Assembly: GCA_947475995.1 (NCBI GenBank)
Contig: CANJNI010000011.1
Coordinates: 1 to 64,000 of the forward strand
DNA length: 64,000 nt
Direction of reading: 5' to 3'
Source: Beijerinckiaceae bacterium
Lineage (GTDB): Bacteria > Pseudomonadota > Alphaproteobacteria > Rhizobiales > Beijerinckiaceae
This document shows, in pieces, positions 1-64,000 of this stretch. The position numbers were made by a program, and so were the translations under genes. The notes under the pieces were generated by a model, which was given only the letters and a program-made list of their open reading frames with translations, searched no databases and had not been told where the DNA came from. Positions within the stretch are counted from its first letter, which is position 1; every line of letters starts with the position of its first letter.

Positions 1-185
1 CGCAGGGCTCCGGGCTTGCGCTGGATGACCGCAAGGTAATGCCGCCAGTCGTAAACCGTCGTGCTCTGGCGATCATGCGAACGGGCAAAGACGCGTCGGT
101 GTTCGCAGATGATCTGCCCCTCGGCGGCGACCACGATCCGCTCCGGATACACGACGGGCATCGAGGCCGTGGGTGCTGTTGCATA
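1..185 (-). pseudogene. IS21-family transposase IstA, internal/C-terminal fragment
   Basis: Read on the minus strand from about 161 down to the window edge, the sequence encodes a stretch typical of the IstA C-terminal half: a PERIVV strand, then EHRRVFAR, then YDWRHYLAVIQRKPGAL. The reading frame meets a stop at 186-188, and nothing IstA-like is visible above it, so the N-terminal catalytic part is missing on this side. The element continues beyond position 1. It is a truncated remnant rather than a clean insertion end, because no terminal repeat is seen at the junction near 165-185. Confidence 0.7.
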
Positions 186-381
186 TCACGCAGCCGGAGA
201 AGTGGCCTTCATTCTCACAGTCGTCGGCCGCATTGGAATTTTCGCCGCTGACGGAAAGCCTGAAGCGCCGGAAGCGCTGAAGCGCGCCGTCTCGCACCTG
301 AGCGCCATGTTGGGCCACGCAGACGCGAGAGGCCCGCTCTGCTTTCCGGAGCGTCTGCAACTGGCAAACAGGGATCTCTGA
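166..381 (+). pseudogene. possible C-terminal remnant of an unknown gene, cut by the IS fragment
   Basis: An open frame runs out of the istA fragment and ends with a TGA at 379-381 that overlaps the ATG of the fumarylacetoacetase gene by one base. Such a tight junction is typical of translationally coupled genes, so this may be the surviving tail of the upstream gene of that operon. The protein (ending LQLANRDL) matches no family I recognise. It could equally be a chance frame; confidence is low. Confidence 0.2.
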
Positions 382-1700
382 TGAGCCTGCCGAGTCTCGA
401 CGAAACACACGATCCGGCGACGCTGAGTTGGGTTCCGGGAGCGAATGACTCCAAAGCTTCCTTCCCACCCCAGAACCTCCCCTTTGGCGTTTTCAGTGAA
501 CTCGCAAGGCCGGAACTCGCCCCAAGGGCAGGCGTCGCGATAGGCGACCGTATCTTCGATTTGAGTGCAGCAGCGGCGCGCGGACTTCTCAAAGATCCTT
601 CGATTTTAAAGGCGCTGGATACTTCAACCTGCCCACTGAACGGTTTGATGGAAAGCGGGCATGATGTTCGGCGCGCGTTGCGATTGCATCTGTTCCGTCT
701 GGTCACGCAAACCCGATTTGCCGAAGACGTCCGTCCAGTGCTCGTTCCCATGAACGAGGCCAGCATGCACCTCCCGTTCGAGGTCTATGGCTTCACCGAT
801 TTTTACGCAGGAATTCATCATGCGACGAACGTGGGGCGGCTGTTTCGACCTGAAAATCCACTGTTGCCAAACTACAAATATGTGCCGATTGCCTATAACA
901 GCCGCGCCTCGACCGTGGGCGTCAGCGGAGAAGAGATTGTTCGCCCGAGCGGTCAGCTGAAGGATCCACTTCAGGAGGCGCCGGTATTCGGCCCGTGTCG
1001 CTCGCTGGATTACGAGGTGGAACTCGGTGCGGTCGTCGGCGTAGCTTCGGACCGGCATCGGCCGCTCGCTCCATCCGACGCCTGGAACCACATTTTCGGC
1101 TTCGTACTGCTGAACGACTGGTCCGCGCGCGATATCCAGTCATGGGAGTATCAGACGCTGGGTCCTTACCTGGCGAAAAGCTTCGCGACCACGATTTCGC
1201 CATGGGTCGTAACGCCTGAAGCGCTCGCCCCTTTCCGAACTTCTGTAGCTCGAAGAGGGCCTGCCGACCCTGAGCCATTGCCTCATCTGTCGGACGCCAC
1301 AGATCTCTCCGCGGGTGCGATGGATATTCGTCTGGAGGCATGGCTTCAGACCAGCAAAATGCGGAGCGAAAACGAACCTCACCATCGTTTGAGCTCGGGG
1401 AATGCGCGCGATCTCTACTGGTCCTTCGGCCAGATGCTGGCCCACATGACCAGCAACGGCAGCAATTTGCGTTCGGGGGATCTCGTCGGATCCGGCACCG
1501 TATCTGGAGCAGATCGCTTGAGTTGGGGCAGTCTGATCGAATTGAGCGGCGGAGGGAAATACCCCTTTGATCTCCCCAACGGTGAAAAGCGCTCTTTTCT
1601 CGAAGACGGCGATGAAGTGATTCTTCGGGGAGTTTGCGAACGCGCCGGATTTCAGCCAATCGCTTTCGGAGAATGCCGAGGCCTTGTGCGCGGTGCGTAG
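381..1700 (+). CDS. fahA: fumarylacetoacetase (fumarylacetoacetate hydrolase)
   Basis: 439 aa, full family length. It hydrolyses fumarylacetoacetate to fumarate and acetoacetate, the last step of tyrosine/homogentisate breakdown, in the cytosol. The N-terminal domain carries NLPFGVFS (33-39). The catalytic domain has FTDFYAGIHHATNVG (138-152), giving the metal Asp140 and catalytic His147; DYEVELG (210-216) gives the metal ligands Glu212 and Glu214; NDWSARD (245-251) gives Asp246; Lys266 lies in GPYLAKSFAT. All correspond to the known active-site residues of the mammalian enzyme. No homogentisate dioxygenase or maleylacetoacetate isomerase gene is visible; the upstream partner may have been lost to the IS remnant. 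The ATG overlaps the preceding open frame by one base. Confidence 0.95.
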   Translation: MSLPSLDETHDPATLSWVPGANDSKASFPPQNLPFGVFSELARPELAPRAGVAIGDRIFDLSAAAARGLLKDPSILKALDTSTCPLNGLMESGHDVRRALRLHLFRLVTQTRFAEDVRPVLVPMNEASMHLPFEVYGFTDFYAGIHHATNVGRLFRPENPLLPNYKYVPIAYNSRASTVGVSGEEIVRPSGQLKDPLQEAPVFGPCRSLDYEVELGAVVGVASDRHRPLAPSDAWNHIFGFVLLNDWSARDIQSWEYQTLGPYLAKSFATTISPWVVTPEALAPFRTSVARRGPADPEPLPHLSDATDLSAGAMDIRLEAWLQTSKMRSENEPHHRLSSGNARDLYWSFGQMLAHMTSNGSNLRSGDLVGSGTVSGADRLSWGSLIELSGGGKYPFDLPNGEKRSFLEDGDEVILRGVCERAGFQPIAFGECRGLVRGA

Positions 1701-1706
1701 CTCTCG

Positions 1707-1761
1707 AACAGCGGCATCGTCACATCCATTCGGTCGTGAGTGAGTGACGCCTGCCGCTGTT
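1707..1761. terminator. 10-bp inverted repeat between convergent genes
   Basis: AACAGCGGCA (1707-1716) is repeated as its exact complement TGCCGCTGTT (1752-1761) around a 35-base spacer. It lies exactly between the converging ends of the fumarylacetoacetase gene and the minus-strand TctC gene, so a bidirectional terminator is the natural reading. The long loop and lack of a T-run make intrinsic termination uncertain. Confidence 0.4.
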
Positions 1762-1776
1762 GACGTGAGCCTGTCT

Positions 1777-2823
1777 CTATTTTGCAGTAGCGGCGATCAC
1801 GTCGATCGCCCGGGCCAGGGTTTCCTTGGGAAAGGCATAGACCTTTTCGACTACGGCGCTGATGTCGGCTGCGAGCAGCGGCGACAATTCATAATCTTTC
1901 GCTTCCTGTTGAAACTCTGCATCTTCCATGGTTTTCGCGAAGGCGTCCTGTAATGCCTTGGCGCGGTCGGCCGGAACGCCCGGCGGAGCAAAGAAGGGCC
2001 TGCCGAGCTCTTGTCCTATGAACATCAGCTCCATCACCATCCGGTCATTCTCATTCTTTGCGAATTGCGTGATGAGCGGAACATGCTGGTATTTCGGGTG
2101 GCTCTGCACAGCGAGCTGAAGCAGAAGCTTGGCCTTTCCGCGTGCGATCCAGTCGTTGACCTTGATGGCTTCAGGTCCGGCGAACCCCGTAACGACACGT
2201 GCGTCGACTTCGCCGTTTTCCATGGCCAGCAGCGCTTCGGCGCCACCGGGATAACCGGTGATGATCTTGAATTTCGTGCCGAGCAAAGCATTGAGAACCC
2301 GCGCCGACACGGCACTGCCCGATGTCGCGCCCGATGCTGCTGAAGTCACCTCGCGCTTCTGGACGTCCTCGATGGAGTCAATCTTCGTGGCCGTCATGAC
2401 ATAGGCCATTCCAACCTCGCGATTGGGCGTGCCCATCCAGACGAACTTGCGTGAATCGTAGGTCGCCTTTGATTCAGCACCTGAAAAGAGAGGATCGAAG
2501 ATCGCCTCGCGGCCGACGACTGCGAAGACCGTGCCGTCTTTTTCCGCCACTGTATTCATGTAATTGGTTGCGATGATGCCGCCGGCCCCCGGCATATTGC
2601 GCACGATGATTCGCGGATTTCCCGGCAGATATTTTCCGAAGTGCTTGGACAGAATGCGGCCGATGATATCGTAGCCGCTTCCCGCAGCGCCGCCGATGAC
2701 GAGGCTCATTTGCTTGCCGGTATAAAACTGCTCGACGGTCTGCGCAGTCGCGAGCGCAGGAGCCGCCAGACTGGCAGCCAGCGCCAGAAGCAGCGGGCGA
2801 ATGCGACGAAGTGTGACAGACAT
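1777..2823 (-). CDS. TctC/Bug-family tripartite tricarboxylate transporter receptor
   Basis: 348 aa periplasmic solute receptor. Residues 1-28 form a Sec signal peptide (basic start, hydrophobic core, ATAQ end). The mature protein opens with VEQFYTGKQMSLVIGGAAGSGYD, then the Bug hallmark of a KYLPGNP loop followed by NMPGAGGI. Family members bind carboxylates and deliver them to a TctAB membrane pair, but no tctA or tctB is seen anywhere in the window. It is closely related to the receptor at 21197-22249 (shared SGAESKA, TSGSAV and GTKFKI stretches). The ligand cannot be read from sequence. Confidence 0.9.
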   Translation of the reverse strand: MSVTLRRIRPLLLALAASLAAPALATAQTVEQFYTGKQMSLVIGGAAGSGYDIIGRILSKHFGKYLPGNPRIIVRNMPGAGGIIATNYMNTVAEKDGTVFAVVGREAIFDPLFSGAESKATYDSRKFVWMGTPNREVGMAYVMTATKIDSIEDVQKREVTSAASGATSGSAVSARVLNALLGTKFKIITGYPGGAEALLAMENGEVDARVVTGFAGPEAIKVNDWIARGKAKLLLQLAVQSHPKYQHVPLITQFAKNENDRMVMELMFIGQELGRPFFAPPGVPADRAKALQDAFAKTMEDAEFQQEAKDYELSPLLAADISAVVEKVYAFPKETLARAIDVIAATAK

Positions 2824-3260
2824 TCTGGATCTCCAGTTACGAATTGGAATTCTCTACGCCGCAGTCAACCATTGAGGACGCAAGGGTGCGGCGAAGTTCG
2901 TCGGACTAGGTTGGTTCTCAAGGCCGCCATTGGATGATCGTGCAAGAGATGGGCATTTCTGCAATGCCGATCCTCAAGCACGTTCAGTGCCACAGCGATG
3001 CGATAATCCGGGCTGTCTGACTCGGCGGCTGTCATGAAGTTCCGGATATCCATTCTCCCGAAGCCAAATCTGGATCATTTCGTGGCCTCTTGGCAAGATG
3101 CTGAAATCGTATCCTCCTTGCCCGGCTTCTCGATGTACTGAAGATGAGCCGATAATGCGTGGCGGGGAATGGCGTCTGGCGCATTCGACGACCGGCGATA
3201 TGGCTTGCGCTTGCGCCCGATCTCCGGTGGCAGCTAAACTTGGCCAAACAGGAGACGCTG
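2824..3260. other. divergent intergenic region (437 bases)
   Basis: This gap separates the minus-strand TctC gene from the plus-strand AtzG/amidase pair, so promoters for both must lie here. A 62-codon minus-strand frame (2865-3053, beginning MDIRNF) has a GGGAGA run directly against its ATG and no recognisable family; I do not call it a gene. I found no clear -35/-10 pair, sigma-54 site or strong hairpin by eye. Confidence 0.4.
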
Positions 3261-3476
3261 GTGGCCCTCGAACAAGACGAAGACAACATCCTCCGGGAGT
3301 TCGACGCCCTGGCGTCGCGGGCGCAATTGCAGATCCCGGATGACCGGCGCGCTGGTCTGTTGAATGGCTATCGCGAACTGCGCCACATGGTTGCCCTGTT
3401 GCGCAATGATCTCACGCCAGACCTTGAGCCTGCCTCCACGTTTGATATAGCCGCCGTCGCCAAGGTGCGGTCGTGA
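3261..3476 (+). CDS. AtzG/GatC-like small amidase partner (DUF4089-like)
   Basis: 71 aa. The GTG at 3261 is chosen because AGGAG (3250-3254) sits six bases upstream; a longer in-frame ATG at 3159 has no such site. The sequence shows the family pattern of a helical hairpin (IPDDRRAGLLNGYRELRHMVALL) followed by a short acidic tail ending EPASTF. Small proteins of this type are encoded directly before amidase-signature hydrolases and are thought to form a complex with them, as AtzG does with AtzE. Its stop overlaps the GTG start of the amidase by four bases, so the two are translationally coupled. Confidence 0.7.
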   Translation: MALEQDEDNILREFDALASRAQLQIPDDRRAGLLNGYRELRHMVALLRNDLTPDLEPASTFDIAAVAKVRS

Positions 3477-4882
3477 CGGTTCCGCTTCACGACCTTTCCA
3501 TCGCACAGGCCGGAAAGCAGCTTCGAGCCGGCGAGATCACGTCGCGTCAGTTGACCGAACATGCCCTGTCGCTGCTCGATGCGTTTGACGATCGCATTCA
3601 CGCTTTCATCACAGTCACACGTGAGCGCGCTCTCGCGGATGCATCGGTTGCCGATCGCGACTTTGCAAATGGCGTCGACCGCGGCCCGATGCAGGGCATC
3701 CCGTTTGCTCTCAAGGACATTTACGACACAGCAGGCATACTGACGACGTGTCACTCGAAGTTGCGCCAGCATAATGTACCTGCGCATGACAGCGCCGTCG
3801 CCGAAAAATTCGCCGCGCAGGGCGCAGTCCTGCTGGGCAAGCTTTCGACGCATGAGTTTGCGCTGGGCGGTCCGAGTTTCGATTTGCCCTGGCCGCCCGC
3901 GCGTAATCCTTGGAATCAGGACCATATCACCGGGGGCTCGTCATCAGGGTCCGGCGCTGCCGTTTCGGCCGGCATCGTGCGCGTCGCGATGGGCTCGGAT
4001 ACGGGCGGTTCCATTCGCGGGCCTGCGGCTTATTGCGGCGTGGTCGGCATCAAGCCAACCTTCGGCCTTGTGTCGCGACGCGGGGTATTTCCGTTATCGC
4101 CTTCGCTCGATCATTGTGGTCCGCTGGCCTGGACCGTCGAAGACGCCGCCCTCGCGCTTGATGTTGTGGCGGGTCACGACCCTCGCGATCCATCGAGCGC
4201 CGAGCGCGCTTCGCCGGATTTTCTGGCCGGGCTCGGGCGCGGCGTGGAAGGTCTGCGCATCGCTGTGCCGCGGCATTTCTTCGCAAAGGACCCCGACCTT
4301 TCCGCCGAGACCGCAGCGGCGATTGACGACGCCCTCGCGAAACTGGAGTCGATGGGGGCGGTCGTCGAGGATGTCCGGTTGCCCGATTATGAGCTGTTCG
4401 CAGCCTGCGGCCGCATCATCATGTTTTCGGAAGCGTTCTCGATTCACGAGAACGACTTTCGCACCCGGGCGCTCGATTTCGGCAAGCTGACATACATGCG
4501 CATGGGTCTGGGGGCTTTCATTACGGCCTCCGACCTCACGCAGGCGCACAGGTTACGGCGCAAGCTGACGCAGTCCGTCAACGCGACATTGCGCAATTAC
4601 GACGTCATCGTCACCGCGTCGGCCCTTTCGACCGCGCCCCGCTTTGTAGAAGCAGGACCGCGCAATCCGGCTGCTTCGCCGCTGCAAAGCATGTCCTTCA
4701 ACGTCACCGGCAATCCGGCCATGTCCATGCCGATCGGTCTGGCGTCCAATGCTTTGCCGATGTCGATCCAGATCGTCGGCAAGCCGTTCGACGAGGCCAT
4801 GGTGTTTCGGATCGGCGCAGCTCTGGAATCGCAGGTTCGGCACGATCTCGAAAGACCTCCCATGTGCCGTTCGTCCGGATGA
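3473..4882 (+). CDS. amidase-signature family amidohydrolase
   Basis: 469 aa, GTG start inside the GTGA overlap with the AtzG-like gene. It hydrolyses a C-N amide-type bond in the cytosol. The Ser-cisSer-Lys triad is complete: Lys81 in FALKDIYDTAG, cis-Ser157 in GGSSSGSG and nucleophile Ser180 in GSDTGGSIRGPAAYCG. The substrate is not predictable from these motifs; the AtzG partner suggests the AtzE/AtzF side of the family, which acts on small nitrogen compounds, but that is inference. A paralogous pair is found at 25170-26803. Confidence 0.9.
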   Translation: MTVPLHDLSIAQAGKQLRAGEITSRQLTEHALSLLDAFDDRIHAFITVTRERALADASVADRDFANGVDRGPMQGIPFALKDIYDTAGILTTCHSKLRQHNVPAHDSAVAEKFAAQGAVLLGKLSTHEFALGGPSFDLPWPPARNPWNQDHITGGSSSGSGAAVSAGIVRVAMGSDTGGSIRGPAAYCGVVGIKPTFGLVSRRGVFPLSPSLDHCGPLAWTVEDAALALDVVAGHDPRDPSSAERASPDFLAGLGRGVEGLRIAVPRHFFAKDPDLSAETAAAIDDALAKLESMGAVVEDVRLPDYELFAACGRIIMFSEAFSIHENDFRTRALDFGKLTYMRMGLGAFITASDLTQAHRLRRKLTQSVNATLRNYDVIVTASALSTAPRFVEAGPRNPAASPLQSMSFNVTGNPAMSMPIGLASNALPMSIQIVGKPFDEAMVFRIGAALESQVRHDLERPPMCRSSG

Positions 4883-5083
4883 TACCGTGCCGTCATACGC
4901 CGCCAGAACTTGAGGTTTCGACCGAGCCGAGACCAAACCTCCTCGCCGTAGACCCGCCACCGGCCGCTCTTCACCGGAAGTGGGAGCTGGCCCTCTCGTC
5001 TTGCCTGCCATCAGGTTGTTGGGCTAGATGTCCGGGCCGTCAGAGCGGGCCGTCAATCGACGGAAAGTGCGAAGGGAGTCGAA

Positions 5084-5827
5084 TTGAAGTTTCAGCGGAA
5101 ATCCCGGCTCCTGGGCCGCGCGGAACTGGTCTGGTTCGAGGCTGGCGCGGGGCATCCGGTCGTTTCGCTTCACCCCGCCGCCGGGCTTCAGATCCGCGCT
5201 GTCGCCAATGCCCTTGCGGAAGGTCGCCGTGTCATCCTGCCCATCGTGCCGGGCTATGAGGCGACTCCCTATGTGGACGGGATGAACACCATCCCGGAGG
5301 TCGCCGACCTCTTTGCCGAGTTCATCCGCCTCGAATGCCCGCAGACGCCCGATGTGGTCGGTCATTCGATGGGAGCGCGTCTGGCGTCCTGGATGATTGT
5401 CCGCCATCCCGACGTGGTTCGCCGGCTCGTGCTGATGGCGCCTTCCGGGTTCCGCCCCCTCGACGCTCCCCCGCTCAGTTTCGAGCCCGCAGTCTTCCTG
5501 CAGCAATTGTATGCGCATCCCGAGAGGCGTCCCCCCGAGACCCGCAGTCCGGAGGAGCTGGAGGCCAACCGGCGAGCATTCCGCCATTACGGCGTCGGCA
5601 ATCCACGCGACGAAGCGCTCGATGCGAAAATTCACCAGATCGCCTGCCCGACACTGCTGGTCGGTGGCGGCAAGGATGTCCGGGTGCCGCCGGAGTCTAT
5701 CCACTATCTCCACCGGAAGATCAGCGGTTCGCGCGCGATCTTCATCGACGACGCCGCCCACGCCATCGAGGTGGACCAGCCGGAGCAAACCTCCGCGCAG
5801 GTTCTGGCTTTTCTCGACGCTGCCTGA
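5084..5827 (+). CDS. alpha/beta-fold hydrolase
   Basis: 247 aa, TTG start at 5084 with an AAGGGAG run about five bases upstream. The catalytic triad is visible: Ser95 in GHSMGA, Asp198 in GGGKDVRVP and His226 in DDAAHAIEV. The layout resembles meta-cleavage-product hydrolases of aromatic degradation and fits its place at the head of a catabolic operon, followed after 27 bases by a ferredoxin and a ring-dioxygenase-like gene. The substrate is unknown. Another hydrolase of the same build lies at 12819-13592. Confidence 0.85.
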   Translation: MKFQRKSRLLGRAELVWFEAGAGHPVVSLHPAAGLQIRAVANALAEGRRVILPIVPGYEATPYVDGMNTIPEVADLFAEFIRLECPQTPDVVGHSMGARLASWMIVRHPDVVRRLVLMAPSGFRPLDAPPLSFEPAVFLQQLYAHPERRPPETRSPEELEANRRAFRHYGVGNPRDEALDAKIHQIACPTLLVGGGKDVRVPPESIHYLHRKISGSRAIFIDDAAHAIEVDQPEQTSAQVLAFLDAA

Positions 5828-5854
5828 TCGCCCCATACTTCTACGGATTCCCCA

Positions 5855-6241
5855 ATGCCCAAAGTCAGTGTAGTCAACCGGACGGATCAGGAGTTCGAAG
5901 TCTTTCAGGGCCGCACCCTTCTGGTAGGCGCGCGGGAGGCGGAGGTTCCGTGGCGCTGGTATTGCGGCGGGCAGGCTCTCTGCGGCACCTGCGCCCTGCT
6001 GGTAGTCGACGGCGAGCTCGGCGCGCCGACGGAAACCGAACAATATTTCATCGAAGGCTGGGGCTATCACCCCGCCTATCGGCTGGGATGTCAGGCCCGT
6101 GTCACCGGCGAGGTAAAAGTGATCAATTGCGCCGATGAAGGCTTCGAGAAGGAAAAGGTTCTGCAGGCCTGGGACAAGGCCAGGGCCGATCTTCCCGGGG
6201 CGCCGGCTTCCGCCGCCCGAAACACTCAATCAGAGAGGTAA
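5855..6241 (+). CDS. [2Fe-2S] ferredoxin (adrenodoxin/ISC-type cluster spacing)
   Basis: 128 aa cytosolic electron carrier. Four cysteines bind the cluster: Cys37, Cys43 and Cys46 in WYCGGQALCGTC (C-x5-C-x2-C), then Cys79 in RLGCQA. A 40-residue charged tail after the ferredoxin fold is longer than usual. It lies five bases before the HAO-like gene, so the obvious inference is that it feeds electrons to, or takes them from, an oxygenase step encoded here. No ferredoxin reductase is found nearby. Confidence 0.85.
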   Translation: MPKVSVVNRTDQEFEVFQGRTLLVGAREAEVPWRWYCGGQALCGTCALLVVDGELGAPTETEQYFIEGWGYHPAYRLGCQARVTGEVKVINCADEGFEKEKVLQAWDKARADLPGAPASAARNTQSER

Positions 6242-6245
6242 CGCC

Positions 6246-6896
6246 ATGGCCGGTCTTGCCGCATCCAGCCTGACGCCCGAATCCTTCGACCTGATGACGC
6301 AGTTCGCCGGACGCAAGGCGGCGCTGATGACGATGGATCTGTTGTCCGAGGAATCGAAGCTGCGCTACCGAAGTTTCTTTCCCTGCGGCGACATGCTGAT
6401 CGGCCTGCGTTACCACGAGACGAATCCGGGGCGCACCGCTTTCAAGGCCGGACGTGCGCTGAAGATCATCGACGGAAAGATCGTTTCGGAAGCCCGCAAG
6501 GACGTCCAGTTCGTCCAGCCGCTCGTTCCGCATCACTCCGAGCATGTGTACGGCTTCTGGCACATCAATGAAGCGCAGGAAATGTCGCTCAACCTCAAGC
6601 TGGACGACAACCGGCGTCTGACGGTTCTGGTCGAGGGCTTTCCCGAACGCGGTCGCAAGGATCGCTTCGCCTGGTACTGCCTGAGTTGCGTCACCCCGCT
6701 TTATATGGCGGAGGTCGAGACCGGCCGTGTCGGCCTCGGTGGCTATTATTCCGTTCAGGAAGATGCCTTCGAGGTCTTCAACGGCGACGAGAAGGTCCGG
6801 ACCTGCCGTAGTTGCGGCACGGTGCACCCGGTGGCCTATTCGATCTTCCCCTGGAAGGATTCGCGGGAAGAGAAGGAAGCGCGCCAGTGCTGGTGA
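6246..6896 (+). CDS. 3-hydroxyanthranilate 3,4-dioxygenase-like cupin with rubredoxin-like tail (copy A)
   Basis: 216 aa. The C-terminal third closely follows bacterial HAO: FAWYCLSC (Cys145, Cys148), then RTCRSCGTVHP (Cys187, Cys190), the rubredoxin-like metal site. In the cupin part a YHET run (His57) may match HAO's first ligand, but the Glu six residues later is Arg, and PHH (96-97) matches the third ligand. An extra segment YGFWHINEAQE (102-112) is absent from classical HAO and is shared with copy B1 at 58456. It therefore belongs to the HAO superfamily but probably does not do the standard reaction. It ends in Trp, as do both paralogues. ATG at 6246, five bases after the ferredoxin stop. 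Confidence 0.75.
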   Translation: MAGLAASSLTPESFDLMTQFAGRKAALMTMDLLSEESKLRYRSFFPCGDMLIGLRYHETNPGRTAFKAGRALKIIDGKIVSEARKDVQFVQPLVPHHSEHVYGFWHINEAQEMSLNLKLDDNRRLTVLVEGFPERGRKDRFAWYCLSCVTPLYMAEVETGRVGLGGYYSVQEDAFEVFNGDEKVRTCRSCGTVHPVAYSIFPWKDSREEKEARQCW

Positions 6897-7954
6897 TCGC
6901 CCCGTCTTCGCGCCGGTCGCATGGCGGTCGCCTTCTGGGGACGAAAAGCCTCTCGCTTGTGACGGCCGCTATCGGGACTTTGTGCGTGTGGTCCGGCGCG
7001 GCTTTTGCCCAGACGCAGCCGAAGCTTTCCATGCCCTCCGTGAAGGTCGCCATGGCACCTCCGGAGGCCGTCCAGAATGCGGCCCTCCACGCGGCGCTTC
7101 GCGGCGGCGATTTCGAACGCGAGGGTTTGAAGGTCGAAATCGTGCAATTCCGGTCCTGGACCGAGCCGGTTCAGGCCATCGCGTCCGACTCGGCGCAATT
7201 CGCCCTCGGAGCCGCCAGCCTGATCAGGGCGGTCAAGGGACAGAACGCGCCGGTGCGCCAGATCGCGATGATTTCGAGCCGTTTTCCTTACGACTTCTGG
7301 GCCCGCAAGGGCGGTCCGGCGAGTCTACAGGACCTGAAGGGCAAGACCATCCAGACGGTCCGGACGGGCGAAACGCTGGACAACATCTGGAAGCAGGTTC
7401 TCTCCAGCGCCGGGCTCGCGATCGGCGACGTCAAGCGGATCGAGGGCTTCAACGGGCTCGGGGCCCTGGCGTCGGGTTCGGCGGACGCCGCAAACGTGGT
7501 GGACACGCTGCTCGGAAAGTCCCGGGCGGCAGGCCTTACGCCGTTACTGGACTACACCCGCTGGCGGGAGGACAAGGGCCTTTCCCGAGGCGCCGGCGCA
7601 AATCTGGGCTGGGGCGCTTCGAGCAAATTCCTGCGCGACAATCCTGATTCCGCAAAGGCGTTTCTGCGCGCCCTGACCAGGGCGACCGAGCGGCTGCGCA
7701 AGGACCGGGCCTTCGCCCTCACGGTCCTGACGGACAAGCCGTTCGAAATTGAACCTGATGTGGCCGGCGAAATATACGATCGCCACAAGGACCATTGGAT
7801 CATGCGGATGGACATCGCGCGCGGCGATGCGGCGTTCGACGCCGAAATGGTCGAAGTGGTCATGGAATTGCCGCCCGGCTCCATACCGGTCGCCAGTTTC
7901 GTGGATGCACGGCCGATGACCGAGGTCCTTGGCGAACTCGGGATCACTTATTGA
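6887..7954 (+). CDS. NitT/TauT-type ABC transporter substrate-binding protein 1
   Basis: 355 aa if started at GTG 6887, which has AGAAGGA (6871-6877) nine bases upstream; GTG 6893 in the GTGA overlap with the previous stop is an alternative. A Sec signal follows (SLSLVTAAIGTLCVWSGAAFA). The mature part is NMT1/THI5-like: FRSWTEPVQAIAS, IQTVRTGETLDNIW and NLGWGASSKFL are characteristic. It is a paralogue of the next gene (8000-9025), with which it shares the same order of motifs. It delivers an unknown small organic solute to the ATPase and permease encoded downstream. Confidence 0.88.
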   Translation: MLVIAPSSRRSHGGRLLGTKSLSLVTAAIGTLCVWSGAAFAQTQPKLSMPSVKVAMAPPEAVQNAALHAALRGGDFEREGLKVEIVQFRSWTEPVQAIASDSAQFALGAASLIRAVKGQNAPVRQIAMISSRFPYDFWARKGGPASLQDLKGKTIQTVRTGETLDNIWKQVLSSAGLAIGDVKRIEGFNGLGALASGSADAANVVDTLLGKSRAAGLTPLLDYTRWREDKGLSRGAGANLGWGASSKFLRDNPDSAKAFLRALTRATERLRKDRAFALTVLTDKPFEIEPDVAGEIYDRHKDHWIMRMDIARGDAAFDAEMVEVVMELPPGSIPVASFVDARPMTEVLGELGITY

Positions 7955-7999
7955 AACAAAGTTGCGGTGAAACGCGATCGCCAACCGGAGGGAATTGAA

Positions 8000-9025
8000 A
8001 TGAACGCAACGTTCTTGACGAGACGCGCATTTACCGCAGGCGCTGCAGCCATGGCGGCCTCGTCTGCTGCTTTCGCGCAGGGCGCGCCGAAACTGTCCAT
8101 GCCGAAGATCAAGATCGCCATGGTGTCCACGGAACTCGTGCAGAACGCCGCGCTCTTTGCTGCCATCAAGGGCGGCGAATTCGCCGCACAGGGACTTGAA
8201 GTGGAGGTCGTCAACTTCCGCTCGTGGACGGAGCCGGTGCAGGCGCTCGCCAGCAATGCGGCGCAATTCGCGCTGGGCGCTGGAAGCCTCATCCGGGCGG
8301 TCGCCGGGCAGAATGCGCCGTTGCGCCAGATCGCCATGATCTCCAGCCGCTTTCCTTACGAATTCTGGGTGAAGGCGGGCAGCGGGATCAACAAGGTCGC
8401 CGACCTGAAGGGCAAGACGATCCAGACCGTGCGCACCGGCGAAACGCTCGACAACATCTGGAAGCAGATTCTGGGCGACGCGGGCCTCTCGATGACCGAT
8501 GTGAAGCGCGTCGAGAGCTTCAACGGCTTCGGCTCCATCATCTCGGGCTCGGTCGACGCCGCCAATCTGAACGACTCGCTGATGGCGAAGTCCCGCAAGG
8601 CGGGCCTCGTCAGCCTCGTGGAATATACGGCGTGGCGCGATTCGCATGGCCTGCCGAAGGGCGCGGGCGCCAACCTGGGGTGGGGCACGTCGACCAAGTT
8701 GCTCAACGACAATCCCGATGTGGTGAAGGCGTTCCTGCGGGCGATGGCCAAGGCCACGGACCGTTTGCGCAAGGACAAGCCCTTCGCGATTTCGATCCTG
8801 CAGGACAAGCCGTTCGAGGTGGAGGCCGAGGTCGTGTCGGAAGTCTATGACCGGCACAAGGATCACTGGCTGATGCGCATGGATTTCTCGCGAGGCGATG
8901 CGCAGTTCGACGCCGAGATGGTCGAGGTGGTGATGGAGCAGAAGCCCGGCTCCATCAAGCTCGAGTCCTTCGCGGTCGAAGCGCCCATGAAACAGGCGCT
9001 AAGCGAACTCGGGCTTTCTTTCTGA
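8000..9025 (+). CDS. NitT/TauT-type ABC transporter substrate-binding protein 2 (Tat-type signal)
   Basis: 341 aa. ATG 8000 is favoured over an upstream GTG because GGAGGG (7986-7991) lies eight bases before it and the resulting N-terminus is a sensible export signal: TRRAFTAGAAAMAA looks Tat-like, unlike the Sec-type signal of the preceding paralogue. The same landmarks recur (NFRSWTEPVQALAS, GETLDNIWKQILG, NLGWGTSTKLL). It lies 45 bases after the first receptor and three bases before the ATPase. Two receptors for one transporter may widen ligand range. Confidence 0.88.
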   Translation: MNATFLTRRAFTAGAAAMAASSAAFAQGAPKLSMPKIKIAMVSTELVQNAALFAAIKGGEFAAQGLEVEVVNFRSWTEPVQALASNAAQFALGAGSLIRAVAGQNAPLRQIAMISSRFPYEFWVKAGSGINKVADLKGKTIQTVRTGETLDNIWKQILGDAGLSMTDVKRVESFNGFGSIISGSVDAANLNDSLMAKSRKAGLVSLVEYTAWRDSHGLPKGAGANLGWGTSTKLLNDNPDVVKAFLRAMAKATDRLRKDKPFAISILQDKPFEVEAEVVSEVYDRHKDHWLMRMDFSRGDAQFDAEMVEVVMEQKPGSIKLESFAVEAPMKQALSELGLSF

Positions 9026-9028
9026 CGC

Positions 9029-9808
9029 ATGTCCCAATCCCCATCATCGCGACGACTGGTCGTGAAGGATCTTTACAAGACCTTCACGACATCCAATGGC
9101 GTTTTGCCCGTTATCGACAATATCAGTTTTGAAGTGTCGCCCGGCGAGGTCGTGACCATCGTGGGCGCCAGCGGCTCCGGCAAGACGACGCTCTTGCGCA
9201 TGATCGCCGGTCTGGAAACGCCCGATCGCGGATCGCTCACGCTCAATGGACACGCGATCATCGAGCCCGGTCCGGAGCGGGCGATGATTTTCCAGCATTT
9301 CGGCCTGATGCCATGGCTCAGCGTCTTGCAGAACGTCGTGTTCGGATTGAAGACATTGTCGATCAGCCCTGCCGAGAAGCTTGAGCGTGCGCATGAGGCG
9401 ATCGGGCGCGTCGGGCTGAAGGGCTTTGAGGACTTTCATCCGAAACATCTCTCGGGCGGCATGCAGCAGCGTGTCGGGATTGCGCGTGCACTCGCCGTGC
9501 GCCCGTCGGTTCTCCTCTGCGACGAGCCGTTCGCGGCCGTGGATGCGATGACCCGCCTGCTCATGCAGACCGATCTGCTCGGCATCGTCACCGAACAGCA
9601 TGCGACGGCGCTCCTCGTGACCCACGACATCGAGGAGGCGCTTTATCTGGGCGACCGCGTTCTGGTGTTTTCGTCGCGGCCCGCGCGGCTGATCGAGGAA
9701 ATTCCCGTTCGCATTCCAAAGCCGCGCAAGCCGGAAATCCGCACTTCGTCCGAATTTCAGGCCCTGCGCGCAAAGGTCTGGCGGCTATTGCAGGAGCACA
9801 CGAAATGA
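9029..9808 (+). CDS. ABC transporter ATP-binding protein (SsuB/TauB-like)
   Basis: 259 aa. Walker A GASGSGKTT (46-54), Q-loop at FQHFGLMPW, signature LSGGMQQR and Walker B VLLCDEPFAAVD are all intact, followed by the H-loop in LVTHDIEEAL. This is the energy-coupling subunit of a NitT/TauT-type importer; its stop overlaps the permease start by four bases (ATGA). The two upstream binding proteins complete the transporter. Confidence 0.93.
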   Translation: MSQSPSSRRLVVKDLYKTFTTSNGVLPVIDNISFEVSPGEVVTIVGASGSGKTTLLRMIAGLETPDRGSLTLNGHAIIEPGPERAMIFQHFGLMPWLSVLQNVVFGLKTLSISPAEKLERAHEAIGRVGLKGFEDFHPKHLSGGMQQRVGIARALAVRPSVLLCDEPFAAVDAMTRLLMQTDLLGIVTEQHATALLVTHDIEEALYLGDRVLVFSSRPARLIEEIPVRIPKPRKPEIRTSSEFQALRAKVWRLLQEHTK

Positions 9809-10593
9809 CGGCCGTTGCCGACGACGCCGCGCCGCGCCGGACCCGGCCGGCGACAGGAACGCGCGCCATCTCGGCGGGCATTCTGGCGGTCATTCTGATC
9901 GCGTGGGAGATCGCCGGACAGGCGCAATATGTGAATCCGTTCTTCTTCAGCTGGCCCAGCGCGATTCTTCAGGCGTCGTGGAAGCTGATCGCCAATGGTG
10001 CGCTGGCGCAAAATCTGGTCGTCACCGCCTACGCCTATCTGGTGGGCGTGTTTGCGGCCATCATCGTCGGATCGGCGCTCGGGCTCGCGATGGGCTGGTG
10101 GAAAACGTTCGGGGATATCATCGACCCCTATGTGGTCTTCTTCTCCGCCATGCCGCGCATTGCGCTTTTCCCCATCCTGCTCATGGTGTTCGGCATCAGC
10201 GATCTCTCGCGCATCATCATCGTGTTCATCGGCGTGGTGTTTCCGATCATCTTCAACGCCTATATCGGCGCCAAGCAGACACCGCGCCTGCTGATCGACG
10301 CAGCCCGCGTTTTCGGCTACGGCACCAACCAGCTTTTCATGAATGTCGTGTTCCCTGCGGCGTTGCCCTACCTCATCGCGGGCGTCCGCACCGGCGTGAC
10401 GCTCGGCATGATCATGGTGGTCGTGGCCGAATTTTTCGGCGGCTCCAGCGGCCTCGGCCAGAACATCGCCCAGAGCGCCCAACTCTACAAAACGCCTGAA
10501 CTCTATGCGTGGCTGCTGTTCACATCGCTACTCGCGGTCGTGCTCGTGAAGGGCGCGGACCGCTTCGAGCGCTGGGCGATGCGCTGGGCCTGA
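9805..10593 (+). CDS. ABC transporter permease (SsuC/TauC-like)
   Basis: 262 aa, about six membrane helices. The EAA loop region is seen around GTNQLFMNVVFPAALPYLIAG, the coupling site for the ATPase. The N-terminal 25 residues are Ala/Arg/Pro-rich and cytosolic. It is the last component of the cassette A importer, followed after 13 bases by the Pht5-like gene, so the imported compound is probably the substrate of the neighbouring enzymes (inference). Confidence 0.92.
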   Translation: MTAVADDAAPRRTRPATGTRAISAGILAVILIAWEIAGQAQYVNPFFFSWPSAILQASWKLIANGALAQNLVVTAYAYLVGVFAAIIVGSALGLAMGWWKTFGDIIDPYVVFFSAMPRIALFPILLMVFGISDLSRIIIVFIGVVFPIIFNAYIGAKQTPRLLIDAARVFGYGTNQLFMNVVFPAALPYLIAGVRTGVTLGMIMVVVAEFFGGSSGLGQNIAQSAQLYKTPELYAWLLFTSLLAVVLVKGADRFERWAMRWA

Positions 10594-10606
10594 CCGGAGA
10601 GATTGA

Positions 10607-11599
10607 ATGTCGCGTCTGAACCTGAGCTTCGCGGTCTGCAAATACGACCATATGCGGGACATCATCAACAAGACGATCGAGCCGGAGGGCATCGATCTGA
10701 ACGTGATGCAGTTCGACAATCCCTCCAAGATTTTCCATCGCGCCACGAACTTCCACGAGTTCGACGTCTGCGAACTTTCCTTCGGGCGGCAGATCGCGCT
10801 CGTATCGCAGAACAAGAACCAGATGGTCGCGATCCCGGTCTTTCCCTCTCGCATGGGGCGCATCAGCGGTTTCTATGTCCGCGCCGATTCCGACATCAAG
10901 AAGCCCGAGGATCTCGCCGGGAAACGCATCGGGGTTCCCGAATGGGCGATGACGGCGACGATCTTCGGACGCGGCTGGCTGGCCGAACATGTCGGCGTCG
11001 ATCTGCGGTCGATCGAATGGATACAGGCCGGAAGCGAGATGCCGGGACGCAAGGAACCGGTGGATCTGAATCTGCCTGAAGGACTGCGATTGACCGCGCG
11101 CGAAGACAAGGCGCTCGTCGACATGCTGGTGGACGGCGAGATCGATTGCCTGCTGTCGGCGCAGGCGCCGCAGCGGATGCGCAACGGCGATGGAACCATC
11201 CGCCGTCTCGTGCCGAACTACCGCGCCGTCGAGCAGGCCTATTATGAATCGACCGGCATCTATCCGATCATGCACGTCATCGCGATCAGGAAGAGCCTGC
11301 TGGAGCAGCACCCGTGGATTGCGGTGAATCTCTACGAGGCGTTTGAGGCCTCAAAGAACGAGGCGCTCCAGCGTCTGCCGAAGGTCAATCACGCGATGTA
11401 TCCGGTGCCGTGGCTCCAGGATTATGTGCGCGAAATTCAGGCAATCTTCGGCAAGGACATTTGGCCCTACGGACTGGGGCCCAATCGGCGAACGATCGAG
11501 GCGTTCCTGAGATTCGGATTTGATCAGGGAGTCTGCGAACGTCTCGTGAAGCCCGAAGAAATGTTCGCGCCTGCGACATTGAATCTCGCCAAGGCGTAA
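10607..11599 (+). CDS. 4,5-dihydroxyphthalate decarboxylase-like protein (binding-protein fold, no signal peptide)
   Basis: 330 aa. The start (MSRLNLSFAVCKYDHMRDI), the IEPEGIDLN stretch at 24-32 and the HEFDVCELS segment follow the Pht5 family, cytosolic decarboxylases that share a periplasmic-binding-protein fold. DLAGKRIGVPEW and the TGIYPIMHVIAIR stretch are also family features. No signal peptide or lipobox precedes it, which argues for a cytosolic enzyme rather than a receptor. The likely role is decarboxylating an ortho-dihydroxy aromatic acid; the exact substrate is unknown. Cassette B has a signal-less binding-fold protein in its own cluster (60071-61027). Confidence 0.75.
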   Translation: MSRLNLSFAVCKYDHMRDIINKTIEPEGIDLNVMQFDNPSKIFHRATNFHEFDVCELSFGRQIALVSQNKNQMVAIPVFPSRMGRISGFYVRADSDIKKPEDLAGKRIGVPEWAMTATIFGRGWLAEHVGVDLRSIEWIQAGSEMPGRKEPVDLNLPEGLRLTAREDKALVDMLVDGEIDCLLSAQAPQRMRNGDGTIRRLVPNYRAVEQAYYESTGIYPIMHVIAIRKSLLEQHPWIAVNLYEAFEASKNEALQRLPKVNHAMYPVPWLQDYVREIQAIFGKDIWPYGLGPNRRTIEAFLRFGFDQGVCERLVKPEEMFAPATLNLAKA

Positions 11600-11671
11600 C
11601 GCAACGTCTTGCAAAGCTGAAGTCTGCTCTGTAGCGTCTTTTTCAGTCAACCATGAGGGAGCGAAACCGCG

Positions 11672-12772
11672 ATGAAAATCGCCCTGTTTTGCAACACGCG
11701 ATATGCCGGTGATGCGCCCAAGGGCGTCTGGCCTGTTCCGGGCCACACCTATATGCCCGAAGTGGCGACGCGATCGATGGATCGCACGCTCGAACAAATC
11801 AGGCTGGGTGATGAAGTCGGCTTCGACTGGCTGACTGTCGCGGAACATCATTTTGCGCCGTTCTCCATGTCGCCAAATCCGAACGTTCTCGCGGGCGCGC
11901 TGACCCAGGTCGTCAAGCGCGCGAAGATCGCCCTGCTGGGACCCGACGTGCCGGTGCTCAACCCTGTGCGGGTCGCGGAAGAAATCGCGATGCTCGATAC
12001 GATTTCGGGCGGCCGCATCATTGCGGGCCTGATGCGCGGAACGCCGAACGAATACGTCACCTACAACATCAATCCCGCCGAATCGCGCGAGCGCTTCCAG
12101 GAAGCGGTCCAGTTGATCCGCATGTGCTGGACGGAGCCGCAGCCCTTCGGCTGGCAGGGGCGCTATTACCAGCACCGCAGCATCTCCATCTGGCCGCGGC
12201 CCGTGCAGCAGCCGCACCCGCCCATCTATATGTCCGCCGCGACGCCGGAGTCCGGCGAGTTTGCGGCGCAGAATCGCCTCGGCATCGGCTTTGCGTTCAC
12301 GACCGTGCAGATCGCGTCGGTCGCTGCCGATTATTATCGCAAGCAATGCGAACTGAACGGCTGGACCCCGACGCCGGACCAGGTGATCTATCGTCTGGGC
12401 ATGCACTGCACCGAGGACGACGAGGAAGGCATTGAGGATCTGATCGAAGCAGGTGGCGGCCAGCCGGCCGTCGGTCTGACGATGACCAACAAGGCTCTCG
12501 AAAGCGCCGTCGCGAAGTCCGGCTATTACGGCCGCGACATCGACAAGCAGCGTGCCCGTCTGCAATCGCGCGGCGAAGTTCGTGACCGCATCGAAAAGGG
12601 CCAGGTGCTCGTCGGAACACCCAAAACGATCATCGCCCAGATCCGCCGGATCAAGGACATTCTCGGCTGCGGCATCCTCGATCTGAGCATCGGCGCCCAG
12701 ATGGGTGACAAGACGCTCAAATCGATCGAGATGTTCGGCAAGAAAGTCATTCCCGAAATTCAGGCGCTTTGA
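11672..12772 (+). CDS. luciferase-like (LLM class) flavin-dependent monooxygenase
   Basis: 366 aa TIM-barrel flavoenzyme. TVAEHHF (56-62), ISGGRIIAGLMRGTPNEY (111-128) and PPIYMSAATPESGE are typical of the class, which uses FMNH2 and O2 to oxidise organic substrates. No dedicated flavin reductase is found in the window. It is preceded by a 72-base gap with GAGGGAGC before the ATG. It may carry out a hydroxylation or Baeyer-Villiger-type step in the same pathway as the HAO-like and decarboxylase-like proteins (inference). Confidence 0.88.
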   Translation: MKIALFCNTRYAGDAPKGVWPVPGHTYMPEVATRSMDRTLEQIRLGDEVGFDWLTVAEHHFAPFSMSPNPNVLAGALTQVVKRAKIALLGPDVPVLNPVRVAEEIAMLDTISGGRIIAGLMRGTPNEYVTYNINPAESRERFQEAVQLIRMCWTEPQPFGWQGRYYQHRSISIWPRPVQQPHPPIYMSAATPESGEFAAQNRLGIGFAFTTVQIASVAADYYRKQCELNGWTPTPDQVIYRLGMHCTEDDEEGIEDLIEAGGGQPAVGLTMTNKALESAVAKSGYYGRDIDKQRARLQSRGEVRDRIEKGQVLVGTPKTIIAQIRRIKDILGCGILDLSIGAQMGDKTLKSIEMFGKKVIPEIQAL

Positions 12773-12818
12773 TCGAAGGCAGCCTCGTCACTCACTAAGC
12801 AATCTGGGCCATGGTGGA

Positions 12819-13592
12819 ATGATGTTCACTGAAGCGCATGTCGAAGCGGATGGTTTTCAGATCCGCTACCTCTCGGCCGGAGAGGGTGAGCCGCTGGTTT
12901 GTCTGCATGGCGCAGGCGGCCTGAGAATTTCGCGGGCGCTCGAACTGCTGAGCGCCAGATTCCGGGTTTACGCGCTGGAAATGCCGGGCTTCGGCCAGTC
13001 GCCGGTCAACGACCGCACGGCCAGCACTGAAGACATGGCCCGCACGGTTGCGGCTGCAGCTGCGGCGCTGGGTCTCGAGAAGTTCAATCTCTGGGGCAAT
13101 TCCTTCGGCGCCAAGATCGCCATGCAGTTGACCGTGATGAATCCTGACATGGTCAGGACGCTCATTCTGGTTTCACCTGCGGCCATTCGCACCACACCGC
13201 GTCCGGTCGAGGGAGAGCCGACGCCTGAGATGCTTTACGCTCAACCGGAAAAGCAGAACATTGCGCCGCCGAGCCCGGAAATCAGCGCCAAACAGCGGGC
13301 GCTCGTGCAGCGCCTGTCGGGGCCGCCGAGAGACGAGAAGTTCGAGGCGAGCATCAAGGGGCTTGAAATACCGACCATTGTGCTTTTCGGGACGCGCGAC
13401 CGCCTGACCCCGCCCGAGAACGGTCGGATTTATCGCCAGTTGATGCCCAAGAGTTCTTTGATGATGATCTATGACGCCGCCCATGCGGTTGATGCGGATC
13501 GTCCCGAGGCGGTCGCGGAAGTTGTCGGGGACTACATCGAGCGGCACGACAGTTTTCTGGTGACCCGGCAGAACGGAATGCTTCATCCTTGA
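12819..13592 (+). CDS. alpha/beta-fold hydrolase
   Basis: 257 aa; two adjacent ATGs at 12819 and 12822 are possible, with GGTGG just upstream favouring the second. Nucleophile Ser95 lies in WGNSFGAK, the acid in FGTRDRLTPPE and the base His in DAAHAVDADRPE. It has the same architecture as the hydrolase at 5084 and probably acts on an intermediate of the same pathway. It is followed by the M24-fold gene after 51 bases. Confidence 0.85.
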   Translation: MMFTEAHVEADGFQIRYLSAGEGEPLVCLHGAGGLRISRALELLSARFRVYALEMPGFGQSPVNDRTASTEDMARTVAAAAAALGLEKFNLWGNSFGAKIAMQLTVMNPDMVRTLILVSPAAIRTTPRPVEGEPTPEMLYAQPEKQNIAPPSPEISAKQRALVQRLSGPPRDEKFEASIKGLEIPTIVLFGTRDRLTPPENGRIYRQLMPKSSLMMIYDAAHAVDADRPEAVAEVVGDYIERHDSFLVTRQNGMLHP

Positions 13593-13643
13593 GCTAATTC
13601 TTGACGTCCAGAGGCGCAAAGCCCGGAACAATGGGAGGAACCG

Positions 13644-14837
13644 ATGTCGGCTAACCAGATGGATACGCGCAAGGGGCCGTTCCTGTCGCTGCGTGAGCGC
13701 AACCGTCGCTATGCGGCCATTCGGGCCCGCATGAAGGAAAGGGGCATCGGGGCACTGATCGTCGGCGGCTCCAACCTGACCTATCTGAGCAACGGCCTTC
13801 CGGGCGAACTGTTCGGCGTTCTGCCGGCAGAGGAAGGCGAGGAATTCACCTCGGTCCTGATCTGGCGTTATCTGGTTGATATTCCGCCCAACACATTGCG
13901 GGAAGCGCAGGACTGGGTTTCCGATTATCGCGGCGCGAAGAACCCCAACGTCACCATCGTCGAGCGCCTTAAGGAACTGAAGCTCGAAAACGGCACGATC
14001 GCCTATGCGGGCCGCTTCGGTCATTCGGGCTACAACTTCATCATGAAGCAGTTGCCCTCGCTGAAGATTGTGGATGCATCGGACATTCTGGACGATATCC
14101 GGACGATCAAGAGCGACGAGGAAATCGCGCTCATCGACCATGCGAACGGTCTCTTCAATCTGGCGGTCGAGGCGATCCACCACAAGGCGCGCCCGGGCAT
14201 GCTCGGCCGCGAGGTGGTCCAGATCGGACTCAACGCCATGTTCGAAGGCGGCGCAGACCATGAGTCCGGCTTCTCGCTGAATTTCGGTCCCCATCCCAAG
14301 CAGAACCCGGTGCTCGCGTGGATCTGTCTGGATCGCCGAATCCAGGAAGGCGATGTGGCGACGCTGACGTCGCACCCGCATTTCCGGCATTACGCGGGCC
14401 ATACGGATCAGGAGATTATCTTCGGAACGCCGTCGCAACTGCATCTGCGGATGTTCGACAGCGTCAAGAAAGTTCACTCGGCCGTCGTCTCCAGCGTGCG
14501 CGCCGGCGTCACGCAGCGCGATCTGATCGAGGCTTACGAGACCGCATGCCGGGACACGGGCTTCCAGACCTGCGAGCACTCGCAGATTCACCAATACGGC
14601 ATCGAGGTGCCGGAATTTCCCGGACCTGCCTTCAAGACCGCAGACACCAAAGGCGGCAAGGGACTCGGCACAGCCGGAAACTTCACCCTCAAGTCGGGCA
14701 TGATCTATTCCATCTCGCCGGTCCTGATTGATGGAGCGACGGAAGATCTGATCCTCGGCGGCACGACCATGGCGGTCACCGACAGCGGCTTCCGTGAACT
14801 CGGTAAGCGTCCTGTCGAATTGCTGGTGGCGGGTTAG
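13644..14837 (+). CDS. M24-fold (creatinase/aminopeptidase P superfamily) protein with altered metal site
   Basis: 397 aa with the two-domain layout of the superfamily: an N-terminal creatinase-type domain (about 20-150) and a pita-bread C-terminal domain. The usual dimetal ligands are mostly replaced: where a peptidase has a VDLG Asp this protein reads LTSHP, the EP Glu is Ser in YSISPVL, and the final Glu is lost near GGTTMAV. HQYGIEVPEFPG keeps the His region and YAGHTDQ may keep one Asp. This fits metal-independent relatives such as creatinase rather than a peptidase. GGAGG precedes the ATG. The reaction is unknown. Confidence 0.75.
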   Translation: MSANQMDTRKGPFLSLRERNRRYAAIRARMKERGIGALIVGGSNLTYLSNGLPGELFGVLPAEEGEEFTSVLIWRYLVDIPPNTLREAQDWVSDYRGAKNPNVTIVERLKELKLENGTIAYAGRFGHSGYNFIMKQLPSLKIVDASDILDDIRTIKSDEEIALIDHANGLFNLAVEAIHHKARPGMLGREVVQIGLNAMFEGGADHESGFSLNFGPHPKQNPVLAWICLDRRIQEGDVATLTSHPHFRHYAGHTDQEIIFGTPSQLHLRMFDSVKKVHSAVVSSVRAGVTQRDLIEAYETACRDTGFQTCEHSQIHQYGIEVPEFPGPAFKTADTKGGKGLGTAGNFTLKSGMIYSISPVLIDGATEDLILGGTTMAVTDSGFRELGKRPVELLVAG

Positions 14838-14845
14838 GAGCCGAA

Positions 14846-15811
14846 ATGCCCATCCTCCTCAAGGCCGACGATCTCGCCCCGATGCTCGATATGCCTAAGG
14901 CGATCGAGATCACCGAACAGGTCCTGCAGGAACTGTCGCGCGGCAATGCGAAGGTCCATGCTCCATACCATCTCAACGTGCCCAATGGCGCCATCCGGGT
15001 CGTGTCCGCCGCCTTGCAGGAAACCGGAACGGTTGGCTTGCGCTATGGACCCGCGCTGAACCTGACCCCGCCCAGCGGCTACAGGAACCACCTGTGTTCG
15101 CTTTATCGGCTCGACGGCGAATTGCTCGCCATCATGGGATATCCGTTCAGCCAGTTGCGCACGGGCGCGACCGTGGGCGCGGCCGTCAAGCATCTGGCGA
15201 AACCGGGCAGCGTGAAGGTCGCCATGATCGGCACGGGGATGAACGCCCTGAGCCTGATCGACGGCGTGAAGGCAGTGCGCGACATCACACACGTTGCAAT
15301 CTTCAGCCGCGACGCGGAGCGCCGCAAGAAATTCGCCGATGAGGCCGCAAAGGCGACCGGCCTCAATGTGCTGGCGGCCGAGAGCATGGAAGCGGCGGTG
15401 GGCGACAAGGACATCGTCCTCACGGCCACCAATTTCCGGCAGCCCCTGTTCGAAAGCAGCATCCTGCAGAAGGATTGCATGCTGGCCAGCATGGGTCCGA
15501 TCGGCGAGATCGCCGAATCCCTGTTCCTGTCCGCCAACCACATTGTGGTGAGCTGCCAGCAGCAGGAGCGCGACTACTTCATGCCGCAAAAGCCCTTCCC
15601 GCTTGTCGATCTTATCGCAGCCGGCAAACTGTCGTGGAATGATGTCGATGAACTCGGTTCGGTCATTGCCGGTCAGCCGAAAGCCCGCAAGGGGACCGGC
15701 GGTCTCGTGGTCTTCCACGAGTCGGCGGGTGGCTTTGGCGATACGGCTTTCGCGACTTATGCCTACAACCAGGCCGTGAAGCTTGGCCTCGGAACGCAAG
15801 TGCAATTCTGA
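14846..15811 (+). CDS. ornithine cyclodeaminase/mu-crystallin family protein
   Basis: 321 aa NAD(P)-dependent protein with the Rossmann signature VAMIGTGMNAL (126-136) and the conserved SQLRTGATVGAA segment. Relatives are ornithine cyclodeaminases, imine reductases and amino-acid dehydrogenases; the sequence does not decide between them. It starts eight bases after the M24 gene, so it is probably co-transcribed and acts on a nitrogen-containing intermediate released by the neighbouring enzymes (inference). Confidence 0.85.
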   Translation: MPILLKADDLAPMLDMPKAIEITEQVLQELSRGNAKVHAPYHLNVPNGAIRVVSAALQETGTVGLRYGPALNLTPPSGYRNHLCSLYRLDGELLAIMGYPFSQLRTGATVGAAVKHLAKPGSVKVAMIGTGMNALSLIDGVKAVRDITHVAIFSRDAERRKKFADEAAKATGLNVLAAESMEAAVGDKDIVLTATNFRQPLFESSILQKDCMLASMGPIGEIAESLFLSANHIVVSCQQQERDYFMPQKPFPLVDLIAAGKLSWNDVDELGSVIAGQPKARKGTGGLVVFHESAGGFGDTAFATYAYNQAVKLGLGTQVQF

Positions 15812-15866
15812 AATGGCGGCAAGTACAACAGGGGCCGCCGCATCGCTTACGAGAGGGAGGGAATCC

Positions 15867-16955
15867 ATGTTGCAGACCAGCACAAGCCGCCTCGCCTATT
15901 CATTTCTGTCAGCCGCTTTCCTGACTGCCGTCGCGCTGCCTGCGTCTGCACAACAGATCCAGCGCACGCCGGCGCTGGAAAAGCTGGTCAAGGATGCGCA
16001 GGCCGAGAAGACGCTCAATCTCTCATGGGGACCGTCGCTCGGTTCCGCCGGAGGCGTGAAACAGCTTCAGGACGCGATCAACAAGGAATTCGGGATCAAC
16101 ATCTCGATCACCTACACGCCGGGGCCGGCAATGCCGCAGCTGGCCAGCCGCATCATTCAGGAAATCGATGCAGGCAAGACTCCGACATCCGATCTGGTGC
16201 TGGGCGCCGAGACGACATTCACGCAGCTCCTGCGCGCCAAGGCTCTCATCCCGGTCCGGTGGTCGGACTATTTCACCACCATCACGCCGGAGATGCAGAC
16301 GAAGGACGGCACGGCGGTGCACATCGTCACTCTCGTCACCGGCATCCACTACAACACGGAACTGATCAAGCCCAATGAAGTGCCGCGCAAGATGGCGGAC
16401 ATCTTCAATCCGAAATGGAAAGGCCGCATCGCCGGAACGATCTATGCGGCGGGTTTCGATCGTATCGCCCTCAAGCGCGGCATCGACGCCATCCGACCCG
16501 TCGTCCAGAAAACCGGCGAATGGGCCGGCGGCCTGATCCGCTGCGGAGAAAACGAGCGTATCGCCAGCGGCGAATTCGTCATGCTCTTTCTCGACTGCGG
16601 CAAGACCGATGACAGGCTGATGGTCGAGAAGGGCGGTCCGCTGAATCAGGTCGTCATCGAGGACGCCGCTCTGACCACAAACTGGTTCTGGGGCCTGCCC
16701 AAGGGAGTGCAGAAGCCAAACCTCGCCATCCTGTTTGCGGGCTTCGTGGCTTCCCCTCCCGGCCAGAAAATCATCGATACGGTCGCGGGCGCGTCGTCGC
16801 ATTTTGTTCCGGGGACGTCCGCGTACAAGGCCGTCAAGGAGCTTGAGGCGCGCGGCGCGGAAATCCTGACGCAGACCCCCGACGAGTTGCTTGTGCGCGA
16901 GGCTGAACTCGACAAGTACAGAAACGAGTTCCAGCAGCTCTTGCGGCAAAAATGA
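15867..16955 (+). CDS. Fe3+/polyamine-type ABC transporter substrate-binding protein
   Basis: 362 aa. ATG 15867 is preceded by GAGGGAGGG and gives a clean Sec signal (RLAYSFLSAAFLTAVALPASAQ). The mature protein has the family-1 binding fold, with LVTGIHYNTELI and IFNPKWKGRIAGTIY as landmarks of the AfuA/PotD-like group. Its stop overlaps the permease start by four bases. Despite the Fe3+ family name, such transporters in catabolic clusters often import organic acids or amines; the ligand is unknown. Confidence 0.87.
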   Translation: MLQTSTSRLAYSFLSAAFLTAVALPASAQQIQRTPALEKLVKDAQAEKTLNLSWGPSLGSAGGVKQLQDAINKEFGINISITYTPGPAMPQLASRIIQEIDAGKTPTSDLVLGAETTFTQLLRAKALIPVRWSDYFTTITPEMQTKDGTAVHIVTLVTGIHYNTELIKPNEVPRKMADIFNPKWKGRIAGTIYAAGFDRIALKRGIDAIRPVVQKTGEWAGGLIRCGENERIASGEFVMLFLDCGKTDDRLMVEKGGPLNQVVIEDAALTTNWFWGLPKGVQKPNLAILFAGFVASPPGQKIIDTVAGASSHFVPGTSAYKAVKELEARGAEILTQTPDELLVREAELDKYRNEFQQLLRQK

Positions 16956-18658
16956 ATCGTCTAAGCCGCGCTGTTCTGTTCGGGCTTGCAGCACTGCCTT
17001 TGCTGGTAGTGCTCGGCCTGCTGGTCATCATCATCTGGATCAGCCTGCTGGGAGATATCAGCAAGGGCATTCGCGGCGTTCTGTCGCTGAATCAGTTCCG
17101 CTCCCTGCTGGTGGACCCGCTCGTCTGGACAGCGCTGTGGAACACGCTCGGCTTCTCGGCCGTGACGGTCGTGGTCGCCATGACCTGCGGCATCTCGGCC
17201 TCCTGGCTGGTTGAACGCACGGACCTGCCGGGCAAGCGGCTCGTCTTTTTCTTCATGACCGTCGGATTGCTGATCCCCACCTTCTTCATGGCGATGGGGT
17301 GGGTGTTCTTCCTGCATCCGCGCATCGGCATGTTGAACCGTTGGCTGATGGCGTGGTTCGATCTCGACTCCGCGCCGCTGAGCATTTCCAACATTATCGG
17401 TATGGGCTGGGTCGAAGGCCTCGGGCTGGGTTCGCTGGCGTTCGTGATGACCAGCCCCGTCTTCCGCGCCCTCAACCCTGCGCTTGAAGAAGCCGGAACT
17501 GTCCACGGATTGAGCCGCTGGCGCGTCATTCGTCATGTCGTGATTCCATTGACGTGGCCGGCGCTTCTGGCGACTGCGATCTATATCACCGTGATCGCCA
17601 TCGCCACGTTCGAGGTGCCGGCCATCATCGGCCTAGGTTCGAAAATCTTCACCTTCTCGACGCTGGTCTTCATCAAGGTCTCGCCTGACGGCGGCGCGCC
17701 CAATTACGGGGTGGTGGCCGCGATGAGCATCTTCCTGATGGTCATCTCGATCTTCCTGTCATGGTGGTACTTTCGGGTCATCAGTCTCTCGCACAAGTTC
17801 GGGGTGATTCAGGGCAAGGGTTACCAGCCGCGCCTCGTCCAGCTGGGCAAGCGCTGGTGGATCGGCTGGATCTTCCTTGGGACCTATTTCACCCTCTCCA
17901 AGATCCTGCCCCTGCTGATGATGTGCTGGGCGGCGTTGCTGCCGTTCTTCCGGCCCTTCTCCATCCAGGCCCTCTCGCTGGTCTCGCTGAAGAACTTTCA
18001 CGACATCAACTGGGATCTGGTGCAACGCGGACTGAAGAACACGTTTATCCTCATGACGGCCGTGCCCACGATGGCCCTGCTGTTTGGTCTCTTCATTTCG
18101 TGGATCGTCGTGAGATCGCGCACAAGCTGGCGTTTCGTCATCGACTGGCTGGCGTTCCTGCCGCATGCGGTGCCGCATCTGATCTTCGCCCTCGCGGCAG
18201 TGGTGATGGGATTGTTTCTGGTTCCGTCCTGGATTCCCTTCTACGGAACGATCTTTATCCTGCTCCTCGTTTATGTGCTGGTCCGCATCAGCCTCACCAC
18301 GCGCGTGCTCAACAGCGCATTGCTGCAGATTCACAAGGAACTGGAGGAGGCGGCTTTCGTCAGCGGCATACCGCCGATGACCACGCTGCGTCTGATCGTG
18401 CTGCCCCTGTTGCTGCCCGCGATCCTGAACATCTGGATCTGGAATGCGCTGCTGACGTTCCGTGAACTGACCATGGCGGCCTTCATGGTCACCAATGAAA
18501 ACATCACGCTGCCGGTCGTTGTCTGGGGACTCTGGCTTTCGGGTCTGGGCGGTCAGTCTGCGGCGGTGTCGCTGATCTTCGTGGCCTCGCTCACGCCGCT
18601 CATCATCATCTATTGGGCGCTTCGCGGGAAGACGGGCGTCAAGGGCATGCAATTCTAG
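16952..18658 (+). CDS. double-module ABC transporter permease (FbpB/AfuB type)
   Basis: 568 aa, about twelve membrane helices in two permease units joined in one chain, the usual build for this family. Each half has an EAA loop: EEAGTVHGLSRWRVIRHVVIP in the first and LEEAAFVSGIPPMTTLRLIVLP in the second. It pairs with the binding protein just upstream (four-base overlap) and presumably with the ATPase on the opposite strand at 19800-20900. Confidence 0.92.
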   Translation: MNRLSRAVLFGLAALPLLVVLGLLVIIIWISLLGDISKGIRGVLSLNQFRSLLVDPLVWTALWNTLGFSAVTVVVAMTCGISASWLVERTDLPGKRLVFFFMTVGLLIPTFFMAMGWVFFLHPRIGMLNRWLMAWFDLDSAPLSISNIIGMGWVEGLGLGSLAFVMTSPVFRALNPALEEAGTVHGLSRWRVIRHVVIPLTWPALLATAIYITVIAIATFEVPAIIGLGSKIFTFSTLVFIKVSPDGGAPNYGVVAAMSIFLMVISIFLSWWYFRVISLSHKFGVIQGKGYQPRLVQLGKRWWIGWIFLGTYFTLSKILPLLMMCWAALLPFFRPFSIQALSLVSLKNFHDINWDLVQRGLKNTFILMTAVPTMALLFGLFISWIVVRSRTSWRFVIDWLAFLPHAVPHLIFALAAVVMGLFLVPSWIPFYGTIFILLLVYVLVRISLTTRVLNSALLQIHKELEEAAFVSGIPPMTTLRLIVLPLLLPAILNIWIWNALLTFRELTMAAFMVTNENITLPVVVWGLWLSGLGGQSAAVSLIFVASLTPLIIIYWALRGKTGVKGMQF

Positions 18659-18678
18659 AATGTCCGGGGGGTTCTCCA

Positions 18679-19803
18679 TTGATCAGATTTGAGCAGGTCG
18701 CTCTGACGACCCGTGACGGGGTCAAGATCGAGGTCGGCCATCATTTCGACGACAGCCGTCCGCGCGATGTCGGCATTCTGATGATGCATCCGACAAGCGA
18801 CTGGAAGTCGCATTTCATGGTGAAGCTGCTCGCCGCGCGCGGCTTCGGAGCCATTGGATGCACCAACCGCTACACGGGCCGGGAAGCCGAACTGATTCTG
18901 GAAGACACGCTGATCGATTGGGCCGCCAGCGTCGATTATCTTCGCTCCATCGGATACAGCAAGGTCATCGGCATCGGTTACAGCGGCGGTGGAGAGATCG
19001 CGGCGGGCTATCACAGTGAAGCGGTGCATCCGACCATCAAGGGTTCGCCGATGGGGACATCGCCGGACCTGACGCGCCTGCAACTGGCGCCGCTCGACGG
19101 GCTGGTGCTGATGAACGCCCATGCCGGACGCCCGCACAGCATCACCAAATCGTTAGATCCTTCGGTTGGCGGACCCGACGGCAATGACCCGCTCGAATAT
19201 GATCCGACGCTCGACATGTTCAACCCGCGCAACGGCCCGCCTTTCTCTGAAAAATTCCGCCAGCGATATGAGGCCGCGCAGGTCGAGCGCAACCATCGCA
19301 TCACGCGCTGGTGCCAGAGCGTCATCGAGAAGATCGAACGTCTCGGAAACCCGCTCATGCGGGACATGACCTTCCTGGTGCATCGGGCCGACGCCAATCT
19401 GGCTTTTCTGGAGAAGGAGGGCGACGCATCAGGGCTGACCATCTGGGCCGAAGACCCGCGCATCGCCAATTACACGCCCGGTCCGCTGCGAGGTCCCAAC
19501 ACGCGCTTGCGCGCCATGACCGTGCGTTCATGGCTCAGCCAGCGCGGCCTTTCGTCATCGCAATTCGATGTGTTTCGCTTTTTGCCGAACTGCCGGATTC
19601 CGACGATTGTCATCTGCGGCACGGCCGATGAAGGCGGAACCGCGCAATCCCAGGCGATGTTCGACGCTGCGCCCGATCCAGACAAGCAACTCGTATGGGT
19701 GAAGGATCTCACCCACTTCATGCGCGGTCAGGAAGACAAGCAGGCCGAAGTGGCGGACGCCATTGCGGCATTCGCCCGCAGGCGCAACCTGATGCAGGCC
19801 TAG
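18679..19803 (+). CDS. alpha/beta hydrolase, long form
   Basis: 374 aa from a TTG at 18679 that lies about eight bases after a GGGGGG run. The nucleophile elbow is GIGYSGGGE (Ser102), the acid probably in CGTADEGG and the His in KDLTHFMRG. A large insertion (about 130-300) between strand and lid makes it longer than the other two hydrolases here. It sits between the permease and its ATPase and ends overlapping the minus-strand ATPase by four bases. The substrate is unknown, presumably the imported compound. Confidence 0.75.
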   Translation: MIRFEQVALTTRDGVKIEVGHHFDDSRPRDVGILMMHPTSDWKSHFMVKLLAARGFGAIGCTNRYTGREAELILEDTLIDWAASVDYLRSIGYSKVIGIGYSGGGEIAAGYHSEAVHPTIKGSPMGTSPDLTRLQLAPLDGLVLMNAHAGRPHSITKSLDPSVGGPDGNDPLEYDPTLDMFNPRNGPPFSEKFRQRYEAAQVERNHRITRWCQSVIEKIERLGNPLMRDMTFLVHRADANLAFLEKEGDASGLTIWAEDPRIANYTPGPLRGPNTRLRAMTVRSWLSQRGLSSSQFDVFRFLPNCRIPTIVICGTADEGGTAQSQAMFDAAPDPDKQLVWVKDLTHFMRGQEDKQAEVADAIAAFARRRNLMQA

Positions 19804-20900
19804 GCGGCCTGCATGGCGGGCGCCGCATGATCCGCCGGATAGACAAAGACGTCCTGCGGATCGACATGACACCATACGGTGCGGCCAAGCCACCGGTCGC
19901 GACCGCGCTTGGACTGCTTCGCCTCAAGGCGCACGCCGCTGGTGGTCTGGACCTGCAACTGGACCTGTTCGCCCAGAAAGATTTCGTCGACGATCGTTCC
20001 GGTGAACTCGTTGGCCGCTCCGGCTGATGCTTCGGTCACGACGATGTTGCATGGCCGCAGGCCAAGCTTCAGGGCCCCGAGCGGCGACGCCGGGACGCTT
20101 ATGTCCCCCAGCGCCGTGGAAACAATGCCCTGCTTTTCGGATGAGCCCTTGAGCCAGTTCATCTCGCCGAAGAAATCGGCGACCGTCGGGCTGGTCGGGT
20201 GGTGGAACACTTCATACGGATCGCCGATCTGCACGATCTCGCCCTGATGCATCACGGCGATCCGGTCCGCCAGCGCGAGCGCTTCTTCCCGGTCATGCGT
20301 CACATAAATCACCGTGACGCCGACCTCCCTCGTCGCGGTTCTGATTTGCTGGCGCACTTCCTCGCGAAGCCGCGCATCCAGGTTGCTGAGGGGTTCATCC
20401 ATCAACAGCACTTTGGGCTTGATGGCGAGCGCGCGGGCCAGGGCGACGCGCTGCTGCTGCCCGCCGCTCAGGAACGGCACCGGCCGCTGCGCCAGGTTTT
20501 CGAGTTGCACGAGCGAGAGGGCGTTCATGACGCGGTCGTGCAGTGTCTTCCCCTCCACCTTGTTGGCCCCGTAGCGCAGGGGCAGGGCGACATTTTCGTA
20601 AACGCTGAGATGCGGCCAGACCGCATAGGACTGGAACACCATTCCGAGGCCGCGCGCCTCCGGCGGCAACCTGATGTTATCGGCGCTGGAATAGATGGTG
20701 CGTCCGCCGAGCGACATAAGTCCCTTGTCGGGATCCTCGATGCCGGCGATGCAGCGCAGCAGCGTTGACTTGCCCGAGCCGCTGGGCCCCAGCAAAACGA
20801 AAAATTCCTTTTCCGCAATGGTCAAATTGATGTTTCGAAGCGCCGCCACAGCGCCTTCCTTCACGTGGAAGTCCTTGTGAAGACCGGTCACATGGATCAT
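19800..20900 (-). CDS. ABC transporter ATP-binding protein (Fe3+/spermidine type, TOBE domain)
   Basis: 366 aa. Walker A GPSGSGKST (38-46), signature LSGGQQQR and Walker B VLLMDEPLSNLD are intact, and the C-terminal 110 residues form a TOBE-like domain, as in PotA/FbpC. It is the only ATPase of this class in the window, so it is the natural partner of the binding protein and permease at 15867-18658 although it is transcribed towards them. Its start faces the promoter region shared with the TctC gene at 21197. Confidence 0.92.
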   Translation of the reverse strand: MIHVTGLHKDFHVKEGAVAALRNINLTIAEKEFFVLLGPSGSGKSTLLRCIAGIEDPDKGLMSLGGRTIYSSADNIRLPPEARGLGMVFQSYAVWPHLSVYENVALPLRYGANKVEGKTLHDRVMNALSLVQLENLAQRPVPFLSGGQQQRVALARALAIKPKVLLMDEPLSNLDARLREEVRQQIRTATREVGVTVIYVTHDREEALALADRIAVMHQGEIVQIGDPYEVFHHPTSPTVADFFGEMNWLKGSSEKQGIVSTALGDISVPASPLGALKLGLRPCNIVVTEASAGAANEFTGTIVDEIFLGEQVQLQVQTTSGVRLEAKQSKRGRDRWLGRTVWCHVDPQDVFVYPADHAAPAMQAA

Positions 20901-21196
20901 CTGCCTGCTCTTCCTCCCGAAACGCCGGACCTGCTGCGAGTCCCATACGCCAAGCCTGACATTCTCACAGAAGCCTTTCTGTCACAAGCTCCGCTGAGGT
21001 CGCACAAGCTTCCGATGATGGAGGTTCTCATACATGCGACGCCTGTGTCGTAAGCCAGTATGACGATCTGATTGCGCCGCCAGTTTGCTCCGACTATGGC
21101 GGCGTCATACGCCTCTTGCCAATGCGCCCTTTCGCGTCGATGATTTCGGTCCGGCATAAAGCTTGCCTCATAGAAACGTCATTTCAGGAGGGTCGC
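20901..21196. other. divergent intergenic region (296 bases)
   Basis: Promoters for the minus-strand ATPase and for the plus-strand TctC receptor must lie here. The only element I can point to is a sigma-54-like sequence at 21152-21167 (listed separately). No coding frame in the gap resembles a known protein. Confidence 0.4.
21152..21167 (+). promoter_or_regulatory. candidate sigma-54 (-24/-12) promoter
   Basis: CGGCATAAAGCTTGCC has GG and GC at the correct 10-base spacing and a perfect TTGC -12 block, with four mismatches to the consensus elsewhere. Predicted transcription would start about 20 bases before the ATG of the TctC receptor. It is weaker than the site at 39959. Confidence 0.35.
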
Positions 21197-22249
21197 ATGA
21201 CATTCAGCATTGGCGTTGCGGTTCGGACTTGCGCGGTGACGGCGCTGCTGGCTTTGGCGAGCGCGCCGACACAAGCCCAGACGGTTGAGGCCTTCTACAC
21301 CGGCAAGCAGATTTCGCTGATCATCGGCAATGCCGCAGGCAGCGGATATGACGTCATTGGCCGCATGGTCGGTCGCCACATGGGCAAATATATTCCGGGC
21401 AATCCCAAGCTCGTTCCGCAGAACATGAACGGGGCGGGCGGCATCACCGCCGCGAACCATGTTGCGAGTATAGCGGCGAAAGACGGTTCTGTGATCGGAC
21501 TGGTCAATCGTGAGGCGATATTCGACCCGCTTTTTTCCGGCGCGGAATCGAAGGCCAGTTACGACCCGCGCAAGTTCATCTGGCTCGGGACGCCCAATCA
21601 GGAAATCGGCATGGCCTATGCGATGACCGCGAGGGGCGTGAAGACCATCGAGGACGCCATGCAGCGCGAACTCGTCGTCGCCGCCGCCGGCGCGACCTCG
21701 GGCAGCGCCGTTTTTCCGCGCCTGCTCAACGCGCTCATCGGCACGAAATTCAAGATCGTCACGGGCTATCCGGGTTCGATGGACGGCCTGCTGGCCATGG
21801 AGCGCGGCGAGGCGGATGCGCGCGTCACCTCCGGATGGGCGGGTCCCGAGACCACCGCCGGCATGGAACTGGTGAAGCAGGGCAAGGTTGTCTTGCTCCT
21901 GCAGATCGGCATCACCAAGGACCCGCGCTATCCCGATGTGCGCAGCATCATGGAATTCGCCCGGACCGATGACCAGCGCACATTGATGGAATTGCTGTTT
22001 GCCGGTCAGGCGCTCGGGCGGCCCTTCTTTGCTGCCACGGAAGTGCCTGCCGATCGCTCTGCAGCCCTGCAGGCAGCCTTCATGCGCACCATGGAAGACC
22101 CGGAGTTCAAGCGAGAGGCAGAGGAACAGAAAATCGATCTGTCGCCGCTCGATGGCGCCGCGATGCTGAAGACAATCGAGCGCGTCTATGCGACTCCGAA
22201 ACCCTTGCTCGAACAGGCGATCAAGATCAGTTCTGCGGCGCAGAAATAA
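21197..22249 (+). CDS. TctC/Bug-family receptor
   Basis: 350 aa. ATG 21197 follows AGGAGGG closely and gives a Sec signal ending TQAQ. The mature protein starts VEAFYTGKQISLIIGNAAGSGYD and carries KYIPGNP and NMNGAGGI, the Bug hallmarks. It is clearly related to the receptor at 1777-2823 (shared NREAIFDPLFSGAESKASYD-like region and GTKFKIVTGYPG). It converges with the minus-strand amidohydrolase (stops adjacent) and has no TctAB partner in the window. Neighbours suggest an amide or cyclic-nitrogen ligand (inference). Confidence 0.9.
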   Translation: MTFSIGVAVRTCAVTALLALASAPTQAQTVEAFYTGKQISLIIGNAAGSGYDVIGRMVGRHMGKYIPGNPKLVPQNMNGAGGITAANHVASIAAKDGSVIGLVNREAIFDPLFSGAESKASYDPRKFIWLGTPNQEIGMAYAMTARGVKTIEDAMQRELVVAAAGATSGSAVFPRLLNALIGTKFKIVTGYPGSMDGLLAMERGEADARVTSGWAGPETTAGMELVKQGKVVLLLQIGITKDPRYPDVRSIMEFARTDDQRTLMELLFAGQALGRPFFAATEVPADRSAALQAAFMRTMEDPEFKREAEEQKIDLSPLDGAAMLKTIERVYATPKPLLEQAIKISSAAQK

Positions 22250-23650
22250 TCAGTCGCCTGCATAAATTCCCGGCGGGGCGCGTGTGCCCGCCGGTGCGGT
22301 CGCGAGGGCGCGCGACCATGCCCGGCGGCCAATCTCTTCGGCTTCCCTGACCACGGCTGACTCATCCAGCGTGAGCACCTTTCGGTCCCGCATGATCCAG
22401 CGTCCGTCCGCCATGACATCGGTCACATCCCCCGCGCGCGCATGATGCACGAGGTTCGCGGCCGGCCGTACATTCGGCGCAAGATGCGCCGGTCCCGCGT
22501 CAACCAGGATGAGGTCTGCGAGGTTTCCAGCGCGGATAAGCCCGGCATCCGGCATGCCGAGCGCCGCATAGCCGCCCCGCGTGCCCCAGTTCCACACATG
22601 TTCGGATTGCGGACGCATGCTGTCGCCGAGCCGAACGCGCTCCAGCATGAGGCCGGTGCGGACAACTTCAAACATGTCCTGCGTGAACTCATCCGTGCCG
22701 ACGCATAGAGTCGCGCCCGCTGTCTCGATATCCATCGCCCGGCAGGAATTGCCGCTTCGCGCTGATACAGCCGGTGTGTAGCAGACGCTCGCGCCGGACC
22801 GGGCGATCAGTTCATCCTCCGCTGTCTCCGTGCATCGGCAATGCACGGCGATCACGCCGTTCCGCAGATAGCCGAGATCGGCCAGATGCTGCGGCGGCGA
22901 AACGCCGAAAGTCGCCCTGATGGCCCGGACTTCTCCCCAGTACTGGCTGAGATGGACCGTCGACAGAATGGCAAGTTCGTCCTGCAGGCGGGCGAGACCC
23001 CGAAACAGATCCGGCGAAACCATGTCGGGCGCATGGGCCGCTGCGGCGACCCTGATGCGGCCGTCGTGCGCATTGTCGAACGCGGCATGCAAAGCGCGGA
23101 TTCGCGCCAGCGAAGGCGCAACCTGCGCCCCGTCGAATGCCAGCACCTCTTCATTCCCGACGATCGCCCCCGCCGGACGATCCGAAACCTGTTCGGCCAG
23201 AAAGAACCGCAAACCGGTCCGGCCCAGAAGCTCCGCATAGTCTGCAAGGCCCGAACCGACCTCCATCACGGCCGTCGTGCCGGACCTTATGGCTTCAAGA
23301 ACAGCAAGCCGGAGAAAGTTGTCGCGCTCCTCGGCGGTAAGCCTCGGCATGCGTAAAAAGCCGGCGCGCGAAAACGGCGGCGTGTTGGGCGCATTCTGAT
23401 CGTCCATGATGCCGCGCCCGTGAATGCGGCTCAGGTGCGAATGGCAATTGGCGAGCCCGGACGCAACGACCTTGCCGCCCGCATGGATCAGTTCCGCTCC
23501 GGCGTATCGTGCCCGGATCTCCGCCGATGGCCCCACTTCGGCGATGCGATTTTTCACAATCGCAATGGCGGCGTTCCACAGAACCGGCTGCGACGGTTCG
23601 CCCGTAACCACAATGGCGTCATGCAGGACGAGCGGCGCGGCATCTCCCAT
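22250..23650 (-). CDS. amidohydrolase (TRZ/ATZ-type, metal dependent)
   Basis: 466 aa. The metal-binding HxH is His70/His72 in ANCHSHLS; further landmarks are VHLSQYWGE, IAVHCRCTETAE and the late Asp in LCVGTDEFTQD, in the order expected for the TRZ/ATZ and SsnA-like group. These enzymes deaminate or dechlorinate ring nitrogens or open cyclic amides. It is transcribed after the PrpD-like gene, 12 bases apart, as a two-gene minus-strand unit divergent from the AtzG/amidase genes. Confidence 0.88.
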   Translation of the reverse strand: MGDAAPLVLHDAIVVTGEPSQPVLWNAAIAIVKNRIAEVGPSAEIRARYAGAELIHAGGKVVASGLANCHSHLSRIHGRGIMDDQNAPNTPPFSRAGFLRMPRLTAEERDNFLRLAVLEAIRSGTTAVMEVGSGLADYAELLGRTGLRFFLAEQVSDRPAGAIVGNEEVLAFDGAQVAPSLARIRALHAAFDNAHDGRIRVAAAAHAPDMVSPDLFRGLARLQDELAILSTVHLSQYWGEVRAIRATFGVSPPQHLADLGYLRNGVIAVHCRCTETAEDELIARSGASVCYTPAVSARSGNSCRAMDIETAGATLCVGTDEFTQDMFEVVRTGLMLERVRLGDSMRPQSEHVWNWGTRGGYAALGMPDAGLIRAGNLADLILVDAGPAHLAPNVRPAANLVHHARAGDVTDVMADGRWIMRDRKVLTLDESAVVREAEEIGRRAWSRALATAPAGTRAPPGIYAGD

Positions 23651-23662
23651 GCGCAGATCCCG

Positions 23663-25063
23663 CTAGACCAGAAGGCGCGTCAGCGCCGAAATGTCGTTCA
23701 TGGACTCGATCTCGTCGACGGCCTGAATGATCGCATCGGCCTGCGCGTCGGTCAGGCGCCCCTCGATCGCACGGCGGAATTTCGCGATCACCTGTTCCCT
23801 GCTCATCTTGTTGCGTGCATGGCCGGTCGCATAGCCGACTTCGCTGGTCAGGACACGTCCGTCCCGCAAGGAAACCCGGATCGCGCACGGAAATCCTCCG
23901 GGCGCGCGATTGGCCCAGCCCGGTTCGCTGCTGATCGTCATGCGGCCCATCAGGTCGACCATCTTCGGATCATGCCAGCGGTCGCCCAGAAACTGCCGGG
24001 GCGTGACTTCGCCGTCGAGCAGCGCCACGGCGATCAGATAATAATAGCTGTGATCTGCGGTCTCGCGGGTCGCGGGCCTGCGCCGTTCTTCGTCCGACGC
24101 CTGCGTCCGCGTCATCGGGTGGTCGTTCATCGCAACGTCGAGCGTCGCGATGTCGTCCGGATTGATCCGCCCGCCGGGACCGGCCTGCCGCGCAATGTCG
24201 ATTGCGGCTTCTTCTGCAGCCTGCGTCGTATCGAGGCCCGGGAAGCCCTTGATGGTCACGCCTTCAATCATGTGCTGCGGGCGCGCGGGCGCTACAAGAA
24301 ACTCGAGTCCCTCCTGCCGCCGGAACACGCCGGCGTTGTAACCGCGCGAATCCTCGAACAGCGTATTCGGCCCGGTGACGCCAGCCATTGCGAGCTGAAT
24401 GGAATGAGCCGCCGCTTGTCCGGCAAGGCTGCTCCCCAGAAACTTGCTGTGCGAAAGCTGACCGCGCCGCACGACGCCCAAAGTCAGCGTCTGCGCGCCC
24501 GACAGTGCGATGGCGTTGCGCGTCTGCTCGCCCGAAAGCCCGAGCATCCGGCTGACAGCCGCTGGAATCGAGAAGCCGAAGGCGCTCGTGTGGTCCCAGG
24601 GCAATTCGGGCGTCAGGAAACGGTAGAATCGGCCGAACAGCTCGTAGGAGAGGAGCGCCGCATCCAGAAAGGCTGCGCCGCTGACGCGATGCTGTTCGCC
24701 GAAGGCCAGCAATGCGGCGAGGTTGTCGCTTGGATGACCACCGAGTTTTTCGCTGTCGTTCGGGTCCATCGCCAGATGGTCGTTGACGTCCAGCGCACGC
24801 ACCAGGGTGCCGTTCAGAAAGGCTGCGCTCGTCAAGGGCGCCTTCAGGCCCTTCCGGCCCATCAATGTCGCGTTCGGAGCGCCGCCGGTGGCGAGCGTGA
24901 CGGCGGCCGCGCCCTGCGTGCACTCCTCATCGAGCGCGATATAGGCGCTGCCGATCGCATCGAGCAGCGAATGCTTCATGAGCATCCGGGCGCGGTCGCG
25001 ATCCGGTCCCGGCCCGCATTCGTGCGCCCAGTCGGCGATCTGTTCTATCAGCGTCCGCGCCAT
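23663..25063 (-). CDS. MmgE/PrpD family protein (2-methylcitrate dehydratase-like)
   Basis: 466 aa, full family length. GSAYIALDEECTQGAAAV, the LVRALDVNDHLAMDPNDS segment with the conserved D-x-ND, and HPSDNLAALLAFGEQ follow the MmgE/PrpD pattern. Family members dehydrate or isomerise polycarboxylic acids such as 2-methylcitrate or cis-aconitate analogues. It lies in a locus of amide-hydrolysing genes with no other propionate genes, so a role on an unusual carboxylic acid is more likely than the methylcitrate cycle (inference). Confidence 0.85.
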   Translation of the reverse strand: MARTLIEQIADWAHECGPGPDRDRARMLMKHSLLDAIGSAYIALDEECTQGAAAVTLATGGAPNATLMGRKGLKAPLTSAAFLNGTLVRALDVNDHLAMDPNDSEKLGGHPSDNLAALLAFGEQHRVSGAAFLDAALLSYELFGRFYRFLTPELPWDHTSAFGFSIPAAVSRMLGLSGEQTRNAIALSGAQTLTLGVVRRGQLSHSKFLGSSLAGQAAAHSIQLAMAGVTGPNTLFEDSRGYNAGVFRRQEGLEFLVAPARPQHMIEGVTIKGFPGLDTTQAAEEAAIDIARQAGPGGRINPDDIATLDVAMNDHPMTRTQASDEERRRPATRETADHSYYYLIAVALLDGEVTPRQFLGDRWHDPKMVDLMGRMTISSEPGWANRAPGGFPCAIRVSLRDGRVLTSEVGYATGHARNKMSREQVIAKFRRAIEGRLTDAQADAIIQAVDEIESMNDISALTRLLV

Positions 25064-25169
25064 TGTGATCCTGTCGGTATCCTCAATCCATCAACGATCG
25101 CATCTTGCCAACGAATGGTGAAATGTTCCAGACTTTCCTCCCGAATATGTTTGGGAAAGAACGCGCATA

Positions 25170-25394
25170 ATGCCGGAACATCCAGTGATGACGCCCAGAA
25201 AGGTGACCGCTCGGGAGGTCCTTGAAGAAGGGGCGCGACGGGGCATCGCATTTACCCCCGAACAGGCTGAAGCCGTCAGCATCGCCACCACTTCGCTGCT
25301 CGAATCGGCGGCCCGCCTGCGTGACGCGGTCAGCCGCAACGACGAACCTGCCTTCGGATTCCGCGTTCCTTTGCAGGATGCAGCTAGACCATGA
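25170..25394 (+). CDS. AtzG/GatC-like small amidase partner
   Basis: 74 aa ending in a four-base ATGA overlap with the amidase. As in the copy at 3261, a short helical hairpin (FTPEQAEAVSIATTSLLESAARLRDAV) is followed by an acidic F-rich tail (NDEPAFGFRVP). The start is ATG at 25170, with a second in-frame ATG at 25188. It is a second copy of the same two-gene arrangement and probably stabilises the downstream amidase. Confidence 0.65.
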   Translation: MPEHPVMTPRKVTAREVLEEGARRGIAFTPEQAEAVSIATTSLLESAARLRDAVSRNDEPAFGFRVPLQDAARP

Positions 25395-26803
25395 GCATTG
25401 ATGTCGAACATCTGACGCTCGCGGACGCCACCGGTCTCATCCGCGACCGCAAGCTCTCTCCGGTCGAACTCGCGCGCGCCTATCTGGATCGCATCGAGCG
25501 CCATGACGGCGCGATCAACAGCTTCATCACCGTCACGGGCGAGACAGCGCTCGAACGTGCGAAGCAGGCGGAGCGGGAGATACAGGCCGGTCACTACCGC
25601 GGCCCGATGCACGGCGTCCCTTATGCGTTGAAGGACATTGTCGAAACCAAAGGCATCCCGACCACGGCGCATTCGCGCGTACTGCGCGATTATGTTCCGG
25701 CGCAGGACGCTGTGGTCGAACAGAAGCTGGCTGCAGCCGGCGGCGTTCTGCTCGGCAAGCTGGCCTGTCTTGAATTCGCCCATGCGAGTCCAAGCGTCGA
25801 TCAGGCCTGGCCGCAGGCGCGCAATCCCTGGAACACCGATCACGGCTTTACGGGCGGCTCCAGCACCGGCTCGGCATCAGCTGTTGCGGCGAGCCTCACG
25901 CCTTGCGCCATCGGAACCGACACGGGCGGTTCGGTGCGCAATCCCGCAGCCCTCTGCGGCATTACCGGTCTGATGCCGACTTACGGGCGCGTCAGCAGGC
26001 GCGGCGTCATTCCTTATTCGTTTTCGCTGGATCACGTCGGGCCGATGGCCTGGACGGCGCGAGACTGCGCCATCATGCTCCAGTCCATCGCGGGTTATGA
26101 CGAGGGCGATCCCGGCAGCCTGCAAACGCCCGTGCCTGATTTCGTCTCGCCGCTCGACGGCAAGATCGCCGGAATGCGCATCGGCCTGCTTCGGTATATG
26201 TATGAAGAGGATATGACGGCCGATGACGACATCCTCGCCGCCATGCGAGAAACGGTGCGCCGGCTTGAATCGCTCGGCGCCGTCGTCACTGAAGTGCGCG
26301 CCCGCCCCCTGATGGACTATCACGATTGCAAGCTCGTGATCGGCGTTGCAGAGTTTTACTCCGTGCATGAAGCCGACTTCGCCCGGCGTTTCCATGAATA
26401 TGGTGCGGACTTGCAGACCAAGACCTTCCAGGGAGCATTTCTTGGAGCCGCAGATTACCTGCAGGCGCAGCGTGTGCGCCGCCATCTGGCGCAGGACATG
26501 CAAAGGACCATCGAGCCGTTTGACGCGCTTCTGGTGGCCTCCAATGTCCGGCCTGCGCCGCGCATCCAGCCGAAGACACGGTCCTCGACGGAATATTTCC
26601 AGAAGCCCAACATTACCGCAGTCTTCAACGTCACTGGCAATCCGGCAATCGCAATTCCGAACGGCTTCAGCGCATCCGGTTTGCCGTTGTCCTGCATGAT
26701 CGTCGGAAAGCGGTTTGACGAGGCGCGTATCCTGAAGATCGCCGATGCACTGGAGCGGGAAACGCCCTGGGCGGCCCGGCGACCTGCATTGCCTGAAAAG
26801 TGA
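25391..26803 (+). CDS. amidase-signature family amidohydrolase
   Basis: 470 aa. The triad is complete: Lys81 in YALKDIVETKG, cis-Ser158 in GGSSTGSASA and Ser181 in GTDTGGSVRNPAALCG. It has the same residue spacing as the amidase at 3473-4882 and is its paralogue. With the amidohydrolase, the PrpD-like and the racemase-like genes around it, it probably hydrolyses an open-chain amide released from a cyclic precursor (inference). Confidence 0.9.
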   Translation: MSIDVEHLTLADATGLIRDRKLSPVELARAYLDRIERHDGAINSFITVTGETALERAKQAEREIQAGHYRGPMHGVPYALKDIVETKGIPTTAHSRVLRDYVPAQDAVVEQKLAAAGGVLLGKLACLEFAHASPSVDQAWPQARNPWNTDHGFTGGSSTGSASAVAASLTPCAIGTDTGGSVRNPAALCGITGLMPTYGRVSRRGVIPYSFSLDHVGPMAWTARDCAIMLQSIAGYDEGDPGSLQTPVPDFVSPLDGKIAGMRIGLLRYMYEEDMTADDDILAAMRETVRRLESLGAVVTEVRARPLMDYHDCKLVIGVAEFYSVHEADFARRFHEYGADLQTKTFQGAFLGAADYLQAQRVRRHLAQDMQRTIEPFDALLVASNVRPAPRIQPKTRSSTEYFQKPNITAVFNVTGNPAIAIPNGFSASGLPLSCMIVGKRFDEARILKIADALERETPWAARRPALPEK

Positions 26804-26815
26804 ACGGAGAAAATC

Positions 26816-27592
26816 ATGCGCATCCTGTTTCTCAATCAGGCGCCCCGCGACGCACACACGACGGACGAAGACATCAGCCGCATCGAAGCCCAGTTGCGCA
26901 GCTATGCGTCGCCCGGCACCGAGATCGTCTATGGGTTCACGGACGATTTTCCCGGCGCGATGATCCATGAAGTTCTGGCGCAATCGCAGAAACTCAATGG
27001 TCTCGCCCATGTCATCGAAGCGCCGGCCATCATCCGGCAGGTCGCATGGGCGGCCGAGAACGGATTTGACGCTTTCATCCAGAGCAACACCTTTGACCCC
27101 GGTGTCGAGGGAGGTCGGCTCGCGGTGCGTATTCCGGTCATCGGCCTGATGCGCACATCGCTGGCGGTGGCGTCAACGATTTGCGATCGCATCGCCATTC
27201 TGGGCCCGCTCGACAGCGACCTTCCCAGCGCGTGGAGAACAGTCTGCGCCTATCACATGGATCACATGGTGGTCGGCATGCGGGCCTTGAACATCTACAA
27301 GGATTTCAAGAGCCGGAAAGACGAAATCTTCGAGCGTACTGTCCAACTCGTGAAGGAACTCGTCCGCGACAAGGGCGCCGAATGCATTCTTCCGCTGGGC
27401 GGCAAGTTGATTCCCTATCTGGTCGATCCGCAGGAACTTGAAAGGGCGACCGGCGCTCCGGTGCTCAACACAAAGGCCATCGGAATCCAGTTCGCCGAAA
27501 TGTGCGTGCGGGTTGGAATCACTCACTCGCCACTGGCTTATCCGCCCGCGCCGGTGCGACACGAGCATTTCCTCCAGACGCTGAATCCCTGA
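26816..27592 (+). CDS. Asp/Glu/hydantoin racemase superfamily protein lacking both catalytic Cys
   Basis: 258 aa. The fold is recognisable from the opening MRILFLNQAP, the FDPGVEGGR segment and IPVIGLMRTSLAVAS. Racemases of this family use two cysteines; here the first site reads IQSNTFDPG and the second ILPLGGKL, with no Cys in either place (the nearest Cys lies just before, in AECI). The protein is therefore probably not a two-base racemase; it could be a decarboxylase, isomerase or hydrolase relative. It starts 12 bases after the amidase, with GGAG before the ATG. Confidence 0.7.
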   Translation: MRILFLNQAPRDAHTTDEDISRIEAQLRSYASPGTEIVYGFTDDFPGAMIHEVLAQSQKLNGLAHVIEAPAIIRQVAWAAENGFDAFIQSNTFDPGVEGGRLAVRIPVIGLMRTSLAVASTICDRIAILGPLDSDLPSAWRTVCAYHMDHMVVGMRALNIYKDFKSRKDEIFERTVQLVKELVRDKGAECILPLGGKLIPYLVDPQELERATGAPVLNTKAIGIQFAEMCVRVGITHSPLAYPPAPVRHEHFLQTLNP

Positions 27593-27666
27593 ATCGCTTT
27601 GGCAGGCAGGTGTGTGGACGCTCGACGACCGGCGGGCTTGTCTTTCTTGCGAACGAGGAGCGGTCC

Positions 27667-28398
27667 TCAGCCGCGCCCTCGGGGCATCGGGCCCAGAACA
27701 CGTTCATATTCCGCTTCCGGCTTCCCGTAAGTCTCACCGGCAGCTGCAAGGAGCTTCTCGCGATCGCGAATGGTGATGAGGCCGCGGCTGCCGCGGATCA
27801 TTCCTGCGCCTTCCAGCAGGTGGACTGCATGCGTTACGCCTGCACGTCTGACGCCCAGCATCACACCCAGGAACTCATGCGTTAGGGCGAGTTCATTTCC
27901 TTCTGCGCGATCGTGGCACATGAGAAGCCAGCGGGAGAGGCGCTCGCCGACCAGCGCGCTCGAATTGGAGGAGGCCGTATAGGCGGTTTGCACCGTAGTC
28001 GTATAGAGGAACGTCAGCAGCAGAGAACGAAAGGAAAGGCTGTCCCTCATCAATGTCCGTAGCGCCCAGGAAGTAATCATCAGCCCGCGCCCGGGCAGTT
28101 GCATTGTGATCTCGTATGGTGTCGTTTCAATTCCCAGGAGCAGCGAAACCGGGCCGCCTCCTTCGTGTCCGTAAACGCCCACCTCGTGCCGGCGGTCGTC
28201 CTTTGTCAGCGTGACCTGTGAAGCAAGCCCTTCCTCCACAAAGCAGAATTCTTCCACAGGTTGATAAGGCCGCCCGAGCACAGCGCCCCGCGGCAGGTCG
28301 ACCGGCCGCAAATATCCCCTAACGGCCGCGAAGTCCGCTTCCGACATCAGCGCCAGAAGACGATTGCGCGGTCTGTCCTTGCGGGGAAAGTGGGACAT
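27667..28398 (-). CDS. Crp/Fnr family transcriptional regulator
   Basis: 243 aa from ATG 28398 (MSHFPRKD), which has AGGA about eight bases upstream. The N-terminal cyclic-nucleotide-binding-like domain (20-150) lacks the cysteine cluster of Fnr, so it is not an oxygen-sensing Fnr. The C-terminal helix-turn-helix LTHEFLGVMLGVRRAGVTHAV is of the form common in Rhizobiales. It is divergent from the small gene at 28604 and converges on the racemase-like gene. Its target and effector are unknown. Confidence 0.88.
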   Translation of the reverse strand: MSHFPRKDRPRNRLLALMSEADFAAVRGYLRPVDLPRGAVLGRPYQPVEEFCFVEEGLASQVTLTKDDRRHEVGVYGHEGGGPVSLLLGIETTPYEITMQLPGRGLMITSWALRTLMRDSLSFRSLLLTFLYTTTVQTAYTASSNSSALVGERLSRWLLMCHDRAEGNELALTHEFLGVMLGVRRAGVTHAVHLLEGAGMIRGSRGLITIRDREKLLAAAGETYGKPEAEYERVLGPMPRGRG

Positions 28399-28603
28399 CG
28401 TATGTTCCTGCTCGGGGCTGAAAAGCCAAGCTGTAAAGCCGGATTTGATCTGAAAGCGCAGGCGCGGACGAGGTGTTCCATGGTGCTCCAGCGAACCGAA
28501 TTTCACTTTTCAGTTTACGTCGCCCTCTCATCTCGCCTTTCTGGATTCAGCACGAGATTACAAGCTCGGCGGGTCATGGAAAGCAGTAAAGGCGGCAGTA
28601 ACA

Positions 28604-28849
28604 ATGAATGAATCGACGAGGGCGGCGATTTTCACGCCCGAACAGTTAAGCAAACTGGGAGAAGCTTACGAGATCGGTTGCGAAGCCTTGACCTTCGCAA
28701 TTGCATCCGCCCCGGAGCCTCTCGCCGAGACGCAGAAAGACCAGCTTGCCCGATTGATCATCGAGATCGCCTCCACCGGTGAGCGCAATCCAAAACGCAT
28801 TAGCATGATTGCGCTTTCGCGAATGCCGCCTCTCGAAGCGCATTTCTGA
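28604..28849 (+). CDS. small hypothetical protein
   Basis: 81 aa, acidic, mostly helical, no membrane segment or signal. The sequence starts MNESTRAAIFTPEQLSKLGEA and contains a basic EIASTGERNPKRI stretch. I do not recognise a family. It is divergent from the Crp/Fnr gene and followed by a terminator-like hairpin, which fits a monocistronic gene. It is probably real, because its frame is clean and free-standing. Confidence 0.5.
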   Translation: MNESTRAAIFTPEQLSKLGEAYEIGCEALTFAIASAPEPLAETQKDQLARLIIEIASTGERNPKRISMIALSRMPPLEAHF

Positions 28850-28965
28850 AGCAGAACTTCAATTGGTCCGATAGCGGACGCTCGCGGCCCGGATCGAACC
28901 CCGGCCAGTGCTGAGGGTTGAGGCTTTGCAGCTGCCGCAGGCAGCCAGGCAAGGACGGACGCGCG

Positions 28966-28991
28966 GGAAGCTGCAGGAAACTGCAGCTTCC
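28966..28991. terminator. 11-bp perfect hairpin with GAAA tetraloop
   Basis: GGAAGCTGCAG and its exact complement flank a GAAA loop. It lies between the end of the small plus-strand gene (28849) and the end of the minus-strand dehydrogenase (29013), so it can terminate both. No long T-run follows on either strand. Confidence 0.6.
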
Positions 28992-29012
28992 TTCGCAAAG
29001 GCCGCAGCTCCT

Positions 29013-29960
29013 TTAGTTGACGAGGCGGATCGGCGCCCCTTCGACGAAGGCCTTGATGGCCTTGATCGCGTCCTCGTAATAGGTCGCGACCATCTCCTGC
29101 GTGTAATAGCCCAGATGCGGCGTCAGCACGACATTTTCGAGACTACGCAGGGGGTGGTTGTCGTCCAGCGGCTCCTGATCGAAAACATCCAGACCCGCGC
29201 CCGCAATCGTTTTGTTGCGGAGGGCGTCGAGCAATGCGGATTCATCGACCAGGGCGCCGCGCGCTGTGTTGATGAGATAGGCGCCGGGCTTCATCATATT
29301 CTGATTTTCCGCGCCTATGATGCCGCGCGTCGTTGCGCCCAGCACGAGGTGAAGCGAAACGATGTCGCTTTGGCGCAGCAGTTCTTCTTTCGATGCGTAA
29401 GTCGCCCCTCCGGCCTCAGCCCGCTCGGGGGTCAAGTTTGGGCTCCATGCCAGAATGTTCATGCCGAAAGCGCGCCCGATATGCGCCATCTGCCGCCCCA
29501 GATTGCCGAACCCGACAAGGCCGAGATTTCGCCCGCGCAACGTGATTCCGATGGAGTTCTGCCAGCCGCCCTCTCGCATCATGCGATCTTCGTAAGCGAT
29601 GCGGCGTGCGCAGGAGAGAATGAGCCCCCATGCGAGTTCCGCGACTCCTCCGCCTCCGCGCACATCCGTGTTGGAAACCGGAACCCCGCAGGCTCGCGCG
29701 GCGGCGACGTCGATCGCATCGTATCTCTTCCCCGTGACGACGATATATTTCAGCTTCGGCAGGGCGCGGATGAGATCGCCGCCAATCTGCATGCGTTCGC
29801 GCAGGGTGCAGAGAATGTCGTAGGGAGCCAGAACGGATGCGGCGTTCGCCTCCGGGATCGGAGCTGTAAAGACATCAATGTCGCAATGCGCGCGCAGGCC
29901 GGACCAGTCCGCCAGCTTGAGGGCGACGGCCTGATAATCGTCCAGAATTGCGATCCGCAT
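29013..29960 (-). CDS. D-2-hydroxyacid dehydrogenase family NAD-dependent oxidoreductase
   Basis: 315 aa from ATG 29960 (MRIAILDDYQ), preceded by GGAG seven bases away; an ATG at 29972 is the alternative. The Rossmann motif GLVGFGNLGRQ (147-157) and the catalytic Arg234 (NTARGA), Glu263 (DQEPL) and His282 (TPHLGY) are intact, so it should reduce a 2-keto acid or oxidise a D-2-hydroxy acid. It is alone on the minus strand, divergent from the CapA-like gene. Confidence 0.9.
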   Translation of the reverse strand: MRIAILDDYQAVALKLADWSGLRAHCDIDVFTAPIPEANAASVLAPYDILCTLRERMQIGGDLIRALPKLKYIVVTGKRYDAIDVAAARACGVPVSNTDVRGGGGVAELAWGLILSCARRIAYEDRMMREGGWQNSIGITLRGRNLGLVGFGNLGRQMAHIGRAFGMNILAWSPNLTPERAEAGGATYASKEELLRQSDIVSLHLVLGATTRGIIGAENQNMMKPGAYLINTARGALVDESALLDALRNKTIAGAGLDVFDQEPLDDNHPLRSLENVVLTPHLGYYTQEMVATYYEDAIKAIKAFVEGAPIRLVN

Positions 29961-30161
29961 TTCAGTCTCCATGCCAGAACGGCATTTCTGTTAGTCCGGG
30001 AATATCGCTTCCGCATTTGCCTTTGTGGGGGTATTTTCACCGGAAGATTTAGTCAACGGGCGGAAGCGCGCGAAGGAATTTCTCCTCGCCACCAAGCCCG
30101 CGCTCGGCGTCACCGCGCGACGCCGCGCCCCATGGTCTGCGCGTTGAGATGAGGTTCCAAG

Positions 30162-31541
30162 GTGGTCAGCTCTCGAAACTGGAAAGTCGTACTTGTCGGC
30201 GAGTGCATGGTGTCGCGCCCGTTTTCCATGCATGACGATCCGGACTTCATGTCCGTGGTGGAATTGATGCGCGATTCCGATTTCACTTACGGCCACCTTG
30301 AGATGAACCTCGGCGAGTTCGAGGATATCGAATGGCCTGCGCGCGGCAACTGGCTGGGCAGCTTCATGCTGGCGGACCCGAAGATCGCCGATGATCTCAA
30401 GTGGATGGGTGTCGACCTTATGTCGCTGGCCCACAATCACAGCCTCGACTTCGGCGCCACAGGGCTGATTTCGACCATCAAGCACTGCAAGCGCGCCGGC
30501 ATGGTGGTCGCCGGCACGGGACGCGATCTCGAAGAGGCCCGCGAGCCGGGCTATCTCGAAACCCGCAAGGGCCGCGTGGCGCTGATTTCGACCAGCTCCG
30601 GAAATCAGCCCTACGAATGGGCGAGCCTCACAAAGGGCACGATGCGCGGTCGTCCGGGCATCAACCCGCTGCGCCTGTCGATGAAATATATGGTCGACTC
30701 CGAGACTGCCGAACAGTTGAAGGCGGTCGGCAAGAAGCTCGGCATTCTGCGCCAGAAATCCTCCGGCACCGCCGGCGTGGGGCTCGGCGACAAGGAATTC
30801 GGCCTGGTCATGCCTACCGACCAGTCGACACGCGCCGGCAGCGCCTTCATTGAAGGCGACCGTTGCGAAATCATGAGCGAATGCCACAAGCGCGACCTGG
30901 AAGGGAACCTGCGCACCATCGACGAAGGCCTGAACATGGCCGATCTCGTCGTCGTCGCGCATCATTTCAATGTGTCGGAAGGTCCGCGCGGCGATCATCC
31001 GCCGAAATTCACGCGCGCCTTCGCGCATGCGGCCATCGACTCCGGCGCGGATGTGTATGTCGGCCACGGCTGGCACCGCACGCTCGGAATCGAAATCTAC
31101 AAGGGCAAGCCGATCATTCACGGCATCGGCAATTTCTTTGCCCAGTCCGAGTTCATCCGTCGCGTTCCCTACGACAGCTACGAGTCCTGGGGTCATGACA
31201 TGGACCGTCTGCCGACACTGACGCCGGCCGCCTATCCGCTTCATCCCGGCCTCGACACGCCGTCTGATACGTGGTGGAGTTCGGCCGTGATTTCGCTCGA
31301 CATCGAAGATCGTCAGGTCAAGGGCATCACCCTGCATCCCGTCGAGATGGGCCGCGAGACCACCAAGGAAGCGAAGCAGACGCGTTCGACCGGACACGGC
31401 AAGCATCTTCTGACGGAAGGCCGGCCGGTCATCGCCAAGGGAGAAGACGCCGGACGCATTCTGGACCGCATCAAGCGCCTGTCGGCCGAATACGGCACCA
31501 ATGTCGAAATTCGCGACGGCGTCGGTTACGTCAAACTCTGA
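30162..31541 (+). CDS. CapA-family (poly-gamma-glutamate capsule type) metallophosphatase-like protein
   Basis: 459 aa, GTG start. Family landmarks in order: VVLVGECMVSRP near the start, LAHNHSLDFGATG (about 89-101), VVVAHHFNVSEGP, and VGHGWHRTLGIEIYKGKPIIHGIGNF. CapA proteins are calcineurin-like phosphoesterases tied to poly-gamma-glutamate or cyclic peptide processing. There is no signal peptide, unlike secreted CapA. It lies nine bases before the oligopeptide transporter genes, so it may act on the imported peptide-like compound (inference). Confidence 0.8.
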   Translation: MVSSRNWKVVLVGECMVSRPFSMHDDPDFMSVVELMRDSDFTYGHLEMNLGEFEDIEWPARGNWLGSFMLADPKIADDLKWMGVDLMSLAHNHSLDFGATGLISTIKHCKRAGMVVAGTGRDLEEAREPGYLETRKGRVALISTSSGNQPYEWASLTKGTMRGRPGINPLRLSMKYMVDSETAEQLKAVGKKLGILRQKSSGTAGVGLGDKEFGLVMPTDQSTRAGSAFIEGDRCEIMSECHKRDLEGNLRTIDEGLNMADLVVVAHHFNVSEGPRGDHPPKFTRAFAHAAIDSGADVYVGHGWHRTLGIEIYKGKPIIHGIGNFFAQSEFIRRVPYDSYESWGHDMDRLPTLTPAAYPLHPGLDTPSDTWWSSAVISLDIEDRQVKGITLHPVEMGRETTKEAKQTRSTGHGKHLLTEGRPVIAKGEDAGRILDRIKRLSAEYGTNVEIRDGVGYVKL

Positions 31542-31550
31542 TTGCTCAAC

Positions 31551-32561
31551 ATGGACGCCGGGATCGTGACAGCAGACGTGACGCGCGGCGCCGCCGCCAC
31601 GGCTGCTGCCGCCCTCAGCGTCCGCAATCTGAATGTCACGTTCCAGACCCCGCAAGGCGAGCGTTCCGTGGTGACCGGGGTCGATTTCGACATCGGGCGT
31701 GGACGCACGCTTGGCGTGGTCGGCGAAAGCGGTTGCGGCAAGACCATGACGGCCCTCGCCGTGATGGGCCTTGCGCCTTCCAATGCGCAGGTCTCCGGTT
31801 CTATCCGGGTGGATGGCGAGGAACTTTCTACTCTCACGGCGGCGCAGTGGCGCGACCGGCGTGGACGTTCGCTCGCGATGGTGTTTCAGGAGCCCATGAC
31901 GGCGCTCAATCCTGTCATGACCATCGGGCGGCAGATTGCCGAAGTCATGGTGCGGCACGAGCATTGTTCGTGGAAGGACGCGCAGGCGCGTGCGGTCGGC
32001 TTGCTCGAGGAAGTCGGCATTCCGGCCCCGGTGCAGCGCGCCCGCGATTACCCGCATCAGCTGTCGGGAGGAATGCGCCAGCGCGCCATGATCGCAATGG
32101 CGCTGGCCTGTCGCCCGGCGTTGCTGGTCGCCGATGAACCGACCACTGCGCTCGACGTCACCATTCAGGCGCAAATCCTCGATCTGATGCTGCGTCTTCA
32201 GGACGAACGCGGCATGGCGATCCAGTTCATCAGCCACAATCTCGGCGTCATCTCGGAACTCTCGCATGACATCATGGTCATGTATGCGGGCCGCATCGTC
32301 GAATATGCTTCCTCGGAAGTGCTGTTCGCGAATCCTCTTCATCCCTACACGCGCGGACTGATCTCCACACTGCCTGATCCCGATCATCGTGTTTCGCGTC
32401 TCCCGGTCATCCCCGGCGGCGTTCCGCGCGATGTGAGCGGCGTCGGCTGCCGCTTCGCCGAGCGATGCGCGCTGGCGTCGGAAGAGTGCCGCGCCGCCGA
32501 ACCGCGGATGATTGAAGCCGAGCCCGGCCACCGGGTCGCCTGCATAAAGGTGCAGGCATGA
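31551..32561 (+). CDS. oligopeptide ABC transporter ATP-binding protein (DppD/OppD type)
   Basis: 336 aa from ATG 31551; a TTG three codons earlier is possible. Walker A GESGCGKT (58-65), signature LSGGMRQR, Walker [13 protein letters not shown] and the C-terminal oligopeptide-transporter region with a cysteine cluster ([14 protein letters not shown]) are all present. It is the first of five genes of a complete importer and overlaps the next ATPase by four bases. Confidence 0.93.
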
Positions 32562-33511
32562 CGGCCCTGCTCGAAGCCCGCGACGTCAGCGTGCGCTTTC
32601 CGCTGGGCGGCTCGTGGTTTGGACCGCGGCAAATTCTCCGTGCAGTCGAGAATGTTTCCTTCGATATCTCCGCCGGTGAAACGCTGGCGCTGGTGGGGGA
32701 AAGCGGCAGCGGCAAGACCACGCTTGGCCACGCCGTGTCGGGTCTGCGCAAACCCACCGGGGGCAGCGTCACATTTCGCGGCGCGCCCGTGCAGCGGGCG
32801 GGCGAAAAGCCGATCCAGCTCGTTTTTCAGGACCCGTTCTCGGCGCTCGATCCGCGTATGCTGGTCGGCGACATTGTGGCCGAGCCCCTGCGCATCAAGG
32901 GCGGCTTTTCGGCAAGCCAGCGACGCGACCGCGCCGGTGAAATTCTGGGTCAGGTAGGGCTGCCGGCCGACAGCATCACGCGCTATCCGCATGAATTTTC
33001 CGGCGGGCAGCGCCAGCGTATCGCAATCGCGCGGGCGCTCATCTCCGATCCGGAACTGATCGTGGCGGATGAGCCACTCTCGGCGCTTGATGTTTCGGTG
33101 CAGAGCCAGGTGCTGAACCTGATGAAGGACATTCAGGAAAAGCGCGGCATCGCCTATCTGTTCATCAGTCATGACCTTGGCGTGGTGAACCACCTGGCTG
33201 ATCGGGTGGCAGTTCTTTATCTGGGCCGACTCATGGAAATCGCCTCGCGGCAGGATCTGTTCGGGCAACCCAGTCATCCCTACACACGGGCTTTGCTGAC
33301 AGCCCTGCCGCGCGTCGGACGCGGACGCCGCAAGCCGGGGCAGGGCGCGAGCGGCGAAATCCCTTCTCCACTTTCGCCGCCGACAGGCTGCGTCTTCCAC
33401 ACCCGTTGCCCCATGGCGCAGAAAGTCTGCACCGAGCAGGCGCCCGAGCTTCTCGCCGTGGACGGCCGCCCGCAATTTTCGGCCTGTCATTTTCGCGGGA
33501 GCGGCGCATGA
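32558..33511 (+). CDS. oligopeptide ABC transporter ATP-binding protein (DppF/OppF type)
   Basis: 317 aa. Walker A GESGSGKTT (47-55), signature FSGGQRQR, Walker B LIVADEPLSALD. The C-terminal cysteine region HTRCPMAQKVC is typical. It forms a heterodimer with the DppD-type subunit and is coupled by four-base overlaps to both neighbours. Confidence 0.93.
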   Translation: MTALLEARDVSVRFPLGGSWFGPRQILRAVENVSFDISAGETLALVGESGSGKTTLGHAVSGLRKPTGGSVTFRGAPVQRAGEKPIQLVFQDPFSALDPRMLVGDIVAEPLRIKGGFSASQRRDRAGEILGQVGLPADSITRYPHEFSGGQRQRIAIARALISDPELIVADEPLSALDVSVQSQVLNLMKDIQEKRGIAYLFISHDLGVVNHLADRVAVLYLGRLMEIASRQDLFGQPSHPYTRALLTALPRVGRGRRKPGQGASGEIPSPLSPPTGCVFHTRCPMAQKVCTEQAPELLAVDGRPQFSACHFRGSGA

Positions 33512-34458
33512 TCCGCTACACGCTCCGGCGCACCCTGCAGGCCGTGCTGGTCATCCTGGTGATGTCCTTCGTGCTCTACAATCTCATCGGGCTGATGCCC
33601 GGCGACCCGATTGACGTGATGCTCGAAGGCAATCCGTCGGTGACGCCCGAACTGATGGCGCAGATGCGCGCGCTCTACGGCGTCGATCAGCCTTTGCTGG
33701 TCCGCTACTGGCGTTGGCTGCTGGCCGCGCTTTCGGGCGATTTCGGTTACTCGAACACCTATTTCCGGCCGGTGCTGGAGATCCTTGCGCCGGCGATGCT
33801 GCAGACCGTCAAGCTGATGGTGCTGACGCTGGCCGTGAGCATCCCGGTCTCCCTGCTTCTCGGCAGCATCGCAGCGCGCAGGCCGAACGGTTGGGTGGAC
33901 AATGTCGTCAGCGTCCTGGCGCTTGCGAGCATATCTTCGCCGATCTTCTGGCTGGCGCTCATCTTCATCATCGTGTTCGCCGTCAAGCTGCAATGGCTGC
34001 CCGCGGGCGGTTCCGCCATGGCGGGCGCATCGTTCGGCGAGCAATTGACCTATCTGGTGCTGCCTGTCCTGACGCTGGCGAGCTTTACCTCCGGTCAGTT
34101 CATTCGCTACGTGCGCGCTTCCATGATCGAAACGCTGAATGCGGATTTCATCCGCACTGCACACGCCAAGGGGCTTTCGGAGCCGACGGTCGTCCTGCGC
34201 CACGGTCTGCGCAACGCGATGCTGCCCGTGGTGACGGTGATCGCCTTGAGTTTTGGCTCGCTCATGTCGGGCGCGCTGGTGGTCGAGACGATGTATGGCA
34301 TGCTCGGAATGGGCAAGGCTGTCTATGACGCGATCGTCAACAAGGACTTCAACGTCGCGCTGGCGGGACTTCTGTTCGCCACCGTCGTGACGCTTGCGAG
34401 CAGCCTCCTGGCCGATCTGGCTTACGGTTGGCTCGATCCGCGCGTGAGGCTCGAATGA
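33508..34458 (+). CDS. oligopeptide ABC transporter permease (DppB type)
   Basis: 316 aa from ATG 33508 in the four-base overlap; the N-terminus MIRYTLRRTLQAVLVILVMS is the classic DppB start with the first helix. GLMPGDPID follows in the periplasmic loop, and DFIRTAHAKGLSEPTVVLRH is the EAA coupling loop. About six helices. Confidence 0.93.
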   Translation: MIRYTLRRTLQAVLVILVMSFVLYNLIGLMPGDPIDVMLEGNPSVTPELMAQMRALYGVDQPLLVRYWRWLLAALSGDFGYSNTYFRPVLEILAPAMLQTVKLMVLTLAVSIPVSLLLGSIAARRPNGWVDNVVSVLALASISSPIFWLALIFIIVFAVKLQWLPAGGSAMAGASFGEQLTYLVLPVLTLASFTSGQFIRYVRASMIETLNADFIRTAHAKGLSEPTVVLRHGLRNAMLPVVTVIALSFGSLMSGALVVETMYGMLGMGKAVYDAIVNKDFNVALAGLLFATVVTLASSLLADLAYGWLDPRVRLE

Positions 34459-35381
34459 GCGTTGCCTCCATTCAGGGTGCGCAGGCCCCGCGTTCCATCT
34501 GGAATGCCCGCTGGAGTCGATTCAGGCGGCATCGCCTGGCGGTCGCCGCGACGATCTTTCTGGTGGCGCTGGGCGTAGCTTGTGCGGGCGCGGATTTGAT
34601 TGCGGCAGCCCTCGGGGTAGATCCCTCGACCGTCGATCTCTTTGCGCGGTTTGATCCGCCGTCCGCCAAACACCTGCTCGGCACCGACGAAATAGGCCGC
34701 GACGTGCTGGTGCGGTTGCTGCACGGCGGCCGCATCTCGCTAATGGTTGGACTGCTGGCGACTGCGCTTGGCGGCGTCTTCGGAGTGTTGATCGGCGTCT
34801 TGTCGGGCTATCTGGAAGGGCGCACCGACGCATTCCTGATGCGCTTCACTGATTGCGTTCTGTCGCTGCCGATCATTCCGCTGCTGATCGTCCTGGGCGC
34901 AGTCGATCTGGCCAAGCTCGGCCTGCCGTCATCCTGGCTCAATTCGCCCTCCGTGTCCTTCTGGCGCATCGTGGTGGTGATCGCCCTGGTGGACTGGACG
35001 GCCATCGCGCGCATCTCGCGGGCCGCGACATTGTCCGTCAAGCATCGCGACTTTGTGCAGGCGGCGCGCGCCAGCGGGGCCGGAAGTCTTTACAATATTT
35101 TCGCCCATGTGCTGCCGAATATCGCAACGCCCCTGATCGTCGCCTGTGCGCTGACGGTGGGCCGCGTCATCCTGTTTGAATCGACGTTGAGCTTTCTGGG
35201 TTTCGGTGTTGTGCCGCCAACGCCGACATGGGGAAACATGCTGACCAACGCGCAGGAACTCGTAACATCCGCGCCTCTGCTGGCGATTTATCCGGGGCTG
35301 CTGATCTTGTTGACCGTCATCGCCGTCAATCTGATCGGAGACGGCATCCGGGTGGCGTTCGACCCTCGTTCCGACAGCTAA
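34455..35381 (+). CDS. oligopeptide ABC transporter permease (DppC type)
   Basis: 308 aa from ATG 34455. The DppC N-terminal loop with HLLGTDEIGRDVLVRLLHGGR and the coupling loop RDFVQAARASGAGSLYNIFAHVLPN are present, with about six helices. It forms the channel with the DppB-type subunit. Its gene overlaps that of its partner and is followed 29 bases later by the binding protein. Confidence 0.93.
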   Translation: MSVASIQGAQAPRSIWNARWSRFRRHRLAVAATIFLVALGVACAGADLIAAALGVDPSTVDLFARFDPPSAKHLLGTDEIGRDVLVRLLHGGRISLMVGLLATALGGVFGVLIGVLSGYLEGRTDAFLMRFTDCVLSLPIIPLLIVLGAVDLAKLGLPSSWLNSPSVSFWRIVVVIALVDWTAIARISRAATLSVKHRDFVQAARASGAGSLYNIFAHVLPNIATPLIVACALTVGRVILFESTLSFLGFGVVPPTPTWGNMLTNAQELVTSAPLLAIYPGLLILLTVIAVNLIGDGIRVAFDPRSDS

Positions 35382-35410
35382 ATCATAATCAAAGCACGGA
35401 GGAAGCAAAG

Positions 35411-37066
35411 ATGACCAAGGCGACCAGACTTCTGACGCTCCTGATCCTCGGCGCAAGCGTCGCGGCGCCCGCGCACGCGCAGGACCAGATGATCATCGGC
35501 CAGATTCAGTTCATCGCGAATTTGCATCCGGCGATTCAGGTCAACAACACCAAGCGCGGCGTCATCGGCTATGCGCAGCGTCCCATCACGGCTTTCGACG
35601 AGAAGGGCGAGAACGTCTGCATTCTTTGCGAGACGGTTCCGACCGTCGAAAACGGTCTGGCCAAAATCGTCGACCGGCCGAACGGCCAGAAGGGCATGGA
35701 CGTCACCCTCAAGCTCAAGGCAGGCTTGAAATGGGGCGACGGCGTTCCGGTGACCGCGAAGGACATCGCCTTCACATGGAAAATCGGAACAGACCCGGCC
35801 ATCGGGTTCTCGAACTACAATCCCTGGAACCGCGCCACGGGCGTCGATGTCGTCGATGACCGCACTGCAGTCATGCATCTTCCGAGCGTGATGACCGGCT
35901 TCAATTCATGGGACCAGATCATTCCCGAACATCTCGAAGGGCCGGTCTATGCCGAGAACAAGACGGGCGAAGCCTATCTGAAGCAGACCGGCTATAACCG
36001 CGCGCCCACCACTCCGGGCTTGTGGAATGGACCGTTCCTGTTCAGCAGCTATCAGCCCGGCACGCGCGTGGTGATGGAGAAGAACCCGCATTTCCAGCCT
36101 GCGCCCAAACTCGACCGCATCATTCTGGCCTACCGGGACAATTCCTCCGCGCTCATGCAGAATTTCATCGCCGGGGCGATTGACGCGGTGCCGGTGAGCC
36201 CGGGCGGCATCAGCTTCGCGCAGTTCCTCGAACTGAAGAAGTCCTATCCGGATCGCTTCCAGTATTTCGTCGAACCCGGCGATAATCTGGAGCGCATCGC
36301 GATGCAGCTCGAAAACCCGATCCTCGCCGACGTGCGGGTGCGCCGCGCATTGCTGCACGCCATCGACCGCAAGACGATCAGCGACCGTCTCTTCGATGGT
36401 TTGCAGCCGGTGGCGGACGGGCCGCTCCCGAAGGGCACCCCGTATTACAATGCCGCAATGGCGGTCTATCCTTATGACGTCGCCCGCGCCAAGGCGCTGC
36501 TTGCCGAAGCCGGGTGGAAGCCGGGCGCAGACGGTATCTGCGTAAATGGCGCAGGCGAGCGTCTGTCGCTCGAATTTGTCACGACCGCCGGCAACCAGAC
36601 GCGCCAGCAGATCACGCAAGTGCTGCAGAACCAGTTCAAGCTGGCCTGCATCGAAATCCAGCCCAAGCTCGTCGCACTGCAGGAATATAACGGCGTCATG
36701 CTGCGCCGCCGGGCCTTCAAGGGGCTGCTTATGGGGTCTATCGACTTCCCGCCGTCAGCGTCTCCGCGCATCGTGCTTGGGTCCGATCGCATTCCGGCGG
36801 AAGCCAATGCGTGGGCCGGAAACAATTTCTCCGGCTACAAGAATACCGCCATGGACGCCCTGATGGAGCGTGTCGAGACGGCGGTGTCGGAAGTGGATGC
36901 GAAAGCCGTGTGGGGCGAAATCCAGAAGATTTATGCTGAGGATCTGCCCCTGCTGCCGCTCTATTTCTACGCACGCGCCTATGTGGCGCAGAAGAACGTC
37001 TTCGACTTCGTTCCCACCACGGTCGATCCGCTCAATATATGGTCGGAGAAGTGGCGGAGACGCTGA
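35411..37066 (+). CDS. oligopeptide-type ABC transporter substrate-binding protein (SBP family 5)
   Basis: 551 aa. ATG 35411 follows GGAGGAAGC and gives a Sec signal (LLTLLILGASVAAPAHAQ). The mature protein has family-5 features: LKAGLKWGDGVPVTAKDIAFTWK and VRRALLHAIDRKTI. Unlike the usual gene order it is last in the operon. Ligands of the family are peptides or glycosides, nickel or opines; the CapA-like neighbour points to a peptide-like compound (inference). It ends directly before the LysR gene. Confidence 0.92.
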   Translation: MTKATRLLTLLILGASVAAPAHAQDQMIIGQIQFIANLHPAIQVNNTKRGVIGYAQRPITAFDEKGENVCILCETVPTVENGLAKIVDRPNGQKGMDVTLKLKAGLKWGDGVPVTAKDIAFTWKIGTDPAIGFSNYNPWNRATGVDVVDDRTAVMHLPSVMTGFNSWDQIIPEHLEGPVYAENKTGEAYLKQTGYNRAPTTPGLWNGPFLFSSYQPGTRVVMEKNPHFQPAPKLDRIILAYRDNSSALMQNFIAGAIDAVPVSPGGISFAQFLELKKSYPDRFQYFVEPGDNLERIAMQLENPILADVRVRRALLHAIDRKTISDRLFDGLQPVADGPLPKGTPYYNAAMAVYPYDVARAKALLAEAGWKPGADGICVNGAGERLSLEFVTTAGNQTRQQITQVLQNQFKLACIEIQPKLVALQEYNGVMLRRRAFKGLLMGSIDFPPSASPRIVLGSDRIPAEANAWAGNNFSGYKNTAMDALMERVETAVSEVDAKAVWGEIQKIYAEDLPLLPLYFYARAYVAQKNVFDFVPTTVDPLNIWSEKWRRR

Positions 37067-37999
37067 GTGGACCTGAAGCAACTCGAATATTTCGTGCGTG
37101 TCGCGGAGATAGGGTCGATTACCAGGGCGGCTGTGCTGCTGCATGTTGCGCAGCCCGCCCTGAGTCGGCAGATCGCGCAGCTCGAAAGCGAGTTGAAGGT
37201 ACAGCTGCTGACCCGCAACGGGCGCGGCGTCGTGCTCACGAACGAGGGCAAGCGCCTGCTTGATCATGGCCGGGGAATCCTGCGCCAGGTCGAACTGGCG
37301 GCGGAGGATGTCAGCGCCCGGCAGGGCGCGTCCGGCGGACGTATCGCAATCGGCATTCCGGCTTCCGTCGCCTCGAGCCTCACTGTGCCGCTGATCGAAA
37401 CATTCCGGGGCGAGTGGCCCAATGTGGAAGTCAGCGTTCTGCAGGGGCGCTCCAGCGCGCTCCTCGAATGGCTCGTGTCGGGTCGCATCGACATGGCTCT
37501 GCTTTACGATCCGCCCTATTCGCCGCTTGTGACCAGCACGGCCTTGCTGACAGAGAAGCTGGTGCTGATCGAAGGCCCGGGAAAGCAGTCCAGGCAGCCC
37601 GTTGAACTGGCGTCGCTTCCGGACTATCCGCTCATCATTCCCAACCGGCCCAACACGATGCGGCTGCTGATCGAGACGCAGCTTGCAAGGCTCGGCCTCA
37701 AGCCGACGATTGCCTTCGAGGTCGACAATGTGCCGAACATTCTCGAATTGATCGCCAAGGGCTATGGCTCCGCAGTGCTCTCGCCGCGCGCGGGCGCATC
37801 GGCGCCGGCGTCCTTCGGGTTGAATGCGCGCCAGATCGTGAAGCCGGATCTCGCCATATGCCTGTCGCTCTGCACCTCCTCGCGCGCGCCCCGCAACCCC
37901 TTGCGTGAACGCTCGATGGCCATCGTGGAAGGCGTAAGCCGCCGCATCATCACGCCGGCGGGAAAAGCCGTTCGGCGCGTCGCAAGACTGAAAGGCTGA
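37067..37999 (+). CDS. LysR-family transcriptional regulator
   Basis: 310 aa, GTG start immediately after the TGA of the binding-protein gene. The N-terminal winged helix MDLKQLEYFVRVAEIGSITRAA with AQPALSRQIAQLESEL is canonical; the rest is the effector-binding domain. It could regulate the importer upstream or the CDGSH/cupin/decarboxylase genes downstream, and its position between the two makes either plausible. Confidence 0.93.
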   Translation: MDLKQLEYFVRVAEIGSITRAAVLLHVAQPALSRQIAQLESELKVQLLTRNGRGVVLTNEGKRLLDHGRGILRQVELAAEDVSARQGASGGRIAIGIPASVASSLTVPLIETFRGEWPNVEVSVLQGRSSALLEWLVSGRIDMALLYDPPYSPLVTSTALLTEKLVLIEGPGKQSRQPVELASLPDYPLIIPNRPNTMRLLIETQLARLGLKPTIAFEVDNVPNILELIAKGYGSAVLSPRAGASAPASFGLNARQIVKPDLAICLSLCTSSRAPRNPLRERSMAIVEGVSRRIITPAGKAVRRVARLKG

Positions 38000-38000
38000 C

Positions 38001-38267
38001 ATGGAGACGCAGGTGCAGCCAGAGAAGGACTCCCCGGCAGATCTCGGGCCGCATCGGGTGCGCCTCACAGGCGGAAGACGCTATCGCTGGTGCGCTTGCG
38101 GCCTCAGCAAGCGGCAGCCTTACTGCGACGAAAGCCATCGCGGAACCGCGATGGATGCGCTGGCCTTCCAGCAAAGCGAAGACATCACCGTGGCCCTGTG
38201 CGGCTGCAAGAGGACGCAGGCGCCTCCCTATTGTGACGGCGCCCACAAGACATCCACGCCGACATGA
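38001..38267 (+). CDS. tandem CDGSH iron-sulfur protein
   Basis: 88 aa with two CDGSH-type motifs: Cys31, Cys33, Cys42, His46 (CACGLSKRQPYCDESH) and Cys67, Cys69, Cys78, His82 (CGCKRTQAPPYCDGAH). Each should bind a [2Fe-2S] cluster with three Cys and one His. The second motif has the classical CDGAH ending, the first a variant CDESH. It starts one base after the LysR stop and is probably part of the same transcript; its partner is unknown. Confidence 0.85.
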   Translation: METQVQPEKDSPADLGPHRVRLTGGRRYRWCACGLSKRQPYCDESHRGTAMDALAFQQSEDITVALCGCKRTQAPPYCDGAHKTSTPT

Positions 38268-38280
38268 ACCGGAGTCGTCC

Positions 38281-38649
38281 ATGACCATCAAGGTGATCAC
38301 GCCCGAAGACTGGAAGATGGTTCCGCCCGCAGAACGCGGCGCGCCATCTGCGGCCAAGATGCTTGGAATGCTCATCAACGAGCAGGACCCCTCGCTCTAT
38401 CTGCTGGAGGAGCCCCCGAACTTCTACACGTCCACCCACAGCCACAGCGAACCGGAAGTGATCATCGTTCTTCAGGGACGCATGATGTTCAACGGCCGCT
38501 GGGTCGGTCCGGGTTCCGTCGTGCATGTTCCGCCCAACGAGGATTACTGGCATTCGACCGGCGAGGAAAAATGCGTCATCGCCCTGATGCGCCCGCGTGG
38601 CCGCGGCAAGATCACCCATACGCCCGAAGTCAATCTCGCCGCCGAATAA
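38281..38649 (+). CDS. small cupin-domain protein
   Basis: 122 aa single-domain cupin. The metal site is intact: His53, His55 and Glu59 in HSHSEPE, with His91 as fourth ligand after the second cupin motif. GPGSVVHVPP is the typical turn. It lies between the CDGSH gene and the split decarboxylase and may be a dioxygenase, isomerase or sensor acting on the same substrate. Confidence 0.85.
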   Translation: MTIKVITPEDWKMVPPAERGAPSAAKMLGMLINEQDPSLYLLEEPPNFYTSTHSHSEPEVIIVLQGRMMFNGRWVGPGSVVHVPPNEDYWHSTGEEKCVIALMRPRGRGKITHTPEVNLAAE

Positions 38650-38670
38650 ACCCCGCCCCGGAGCCAAGAC

Positions 38671-39207
38671 ATGGTCGAGTTGAAAGCGCGCGAGTCCGAC
38701 AGCGCAACATGGCAGGACGAAGTCTATGACCTGCTGCGGCGAAGCGGCGTCACGCAATTTGCCTATGTGCCGGATGGCGGACATAAAAGGATGATTGCTC
38801 GCGCGCTCGCCGACAATGAGGCGGAGGCCGTCTCGCTCACCAATGAATCGGAAGCGCCCGGTATCCTGATCGGGGCCGATCTGGGCGGGGCGCGAGCCGT
38901 TGCGCTTGTGCAGAGCAGCGGCGTCGGCAACATGATCAACAATCTGTCGTTGATCACGCTGGGGCGTTTTCCGTTCCTGATGCTTGTGAGCATGCGGGGC
39001 GACTTTGGCGAAGGCAACCCGTGGCAGTTTCCGATGGGGCAGGCCGTGGAGCCGGTCCTGCAGGCGATGGGCGTCTCGACCGTGCGCATCGACCGCGCCG
39101 AAGATGCGGCCCGGATTGTAGATTTCGCCATTTCGCAAGCTTTTCGCGGACGCAAGCCGACCGCTGTCCTGCTCAGCCAGATGCTGATCGGGCGCAAGCT
39201 GTCCTAG
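38671..39207 (+). CDS. TPP-dependent decarboxylase alpha (pyrimidine-binding) subunit, sulfo/phosphonopyruvate decarboxylase-like
   Basis: 178 aa corresponding to the N-terminal pyrimidine-binding half of ThDP enzymes. The conserved ThDP-activating Glu is probably in LTNESEAPG, and QSSGVGNMINNLSLI matches the family. Two-subunit ThDP decarboxylases of this size are sulfopyruvate decarboxylase (ComDE) and phosphonopyruvate decarboxylase-like proteins. The second subunit is encoded 14 bases downstream. Confidence 0.8.
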   Translation: MVELKARESDSATWQDEVYDLLRRSGVTQFAYVPDGGHKRMIARALADNEAEAVSLTNESEAPGILIGADLGGARAVALVQSSGVGNMINNLSLITLGRFPFLMLVSMRGDFGEGNPWQFPMGQAVEPVLQAMGVSTVRIDRAEDAARIVDFAISQAFRGRKPTAVLLSQMLIGRKLS

Positions 39208-39221
39208 AGCGAGGAACACCC

Positions 39222-39803
39222 ATGGCCTATACGCTCGATCGCACGATTGCTGTTCCCCGGCTGGTCGGCAATCCGGACGATTTCCTTTTCGTCGGCGCGC
39301 TTGCCGGCGCGACGCGCGACCTCCTGAACCTGACACAGGACGGACCGAACAGTTTCGCCCTCAGCGGCGGCATGGGGGCGACCCTGTCCATCGGGCTCGG
39401 TCTGGCGCTTGCCCGCAAGGACCGCCGCGTCATGGTGATTTCCGGCGACGGCGACGCCCTGATGGGCGTCGGTTCATTCGCCACGATCGCGGTGATGAAC
39501 CCACGCAACCTGTCGATCCTGGTCGTCGATAACGGCCTGTATCAGGAGACCGGCGGGCAGGCGACGCACACGGCGCGCGGAACCGACATCGAACAGATGG
39601 CGCGCGGGGCCGGCATCCGCAGCGCGATCACCATCGACAGCGAAGCCGACCTTGCGCGCGGCGCGGCGGTGCTGCGCGACGAACAGGATGCTAGCCTCGT
39701 GGTGCTGCGGGTTGGTCCGGCGATTGCGCCCCGGTTCCCGCGCGAGAATGACGCGGCCGTCGTTCGCGCCCGTTTTCGCAAGAATCTGTCCCTGTCGACA
39801 TGA
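39222..39803 (+). CDS. TPP-dependent decarboxylase beta (pyrophosphate-binding) subunit
   Basis: 193 aa from ATG 39222 after GAGGAAC. The ThDP-Mg motif is clear: GDGDALMG (75-82) followed by the Asn in VVDNGLYQETGGQ, the usual GDG-x(n)-N. It forms the second half of the decarboxylase with 38671-39207. With no sulfonate or phosphonate genes nearby, the substrate could be another 2-oxo acid. Confidence 0.82.
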   Translation: MAYTLDRTIAVPRLVGNPDDFLFVGALAGATRDLLNLTQDGPNSFALSGGMGATLSIGLGLALARKDRRVMVISGDGDALMGVGSFATIAVMNPRNLSILVVDNGLYQETGGQATHTARGTDIEQMARGAGIRSAITIDSEADLARGAAVLRDEQDASLVVLRVGPAIAPRFPRENDAAVVRARFRKNLSLST

Positions 39804-39863
39804 ATCCTTTTCGGCTCGGGCGCCGAGGCGTTCGCCGATAAGCTCAGCACATTTGGCTGATGC

Positions 39864-39893
39864 CCAATTGTGAGGCATCTGCCGGAAAATTGG
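39864..39893. promoter_or_regulatory. inverted repeat upstream of the cyanate operon promoter
   Basis: CCAATT (39864-39869) and AATTGG (39888-39893) form a dyad 18 bases apart, about 70 bases upstream of the sigma-54 site. This is a normal distance for an enhancer-binding protein, but the half-sites do not match NtrC clearly. Confidence 0.3.
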
Positions 39894-39958
39894 TCCGTCG
39901 GCCTATTTGTTCACGGGCGACTGCTGTGCAGCCGCAGCCAACTGGCGTCAATTCGGGC

Positions 39959-39974
39959 TGGCACGCCTCCTGCA
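39959..39974 (+). promoter_or_regulatory. sigma-54 (-24/-12) promoter
   Basis: TGGCACGCCTCCTGCA matches the TGGCACG-N4-TTGCW consensus with a single difference (C for the first T of TTGC) and exact GG/GC spacing. Transcription should begin near 39985, about 20 bases before the ATG of the first transporter gene, with GGAGG in between. Sigma-54 control fits nitrogen acquisition from cyanate. Confidence 0.75.
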
Positions 39975-40005
39975 ATGTATCACCGTACATTATGGAGGAA
40001 CTGAC

Positions 40006-41361
40006 ATGTCGATCTTTCGTGACGCTTCCGACTACCGGCTTCGCCTTCGCTCCGGCTGCTCATGTGGCGCCCACGAGAGTCAGGCGGCTCACGATGCAGC
40101 TCCCGTTTCGGGCGATAACCAGATCAGGCGCGTCGTCGAAGGCGCAATCTTGCGCGCGATGTTCCCGCAGGATGAAGCGCGCCGCAATTTCCTGAGGACC
40201 GTCGGGGCCTCAACCGCAATGGCGGCCATTTCGAGCATCTTCCCGATCGCAGCGGCAACAGAGGTGTTCGCGCAGGGCGCCAAGCCCGAGAGAACCGACA
40301 TCAAGGTCGGCTTCATACCGATCACCTGCGCGACGCCGATCATCATGGCGGCCCCCATGGGCTTCTATTCGAAGCACGGACTCAATGTCAGCGTCGACAA
40401 GGCGGCAGGCTGGGCGGTCATTCGCGACAAGACCATCAACAAGGAATATGACGCGGCGCACATGTTGTCGCCCATGCCTCTGGCGATTTCGCTGGGCATC
40501 GGTTCGAACCCCGTTCCGTATACGATCCCGGCGATCGAAAACATCAACGGGCAAGCCATTACGTTGGCAATGAAGCACAAGGACAAGCGCGATCCGAAGC
40601 AGTGGAAGGGCTTCAAGCTCGCCGTTCCGTTCGACTACTCGATGCACAATTATCTGCTGCGCTATTATCTCGCGGAAAACGGCATCGATCCGGACGCCGA
40701 TATCCAGATCCGCTCCGTCCCGCCGCCCGAAATGGTCGCCAACCTCCGCGCCGAGAATATCGACGGCTTTCTTGCACCCGATCCGGTGAACCAGCGCGCA
40801 GTCTTCGACGGTGTCGGCTTCATCCACCTGCTGTCGAAGGAATTGTGGGACGGCCATCCGTGCTGCGCCTTCGCGGCCTCGCGCGAGTTCGTCACCCAGA
40901 CGCCCAACACTTATGCGGCCTTGCTGCGCGCCATCATCGAAGCGACGGCCTATGCGTCGAAGGCCGAGAACCGCAAGCAGATCGCGGAAGCCATTGCGCC
41001 CGCCAACTACCTTAACCAGCCCGTTACGGTGGTCGAGCAGGTGCTGACCGGCACTTATGCGGATGGTCTGGGCGGCGTGAAGCGGATGCCTGATCGCGTC
41101 GACTTCGACCCGTTCCCGTGGGAGAGTTTCGCAGTCTGGATTCTCACGCAGATGAAGCGTTGGGGCCAGCTCAAGGGCGACATCGATTATCAGGCCGTGG
41201 CCAAGCAGGTCTTTCTGGCGACTGATGCGACCCGGCTGATGAAGGAAGCCGGCCTGACCCCGCCGACGACCACCACCAAGACATTCTCAATCATGGGCAA
41301 GCCCTTCGATGCGTCGAAACCCGACGACTATCTGAAGAGCTTCGCGATCAAGCGCGGCTGA
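40006..41361 (+). CDS. nitrate/cyanate-type ABC transporter substrate-binding protein (NrtA/CynA-like)
   Basis: 451 aa from ATG 40006 with GGAGG nine bases upstream. The N-terminus has the CSCGAH motif (18-23) and, after a 35-residue linker, RRNFLRTVGAST (59-70), a Tat-type signal placed unusually deep, as in related NrtA-like proteins. The mature part carries VGFIPITCATPIIMA and other NrtA-family landmarks. Permease, ATPase and cyanase genes follow, so the ligand is probably cyanate (inference from context). Confidence 0.88.
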   Translation: MSIFRDASDYRLRLRSGCSCGAHESQAAHDAAPVSGDNQIRRVVEGAILRAMFPQDEARRNFLRTVGASTAMAAISSIFPIAAATEVFAQGAKPERTDIKVGFIPITCATPIIMAAPMGFYSKHGLNVSVDKAAGWAVIRDKTINKEYDAAHMLSPMPLAISLGIGSNPVPYTIPAIENINGQAITLAMKHKDKRDPKQWKGFKLAVPFDYSMHNYLLRYYLAENGIDPDADIQIRSVPPPEMVANLRAENIDGFLAPDPVNQRAVFDGVGFIHLLSKELWDGHPCCAFAASREFVTQTPNTYAALLRAIIEATAYASKAENRKQIAEAIAPANYLNQPVTVVEQVLTGTYADGLGGVKRMPDRVDFDPFPWESFAVWILTQMKRWGQLKGDIDYQAVAKQVFLATDATRLMKEAGLTPPTTTTKTFSIMGKPFDASKPDDYLKSFAIKRG

Positions 41362-41366
41362 TTGAA

Positions 41367-42209
41367 ATGATGACCAATAATGCTGGGCGTTCCTACGTCG
41401 TTACGGCGTTGATCGCGTTCGCCTTCCTTCTGGCCTGGCACATCGGTGTGCAGACGACGTCGAGCGGCGGGCCGCCGCTCGATCCCGAATACGCCAAACT
41501 GATGGGCGCGACCGCCACCACTGGCAAGTCGCCGATGCCGGGTCCGCTCGACGTCGGCGCCAAGCTGGCCGAGCATCTCAGCCAGCCCTTCTATGACAAG
41601 GGGCCGAACGACAAGGGCATCGGCATCCAGCTCGCATGGTCAGTGCTGCGCGTCGCTATGGGGTACGGACTGGCCGTGCTGGTGGCGATTCCGCTGGGGT
41701 TCCTGATCGGCATGTCGCCGATGATGAACCGCGCACTTGATCCGTTCATCCAGCTCCTGAAGCCCGTGTCGCCGCTCGCCTGGATGCCGCTGGCCCTTTA
41801 CACGATCAAGGACTCCGGCAAGTCCGCGATCTTCGTGATCTTCATCTGCTCCATCTGGCCGATGCTGATCAACACCGCCTTCGGAGTCGCGAGCGTTCGC
41901 AAGGAATGGCTGAATGTTGCGCGCACCCTCGAAGTAGGTCCGTTCCGTCGCGCATTCACCGTCATCCTTCCGGCTGCGGCGCCGACCATCGTCACCGGCA
42001 TGCGGATTTCCATCGGCATCGCCTGGCTCGTTATCGTGGCGGCCGAGATGCTCGTGGGCGGAACCGGGATCGGTTACTTCGTCTGGAACGAATGGAACAA
42101 TCTGTCGATCACCAACGTGATCATCGCCATTCTGGTGATCGGCGTTGTCGGCATGATCCTCGATCAGGCATTGGCCCGCGTCGGTCGAGCCGTCACCTTT
42201 CCGGAGTGA
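41367..42209 (+). CDS. nitrate/cyanate-type ABC transporter permease
   Basis: 280 aa, about six helices after an N-terminal periplasmic stretch of roughly 80 residues. The coupling loop is EWLNVARTLEVGPFRRAFTVILPAAAP. Two adjacent ATGs (41367, 41370) are possible starts. It lies five bases after the binding-protein gene and two bases before the ATPase. Confidence 0.92.
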   Translation: MMTNNAGRSYVVTALIAFAFLLAWHIGVQTTSSGGPPLDPEYAKLMGATATTGKSPMPGPLDVGAKLAEHLSQPFYDKGPNDKGIGIQLAWSVLRVAMGYGLAVLVAIPLGFLIGMSPMMNRALDPFIQLLKPVSPLAWMPLALYTIKDSGKSAIFVIFICSIWPMLINTAFGVASVRKEWLNVARTLEVGPFRRAFTVILPAAAPTIVTGMRISIGIAWLVIVAAEMLVGGTGIGYFVWNEWNNLSITNVIIAILVIGVVGMILDQALARVGRAVTFPE

Positions 42210-42211
42210 AC

Positions 42212-43060
42212 ATGAGCGTCATTTCTCTCGAAGCGCTCGCCAAGCGCTATCCAAAAAACGGCGGCGGCGAAACGACGATCTTCGAAAACCTTTGGCTCTC
42301 GGTGAACAAGGGCGAGTTTGTCTGCATCATCGGCCATTCTGGCTGTGGCAAGACCACCGTGCTGAACTCGCTCGCCGGTCTTGATCGCCCGACGGAAGGG
42401 GTCATCATCGTCGACGAGAAGGAGATCACCGGGCCGGGTCTCGACCGCGCGATGATCTTCCAGGGGCACGCGCTGCTCCCGTGGAAGACCGTGATGGCCA
42501 ATGTGGCTTTCGCGGTGTCGTCGCGCTGGCCAAAGGCCTCTCGGGCGGAAGTTGAAAGCCGCGCGCAGAAGTTCATTGATCTGGTGGGCCTCACCGGATC
42601 GGAGCGCAAGCGCCCGGCTGAACTTTCGGGCGGCATGAAGCAGCGCGTCGGCATCGCCCGCGCGCTCTCCATCGAGCCGAAGATCATGCTGATGGACGAG
42701 CCGTTTTCGGCGCTGGATGCGCTGACGCGCGGTTCGTTGCAGGATGAGGTGCGTCGCATCTGCCGCGAAACGGGGCAGACGGTCGTGATGATCACCCACG
42801 ACGTCGACGAGGCCATGTATCTCGCCGACAAGGTGGTGATGATGACCAACGGCCCCGGCGCGATGGTGGCCGAGATTGTCCAGAATCCCCTGCCGCTCGA
42901 CCGTGACCGGACAGGCATGCACAAGCATCCCGACTATTACGCCCTGCGCAATCACCTGATCGATTTTCTGGTCAGCGGCAGCCGTACGTTCCGCGACAAC
43001 ATCCCGCCCGGATATGACCCGCGCAAGCCGCCGGTGGTCCGACCCGCGGTTGCGGCCTGA
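42212..43060 (+). CDS. nitrate/cyanate-type ABC transporter ATP-binding protein
   Basis: 282 aa. Walker A GHSGCGKTT (41-49), signature LSGGMKQR, Walker B IMLMDEPFSALD, and the H-loop in MITHDVDEAM. The C-terminal tail (RDNIPPGYDPRKPP) is as in NrtD/CynD-type subunits. It is followed 40 bases later by the cyanase gene. Confidence 0.93.
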   Translation: MSVISLEALAKRYPKNGGGETTIFENLWLSVNKGEFVCIIGHSGCGKTTVLNSLAGLDRPTEGVIIVDEKEITGPGLDRAMIFQGHALLPWKTVMANVAFAVSSRWPKASRAEVESRAQKFIDLVGLTGSERKRPAELSGGMKQRVGIARALSIEPKIMLMDEPFSALDALTRGSLQDEVRRICRETGQTVVMITHDVDEAMYLADKVVMMTNGPGAMVAEIVQNPLPLDRDRTGMHKHPDYYALRNHLIDFLVSGSRTFRDNIPPGYDPRKPPVVRPAVAA

Positions 43061-43100
43061 AACAGCGCAGTCTTCAAAAATCCTGAACCCGCAAAGGAGA

Positions 43101-43589
43101 ATGACCGTGAAACGCGAACAGCTCACCGAAAAGATTCTCGACATCAAGCGCGAGAAGAACTGGACCTGGAAATACATCACCGACGAAATCGGCGGCATGT
43201 CGCCCGTGCTGGTTGTCGGTGCGCTGCTGGGCCAGATGAAGCTCGTGAAGCCGCTGGCCGAAAAGGCGGCGAAACTGTTCGGCCTCAGCGAGGTCGAACA
43301 GCGCATGCTCAACGAAGTTCCCTATCGCGGCGCGCCCATGCCGCCGACCGATCCGCTCATCTACCGCTTCTATGAAATGGTGATGGTCAATGGTCCGGCG
43401 TGGAAGGCCCTGATCGAGGAAGAATTCGGCGACGGCATCATGTCGGCCATCGACTTCAACATCGAGATGGAGCGCGAACCCAATCCGCGCGGCGATCGGG
43501 TGCGGATGGTGATGTCAGGCAAATTCCTGCCGTACAAATATTACGGCAACGAGCAGGGCATTCCGGAATACGGCTACAAGGAAGCCTGA
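43101..43589 (+). CDS. cynS: cyanate hydratase (cyanase)
   Basis: 162 aa, family length. It converts cyanate and bicarbonate to ammonia and CO2 through carbamate, in the cytosol as a decamer. The active-site residues are in place: Arg89 and Glu92 in YRFYEM, and Ser115 in IMSAIDF, equivalent to Arg96, Glu99 and Ser122 of the E. coli enzyme. The tail KFLPYKYYGN is characteristic. AAAGGAGA precedes the ATG. With the transporter it forms a cyanate-use operon under the sigma-54 promoter at 39959. Confidence 0.96.
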   Translation: MTVKREQLTEKILDIKREKNWTWKYITDEIGGMSPVLVVGALLGQMKLVKPLAEKAAKLFGLSEVEQRMLNEVPYRGAPMPPTDPLIYRFYEMVMVNGPAWKALIEEEFGDGIMSAIDFNIEMEREPNPRGDRVRMVMSGKFLPYKYYGNEQGIPEYGYKEA

Positions 43590-43726
43590 GCATTCTGTCG
43601 ACGCGCGGGCTTTGGGCGACCAAGGCGCCGCGCGTTCTCACCCTGCGACAAGCTGCCTCCCGGCTTGTCAAAACGGCCCGAACAGGCCAAATGTGGGGAT
43701 CAAAAAATTCGGGAGGTTATCGGCGG

Positions 43727-44569
43727 ATGAATGTGCAGCCCTTGTCCACGGCCATGGGGGTGGAGGTATCCGGCATCGACGCCAATTCGCTGGATGAAGC
43801 CGGGTTCAACCGCCTGCGCGATGTCTTTCACGACAACATTGTCTGCGTGATACGCGATCAGTCCCTCACGCCGCGTCAGCAGGTGGAGTTCAGTCGCCGC
43901 TTCGGCGAACTGGAGACGCATATCTCGCCCGTCTATCAGATGAAAGACGTGCCGGAAGTCATGATCCTCTCCAATGAGGTCGTCGACGGAAAGCTGGTTG
44001 GAAATCCCGATGCGGGCAGCGACTGGCATTCCGACCAGTCCTACACTGACCGTCCTTGCGCTTACACGATCCTGCAGTCCGTGCGCGTACCCGAAGAGGG
44101 CGGCCAGACGGCGTGGACGAACATGGTCACCGCTTATGAAACGCTCGACGCCGAAACAAAACAACAGATCAGCGGTCTGGTCGGCGTCCACAATTTCAGC
44201 CGCCACAAGAACCCCCGCATGGTTCCGCTGGCGCGTCTGAGCAAGGATTATTACGAAAAATATTCACCGCCAGATGCTTTTCATCCGCTGGTCCGGACGC
44301 ACCCATTCACGGGTCGCAAGGCGCTTTACCTGTCCCCCCGCTCGACGATCGGCATCAAGGATATGGACGACGCGATCGCCCAGCCGCTGCTCGACCGTCT
44401 CTTCGCGCATATTGACAATGTGGAACTTGTCTATCGCCATCAGTGGCGCGCGGGCGATCTGGTCATGTGGGACAATCGCACCTCCAATCATATCGCGCTG
44501 GGCGGTGTGAAGGAGCCGGAAATCCGTCGCATTCATCGCACGACCGTGGCGGGCGAAATTCCTTTCTGA
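43727..44569 (+). CDS. TauD/TfdA-family Fe(II)/2-oxoglutarate dioxygenase
   Basis: 280 aa from ATG 43727 with GGGAGG about ten bases upstream. The iron triad is His101 and Asp103 in WHSDQSY and His255 in RTSNHIALGG; Arg residues in RRIHRTT (267-271) bind 2-oxoglutarate. These enzymes hydroxylate next to sulfonate, ether or amine groups and so release sulfite, phenols or the like. The gap to cynS is 137 bases, so it may be separately controlled. The substrate is unknown. Confidence 0.9.
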   Translation: MNVQPLSTAMGVEVSGIDANSLDEAGFNRLRDVFHDNIVCVIRDQSLTPRQQVEFSRRFGELETHISPVYQMKDVPEVMILSNEVVDGKLVGNPDAGSDWHSDQSYTDRPCAYTILQSVRVPEEGGQTAWTNMVTAYETLDAETKQQISGLVGVHNFSRHKNPRMVPLARLSKDYYEKYSPPDAFHPLVRTHPFTGRKALYLSPRSTIGIKDMDDAIAQPLLDRLFAHIDNVELVYRHQWRAGDLVMWDNRTSNHIALGGVKEPEIRRIHRTTVAGEIPF

Positions 44570-44653
44570 CGTCCCGGCTCTCCCCATAGCCGAAAGGCAG
44601 TTTCGCGCGCCGCGATCCAGTCGGGCGCACTATCCAACATGCAGGTGCCATCC

Positions 44654-45691
44654 ATGAAACTCTCAGGTCGCCGCATCATCGGTCTCGCGGCTTCGGCTTT
44701 CGCGCTTCTCGCCGTCGCCGGATCGGACCGCGCCATGGCGCAGGATTTCTACAAGGGCAAGACGATCTCGATCATCCTCAGCGGCGGCGGCACATTCGAG
44801 AGCTGGGCGCGGCTGCTGGCGAAATTCATGCCCAAATATATTCCGGGCGAGCCCAACATGATCGTCAAGTCGATGACGGGCGCAGCCGGATTGCGGGCCG
44901 CAAACTACATGTACAACGTGGCCCCGAAGGACGGGACTGAGATCGCCGGCGTCCACGGACAGGTGCCGACGCTGCCGTTGTTCAGCCGCCAGGGCGTGCA
45001 GTACGAACCGACAAAATTCGAATGGCTCGGCTCCGTGACGAGCGGTCTGTATGTCGCCTATTCGTGGCACACCTCGCCGGTGCAATCGTTGCAGGAAGCG
45101 CTGACGAAGGAGATGATCGTCGGCGGCCAGTCCGTGGGGTCGATCCCGGTCGACGTGCCGGTGCTGGCGAACGCCCTGCTGGGAACCAAACTGAGGGTCG
45201 TGACCGGATATCAGGGTGCGCCGGAAGCCAAACTCGCTGTGGAGCGCGGCGAGATCAACGGAGAGTTCGGCACGCTTCTGACGACGCTGCGGTCCAGCAA
45301 CGGCGACTGGTTCCGCGACCGCAAGATCAAGATCATCGCCCAGTTCGGCACCGTCAGGCGCGCTGATCTGCCGGACGTGCCGCTCCTGTCGGAATTCGCA
45401 AGGAATGCAGATGACCGCGCCGCGCTGGATCTTTATCTCGCCCGTCAGGCGACCGATAAACCCTATCTGGCGCCGCCCGGCACTCCCGCGGACCGTCTCG
45501 CGATCTTGCGCAAAGCCTTCGATCAGGCTGTCGCCGATCCGGAGTTCAGGGCGGAGGCGGCCCGGATGGAACTGGTCGTCGACGGTCCGATGTCGGGGAC
45601 GGAACTTGCAGCTTTCATCGCCAAGGCTTTCCAGACACCGCCCTCCGCAGCCCAGAGGGTCAGCGACATCCTGAACGCTTTCGCGAAGTAG
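44654..45691 (+). CDS. TctC/Bug-family receptor, divergent
   Basis: 345 aa from ATG 44654, eight bases after AGGT; ATG 44639 is the alternative. The Sec signal ends AMAQ. It starts DFYKGKTISIILSGGG where the other copies have the GSGYD loop (here TFESWA), so its ligand pocket differs; KYIPGEP and SMTGAAGL keep the family pattern. It has no TctAB partner in the window and lies just before another receptor of the same family. Confidence 0.85.
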   Translation: MKLSGRRIIGLAASAFALLAVAGSDRAMAQDFYKGKTISIILSGGGTFESWARLLAKFMPKYIPGEPNMIVKSMTGAAGLRAANYMYNVAPKDGTEIAGVHGQVPTLPLFSRQGVQYEPTKFEWLGSVTSGLYVAYSWHTSPVQSLQEALTKEMIVGGQSVGSIPVDVPVLANALLGTKLRVVTGYQGAPEAKLAVERGEINGEFGTLLTTLRSSNGDWFRDRKIKIIAQFGTVRRADLPDVPLLSEFARNADDRAALDLYLARQATDKPYLAPPGTPADRLAILRKAFDQAVADPEFRAEAARMELVVDGPMSGTELAAFIAKAFQTPPSAAQRVSDILNAFAK

Positions 45692-45772
45692 CTGTGGGCT
45701 GCGGTCGGCACGCAAATGGGCTATGAAGGATCGCAGGGCTCCCGTTTTCATGAGGGCCCGGGGAGGAATTTC

Positions 45773-46798
45773 ATGGCGATCCTGTCTGCTGCGTTCTTGC
45801 GTACCGGCCTTGCAGCCGCTCTTCTGGCGGCGAGCGGAACATTGGCTCACGCCGACGCCGTCTCGGATTTTTATCGGGGCAAGACCGTCAACGTACTGAT
45901 CGGCGTTGCGGCCGGCGGCGAGTATGATCTTCACGCGCGCATTGTCGCCCGCTACATCGGCAAATATATCCCGGGCAATCCGACCATCGTGCCGCAGAAC
46001 ATGACCGGCGCCGGCGGCCTGCGCATGGCCAACTATCTTTATGAAGTTGCGGCGCGCGACGGCACAAACATCGGCATGCTGGCCAACACGTTTCCGGCCA
46101 TGCAGGCGGCCGGCGTCAAGGGCGTGATGTTCGACGCGAGCAAGTTCCACTGGATCGGTTCGATCTGTCCGACAGTGGAGACGATGGCCACCTGGAAGAC
46201 GACAGGCGTCAGGACGATCGAGGATGCTCGCCAGAAGGAAGTCATCGCGGGCGCGACCGGTCGCGGCGCCATCACCTACATGTTCCCGGCCATGCTGAAC
46301 GAATTTGCGGGCACGAAATTCAAGATCGTTACCGGCTATCCGGGCGGCAACGATGTGAATCTCGCCATGGAGCGCGGTGAAGTCGGGGCGCGCAACAACA
46401 CCTGGTCGAGCTGGAAAGTCACCAAGCCCGCATGGCTCTCCAACAAGGACATAGCCATTCTTGTTCAAGCCGGGCCGAAGGCGTCAGACCTGCCGGGCGT
46501 GCCGTCCATCGAGGACATCATTCCTGACGCGGATAATCGCAAGATCGTTGAACTGCTGGTGTCCGGGACGCGCCTCGGCCGGCCTCTCGCGACGACGCCC
46601 GGAGTTCCCGAGGAGCGCGTAAAGGCGCTGCGGGATGCATTCGACGCCGTCATGAAGGACCCGGACTTCCTCAAGGAAGTGGCAGCCTCGAACATTGAAG
46701 TTGATCCGGTTCGCGGCGCCGACATGCAGACCGTTGTGGCCAGGGTGCTGGCGACGCCCAAACATCTCGCCGAGCGCGCCCGCGATCTGATCGAATGA
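45773..46798 (+). CDS. TctC/Bug-family receptor
   Basis: 341 aa. ATG 45773 has GGGGAGGAA just upstream; an earlier in-frame ATG at 45716 does not. The Sec signal is ILSAAFLRTGLAAALLAASGTLAHA. The mature protein has VLIGVAAGGEYDLHAR, KYIPGNP and NMTGAGGL. It is in tandem with the divergent copy upstream (about 80 bases between them), and it is the fourth TctC-type receptor in the window. Confidence 0.9.
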   Translation: MAILSAAFLRTGLAAALLAASGTLAHADAVSDFYRGKTVNVLIGVAAGGEYDLHARIVARYIGKYIPGNPTIVPQNMTGAGGLRMANYLYEVAARDGTNIGMLANTFPAMQAAGVKGVMFDASKFHWIGSICPTVETMATWKTTGVRTIEDARQKEVIAGATGRGAITYMFPAMLNEFAGTKFKIVTGYPGGNDVNLAMERGEVGARNNTWSSWKVTKPAWLSNKDIAILVQAGPKASDLPGVPSIEDIIPDADNRKIVELLVSGTRLGRPLATTPGVPEERVKALRDAFDAVMKDPDFLKEVAASNIEVDPVRGADMQTVVARVLATPKHLAERARDLIE

Positions 46799-46936
46799 TC
46801 CGCACTCGGGAAAATCCGGGGATAGCCAGATTGTCGCAGCCATGCTAATCAGCGATCCTGTTTTTGGCAAAGTTCCGGAAACGTAAACCCAATGGCCGAC
46901 TGTAACAGGTTTGCCTACATTTGAAGGAGGGATGAG

Positions 46937-48700
46937 TTGACCATTCAGTCACTTCTACGCTCGACAGTTCTTGCCACGACGCTCCTTGCCGCGGTGGCCG
47001 GAACAGCTTCGGCTCAGGCGCCTGCGGCCGCCACGACGGCCCTGTTGAACCAGCTGGCGCCCGTTACCGACGACACGCTGAAGAACCCGCCCGACGGCGA
47101 CTGGCTGATGTGGCGCCGGACTTACAACGGCTGGGGTTACAGCCCGCTCGACCAGATCAACAAGGACAACGTCAAGAACCTGCAGCTCGCATGGTCGTGG
47201 GGCCTTTCGCCCGGCGGCACGACGCAGGAAACGCCGCTTGTTTACAACGGCGTCATGTTCGTCCAGAACTCGACCCACCTCATTCAGGCGCTGAACGCCG
47301 CCACCGGCGAGATGCTCTGGCAGTACCAGTACCGTCTGCCCGACGGCGTGTCGCCCAATGGCGTGCGCACCAAGGCCATCTACGGCGACAACCTGATCGT
47401 CGCGACCCGCGATGCTCACATCCTCGCGATCAACGCCAAGACCGGCAAGCTCGTTTGGGACCAGCAGGTCGCGGACGTGAAGAAGGGCTGGGGTTACTCG
47501 ACCGGCCCGATCGTCGCGAACGGCGTCATCGTGCAGGGCATGACGGGTTGCGGCAACGCCCAGCCGGGCGGCTGCTTCTTTACCGGACATGATCCCAAGA
47601 CCGGCAAGGAACTCTGGCGCATCAACACCATTGCTCGCGGCGACACGCCCGAGGGCAACAGCTGGAACGGCATTCCGGTCGAAGCCCGCCACGGCGGCTC
47701 TGCCTGGATTTCCGGCTCGTATGATCCCGAGCAGAACCTGATCTTCGCAGGAGTCGGCCAGCCTTATCCGTGGCCAGCCGTTCTGAACGGTCTGCTGCCG
47801 AAGAATCCGGATCCGAAGTACACCAACAATGCCCTGTACACGGACTCGACGCTGGCCATCGATCCGAGCAGCGGCAAGCTGAAGTGGCATCATCAGTATC
47901 TGGCGAACGACACGCTCGATCTTGACTACGTTTACGAGCGTTTGCTGATCGACCTCCCGGTGAACGGCCAGACGCGCAAGACGGTCGTCACCAGCGGCAA
48001 GCTCGGCATCGTCGAGACCATCGACCGCGTCAACGGCGAATGGCTGTGGCACAAGGAAACGGTGCCGCAGAACGTCGTTTCGTCGATTGATCCGAAGACC
48101 GGCCAGAAGACCATCAACCCGGCCGTGATTCCGGCAGTGGGCCAGACGACCTTCAACTGCCCGGCCGATCCCGGTGGCCGTGCGTGGCAGGCGACGTCGT
48201 ACAGCCCCAAGAGCCGCATGCTCTACATGCCGACGGTCGAGTTCTGCTCGAACACCGTTCTGAACCCGGTCGATCAGGGTCAGGTCTACACGGGCGGTGG
48301 TCTGGCGACCTTCAACCGCGTGCCGGTCCCCAACAGCGACAACAACATCGGCCAGGTTCGCGCCATCAAGATGGACGACAAGACCGACGCCTGGCAGTAT
48401 CGCCAGCGTGCGCCGATCACCACTTCGACCCTGCCCACCGGCGGCGGTCTGGTGTTCGTCGGAACGCTTGATCGCAAGCTGCTCGCCTTCGACGACACGA
48501 CCGGCAAGCTGCTGTGGACCAGCCCGACCTTCACGAACTCGATCGAGTCCTTCCCGGTCACCTATACGGCGGGCGGCAAGCAGTATGTGGCTGTCGTCAC
48601 CAACTGGTCGTCGGGTCTCGGCCGTCTCAAGCTGATCACGCCGGAGATTGCGCTGCCGCAGCACAACCCCCACGAAGTCTACGTGTTCGCGCTGCCCTGA
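46937..48700 (+). CDS. PQQ-dependent dehydrogenase, methanol/ethanol family
   Basis: 587 aa from a TTG with AAGGAGGG upstream. After a Sec signal (ending GTASAQ) comes the eight-bladed quinoprotein propeller: WRRTYNGWGYSPLDQI, SGSYDPEQNLIFAGVGQPYPW and AIDPSSGKLKWHHQY are landmarks. There is no heme domain. The adjacent Cys-Cys pair typical of alcohol quinoproteins is absent; a GCGNAQPGGC loop is seen instead. Two residues after the Asp in AIDPSSG is Ser, not the second Asp of lanthanide enzymes, which suggests a Ca2+ enzyme (inference from an alignment by eye). The electron acceptor is probably the cytochrome c at 53072. It oxidises an alcohol in the periplasm. Confidence 0.88.
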   Translation: MTIQSLLRSTVLATTLLAAVAGTASAQAPAAATTALLNQLAPVTDDTLKNPPDGDWLMWRRTYNGWGYSPLDQINKDNVKNLQLAWSWGLSPGGTTQETPLVYNGVMFVQNSTHLIQALNAATGEMLWQYQYRLPDGVSPNGVRTKAIYGDNLIVATRDAHILAINAKTGKLVWDQQVADVKKGWGYSTGPIVANGVIVQGMTGCGNAQPGGCFFTGHDPKTGKELWRINTIARGDTPEGNSWNGIPVEARHGGSAWISGSYDPEQNLIFAGVGQPYPWPAVLNGLLPKNPDPKYTNNALYTDSTLAIDPSSGKLKWHHQYLANDTLDLDYVYERLLIDLPVNGQTRKTVVTSGKLGIVETIDRVNGEWLWHKETVPQNVVSSIDPKTGQKTINPAVIPAVGQTTFNCPADPGGRAWQATSYSPKSRMLYMPTVEFCSNTVLNPVDQGQVYTGGGLATFNRVPVPNSDNNIGQVRAIKMDDKTDAWQYRQRAPITTSTLPTGGGLVFVGTLDRKLLAFDDTTGKLLWTSPTFTNSIESFPVTYTAGGKQYVAVVTNWSSGLGRLKLITPEIALPQHNPHEVYVFALP

Positions 48701-48734
48701 TCGGACGCGTCCTTCACGGATCACAGGAACGTCG

Positions 48735-48767
48735 CCGGGGCGAAACGGTTTTTCCGGTTCGCCCCGG
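48735..48767 (+). terminator. strong hairpin downstream of the PQQ dehydrogenase
   Basis: Two 14-base arms starting CCGGGGCGAA pair around a TTTTT loop with one mismatch. The T-run is in the loop rather than after the stem, so it may attenuate rather than fully stop transcription into the next gene. Confidence 0.5.
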
Positions 48768-48787
48768 TGCTGCTAAGAGGTCCGCCA

Positions 48788-49645
48788 TTGCCAGTTGAAA
48801 GCTCTTTTCAGCGCTTCCGTTTGCTGGCCTGCGCCGCATGGGCGGCGATCTTCATGACTGCGGCTTCGGCCCAGCAGGAACCCGAATTCTACAACGACCA
48901 GCCATACGCCTATGGCGAATGGAACATCGGACGCCGCATGGACCAGTCCGAGTTTCGCTATTGTGTCGACCAGCGCGACCCCGGCTGGAAGCAGGACGGC
49001 GAAATCGCCGACGCTATCGCGGGCGCGCTTCTGCTTCAGCCCAAGCGCTACGTGACGCCGAGCGAGTTTGCGGTCGAGGATCTGACGAAGATCTACGGCA
49101 TTCTGCTCGAAAACTGCGACGTCTACATGGGCTTCAAGCTGATCCCGAGCGGTTATCCGCCATGGGTGGCGGTGACGCGGGCCTATTACGAAGTCGGCTA
49201 TGCTTTCGTCACCGGCAAGCCGGGGATCAACGCCCTTGCCGATTTGCCGGCCGGACGCCCGATCGCCGCAACGGGGGGAACAAGCGCGCATGTGCGCCTG
49301 GTATCCTACAATATCTCGCTTCGGCCCGAACAGCGCTGGCCGGTGTTCCCCTACGGCAGCGATCAGCTTGTGCTGGAATCGCTGGCGGCCGGGACTGCCG
49401 ACGTCGGGCTTCTCTGGGCAACCAGCTTCCGGGACATGCAGCAGCAAAATCCGGCCTATGCGGGTCTTCGGATCATCTCGTCGAGCCCGTTGCCGCCGAC
49501 CAATCTCGGCGTGGGCGGACTTCTGCTCAAGCAGAACACCTTTTTGCGCGCCGCCGTCGACGACGCCATCAAGGCGCTGACGGCGGACGGCACGATAGCC
49601 GCGATCCTCAACAAGTACAAAACTCCACAGACGGGCAAACCGTGA
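48788..49645 (+). CDS. quinoprotein-dehydrogenase-associated family-3 binding protein (XoxJ-like)
   Basis: 285 aa from TTG 48788, preceded by AAGAGG; a GTG at 48767 is possible. It has a Sec signal (LLACAAWAAIFMTAASAQ) and a family-3 binding fold with FRYCVDQRDPGWKQDGEIADAI near the start. Proteins of this type are encoded beside methanol/ethanol quinoprotein dehydrogenases and may help assemble or load them rather than import a solute. There is no matching importer ATPase or permease here. Confidence 0.8.
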   Translation: MPVESSFQRFRLLACAAWAAIFMTAASAQQEPEFYNDQPYAYGEWNIGRRMDQSEFRYCVDQRDPGWKQDGEIADAIAGALLLQPKRYVTPSEFAVEDLTKIYGILLENCDVYMGFKLIPSGYPPWVAVTRAYYEVGYAFVTGKPGINALADLPAGRPIAATGGTSAHVRLVSYNISLRPEQRWPVFPYGSDQLVLESLAAGTADVGLLWATSFRDMQQQNPAYAGLRIISSSPLPPTNLGVGGLLLKQNTFLRAAVDDAIKALTADGTIAAILNKYKTPQTGKP

Positions 49646-49721
49646 TGGCAGACAGGCAAAAGGGCTGCGTTGCGTCCGGTCCGGACGCCCTGAACATCAC
49701 GCCTCGCATGCAGGTGTTCGC

Positions 49722-50711
49722 GTGAACGAGACAGTCCCGGCGCTCCGCATCCAGAACCTCTCCAAGCGCTATGGCAGGACCGTCGCGCTCGATGGCGTCA
49801 GCTTCGATGTTCCGCGCAACCAGACCTTTGCGCTGCTCGGACCCAACGGCGCAGGCAAGACGACCCTGATGCATATTCTCTGCACCATTCTGAAGCCCGA
49901 CAGCGGCGTTGCCGAAATCGCCGGCTTCGATGTTGTGAAGGACCCGCTGGAAGCCCGCGACCGCCTTGGCATCGTGTTTCAGGAACCGAGCCTCGACGAC
50001 AGGCTGACCGTCCGCGAAAACCTGAACATTCACGGACTCGTTTACGGCGTGCCGCAATCGTTGCGCCGCGAGCGGATCGCCGAAATGCTGGAACTGGTTG
50101 AACTCACCGACTGGGCCGACAAGCCTGCGCGATCGCTTTCGTCCGGCATGAAGCGACGGGTCGAAATTGCCCGCGCATTGATCCACGATTCCGAAATCAT
50201 GCTGCTCGATGAGCCCACCGTGGGCCTCGACGCACAGAGCCGCCAGCGCATCTGGGAATATGTCAGAAGATTGCAGAAGGAACGGCAACTGACCGTTCTG
50301 GTGACGACGCACTACATCGAGGAAGTCGAGACCTGCGATCAGGTCTGCATCATCGACAATGGCGCTGTTCTGGCCATCGACTCTCCCGGCGCGCTCCGCC
50401 ACAGGCAGGGCGAGCAATTGTTGAAATTCGTGCCGCGCACCGAAGCCGACCGCATCGAAATATTGAACCGCTTTTCGGATCGTCTGGCGCTTCTTCAGGG
50501 AACCACAGAAATCGCCCTCAAGGCGGACGATGACTTCATCGAAAGCTTCCTCGACCAGTTCGGCAACCGGGTGCGTTCGCTCTCGACGGAAGTGCCCAGC
50601 CTCGAAACGGCCTTCCTGTCGCTGACGGGGCGCAAGCTGCGCGACCGCGATGCGGACGCTCGGGAAGTGACGCTCGCATTCGGCAAACGCGGCGGAGAGC
50701 ATACGCGATGA
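49722..50711 (+). CDS. ABC exporter ATP-binding protein (quinoprotein-cluster, Ped-like)
   Basis: 329 aa, GTG start. Walker A GPNGAGKTT (40-48), signature LSSGMKRR and Walker B IMLLDEPTVGLD are intact; the C-terminal 90 residues form the extra domain of DrrA/NodI-like exporters. Exporter ATPases of this type are found with PQQ alcohol oxidation genes, as in ped clusters of Pseudomonas; their cargo is not settled. It overlaps the permease by four bases. Confidence 0.85.
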   Translation: MNETVPALRIQNLSKRYGRTVALDGVSFDVPRNQTFALLGPNGAGKTTLMHILCTILKPDSGVAEIAGFDVVKDPLEARDRLGIVFQEPSLDDRLTVRENLNIHGLVYGVPQSLRRERIAEMLELVELTDWADKPARSLSSGMKRRVEIARALIHDSEIMLLDEPTVGLDAQSRQRIWEYVRRLQKERQLTVLVTTHYIEEVETCDQVCIIDNGAVLAIDSPGALRHRQGEQLLKFVPRTEADRIEILNRFSDRLALLQGTTEIALKADDDFIESFLDQFGNRVRSLSTEVPSLETAFLSLTGRKLRDRDADAREVTLAFGKRGGEHTR

Positions 50712-51583
50712 GCCTCGCCTCACCCGACCAGACGCACACATCCACCTATCGGCCGCAGCCGCGACGCCGACGCAACTGGTTCATGGTGCAACTCGGCGGT
50801 CTCTATGGCTTGTGGCTGCGCGAGGTGATGCGCGCGGTTCGCGACCGCGGCCAGTTGATCGGCGGCGCCAGCCGCCCGATCCTCTGGGTGCTGATCCTGG
50901 GGATCGGGCTCAACCCGTATTTTCGTGGAGAGGTTTACGGGCAGGCCACCTTCGTGGTGCCCTTCACCTATCTGCAGTTCATCTTCCCCGGCGTTGTCGC
51001 GCTGAACGTCATGTTCACGTCCGTGCAGTCCGCCGTATCGGTGATCTGGGACCGCGAGTTCGGCTTCCTGCGCGAGGTGCTGGTGTCGCCACTGTCGCGA
51101 ACCACGATCCTGCTCGGCAAGGTGCTGGGAGGCAGCACGGTGGCCCTCATGCATGGCTGTCTGGTGCTGGTGCTGGCGCGTTTCGCCGACATTCCGCTGA
51201 CCGCGATGGGCGTCGTCAAGGCGATCGGCCTGATGGCGATCCTGTCCTTTGCGGTGACGTCACTCGGCGTCGTGATTGCGAACCGCATTCGCACGTTCGA
51301 GGGGTTCGGGATCTTCTCGAACGCCGTGATCATGCCGCTCTATTTCACGTCGAGCTCGATGTTTCCGCTCGACCCCGCTCTGTCGAAGGAACAGACCTAC
51401 GTCACCTATCCGGAATGGCTGGTGACCATCGTCGAGTACAATCCGCTCACTTATGCGGTTGATTCGTTGCGCGGCGTGCTCATTCACTACAACCAGTTCG
51501 AGCCTTGGATTGGCGTTGCGGTGATGGTGGCTGCAGCGGTGATCCTGTTCGCCATCGCGCTTTACGATTTCCGTCGAGCCTGA
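50708..51583 (+). CDS. ABC-2 type permease (DrrB/PedC-like)
   Basis: 291 aa, about six helices; MAARGDV-type coupling is not seen, but the ABC-2 motif region DREFGFLREVLVSPLSRTTILLGK is clear. It pairs with the ATPase just upstream. The export substrate is unknown; in this context it could be a toxic aldehyde or a periplasmic factor (inference). Confidence 0.88.
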   Translation: MSLASPDQTHTSTYRPQPRRRRNWFMVQLGGLYGLWLREVMRAVRDRGQLIGGASRPILWVLILGIGLNPYFRGEVYGQATFVVPFTYLQFIFPGVVALNVMFTSVQSAVSVIWDREFGFLREVLVSPLSRTTILLGKVLGGSTVALMHGCLVLVLARFADIPLTAMGVVKAIGLMAILSFAVTSLGVVIANRIRTFEGFGIFSNAVIMPLYFTSSSMFPLDPALSKEQTYVTYPEWLVTIVEYNPLTYAVDSLRGVLIHYNQFEPWIGVAVMVAAAVILFAIALYDFRRA

Positions 51584-51590
51584 GGCGTCC

Positions 51591-52385
51591 ATGCCAGACA
51601 TGCGGCGACTGGCGAATAATTTCGGAGCGATCGGGCTCATCCTCGCGCTGCTGCTGGCGGTGACCTATCTGCCGCCGGACAATTCGCTCAAGCAGGCGCG
51701 GGCAGGGGGCGCGTTGCGCGCCTGCATTCCGCCGTCATACCCGCCGCTCGTCACGGGCGACGCCGAACGGCCCGGCATCGACATAGAACTCCTGAGAGCT
51801 ATTGCGGGCCGCATCGGCCTGACCCTCGCGCTGAACGCAAACGACGCCATCGGCCGCGATTTCAATCCGCGCAACTGGGGCCTCAACCGCGCCCAATGTC
51901 AGGTCATCGCTGGCGGCGTCGTGGATTCCGACCAGACCCGATCGTTTCTTGAAACAACGCCGCCCTATGCGCGGACCGGCTGGGCCCTGATCTCACCAAA
52001 GCCGCCGGCCGATCTGAAAGGCGTCAATGTCGGTGTGCTGACGCTGGTGTCGGGGCTGGACCGCATCGGACTCGCGAGCTTTCTGCGCGCCGCAGGCGCC
52101 CGGATTCAGGTGGTCAGGACCGCCGACGAACTGGCGGCCGGAATTGCCGAAGGACGTTTCGAGGTCGGCGTCACCGAAGCGCTTCTCGCGTCCCGGCTCG
52201 CCACGGACCGCAAATGGCAGGTCGCGTGGATGCCGCCCGCATTGGCGCGCTATGGCCTGGTATTCGGACTCTGGAAGGGCGACATGACCCTGAAGCGCGC
52301 AATCGATCAGGCTTTCGCGGATCTGGCCGCGAACGGGACCATAGCGGCCATCATGGGCCGCTATGCGGGCGCTCCGCTGGAATAA
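51591..52385 (+). CDS. second family-3 binding protein, membrane-anchored or exported
   Basis: 264 aa. Residues 13-25 (AIGLILALLLAVT) form one hydrophobic helix without a clear cleavage site, so the protein may be anchored. The binding fold has ALRACIPPSYPPLVTG at the start, and RPGIDIELLRAIAGRIGL follows the family-3 pattern. It starts seven bases after the exporter permease and converges on the S2P-like gene. It is the second such protein in the PQQ cluster. Confidence 0.75.
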   Translation: MPDMRRLANNFGAIGLILALLLAVTYLPPDNSLKQARAGGALRACIPPSYPPLVTGDAERPGIDIELLRAIAGRIGLTLALNANDAIGRDFNPRNWGLNRAQCQVIAGGVVDSDQTRSFLETTPPYARTGWALISPKPPADLKGVNVGVLTLVSGLDRIGLASFLRAAGARIQVVRTADELAAGIAEGRFEVGVTEALLASRLATDRKWQVAWMPPALARYGLVFGLWKGDMTLKRAIDQAFADLAANGTIAAIMGRYAGAPLE

Positions 52386-52398
52386 CCCCGTTCGGAGT

Positions 52399-53025
52399 TC
52401 AGAACGTCAGGGCTACATCGACGCCGAGCACGAGGGGCGCGACGAGCTGGTAGAGGGGCATCAGCAATTGCTGGGTCACTCCGAAAAGCGACGCCAACAG
52501 AAGCCCCCAGCCAATAAAGAATCCAGCCTTTTGCGGCGGCGTATATCCAAGCGCTGTCAACAAATGCGCCCCCGCGAGCGGCGGAATGGGCAGCAGGCTG
52601 AACAGCGCCATCCAGACGCACAACCGGCCCGCCACGCGCACAAAGGCCGCTACCGTGAGTCCGGTGGTGAAATCCAGCGATTTCAGCGACGGGCCAGCCA
52701 GCAGGAGAAGCAGAAAGCCGAGCAGAAGAAGAGCAGCGCTTCCAGCCAGCACGACCAGCACAAGAGATGCACGGCCGAAACGCAGTTTCCCGGTCTCGAT
52801 CGCAACCGGCTGGCTCCAGCCGAAACCGGTCAGCATCAACGACCCTAGGCCCAGAATGCTCACATGGCCCCAGGGCGGCCATTGCAGCCGCCCGTCGTGG
52901 GCCGGTCCCCGGTCGCCGAGCGCCACCGCTGCGCCAGCGATCGCGATCCCGTGCACGATGAAGATGATGACGCCTGCCAGCAGGCGCATGATCACCAGTT
53001 GAACGGTGAGGTCGGGACCGTTCAT
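52399..53025 (-). CDS. degenerate site-2-protease-like (M50-type) membrane protein
   Basis: 208 aa with four to five membrane helices. The motif region LFSLLPIPPLAGAHLL matches the LPIPPLDGG element of M50 proteases, but the Asp is Ala, and where HExxH is expected in the first helix the sequence reads VHGIAIAG. It therefore seems to have lost the zinc site and is probably not proteolytic. It shares the minus strand with the cytochrome c gene, 46 bases away. Confidence 0.6.
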   Translation of the reverse strand: MNGPDLTVQLVIMRLLAGVIIFIVHGIAIAGAAVALGDRGPAHDGRLQWPPWGHVSILGLGSLMLTGFGWSQPVAIETGKLRFGRASLVLVVLAGSAALLLLGFLLLLLAGPSLKSLDFTTGLTVAAFVRVAGRLCVWMALFSLLPIPPLAGAHLLTALGYTPPQKAGFFIGWGLLLASLFGVTQQLLMPLYQLVAPLVLGVDVALTF

Positions 53026-53071
53026 CGCCGCGCCGCCGTGGAAGCCGCCATGCGGGCGAAGCGACCGAAGC

Positions 53072-53488
53072 TCACTTGTCGATGATCAGCTGATCGAGCG
53101 CGTTCGGGTTGGTCGGCAGCGGCGCGCCCGAGGTCTGCACGCCATTCTCTCGCAGGATGAAGGCGATCATGTCGGCATATTCGGCCGGAGAAAACTGGCC
53201 GGGCGCATCCGGCGGCATCATGGCGCTGGTGAAGGCGAAGATGGCCGACGCCGGCGTGCCCTTCATGTATTTTTCCTCGAAAGCCGAACCGGTGAGCGGC
53301 GGACCGCCGATCAGGCCGCCGCGCAGGTTGGCGCCGTGACAGTCAGCGCAGACTTCCTTGAATATCTTCTCGCCGCGGGACGCCTGACTCTCGGAGAAGG
53401 AGACCGGGGCCGCATATACGGACGTCGCCGTCACGGCGAAAAGAAGAGAAGCCGCTCGCAGAACCCGAAGACCATCACGCTGCTTCAC
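53072..53488 (-). CDS. c-type cytochrome (periplasmic electron carrier)
   Basis: 138 aa with a Sec signal (LRAASLLFAVTATSVYA). One heme is bound by CADCH (Cys47, Cys50, His51), with Met90 or Met91 in SAMMPPDAPG as the probable axial ligand. It is a class I cytochrome and the likely electron acceptor for the PQQ dehydrogenase, some 4 kb upstream, though it is transcribed in the opposite direction. Confidence 0.9.
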   Translation of the reverse strand: MKQRDGLRVLRAASLLFAVTATSVYAAPVSFSESQASRGEKIFKEVCADCHGANLRGGLIGGPPLTGSAFEEKYMKGTPASAIFAFTSAMMPPDAPGQFSPAEYADMIAFILRENGVQTSGAPLPTNPNALDQLIIDK

Positions 53489-53727
53489 AGCAACCTCCCG
53501 AACCGACCGCGCGCGCTTTTCCGCGCCTGCATGGCAGTTTCATAGCGCAGTTAGCCGCAGTGGCAAGGGGAGTCATGCGGATGCCGGAACTGGCCTGCGT
53601 CGCGAAGGTTGGGAAGACAGGCAGGCGGCCCGGTCTTGCCCCGGACAAGCCATGACGCTCAGCCAGATGTGATTCACGGGGCGCAGCAAAGCGGCGTATG
53701 ATTGATCATCAGACAGGAGAGACCGCG
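53489..53727. other. divergent intergenic region (239 bases)
   Basis: It separates the minus-strand cytochrome c gene from the Tat-exported intradiol-like gene. I see no coding frame of interest and no strong promoter or hairpin by eye. Confidence 0.35.
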
Positions 53728-54225
53728 TTGACCCAGAACCTCTCATCCCGCCGCAAATTTCTCGCCGCAGGCGCCGCCACCGGAGCCGCATGGATGACCG
53801 GCGCGTCCGGCCTGATCACCCCGGTCTATGGGCAGACCCTTGCGCCCACGCCCACCATGCCGGGAGGGGCCAATAATTACATGCCGGGCGCGCCGATCGT
53901 GAACCGGATCGGCAAGGGCGGATTCTGGATGACCGGAACCGTGCGCCGCGCGGGCGATGGAGCGCCCCTCAAGGGCATGCGCATCCAGGTCTGGGCCCAT
54001 ACGGTCGAAGGTCGCGAGGATCAGCAGCACAGCCACGGGGCGACCCTGACGGCCGCCGATGGCACGTTCCGACTGGAAATGCCCCAGATCGTGCCGATGT
54101 TCGGCCAGCCGCACGGACACCTCGCCTATGAGGGCGAAGGCTTCAGGACCGTCTTCCTGCGCCCGGTCATGTCCAGCCCGCGCATCACCAGCCTGAGCGC
54201 CCATTTCGTGCTTCAGCCGGCCTGA
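53728..54225 (+). CDS. Tat-exported intradiol-dioxygenase-like protein lacking the Tyr ligands
   Basis: 165 aa from TTG 53728, eight bases after AGGAGA; an ATG at 53698 is possible. SRRKFLAAGAATGAAW is a clear Tat signal. The mature part is the beta-sandwich of intradiol dioxygenases: GFWMTGTVRRAGDGAPLKGMRIQVWAH and PHGHLAYEGEGF with the H-x-H pair. The two iron-binding tyrosines of real dioxygenases are missing (GRE and PQIVPM where GRY and PGPY are expected), so ring cleavage is doubtful. It is followed five bases later by the ferric-reductase-like gene. Confidence 0.7.
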   Translation: MTQNLSSRRKFLAAGAATGAAWMTGASGLITPVYGQTLAPTPTMPGGANNYMPGAPIVNRIGKGGFWMTGTVRRAGDGAPLKGMRIQVWAHTVEGREDQQHSHGATLTAADGTFRLEMPQIVPMFGQPHGHLAYEGEGFRTVFLRPVMSSPRITSLSAHFVLQPA

Positions 54226-54229
54226 CAGG

Positions 54230-54841
54230 GTGCCGTCCGCCCGCGTTGTACTGGTCTGGTCAGGCCTGACGATCGCCTTCGCCGCGCCGGTGGCGCTGGC
54301 GGCGACGAGCCCGTGGCTGGAATGGCGCGACCCGGTCTATATCGCGGCCGGTTTCGCCGGCATTCTGGCCCTGTGTCTTGTCCTCGTGCAGCCGCTGCTG
54401 GCGGGCGGCTACCTGCCGGGCCTGCCCCTCATGCCCTCCCGGCGCGTGCACCGCTGGATCGGTGTGGCGCTGGTCGCCATGATCGTGGCGCATGTGGGGG
54501 GATTGTGGATGACCAGCCCGCCCGATGCTCTGGACGCGCTCCTGTTCCGTTCGCCGACGCCTTTCTCGGTCTGGGGCGTAACGGCCATGTGGGCGGCCTT
54601 CGCGGCGGCCGCGCTGGCGGCGTTGCGTGCAAGGCTGCATCTGCGCCCGCGCACCTGGCGCATCGCCCACACGCTTCTTGTGCTCGTCGTGGCGATCGGC
54701 ACCGTCGTCCATGCGCTGCTCATCGAAGGTACGATGGAGCCTGTCTCCAAGGCGGTCCTAGGCCTTCTGGCGCTGGCCGCGACCGCCAGGGTCATCTTCG
54801 ATTTGCGCACCTGGAAACTTCTCGTCCGCCGCGCCCAATAG
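54230..54841 (+). CDS. ferric-reductase-like transmembrane heme protein
   Basis: 203 aa, GTG start, five to six helices. Histidines suited to bind two hemes lie in RRVHRWIG, VAHVGGLW, WRIAHTLL and VVHALL, in the order seen in the ferric-reductase-like family (YedZ/MsrQ relatives). It is encoded with the Tat-exported intradiol-like protein, a pairing that recalls a periplasmic protein served by a membrane heme reductase (inference). Confidence 0.8.
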   Translation: MPSARVVLVWSGLTIAFAAPVALAATSPWLEWRDPVYIAAGFAGILALCLVLVQPLLAGGYLPGLPLMPSRRVHRWIGVALVAMIVAHVGGLWMTSPPDALDALLFRSPTPFSVWGVTAMWAAFAAAALAALRARLHLRPRTWRIAHTLLVLVVAIGTVVHALLIEGTMEPVSKAVLGLLALAATARVIFDLRTWKLLVRRAQ

Positions 54842-54849
54842 GCAGCGGA

Positions 54850-55713
54850 TCAACCGCCGCGACGCCGCGCAGCCGGAACGATGTTGCCGCGACGAACAGC
54901 GAGAGCCAGCATTGCAACGCCGGTCGCTGTGCAGAGCAGAAACGCAACGAGCGATGATTCCAGGCCGAAGCTGCCGCCGGTCAGTATGGCGGGCCCCTCG
55001 ATGGTGGATTTTATCAGACCCGGATCGCTGTCTCCGCCCGAAACGACGCCGGAAAAAATCCCCGACTGCGTGTAGTTCCAGGCGATATGAAAGCCGACGC
55101 TCACCCACAAACGACGTGTCGCCATATATGCGGCTGCGAGCAGAACGCCGGCTTCGATGCTGATGAACAATGCGCCCAGGAAGGTGGCGGCGGGATTCAG
55201 CAGATGCATGAAGCCGAACACGAAGGATGAAACCGCCAGCGATATCCAGGTGCCAAGCCATTCCTCCACAATGCGAAACAGGGCGCCGCGAAACAGCAGC
55301 TCTTCGAGAATCCCGGAACCCAAAGCCATCGCGACGGCTGGTAGCATGTAGCTCAACGGATTCAGGCCGCCGATGCGATAAATGCCGAGCGCCATCAGGA
55401 TCAGGATGCAAAGCGTATAAAGCCCTGCGCCGATCAGCGCGCCGATGCCGAGCTCCCGCCCCATGCCCTGCAGCGAAAGCTCACTTGCGCTGCGCTGTTC
55501 GATGAGTCGTACAAAGCCGACATAAACCGCCAGCGCAAGCGCACACATGCCCGCCACTACCGCAAGCGCCAGCAGCGGCGCATCCGAGACGTTCATCTTG
55601 AGTTCGTTGCTCTTTCCGAGGATCAGGAAAAGAACGCCGCCCAGCAGGATGAGGCGAACCAGCGGATACTGCGCAACGCGCACCCATGTCGGCTTTGTCG
55701 CAATATCATTCAT
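54850..55713 (-). CDS. CPBP-family intramembrane metalloprotease
   Basis: 287 aa from ATG 55713; the frame stays open a few codons further. Six or more helices. The motifs are complete: EELLFRG (Glu137, Glu138, Arg142), FGFMHLLNP (His170), and HIAWNY (His209, Asn213). Relatives process prenylated or signal proteins or give bacteriocin immunity. It faces the converging end of the ferric-reductase-like gene. Confidence 0.88.
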   Translation of the reverse strand: MNDIATKPTWVRVAQYPLVRLILLGGVLFLILGKSNELKMNVSDAPLLALAVVAGMCALALAVYVGFVRLIEQRSASELSLQGMGRELGIGALIGAGLYTLCILILMALGIYRIGGLNPLSYMLPAVAMALGSGILEELLFRGALFRIVEEWLGTWISLAVSSFVFGFMHLLNPAATFLGALFISIEAGVLLAAAYMATRRLWVSVGFHIAWNYTQSGIFSGVVSGGDSDPGLIKSTIEGPAILTGGSFGLESSLVAFLLCTATGVAMLALAVRRGNIVPAARRRGG

Positions 55714-55888
55714 CTGAAATATCCCGCCCAAAGGCCAAGACTAGGCAGAGCCGCCTTAGATGTCGAGCTGAAGACCGATTATCGCTCCTGTGCAAACTGC
55801 CCGGATTCCGCGACATCAAACGCACCGGAAAGGCGCATCTTCCGGAAGCGGATAGACTGGTCAGAAAAGCAATTTGGTGCCCTAGCCG

Positions 55889-55960
55889 GAATCAACTATG
55901 TATCTAACAAGATGATTTAAAAAGAAAAATTATGAGCGATTTTCAAAAAGCCAACGGATT
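55889..55960. other. AT-rich stretch (possible duplex-unwinding element)
   Basis: About 70 bases with runs such as ATTTAAAAAGAAAAATTATG in an otherwise GC-rich genome, ending some 57 bases before the DnaA boxes. The spacing suits an unwinding element, but this is inferred from composition only. Confidence 0.4.
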
Positions 55961-56016
55961 GGCCAACGTGATCCGGTAACCTGACCGCGACGTGAACCCC
56001 ATCCGAAAAGCCGCTC

Positions 56017-56057
56017 TGTGGATAACGTGTGGATAGCCTGTGGATGAGTGTGGATAA
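56017..56057. other. array of four phased DnaA boxes
   Basis: TGTGGATAA (56017), TGTGGATAG (56028), TGTGGATGA (56039) and TGTGGATAA (56049) are all in the same orientation; the first and last are perfect complements of TTATCCACA, the other two differ by one or two bases. They are 11, 11 and 10 bases apart, on one face of the helix. This pattern is typical of replication origins or DnaA-controlled loci. Confidence 0.75.
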
Positions 56058-56270
56058 CTATCCGCGATTCGGAGATCAGCAGGCCGAGAGTGCAATCTGC
56101 ACCATTGATATTAGGCCCTTTTGACGCGCGGTACAGTCGATAGCTGTGGACAGACGCCTCTGTGTTAACAGATCGGTCTCATTCACTTGCGGCGGTCCGC
56201 AGGATCGGCCCATAGTCCAGTCAGGTTTCGATTGGACTAGCTCAGTCCGATTGTAGCCCGACGTAAAAGA

Positions 56271-56316
56271 GCCGTCCGGTTTTGGATGCCGGACGGCCCT
56301 TGCGGGTTGGAACCCG
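56271..56316. repeat. two adjacent hairpins upstream of the AlpA gene
   Basis: GCCGTCCGG (56271-56279) pairs with CCGGACGGC (56289-56297) around a nine-base loop, and CGGGTT pairs with AACCCG at 56303-56316. They lie about 100 bases before the first gene of the integration module and could be a terminator for something upstream or recombinase binding sites. Confidence 0.4.
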
Positions 56317-56418
56317 TGCTCTTCTCGGAGCGGGACAACCCTACCAGCGACTGTTGAGGCTTCCAACCCCAAAACAGATTGCTGGACGTCGATTTTGGTC
56401 AATCGACGAAGGGGCAAA

Positions 56419-56655
56419 ATGTCATCAGAACCAATTGGCAAGGCTAAACCCTCGCCTGCGCATAAAGCGCATTTCCCGCATACCGGCTTGGTCCGGTTGA
56501 AAGCGATACTCGGCCCAGATGGTCCGATACCGGTTTCCAAATCGAGCTGGTGGGAAGGTGTCCGGTCCGGACGCTACCCCAAGCCCGTGAAGCTCGGACC
56601 GCGCACGACGACATGGCGGGCGGAAGACATCCGCGCGCTGATAGAGGCGAGCTAA
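56419..56655 (+). CDS. AlpA-family DNA-binding protein (excisionase-like)
   Basis: 78 aa from ATG 56419, preceded by GAAGGGG. The C-terminal half has the AlpA pattern: SKSSWWEGVRSGRYPKPVKLG followed by TTTWRAEDIRALIE, a winged helix that binds DNA. Such proteins act as excisionases or regulators of tyrosine-integrase elements; the integrase gene is two genes downstream. Confidence 0.8.
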   Translation: MSSEPIGKAKPSPAHKAHFPHTGLVRLKAILGPDGPIPVSKSSWWEGVRSGRYPKPVKLGPRTTTWRAEDIRALIEAS

Positions 56656-56656
56656 C

Positions 56657-57130
56657 ATGGCGAGGCGGTACAATTACCGCCGCGTCAAAATCCATCACAG
56701 CTACTCCATACCAGAGTTTGCGAAACTGCTCGATGTTCACAAGAACACCGTCAGTCGATGGATCGCGGCTGGACTCCAGACGATCGACAAGAAGCGTCCG
56801 TTGCTCATCCAAGGCACGGTCGGGCGCGCCTTCCTGCAAGCACGGCAACCGCCCAAGTCGAAGTGCGGTCCGAATGAATTCTGGTGCTTCAAGTGCCGGG
56901 ACCGCAGGAAGCCCGCTTTCGACGAGGCGGACTACCGGCCCGTTACACCTACTTCCGGGCGCTTGCAGGCGCTCTGTCCTGTCTGTTCCCGGATCATGAA
57001 TCGAGGTGTCCGCAAAGCCGAAATCAGTCGCGCTTGTCCGGATGTGCGCGTCACCGAGAAGGTCGAGCAGCAACGCATAGACGATAGCTCTGACCCCACC
57101 CTGAATGTTGTCATCAAGCAGGAAAAATGA
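56657..57130 (+). CDS. helix-turn-helix protein with zinc-ribbon-like CxxC pair
   Basis: 157 aa starting one base after the AlpA stop. Residues 17-40 (SIPEFAKLLDVHKNTVSRWIAAGL) are a helix-turn-helix of the excisionase/MerR-like kind; Cys77/Cys80 (CFKC) and Cys107/Cys110 (CPVC) would bind one zinc. Its stop overlaps the integrase start by four bases, so it is probably an accessory recombination or regulatory factor. I know no named family for this combination. Confidence 0.7.
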   Translation: MARRYNYRRVKIHHSYSIPEFAKLLDVHKNTVSRWIAAGLQTIDKKRPLLIQGTVGRAFLQARQPPKSKCGPNEFWCFKCRDRRKPAFDEADYRPVTPTSGRLQALCPVCSRIMNRGVRKAEISRACPDVRVTEKVEQQRIDDSSDPTLNVVIKQEK

Positions 57131-58170
57131 ACATGCCGAAAAGAACACCTTTGAATGAACGCCTGAAGCGCCACTACCTTCAGTTTCTCAAGGAAGTGAA
57201 ACGCCGCGATACCGCCTCGATCGACGCGGCGGCAAAGGCAATCGAGCGCTACGACGCCTTCATGAAGTACCGGGACTTCCGGAAGTTCAACACGGACGCG
57301 ATCATCGCCTTCAAGGAGGACCTTGCCGAACTGCGCAACGTCCGTACCGGCGAGCTGATCTCCGCTGCGACGATCCATTCCACCTTGGCTGCCATCAAGG
57401 CCTTCTTTATCTGGCTGGCGGATCAACCCGAGATCAAGCGCAAGATCACCTATTCGCTCGCGAACTGGTTCAACTCGACGGAAAACCTGTCGCGGGTTGC
57501 GACCGCCCGACGCTTTCGCCCCGGACCATCGCTGGACCAGATCAGGCAGGTGCTGGCTGCAATGCCGACGGGCACCATAGTTCAGCGCCGCGACCGGGCA
57601 TTAATGGCCGCAGCGATCGTCACCGGAGCACGCGACATGGCCTTGACGACATTCAAGTTGAAGCATGTCGATCTGGACGCTCGATTGATTGAGCAGGACG
57701 CTCGGACCGTTCGGACGAAGCGCGCCAAGACCTTCACGACTTGGTTCTTCCCGGTTGGCGACGACATCGAGGCGATCCTGATTGAATGGGTGAAGACGCT
57801 GCGCACGTCGGGCTGCGGGCCGAACGATCCGCTCTTCCCGAAATCCAAGGCAGTGATGGGGAAGGATCTGCAAATTCAGAAGATCGAGTTGACGAAGGAT
57901 CATTGGTCCAACGCCAACCCGGTTCGGATGATCTTCAAAACCGCATTCGCAGCTGCGGGTTTGCCCTACTTCAACCCTCACTCTTTCCGTAAGACTCTCG
58001 TGCAGTATGCGTACGATCTGGACCTGTCGGCTGAGCAGATGAAGGCGTGGTCGCAGAACCTTGGCCACGACGACGTGATGACCACGTTTTGCAGCTACGG
58101 GACTCTCCCGCCTGCCCGCCAAGGGCAACTCATTTGCGGGATCGTCCGGAAGGATCGTTCGGCTCCGTAA
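57127..58170 (+). CDS. tyrosine recombinase / integrase
   Basis: 347 aa. The catalytic residues of the family are visible: Arg169 (VTGARDMAL), probable Lys201 (RAKTFTTW), His285 and Arg288 (PHSFRKT), His314 (LGHDDV) and Tyr324 (SYGTLPPA). An SAM-like N-terminal core-binding domain covers about 10-105. With the two small DNA-binding genes it forms a translation-coupled integration module. Attachment sites and the far end of the element were not found. Confidence 0.9.
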   Translation: MNMPKRTPLNERLKRHYLQFLKEVKRRDTASIDAAAKAIERYDAFMKYRDFRKFNTDAIIAFKEDLAELRNVRTGELISAATIHSTLAAIKAFFIWLADQPEIKRKITYSLANWFNSTENLSRVATARRFRPGPSLDQIRQVLAAMPTGTIVQRRDRALMAAAIVTGARDMALTTFKLKHVDLDARLIEQDARTVRTKRAKTFTTWFFPVGDDIEAILIEWVKTLRTSGCGPNDPLFPKSKAVMGKDLQIQKIELTKDHWSNANPVRMIFKTAFAAAGLPYFNPHSFRKTLVQYAYDLDLSAEQMKAWSQNLGHDDVMTTFCSYGTLPPARQGQLICGIVRKDRSAP

Positions 58171-58455
58171 GTCAAACAGCAAGGTCCATCGACAGGCGAT
58201 CAGCGCTCCCTATAAGGGTTCGGTGATTGCCGCGATCTGCAGTTGGTGCCCGCTTAGCCGGGCCATGGCTTCAAAATGGTAGCCAGATTGCATTTGGCGG
58301 CGAACCGGACTCAATTTGCGAGAATTTCAGCGAAACCACTCTAGTCTCAAAAGCAATCTTGTCTCCGATTGGTGGACCCGATAGGCTGGGCTCAACCATA
58401 TCCGCCGCACAATCGGCGGAACGCCCTGAAACCGGGGCACGCCTGGGAGGGTTCG
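58171..58455. other. leader region of cassette B (285 bases)
   Basis: It lies between the integrase and the first HAO-like gene. A sigma-54-like site at 58277 is the only promoter candidate found; a GGGAGGG ribosome site is immediately before the ATG at 58456. No repeat of the region upstream of the AlpA gene was recognised, so it does not show an obvious att core. Confidence 0.4.
58277..58292 (+). promoter_or_regulatory. candidate sigma-54 promoter before cassette B
   Basis: TGGTAGCCAGATTGCA has the TGG and TTGCA elements at exact spacing; the -24 block departs from consensus at three places. It lies about 165 bases before the first gene. A weak call. Confidence 0.3.
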
Positions 58456-59094
58456 ATGTTCGCTGAAATCGAAGTCAAGGAACCTATCGAGAAGATTTTC
58501 GACGACTGGGATTTCCTGAACGATCAGGTCCTGAAACACTTTTCGACGTTCAAGGTGGCCGGACACAACATTTATGGATTGCGCCGACGTCTGATCGATT
58601 CGACTGGCATGAACGACCCCAAGAAGGGCAACATCAGTCGATTCCTCGAACTGGGTCCGAAAGGCATTTCCGAAGGGCATCAAAACCCGCTGGATCTGCG
58701 CGTAACGACTGCTGGCACGCCGCATCGCGTCATGCACAATTTTGGCTATTGGCATATCAACGACAAGGACGAGCTCTATCTGCCAATTCCGGGCCGTAGC
58801 CCCGAAGAACTTGGCTACTACGTCATCTTGATGGGTCTGCCGAAAGGCAAGGAGACGGACTCGTTCGCTTGGTACTGTGAAGATTGCAGCACACTTCTCT
58901 ATGATCATGTCATAGATACCGGGACCATCGGCTTGGCGGGGTTCTGGAAAGGCGAACGAGAGGCAGTCAACACCTATAACGGCAGCCTCAAGCTTAGAAC
59001 CTGTCCGGAATGCGGCCACGTGAACCCGCTAGGCTACTGCTGGAACAAGGCGAAGGACACGCCGGCGGAAGCCGAAGCGCGCCTGCACTGGTAG
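58456..59094 (+). CDS. HAO-like cupin with rubredoxin-like tail (copy B1)
   Basis: 212 aa from ATG 58456 after GGGAGGG. The tail matches 3-hydroxyanthranilate dioxygenase: FAWYCEDC (Cys141, Cys144) and RTCPECGHVNP (Cys183, Cys186). In the cupin part GTPHRVMH keeps the third HAO ligand (His90), but HAO's His/Glu pair is not seen; the segment FGYWHINDKDE (96-106) is shared with copy A and offers His100 and Glu106 as possible new ligands. It ends in HW. It is probably co-transcribed with copy B2, nine bases downstream. Confidence 0.72.
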   Translation: MFAEIEVKEPIEKIFDDWDFLNDQVLKHFSTFKVAGHNIYGLRRRLIDSTGMNDPKKGNISRFLELGPKGISEGHQNPLDLRVTTAGTPHRVMHNFGYWHINDKDELYLPIPGRSPEELGYYVILMGLPKGKETDSFAWYCEDCSTLLYDHVIDTGTIGLAGFWKGEREAVNTYNGSLKLRTCPECGHVNPLGYCWNKAKDTPAEAEARLHW

Positions 59095-59103
59095 GAGCCG
59101 GTT

Positions 59104-59706
59104 GTGACCGCAATACCTGAAGTCCGGAACTTCGCCGGCGCTGAGCCCGTTCTGCGCTACCTTTTTCCTGTAAAGCCCGATGCATCAACGCTCGGAAAAT
59201 GGCAACGCACGTTCGATTACGACGTTTGGACACACTGCAGCACAGACGGCAATGACCCCCATACGCTTTGGGAAAAAGTGGAAGGGGGCGTGGTGCGTAT
59301 TCCAAAGCATGAATCCACGCTCCATGTCGTCAAGGCGGGCACACCTCACCATGTCGCGGGCCTTTTCGGCTACTGGCGAACGAGCGATTCGGACATCATC
59401 TTTTTTCGCGTCGTCAGGGAAGGTGTGGTTCACGAGGCAATGGTGCTCGGTGGCTGCCCCAGCGCTTACGAGCAGGACAGCATTTCGTGGATCTGCCCAT
59501 CTTGCGCGACGGAATTCGGCAAGGTGACCGTTTCGACCGGACGCAAGAACATCTCGCGCTTCTGGGCCGAGGAAGTGAAAGCGGTTGCGCGTTTCAACTC
59601 TGCGGAATCACAGCGCACTTGCCCGGTTTGCGCGCGCGTACATCCGCTCGCCTATGAATTCAAACGGCCCGGCATGCCCGATGCGCATCCAGAACTCGAT
59701 TGGTGA
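59104..59706 (+). CDS. HAO-like cupin with rubredoxin-like tail (copy B2)
   Basis: 200 aa, GTG start. The double CxxC is kept (Cys131/Cys134 in WICPSC; Cys173/Cys176 in RTCPVCARVHP) and so is GTPHHV (His82, His83), but the GYWHIND segment has changed to GYWRTSDSD, losing the His and acidic residue. It may be a structural or electron-transfer partner of B1 in a heteromer (inference). It ends in LDW, like its paralogues. The Rieske gene follows at once. Confidence 0.7.
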   Translation: MTAIPEVRNFAGAEPVLRYLFPVKPDASTLGKWQRTFDYDVWTHCSTDGNDPHTLWEKVEGGVVRIPKHESTLHVVKAGTPHHVAGLFGYWRTSDSDIIFFRVVREGVVHEAMVLGGCPSAYEQDSISWICPSCATEFGKVTVSTGRKNISRFWAEEVKAVARFNSAESQRTCPVCARVHPLAYEFKRPGMPDAHPELDW

Positions 59707-59714
59707 ACATCGCC

Positions 59715-60035
59715 ATGGATACTTTGGTCTGTGACTTTGACGAACTGGAGCAGGCGACGCCGCGCGTCTTTCGCATCAATTCCAGAATGGTGGCCCTTGT
59801 AAAACTTGGCGACGAGGTTCGTGCAATTGATGCGTTCTGTCCGCATTGGAAAGGCCCTCTGGGGTCCGGCAAGGTGAGCGTTGAAAGGAGAGAAATCATC
59901 TGTCCTTGGCACCTCTTCCGATTCAGTCTCGACGATGGCAGCTGCGTCGCCGCAAATGATCGTCCGCCGGTGGAAGTCTATCCCGTATCGCTCGACGACG
60001 GAAAAGTCAGGGTCCGGGTCCCCGAAAAACCTTAG
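59715..60035 (+). CDS. Rieske-type [2Fe-2S] ferredoxin
   Basis: 106 aa from ATG 59715; a GTG at 59703 overlapping the previous stop is also possible. The Rieske ligands are Cys42 and His44 (CPHWKG) and Cys63 and His66 (CPWHLFRF). It is the size of ferredoxins that serve ring-hydroxylating oxygenases. It has the same place in cassette B as the plant-type ferredoxin in cassette A. No oxygenase large subunit or reductase is seen. Confidence 0.88.
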   Translation: MDTLVCDFDELEQATPRVFRINSRMVALVKLGDEVRAIDAFCPHWKGPLGSGKVSVERREIICPWHLFRFSLDDGSCVAANDRPPVEVYPVSLDDGKVRVRVPEKP

Positions 60036-60070
60036 ATATTCAAACGATAACATCAATTGTGGGAGGGCAA

Positions 60071-61027
60071 ATGCTAACGAAACCGCTCGAAGTTCGCATT
60101 ATTGGTGCCGGCGGAAACTGGACCGGTATCTCCAGCCGGATATCCCTCGGATTGTCTGGCTATTATAGCCGGCTGCCGAAAGGATCCACAGTGGCGGCGA
60201 TCGGAGCTGATCCGGCTGAAGTTTGCTACGAAGGCATCATCCGTGTCGCAAACGGCACGGAGCATATGTCCATCACCACCCCGGCATGGTTCGCGAGGCT
60301 GGCGCTCAAAGGAATGTATCCATTCGAGAAGCCGTTGCCGCTTCGGGCGCTGGCCGGCTTCCGCCACGATGACCGGATGGCTTTCGCAGTGAAGCGTTCG
60401 CTCGGCATCAAGAGCCTCAAGGAAATCCGAGACAACAAGATTCCCCTCAAGGTGTCGACGGCCCCTCCGGGCTCCTGGCATCCAGCCTATTGGGGCGCAT
60501 CGCAAATTCTCAAGGAATATGGCTTTTCGTTCGAGGATATTGTCAGCTGGGGCGGCAAACTTCTCGCTGATCGTCCGCGTTTCATCAATGATCCAAATGC
60601 GAAAATGATCAGCGATGATTTCGATGCAGTCTTCGATGAAGCGCTGATGACGCGTCGCTGGAAGAAACTTACCGACGAGCACGACCTGGTATTCTTGCCG
60701 ATTGAAGATGACGTTATGCAGCGGTTGGAGGCCAAGGGTTGGGAGCGCAGCACAATCGCTAAGGGACGGTTCCGCGGCGTTGACGAGGACGTCCCGGCGG
60801 CAGACTATTCAGGTTGGCTGCTGTTCTGTCGGGAAGATATGGATGATGAACTGGCCTATCTCACCATCGCGGCTCTTGAAGAGCAACAAAAAGACATACA
60901 GAACCTGTTCCCGCAGCCTTTTGCGGCAATGACGGGTCCCGCCGACCTGAAGACAATCTCCAGCAATCTGCCGATCCCGCTCCATCCAGGAGCTGAGCGC
61001 TATTACCGCGAAAAGGGCGCACTCTAA
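60071..61027 (+). CDS. TAXI-like binding-protein-fold protein without signal peptide
   Basis: 318 aa from ATG 60071, preceded by GGGAGGG. The TAXI/NMT1-type fold is suggested by VRIIGAGGNWTGISSRISLGLSGYYSRL and IPLKVSTAPPGSWHPAYWG. There is no N-terminal hydrophobic segment or lipobox, so it should stay in the cytosol and be an enzyme or sensor rather than a receptor. It may be the counterpart of the decarboxylase-like protein in cassette A. I cannot name its reaction. Confidence 0.6.
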   Translation: MLTKPLEVRIIGAGGNWTGISSRISLGLSGYYSRLPKGSTVAAIGADPAEVCYEGIIRVANGTEHMSITTPAWFARLALKGMYPFEKPLPLRALAGFRHDDRMAFAVKRSLGIKSLKEIRDNKIPLKVSTAPPGSWHPAYWGASQILKEYGFSFEDIVSWGGKLLADRPRFINDPNAKMISDDFDAVFDEALMTRRWKKLTDEHDLVFLPIEDDVMQRLEAKGWERSTIAKGRFRGVDEDVPAADYSGWLLFCREDMDDELAYLTIAALEEQQKDIQNLFPQPFAAMTGPADLKTISSNLPIPLHPGAERYYREKGAL

Positions 61028-61052
61028 CGTCGCCTTTTAGAGGGAGGGAAAC

Positions 61053-62102
61053 ATGAAACTGAAATCAGTTATCGCCGGTGTCGCGGCCCTTGTAGCCGCC
61101 TTTGGACTTACAGCAGAGGCGTCTGCGCAAAATGAGGCTCCCGCGTATACTGGACCTCGCACAGCTTTAAAACTGGGCGTGAGCGGGCGGCCTGACCAGG
61201 CGTTCTTGGAACTCGCGATCCGTCGCGGTTACTTTGCCCGTCAGGGTATAGATATTGAAACAGTGCCGGCGCAATCAGGCAACGACTTCATTGCGCCTTT
61301 GGCTCTCAATCAGCTGCAGGTTGCAAGCGGTTCCCCCAACGCTTCGCTTTTCAATGCCCTTAATCGCGGCGTTGATATTCGCATCGTTGGCGATTTTGCG
61401 CATCTTGGTCCCAAGGAAGACGGGCTGGTCTCAATCGTCGTGCGGAGCGACTTGCTGGATTCCGGCGCCGTTAAAAGCCCCGCTGATCTTAAGGGAAAGA
61501 CCGTCAGCCTGGGTACCGGTCGTGGGCAGGTGTCTTACATCGTAATGAATTCGGTTCTGGAAGAAGCGAAGATGTCCTGGAAGGACATCAATCTTCAGAA
61601 TGTTCCTTTCGGAGAAGCTATAAGCGCCTTTCGTAACAAGGCCATCGATGCCGCGTTCATGATCGAACCACTGATCGCTGCAACGGAGAAACAGAATATA
61701 GCGCGCATCTTGGTGCGCGGCGGAGCTGTAGAGTCCGGCGCGCATCTCTCTATTTTGCTTTATTCTCCTGAGTTCGCGAAACAGACGGATGTCGCCACCC
61801 GTTTCATGATTGCCTATCTCCAGGGCGCGCGTGACTACCGCGACGCGTTCTTTCTGAAGAAGGGACAGGACGAAGCTATCGCGATCTTGACGCAGCACCT
61901 GCCCATCAAGGACCCGGAAGTCTGGAAAAGCGCCTTCCCGCAATATACCGACGTGAACGGCGAGGTAAACGCTGCGGACATCAAGCGACAAGCCGAAATC
62001 TATCGGAAGCTGGGGGACGTGTCCGGAGCCATGCCCGATATCGACAAATATGTCGATCGGCGCTTTGCTGAAGGAGCCCTGAAGGTTCTGGGCAAACAAT
62101 GA
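61053..62102 (+). CDS. NitT/TauT-type ABC transporter substrate-binding protein (cassette B)
   Basis: 349 aa with GAGGGAGGG before the ATG and a Sec signal (VIAGVAALVAAFGLTAEASA). The mature NMT1-like part has LKLGVSGRPDQAFLELAIRR, ARQGIDIETVPAQSG and KTVSLGTGRGQVSYIVM. It overlaps the ATPase start by four bases. It is the receptor of a complete importer; the ligand is unknown. Confidence 0.9.
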   Translation: MKLKSVIAGVAALVAAFGLTAEASAQNEAPAYTGPRTALKLGVSGRPDQAFLELAIRRGYFARQGIDIETVPAQSGNDFIAPLALNQLQVASGSPNASLFNALNRGVDIRIVGDFAHLGPKEDGLVSIVVRSDLLDSGAVKSPADLKGKTVSLGTGRGQVSYIVMNSVLEEAKMSWKDINLQNVPFGEAISAFRNKAIDAAFMIEPLIAATEKQNIARILVRGGAVESGAHLSILLYSPEFAKQTDVATRFMIAYLQGARDYRDAFFLKKGQDEAIAILTQHLPIKDPEVWKSAFPQYTDVNGEVNAADIKRQAEIYRKLGDVSGAMPDIDKYVDRRFAEGALKVLGKQ

Positions 62103-62965
62103 ACGCTCCTGTGCATGCAAAGAGCGCATCAGATAATACGCCGTCGCAATCTGGCGACGGCGAACGTCCGATCAAAATACGCATTCGAGGTTTGAGAAAG
62201 CGTTTCCAGGCGCGTGGCGTAACTGTGGACGCTCTTATGGGCATTGATGTGGACATTCGGGAGGGGGAGTTCTTTTCCATCGTTGGTCCGTCGGGATGTG
62301 GCAAGACGACGCTATTAAGAATCGTCGCAGGCCTCGAAACCAAATCTGGTGGTCGGATTGAAGTTCTCAGATCAGCCGATTCTCGATCACGCGGCCCACT
62401 CGGAAGCATGGTCTTCCAGGAGCAAAGTATTTTCCCGTGGATGAGCGTGCGCGACAACGTCGCCTTCGGTCTAAAGGCGAGAGGAGTCGACAAATCCACC
62501 AGGCTCGCCATCGCGGATAATTTCATCGAAAAGGTCGGCCTTCACGGGTTCGGGCAGGCTTACCCGCACCAGCTTTCTGGCGGGATGAAACAGCGAGTTT
62601 CAATCGCGCGCGCCTTGGCTAATGACCCGGAAATCCTGCTCATGGACGAGCCTTTTGGGGCCCTCGATGAACAGACAAAACTGGTTTTACAGGAAGAGCT
62701 GCTTCGCATCTGGGAAGAGACCCGCAAGACGGTGATTTACGTCACTCATTCAATCGATGAAGCTATCCTGCTTTCGGACCGGATTATGATCATGAGCGCC
62801 CGTCCGGGGAAGATCAAAGACATCATTGATGTGAGTTCTATTTTCCAGCGACCTCGCCATGTCGATGAAACAAAGTCGAGCGCCGAATTTGGGGTGCTTT
62901 TTTCCCGCGTCTGGGGAAATCTTCGGAATGAAGTCGGAAAAGACGACGCCGCACGGAGCGCATGA
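62099..62965 (+). CDS. ABC transporter ATP-binding protein (SsuB/TauB-like, cassette B)
   Basis: 288 aa with a 25-residue polar N-terminal extension. Walker A GPSGCGKTT (63-71), FQEQSIFPW, signature LSGGMKQR and Walker B ILLMDEPFGALDEQ are intact, with VTHSIDEAI as H-loop. It is the energy subunit of the cassette B importer. Confidence 0.94.
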   Translation: MNAPVHAKSASDNTPSQSGDGERPIKIRIRGLRKRFQARGVTVDALMGIDVDIREGEFFSIVGPSGCGKTTLLRIVAGLETKSGGRIEVLRSADSRSRGPLGSMVFQEQSIFPWMSVRDNVAFGLKARGVDKSTRLAIADNFIEKVGLHGFGQAYPHQLSGGMKQRVSIARALANDPEILLMDEPFGALDEQTKLVLQEELLRIWEETRKTVIYVTHSIDEAILLSDRIMIMSARPGKIKDIIDVSSIFQRPRHVDETKSSAEFGVLFSRVWGNLRNEVGKDDAARSA

Positions 62966-62968
62966 TCA

Positions 62969-63805
62969 ATGAATCAAACGGCTCTTCGCGAGGAACGGAT
63001 CGAAATCGGCGCAAACGACCGTCCAGAACGCGGCGTACTCGCTTTCTTTCAAGGCCGTTTTGGCATGCGGCTTCTCAGGATACTGTCGCCGATTTCCTTG
63101 ATCCTTATTTGGGAGCTTGCAGCCCGCATTGGCTATGTAGACACTCGCTTTTTTCCATCCCCGACCGGAATCCTGATCGTCGGCGAAAGAATGTTGGAAA
63201 CGGGGGAGTTATGGGGTCACATCTACATCAGCGGGAAACGGATACTCGCCGGTTTTCTGATCGGTGCGATCCCCGGCATCTTGCTGGGAATCGCCATGGG
63301 CCTTTGGGCTCCTGTGCGAGCAATCATAGAGCCGCTGATAGACGCAACATTCCCGATTCCGAAAATAGCGATCCTTCCCCTCTTCATCATGATCTTCGGG
63401 CTAGGTGAAGAAAGCAAATACGCAATCATAGCTACAGCGGTCATCTATCTGGTTCTGATCAACACGGCCGCAGGCGTTCGTAACATCGACAAAATCTACC
63501 TTGATGTCGGGAAAAATTTTAACGCCGGAAAAATACTCATCTTCACCGACATTGCATTGCCCGGCGCGCTGCCAATGATTCTCGCCGGCTTGAAGCTAGG
63601 TATGGGAGTCGCTCTGCTGGTCATCGTCTCAGCGGAATTCGTCGGAGCGAAAAGCGGCATTGGCTATCTGATCTGGACGTCTTGGCAGGTTTTCGAAGTT
63701 GAGAAGATGTATGTCGGGCTGGTCGTTTCGGCTCTATTGGGCATCGCGACTGCCGTTGTTTTGGATTGGGTCGAGCGTATTCTGGTTCCGTGGAAGCCAC
63801 GCTGA
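62969..63805 (+). CDS. ABC transporter permease (SsuC/TauC-like, cassette B)
   Basis: 278 aa, about six helices after a charged N-terminus. The EAA loop is DVGKNFNAGKILIFTDIALPGALPMIL. It completes the importer with the two genes before it (three-base gap to the ATPase). The next gene starts six bases later. Confidence 0.93.
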   Translation: MNQTALREERIEIGANDRPERGVLAFFQGRFGMRLLRILSPISLILIWELAARIGYVDTRFFPSPTGILIVGERMLETGELWGHIYISGKRILAGFLIGAIPGILLGIAMGLWAPVRAIIEPLIDATFPIPKIAILPLFIMIFGLGEESKYAIIATAVIYLVLINTAAGVRNIDKIYLDVGKNFNAGKILIFTDIALPGALPMILAGLKLGMGVALLVIVSAEFVGAKSGIGYLIWTSWQVFEVEKMYVGLVVSALLGIATAVVLDWVERILVPWKPR

Positions 63806-63811
63806 GGCCGC

Positions 63812-64000
63812 ATGAAAAAACGTCCCGCCCTGTCCTCCGCAGATGCCGCAGCGGTTGTTGCTGCCTGTAAAACGCGGGCGACGGAGCTGGGGCGGAACTG
63901 CACAGTTGCCGTAGTCGACGCAACGGGATTTCTTCTGCACCTGGAACGCCCCGATGTACTCGGGCCAATCAGCGCCGAAGCAGCGTTTCTGAAGGCTCGA
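63812..64000 (+). CDS. GlcG/HbpS-family protein, N-terminal part (runs off the window)
   Basis: 63 codons are visible, starting KKRPALSSADAAAVVAACKTRA and including CTVAVVDATGFLLHLERPD and LGPISAEAAFLKAR, the standard opening of the GlcG/HbpS (DUF336) family. Members are found in catabolic operons and may bind heme or small ligands. It is the next member of the cassette B operon, six bases after the permease. Confidence 0.85.
   Translation, partial: MKKRPALSSADAAAVVAACKTRATELGRNCTVAVVDATGFLLHLERPDVLGPISAEAAFLKAR

Follow-up and report, generated by a model that had tools for sequence, protein, structure and literature searches.

What does a gene cassette that sets an HAO-like protein beside a small ferredoxin and an importer encode, and how far does it reach? 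The locus lies in the window analysed here, the first 64,000 of the 109,853 bases of contig C11 of a Beijerinckiaceae bacterium, whose genome of 4.14 Mb is assembled in 73 contigs with a completeness of about 96%.

Gene content of the cluster

In cassette A (5084-11599), all eight genes are open and lie on the plus strand, as seen from the ORF listing, Pfam and NCBIfam profiles and a PDB match. The coordinates confirm what the sequence-only reading had stated, namely eight named genes on one strand separated by gaps of at most 45 bases or by small overlaps. These genes and the ones that follow are listed below; loci of other genomes are given by number (L).

5084..5827, plus strand: abh1, alpha/beta hydrolase (Pfam Abhydrolase_1, 6.5e-15; homologues adjoin haoA in L005-L008)
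5855..6241, plus strand: fer2, [2Fe-2S] ferredoxin (Pfam Fer2, 1e-11; C-x5-C-x2-C...C; net charge -4)
6246..6896, plus strand: haoA, HAO-like protein, 216 aa (predicted 3HAO fold, two CxxC; H96, H106 and E112 conserved)
6887..7954, plus strand: NMT1-type receptor 1 (Pfam NMT1, 8.6e-22; start GTG 6887 or TTG 6812)
8000..9025 (ORF from 7967), plus strand: NMT1-type receptor 2 (Pfam NMT1, 4.5e-27)
9029..9808, plus strand: ABC importer ATPase, NitT/TauT type, ABC_tran
9805..10593, plus strand: ABC importer permease (Pfam BPD_transp_1, 3.1e-22)
10607..11599, plus strand: Pht5-like protein, 4,5-dihydroxyphthalate decarboxylase homologue (PDB 9jp7, E 4.8e-64)
11672..12772, plus strand: LLM, luciferase-like flavin monooxygenase (Pfam Bac_luciferase, 2e-46)
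12822..13592, plus strand: abh2, alpha/beta hydrolase (Pfam; syntenic in L005, L006 and L010)
13644..14837, plus strand: M24 creatinase/prolidase-like hydrolase (Pfam; syntenic in L005 and L010)
14846..15811, plus strand: ornithine cyclodeaminase/mu-crystallin-like (OCD-like) protein (Pfam, 1e-27; syntenic in L005 and L010)
15783..16955, plus strand: SBP_bac_8 receptor (SBP8) of a second importer (Pfam; syntenic in L005 and L010)
16952..18658, plus strand: permease (permease568) of the second importer (Pfam BPD_transp_1, two stretches; 64% in L010)
18613..19803, plus strand: orf396, hydrolase-like protein (61% in L072; 32-36% near haoA in L007 and L008)
19800..20900, minus strand: ATPase (ATPase366) of the second importer (ABC_tran and TOBE_2; 56% in L072)

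Where the starts are clear, the genes of cassette A are spaced by 27, 4, 3, -4 and 13 bases, with 6246 taken as the start of haoA. This ATG was preferred over the listed ORF start at 6135; it lies 4 bases past the ferredoxin gene, is preceded by GAGAGG and gives a protein of 216 residues, the length of the homologues. For receptor 2, ATG 8000 is the probable start, which leaves a gap of 45 bases. The two receptors are 67% identical over 312 residues and are, judged by sequence, a tandem duplication. The Pht5-like protein aligns over its full length with the solved 4,5-dihydroxyphthalate decarboxylase Pht5 (9jp7; match over residues 1-325), a likeness to be read as homology only, and no signal peptide was seen in it by eye. 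The sole Pfam match of orf396 is Hydrolase_4 at 8e-4, below the cut-off, with none at 1e-5.

Conservation among related loci

GTDB species genomes yielded nine related loci; together with the window they make ten, three from Rhizobiales/Beijerinckiaceae, three from Defluviicoccus and four betaproteobacterial, one of the latter under the doubtful label Bordetella parapertussis. This sample is small and contains near-duplicates (the three Defluviicoccus and two Ramlibacter loci). The closest named locus found is that of a Beijerinckiaceae MAG (L005), with a haoA 95% identical. Scored by tblastn with the window genes, ferredoxin, haoA and an NMT1-type receptor occur together in 10/10 loci, and the receptor comes after haoA in every one. 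Importer ATPase and permease are present in nine of the ten, L011 ending upstream of both. LLM was detected in six, the copies of L007 and L008 having identities of 38-39%; the contigs of L009 and L011 are short, and L012 and L013 carry no LLM within the 20 kb examined. In L011-L013, a TAXI-like gene stands between ferredoxin and haoA.

No published description of the cassette A/B gene set was recognised in the literature searched, largely papers outside subscription and including the available parts of PMC10143591, PMC2590616, PMC9420511 and PMC12746152. To this extent the earlier statement that no described pathway has exactly this set holds, but the set itself is not conserved: abh1 is found in 5/10 loci, the second receptor in 2/10 and the Pht5-like gene in 2/10 (window and L005). 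By their distribution, these last two genes are lineage-specific.

In a betaproteobacterial MAG (L010 and L072), the gene order of the window is repeated from fer2 to ATPase366 at 43-73% identity, i.e., fer2-haoA-receptor-ATPase-permease-LLM-abh2-M24-OCD-SBP8-permease568-orf396-ATPase366, whereas receptor 2 and the Pht5-like gene are missing there; ATPase366 is inverted in the window relative to this order. Since the order is repeated that far, the unit spans about 5084-20900 and includes two importers. The proposal that cassette A is one unit is therefore right as to co-inherited uptake-plus-oxidation genes, seen across ten loci, but not as to its end, which is not at 11599. Among the species genomes sampled the system is rare and occurs in three proteobacterial groups, mostly in MAGs. 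Metagenome contigs account for 75 hits of the A family and 292 of B1.

A second cassette on the same contig

Cassette B, with HAO-like proteins of its own, lies further downstream next to an integrase gene.

57127..58170, plus strand: integrase adjoining cassette B (Pfam Phage_integrase, 8e-7)
58456..59094, plus strand: HAO-like protein B1, 212 aa (H90/H100/E106 conserved)
59104..59706, plus strand: HAO-like protein B2 (His-x5-Glu lost, Cys kept)
59700..60035, plus strand: Rieske-type ferredoxin (Pfam Rieske, 8.3e-15)
60071..61027 (ORF from 60059), plus strand: TAXI/NMT1_3-like protein (Pfam NMT1_3, 5.7e-21), no signal peptide seen by eye
61053..62102, plus strand: NMT1 receptor (Pfam, 1.2e-17)
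62099..62965, plus strand: ABC ATPase
62969..63805, plus strand: ABC permease

Both cassettes hold a complete NitT/TauT-type importer according to Pfam (NMT1 receptor, BPD_transp_1 permease, ABC_tran ATPase). Cassette B has a GC content of 0.55 compared to 0.62 in its surroundings and, because of this lower value and the upstream integrase gene, was probably acquired horizontally. B1, B2 and the Rieske gene are contiguous in 4/4 B loci, i.e., the window, two near-identical Ramlibacter loci (L012, L013) and L069. The adjoining transporter varies: an ABC system of the NMT1 kind in the window, a branched-chain-type ABC system in L012 (by eye), and a TAXI receptor (Pfam) with a TRAP-like permease (by eye) in L069. 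The two cassettes share a contig in the window, both cores are present in the Ramlibacter loci with about 5 kb from Rieske to fer2, and the LLM in the B locus of Defluviicoccus G659 (L069) shares 58% identity with its cassette A counterpart, the A locus of this genome being on another contig. These three observations link A and B, as had been suggested from the sequence. B1 was found in only four of the ten genomes carrying A, most of which are fragmentary MAGs.

Predicted fold and candidate metal site of HaoA

HaoA has no Pfam match. The NCBIfam 3HAO model aligns with no more than the C-terminal ~70 residues, at 35.8 bits and thus far under the cut-off of 220; B1 reaches 33.3 of the 220 bits of this equivalog cut-off, and B2 gave no NCBIfam 3HAO match at 1e-6. 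For the predicted models of HaoA and B1, the best 20 PDB entries are all 3HAO, matched over nearly the whole chain, with Foldseek TM-scores for HaoA that are low (0.34-0.44 in 14 matches, E up to 0.001). Besides the predicted fold, HaoA shares with bacterial and yeast 3HAO (NbaC; PDB 1zvf, 1yfu) the place of one ligand histidine in the profile alignment and a C-terminal four-cysteine domain with two CxxC motifs. An ordinary-looking 3HAO is also encoded in the host genome, on contig C13.

The iron ligands of 3HAO, which we take to be His51, Glu57 and His95, are invariant in an alignment of 12 ordinary 3HAOs. In contrast, HaoA has no conserved counterpart of His51 and Glu57, both of which lie outside the profile alignment. 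His95 pairs with H96 of HaoA in the profile alignment or with H100 in the multiple alignment, where the latter column is His in 65/75 A and 119/120 B1 sequences; the profile alignment of B1 with 3HAO stops short of this region. From these alignments, H96 is most likely the counterpart of His95. Unlike 3HAO, HaoA also has an insert of ~19 residues carrying H-x5-E (H106, E112), and H96/H106/E112 form a set that is near-invariant in the A and B1 families of the multiple alignment (H90/H100/E106 in B1).

That the HAO-like proteins are non-catalytic, serving as metal-binding sensors or chaperones of a catabolic pathway, would fit the absence of conserved counterparts for two 3HAO ligands in HaoA and the loss of candidate ligands in B2. 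However, the H/H/E set hardly varies in A and B1, the models retain the fold and the surroundings are rich in enzymes, all of which makes this very unlikely.

Pairing with ferredoxins

PDB matches of Fer2 include 1i7h, which we take to be the E. coli ferredoxin, and an adrenodoxin homologue. As a control, 33 ordinary 3HAO-type loci were searched by tblastn (E 0.01) with two Fer2 sequences and the Rieske sequence: 26 loci came from 24 other genomes of the order and one from contig C13 of the host itself, and the rest were found in six of the nine related genomes. The control genes were chosen as C-terminal-only matches, 12 of them confirmed as 3HAO by alignment. No Fer2 or Rieske homologue was found within 1.5 kb at any of the 33 loci, a distance that is shorter at contig ends. 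Given this result and the occurrence of ferredoxin and receptor at 9/9 other haoA loci, the fer2-haoA-receptor grouping exceeds chance; a random scattering of HAO-like genes without ABC and [2Fe-2S] neighbours, named beforehand as the outcome that would speak against a functional unit, was not seen. Two non-homologous [2Fe-2S] families adjoin two branches of one HAO-like family.

The fold of catechol 2,3-dioxygenase differs from that of 3HAO. Nevertheless, XylT/catechol 2,3-dioxygenase pairs resemble cassette A in having a small [2Fe-2S] ferredoxin encoded beside a protein of an iron-dioxygenase fold; according to PMC2590616, ferredoxins are encoded beside extradiol dioxygenases, the XylT type reactivates the dioxygenase, and a net positive charge is typical of such reactivating ferredoxins. 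By this precedent, and with the 3HAO fold common to both models, HaoA and B1 could be extradiol ring-cleaving dioxygenases of the ordinary type, with ferredoxins that only re-reduce oxidised active-site iron as XylT does. Yet Fer2 differs from the XylT type in its C-x5-C-x2-C spacing and is acidic: its net charge (K+R minus D+E) is -2 to -4 in 9/9 complete copies (the tenth, a fragment, has -8), and the positive charge of the reactivators is absent. Moreover, cassette B uses a Rieske-type ferredoxin instead in 4/4 loci, and ordinary 3HAO-type loci have no such partner (0/33), so that we regard a merely reactivating role as improbable. The negative charge therefore favours, without proving it, that Fer2 is a normal electron carrier.

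Such a carrier might serve another enzyme, inside or outside the cluster, with HaoA a dioxygenase independent of ferredoxin. Bacterial 3HAO itself has the rubredoxin-like site, reportedly termed an iron reservoir in the title of Liu et al. from 2015. Ferredoxin reductases belong to the FAD_binding_6 kind of proteins, and the host genome has two FAD_binding_6 matches elsewhere, which would suit this alternative. On the other hand, no other ferredoxin user was recognised among the cassette proteins scanned, HAO-like and ferredoxin genes are paired without exception in the loci examined, and a non-homologous ferredoxin takes the same place in cassette B; ferredoxin independence of HaoA is accordingly judged quite unlikely. 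In the Pfam scan of 49 window proteins, neither a Rieske oxygenase alpha subunit nor a P450 or a ferredoxin reductase came up, the last being encoded in neither cassette. A ferric-reductase-like membrane protein is encoded at 54230.

Proposed function

Gene content and its conservation, the predicted fold, the conserved residues and the ferredoxin charge support a catabolic cluster of about 5084-20900 built on HaoA as a 3HAO-fold variant with redox coupling to a dedicated ferredoxin, a reading to which we give an even chance. For iron binding, electron transfer, substrate and reaction order, we infer the following course. A small acid would be imported by the transporters of the cluster and oxidised by HaoA using O2 and electrons from Fer2. 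As modelled, HaoA would combine a cupin with a four-cysteine rubredoxin-like site, its iron being held by H96 and the re-sited H106-x5-E112 pair, and Fer2 may feed electrons for turnover or reactivation, possibly via the four-cysteine site. LLM, the hydrolases, the M24 hydrolase and the OCD-like protein would then process the product. Cassette B would be a sister module belonging to this system, with B1 as catalytic protein, B2 as degenerate partner and the Rieske ferredoxin as donor.

Rieske ring-hydroxylating oxygenases are laid out as alpha subunit, beta subunit and ferredoxin, and B1, B2 and the Rieske ferredoxin resemble this set of catalytic subunit, partner and ferredoxin. However, no alpha subunit, with its Rieske centre and catalytic iron, is present among the cassette proteins scanned, and the fold of the putative catalytic protein is that of 3HAO (cupin). 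Going further, HaoA/Fer2 and B1-B2/Rieske might both represent a novel class of aromatic oxygenases that depend on electrons and are built on the 3HAO cupin, in which the shifted His/His-Glu triad binds iron, the rubredoxin-like centre relays ferredoxin electrons and B2 is regulatory or structural, the Rieske-oxygenase layout having been invented independently; this we advance tentatively, as a rather improbable extension.

On the sequences and models at hand, the best reading of what is new here is a 3HAO fold with an altered candidate metal site and a ferredoxin partner. If HAO-like proteins need ferredoxins, a cupin/extradiol fold was converted to an oxygenase driven by electrons, and there would be a redox precedent for the rubredoxin-like site that bacterial 3HAO has and that is usually regarded as peripheral. 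As a rare, conserved cluster of an importer and an HAO-like protein with its own electron carrier, the locus may represent a new bacterial attack on aromatics and would mark a catabolic pathway found mostly in metagenome-assembled Proteobacteria, its receptors offering a handle on the substrate.

Hints of the substrate

From the families of the neighbouring genes, the imported substrate is probably a small, nitrogen-containing aromatic acid; nitrogen is suggested because M24 and OCD-like enzymes are encoded. The small aromatic or heteroaromatic acid proposed from the sequence likewise draws on the annotation of neighbours. The Pht5-like gene of cassette A hints at an aromatic diacid, and in Ramlibacter a divergent gene nearby has a putative phthalate 4,5-dioxygenase as its second-best PDB match. 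L007 carries hydantoinase-like (by eye) and DUF1989 (Pfam) genes, which by their annotation point to N-heterocycles instead of aromatic diacids.

Additional HAO-like genes and adjoining proteins

Besides haoA, the HAO-like gene of cassette A, a tandem pair of further HAO-like genes was found close to it in Defluviicoccus (locus L007), and matches resembling this pair were detected in a further locus, L008.

L007:14930-16234, (-) strand, tandem pair of extra HAO-like genes

The first gene of the pair encodes a protein of 187 aa, whose alignment with the NCBIfam 3HAO models spans positions 49-170 and takes in the second cupin motif. TAXI/NMT1_3-like proteins adjoin HAO-like genes at three places.

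Window 60071-61027, TAXI/NMT1_3-like protein
L012:8986-9951 (Ramlibacter), TAXI/NMT1_3-like protein
L075:2881-3870, TAXI/NMT1_3-like protein

No signal peptide was visible by eye in these proteins of the window, L012 and L075. By analogy with Pht5, the 4,5-dihydroxyphthalate decarboxylase, they might be cytosolic enzymes with a binding-protein fold rather than receptors.

Second importer and flanking regions

The conserved cluster includes a second importer, whose ATPase gene is reversed in orientation in the window compared to L072 of the betaproteobacterial MAG.

Window 15783-20900, second importer (SBP_bac_8 receptor, permease and ATPase)

The upstream flank differs in the sister MAG (L005), as an amidase and a fumarylacetoacetase-like gene occupy the corresponding place in the window instead of the following pair.

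L005:4644-7733, isopropylmalate-dehydratase-type gene and methylisocitrate-lyase-type gene

A CapA-like gene, recognized by eye, is likewise located upstream of the cluster in L005. Another cluster carrier, L010, is a MAG recorded under the title Bordetella parapertussis; this species label has probably been given in error to an environmental betaproteobacterium.

Other gene sets

Two further sets are located within the window and one behind cassette B, on the continuation of the contig (L043).

Window 30162-35381, CapA-like gene (by eye), then dipeptide-type ABC transporter genes
Window 39907-44569, NMT1_2 receptor, ABC ATPase and TauD-family dioxygenase
L043:1543-4499, apparent type I restriction methylase gene (by eye) and second integrase

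The set at 39907-44569 appears to be a further uptake and oxidation set for a small acid. The arrangement of the apparent restriction methylase gene and second integrase behind cassette B resembles a genomic island.
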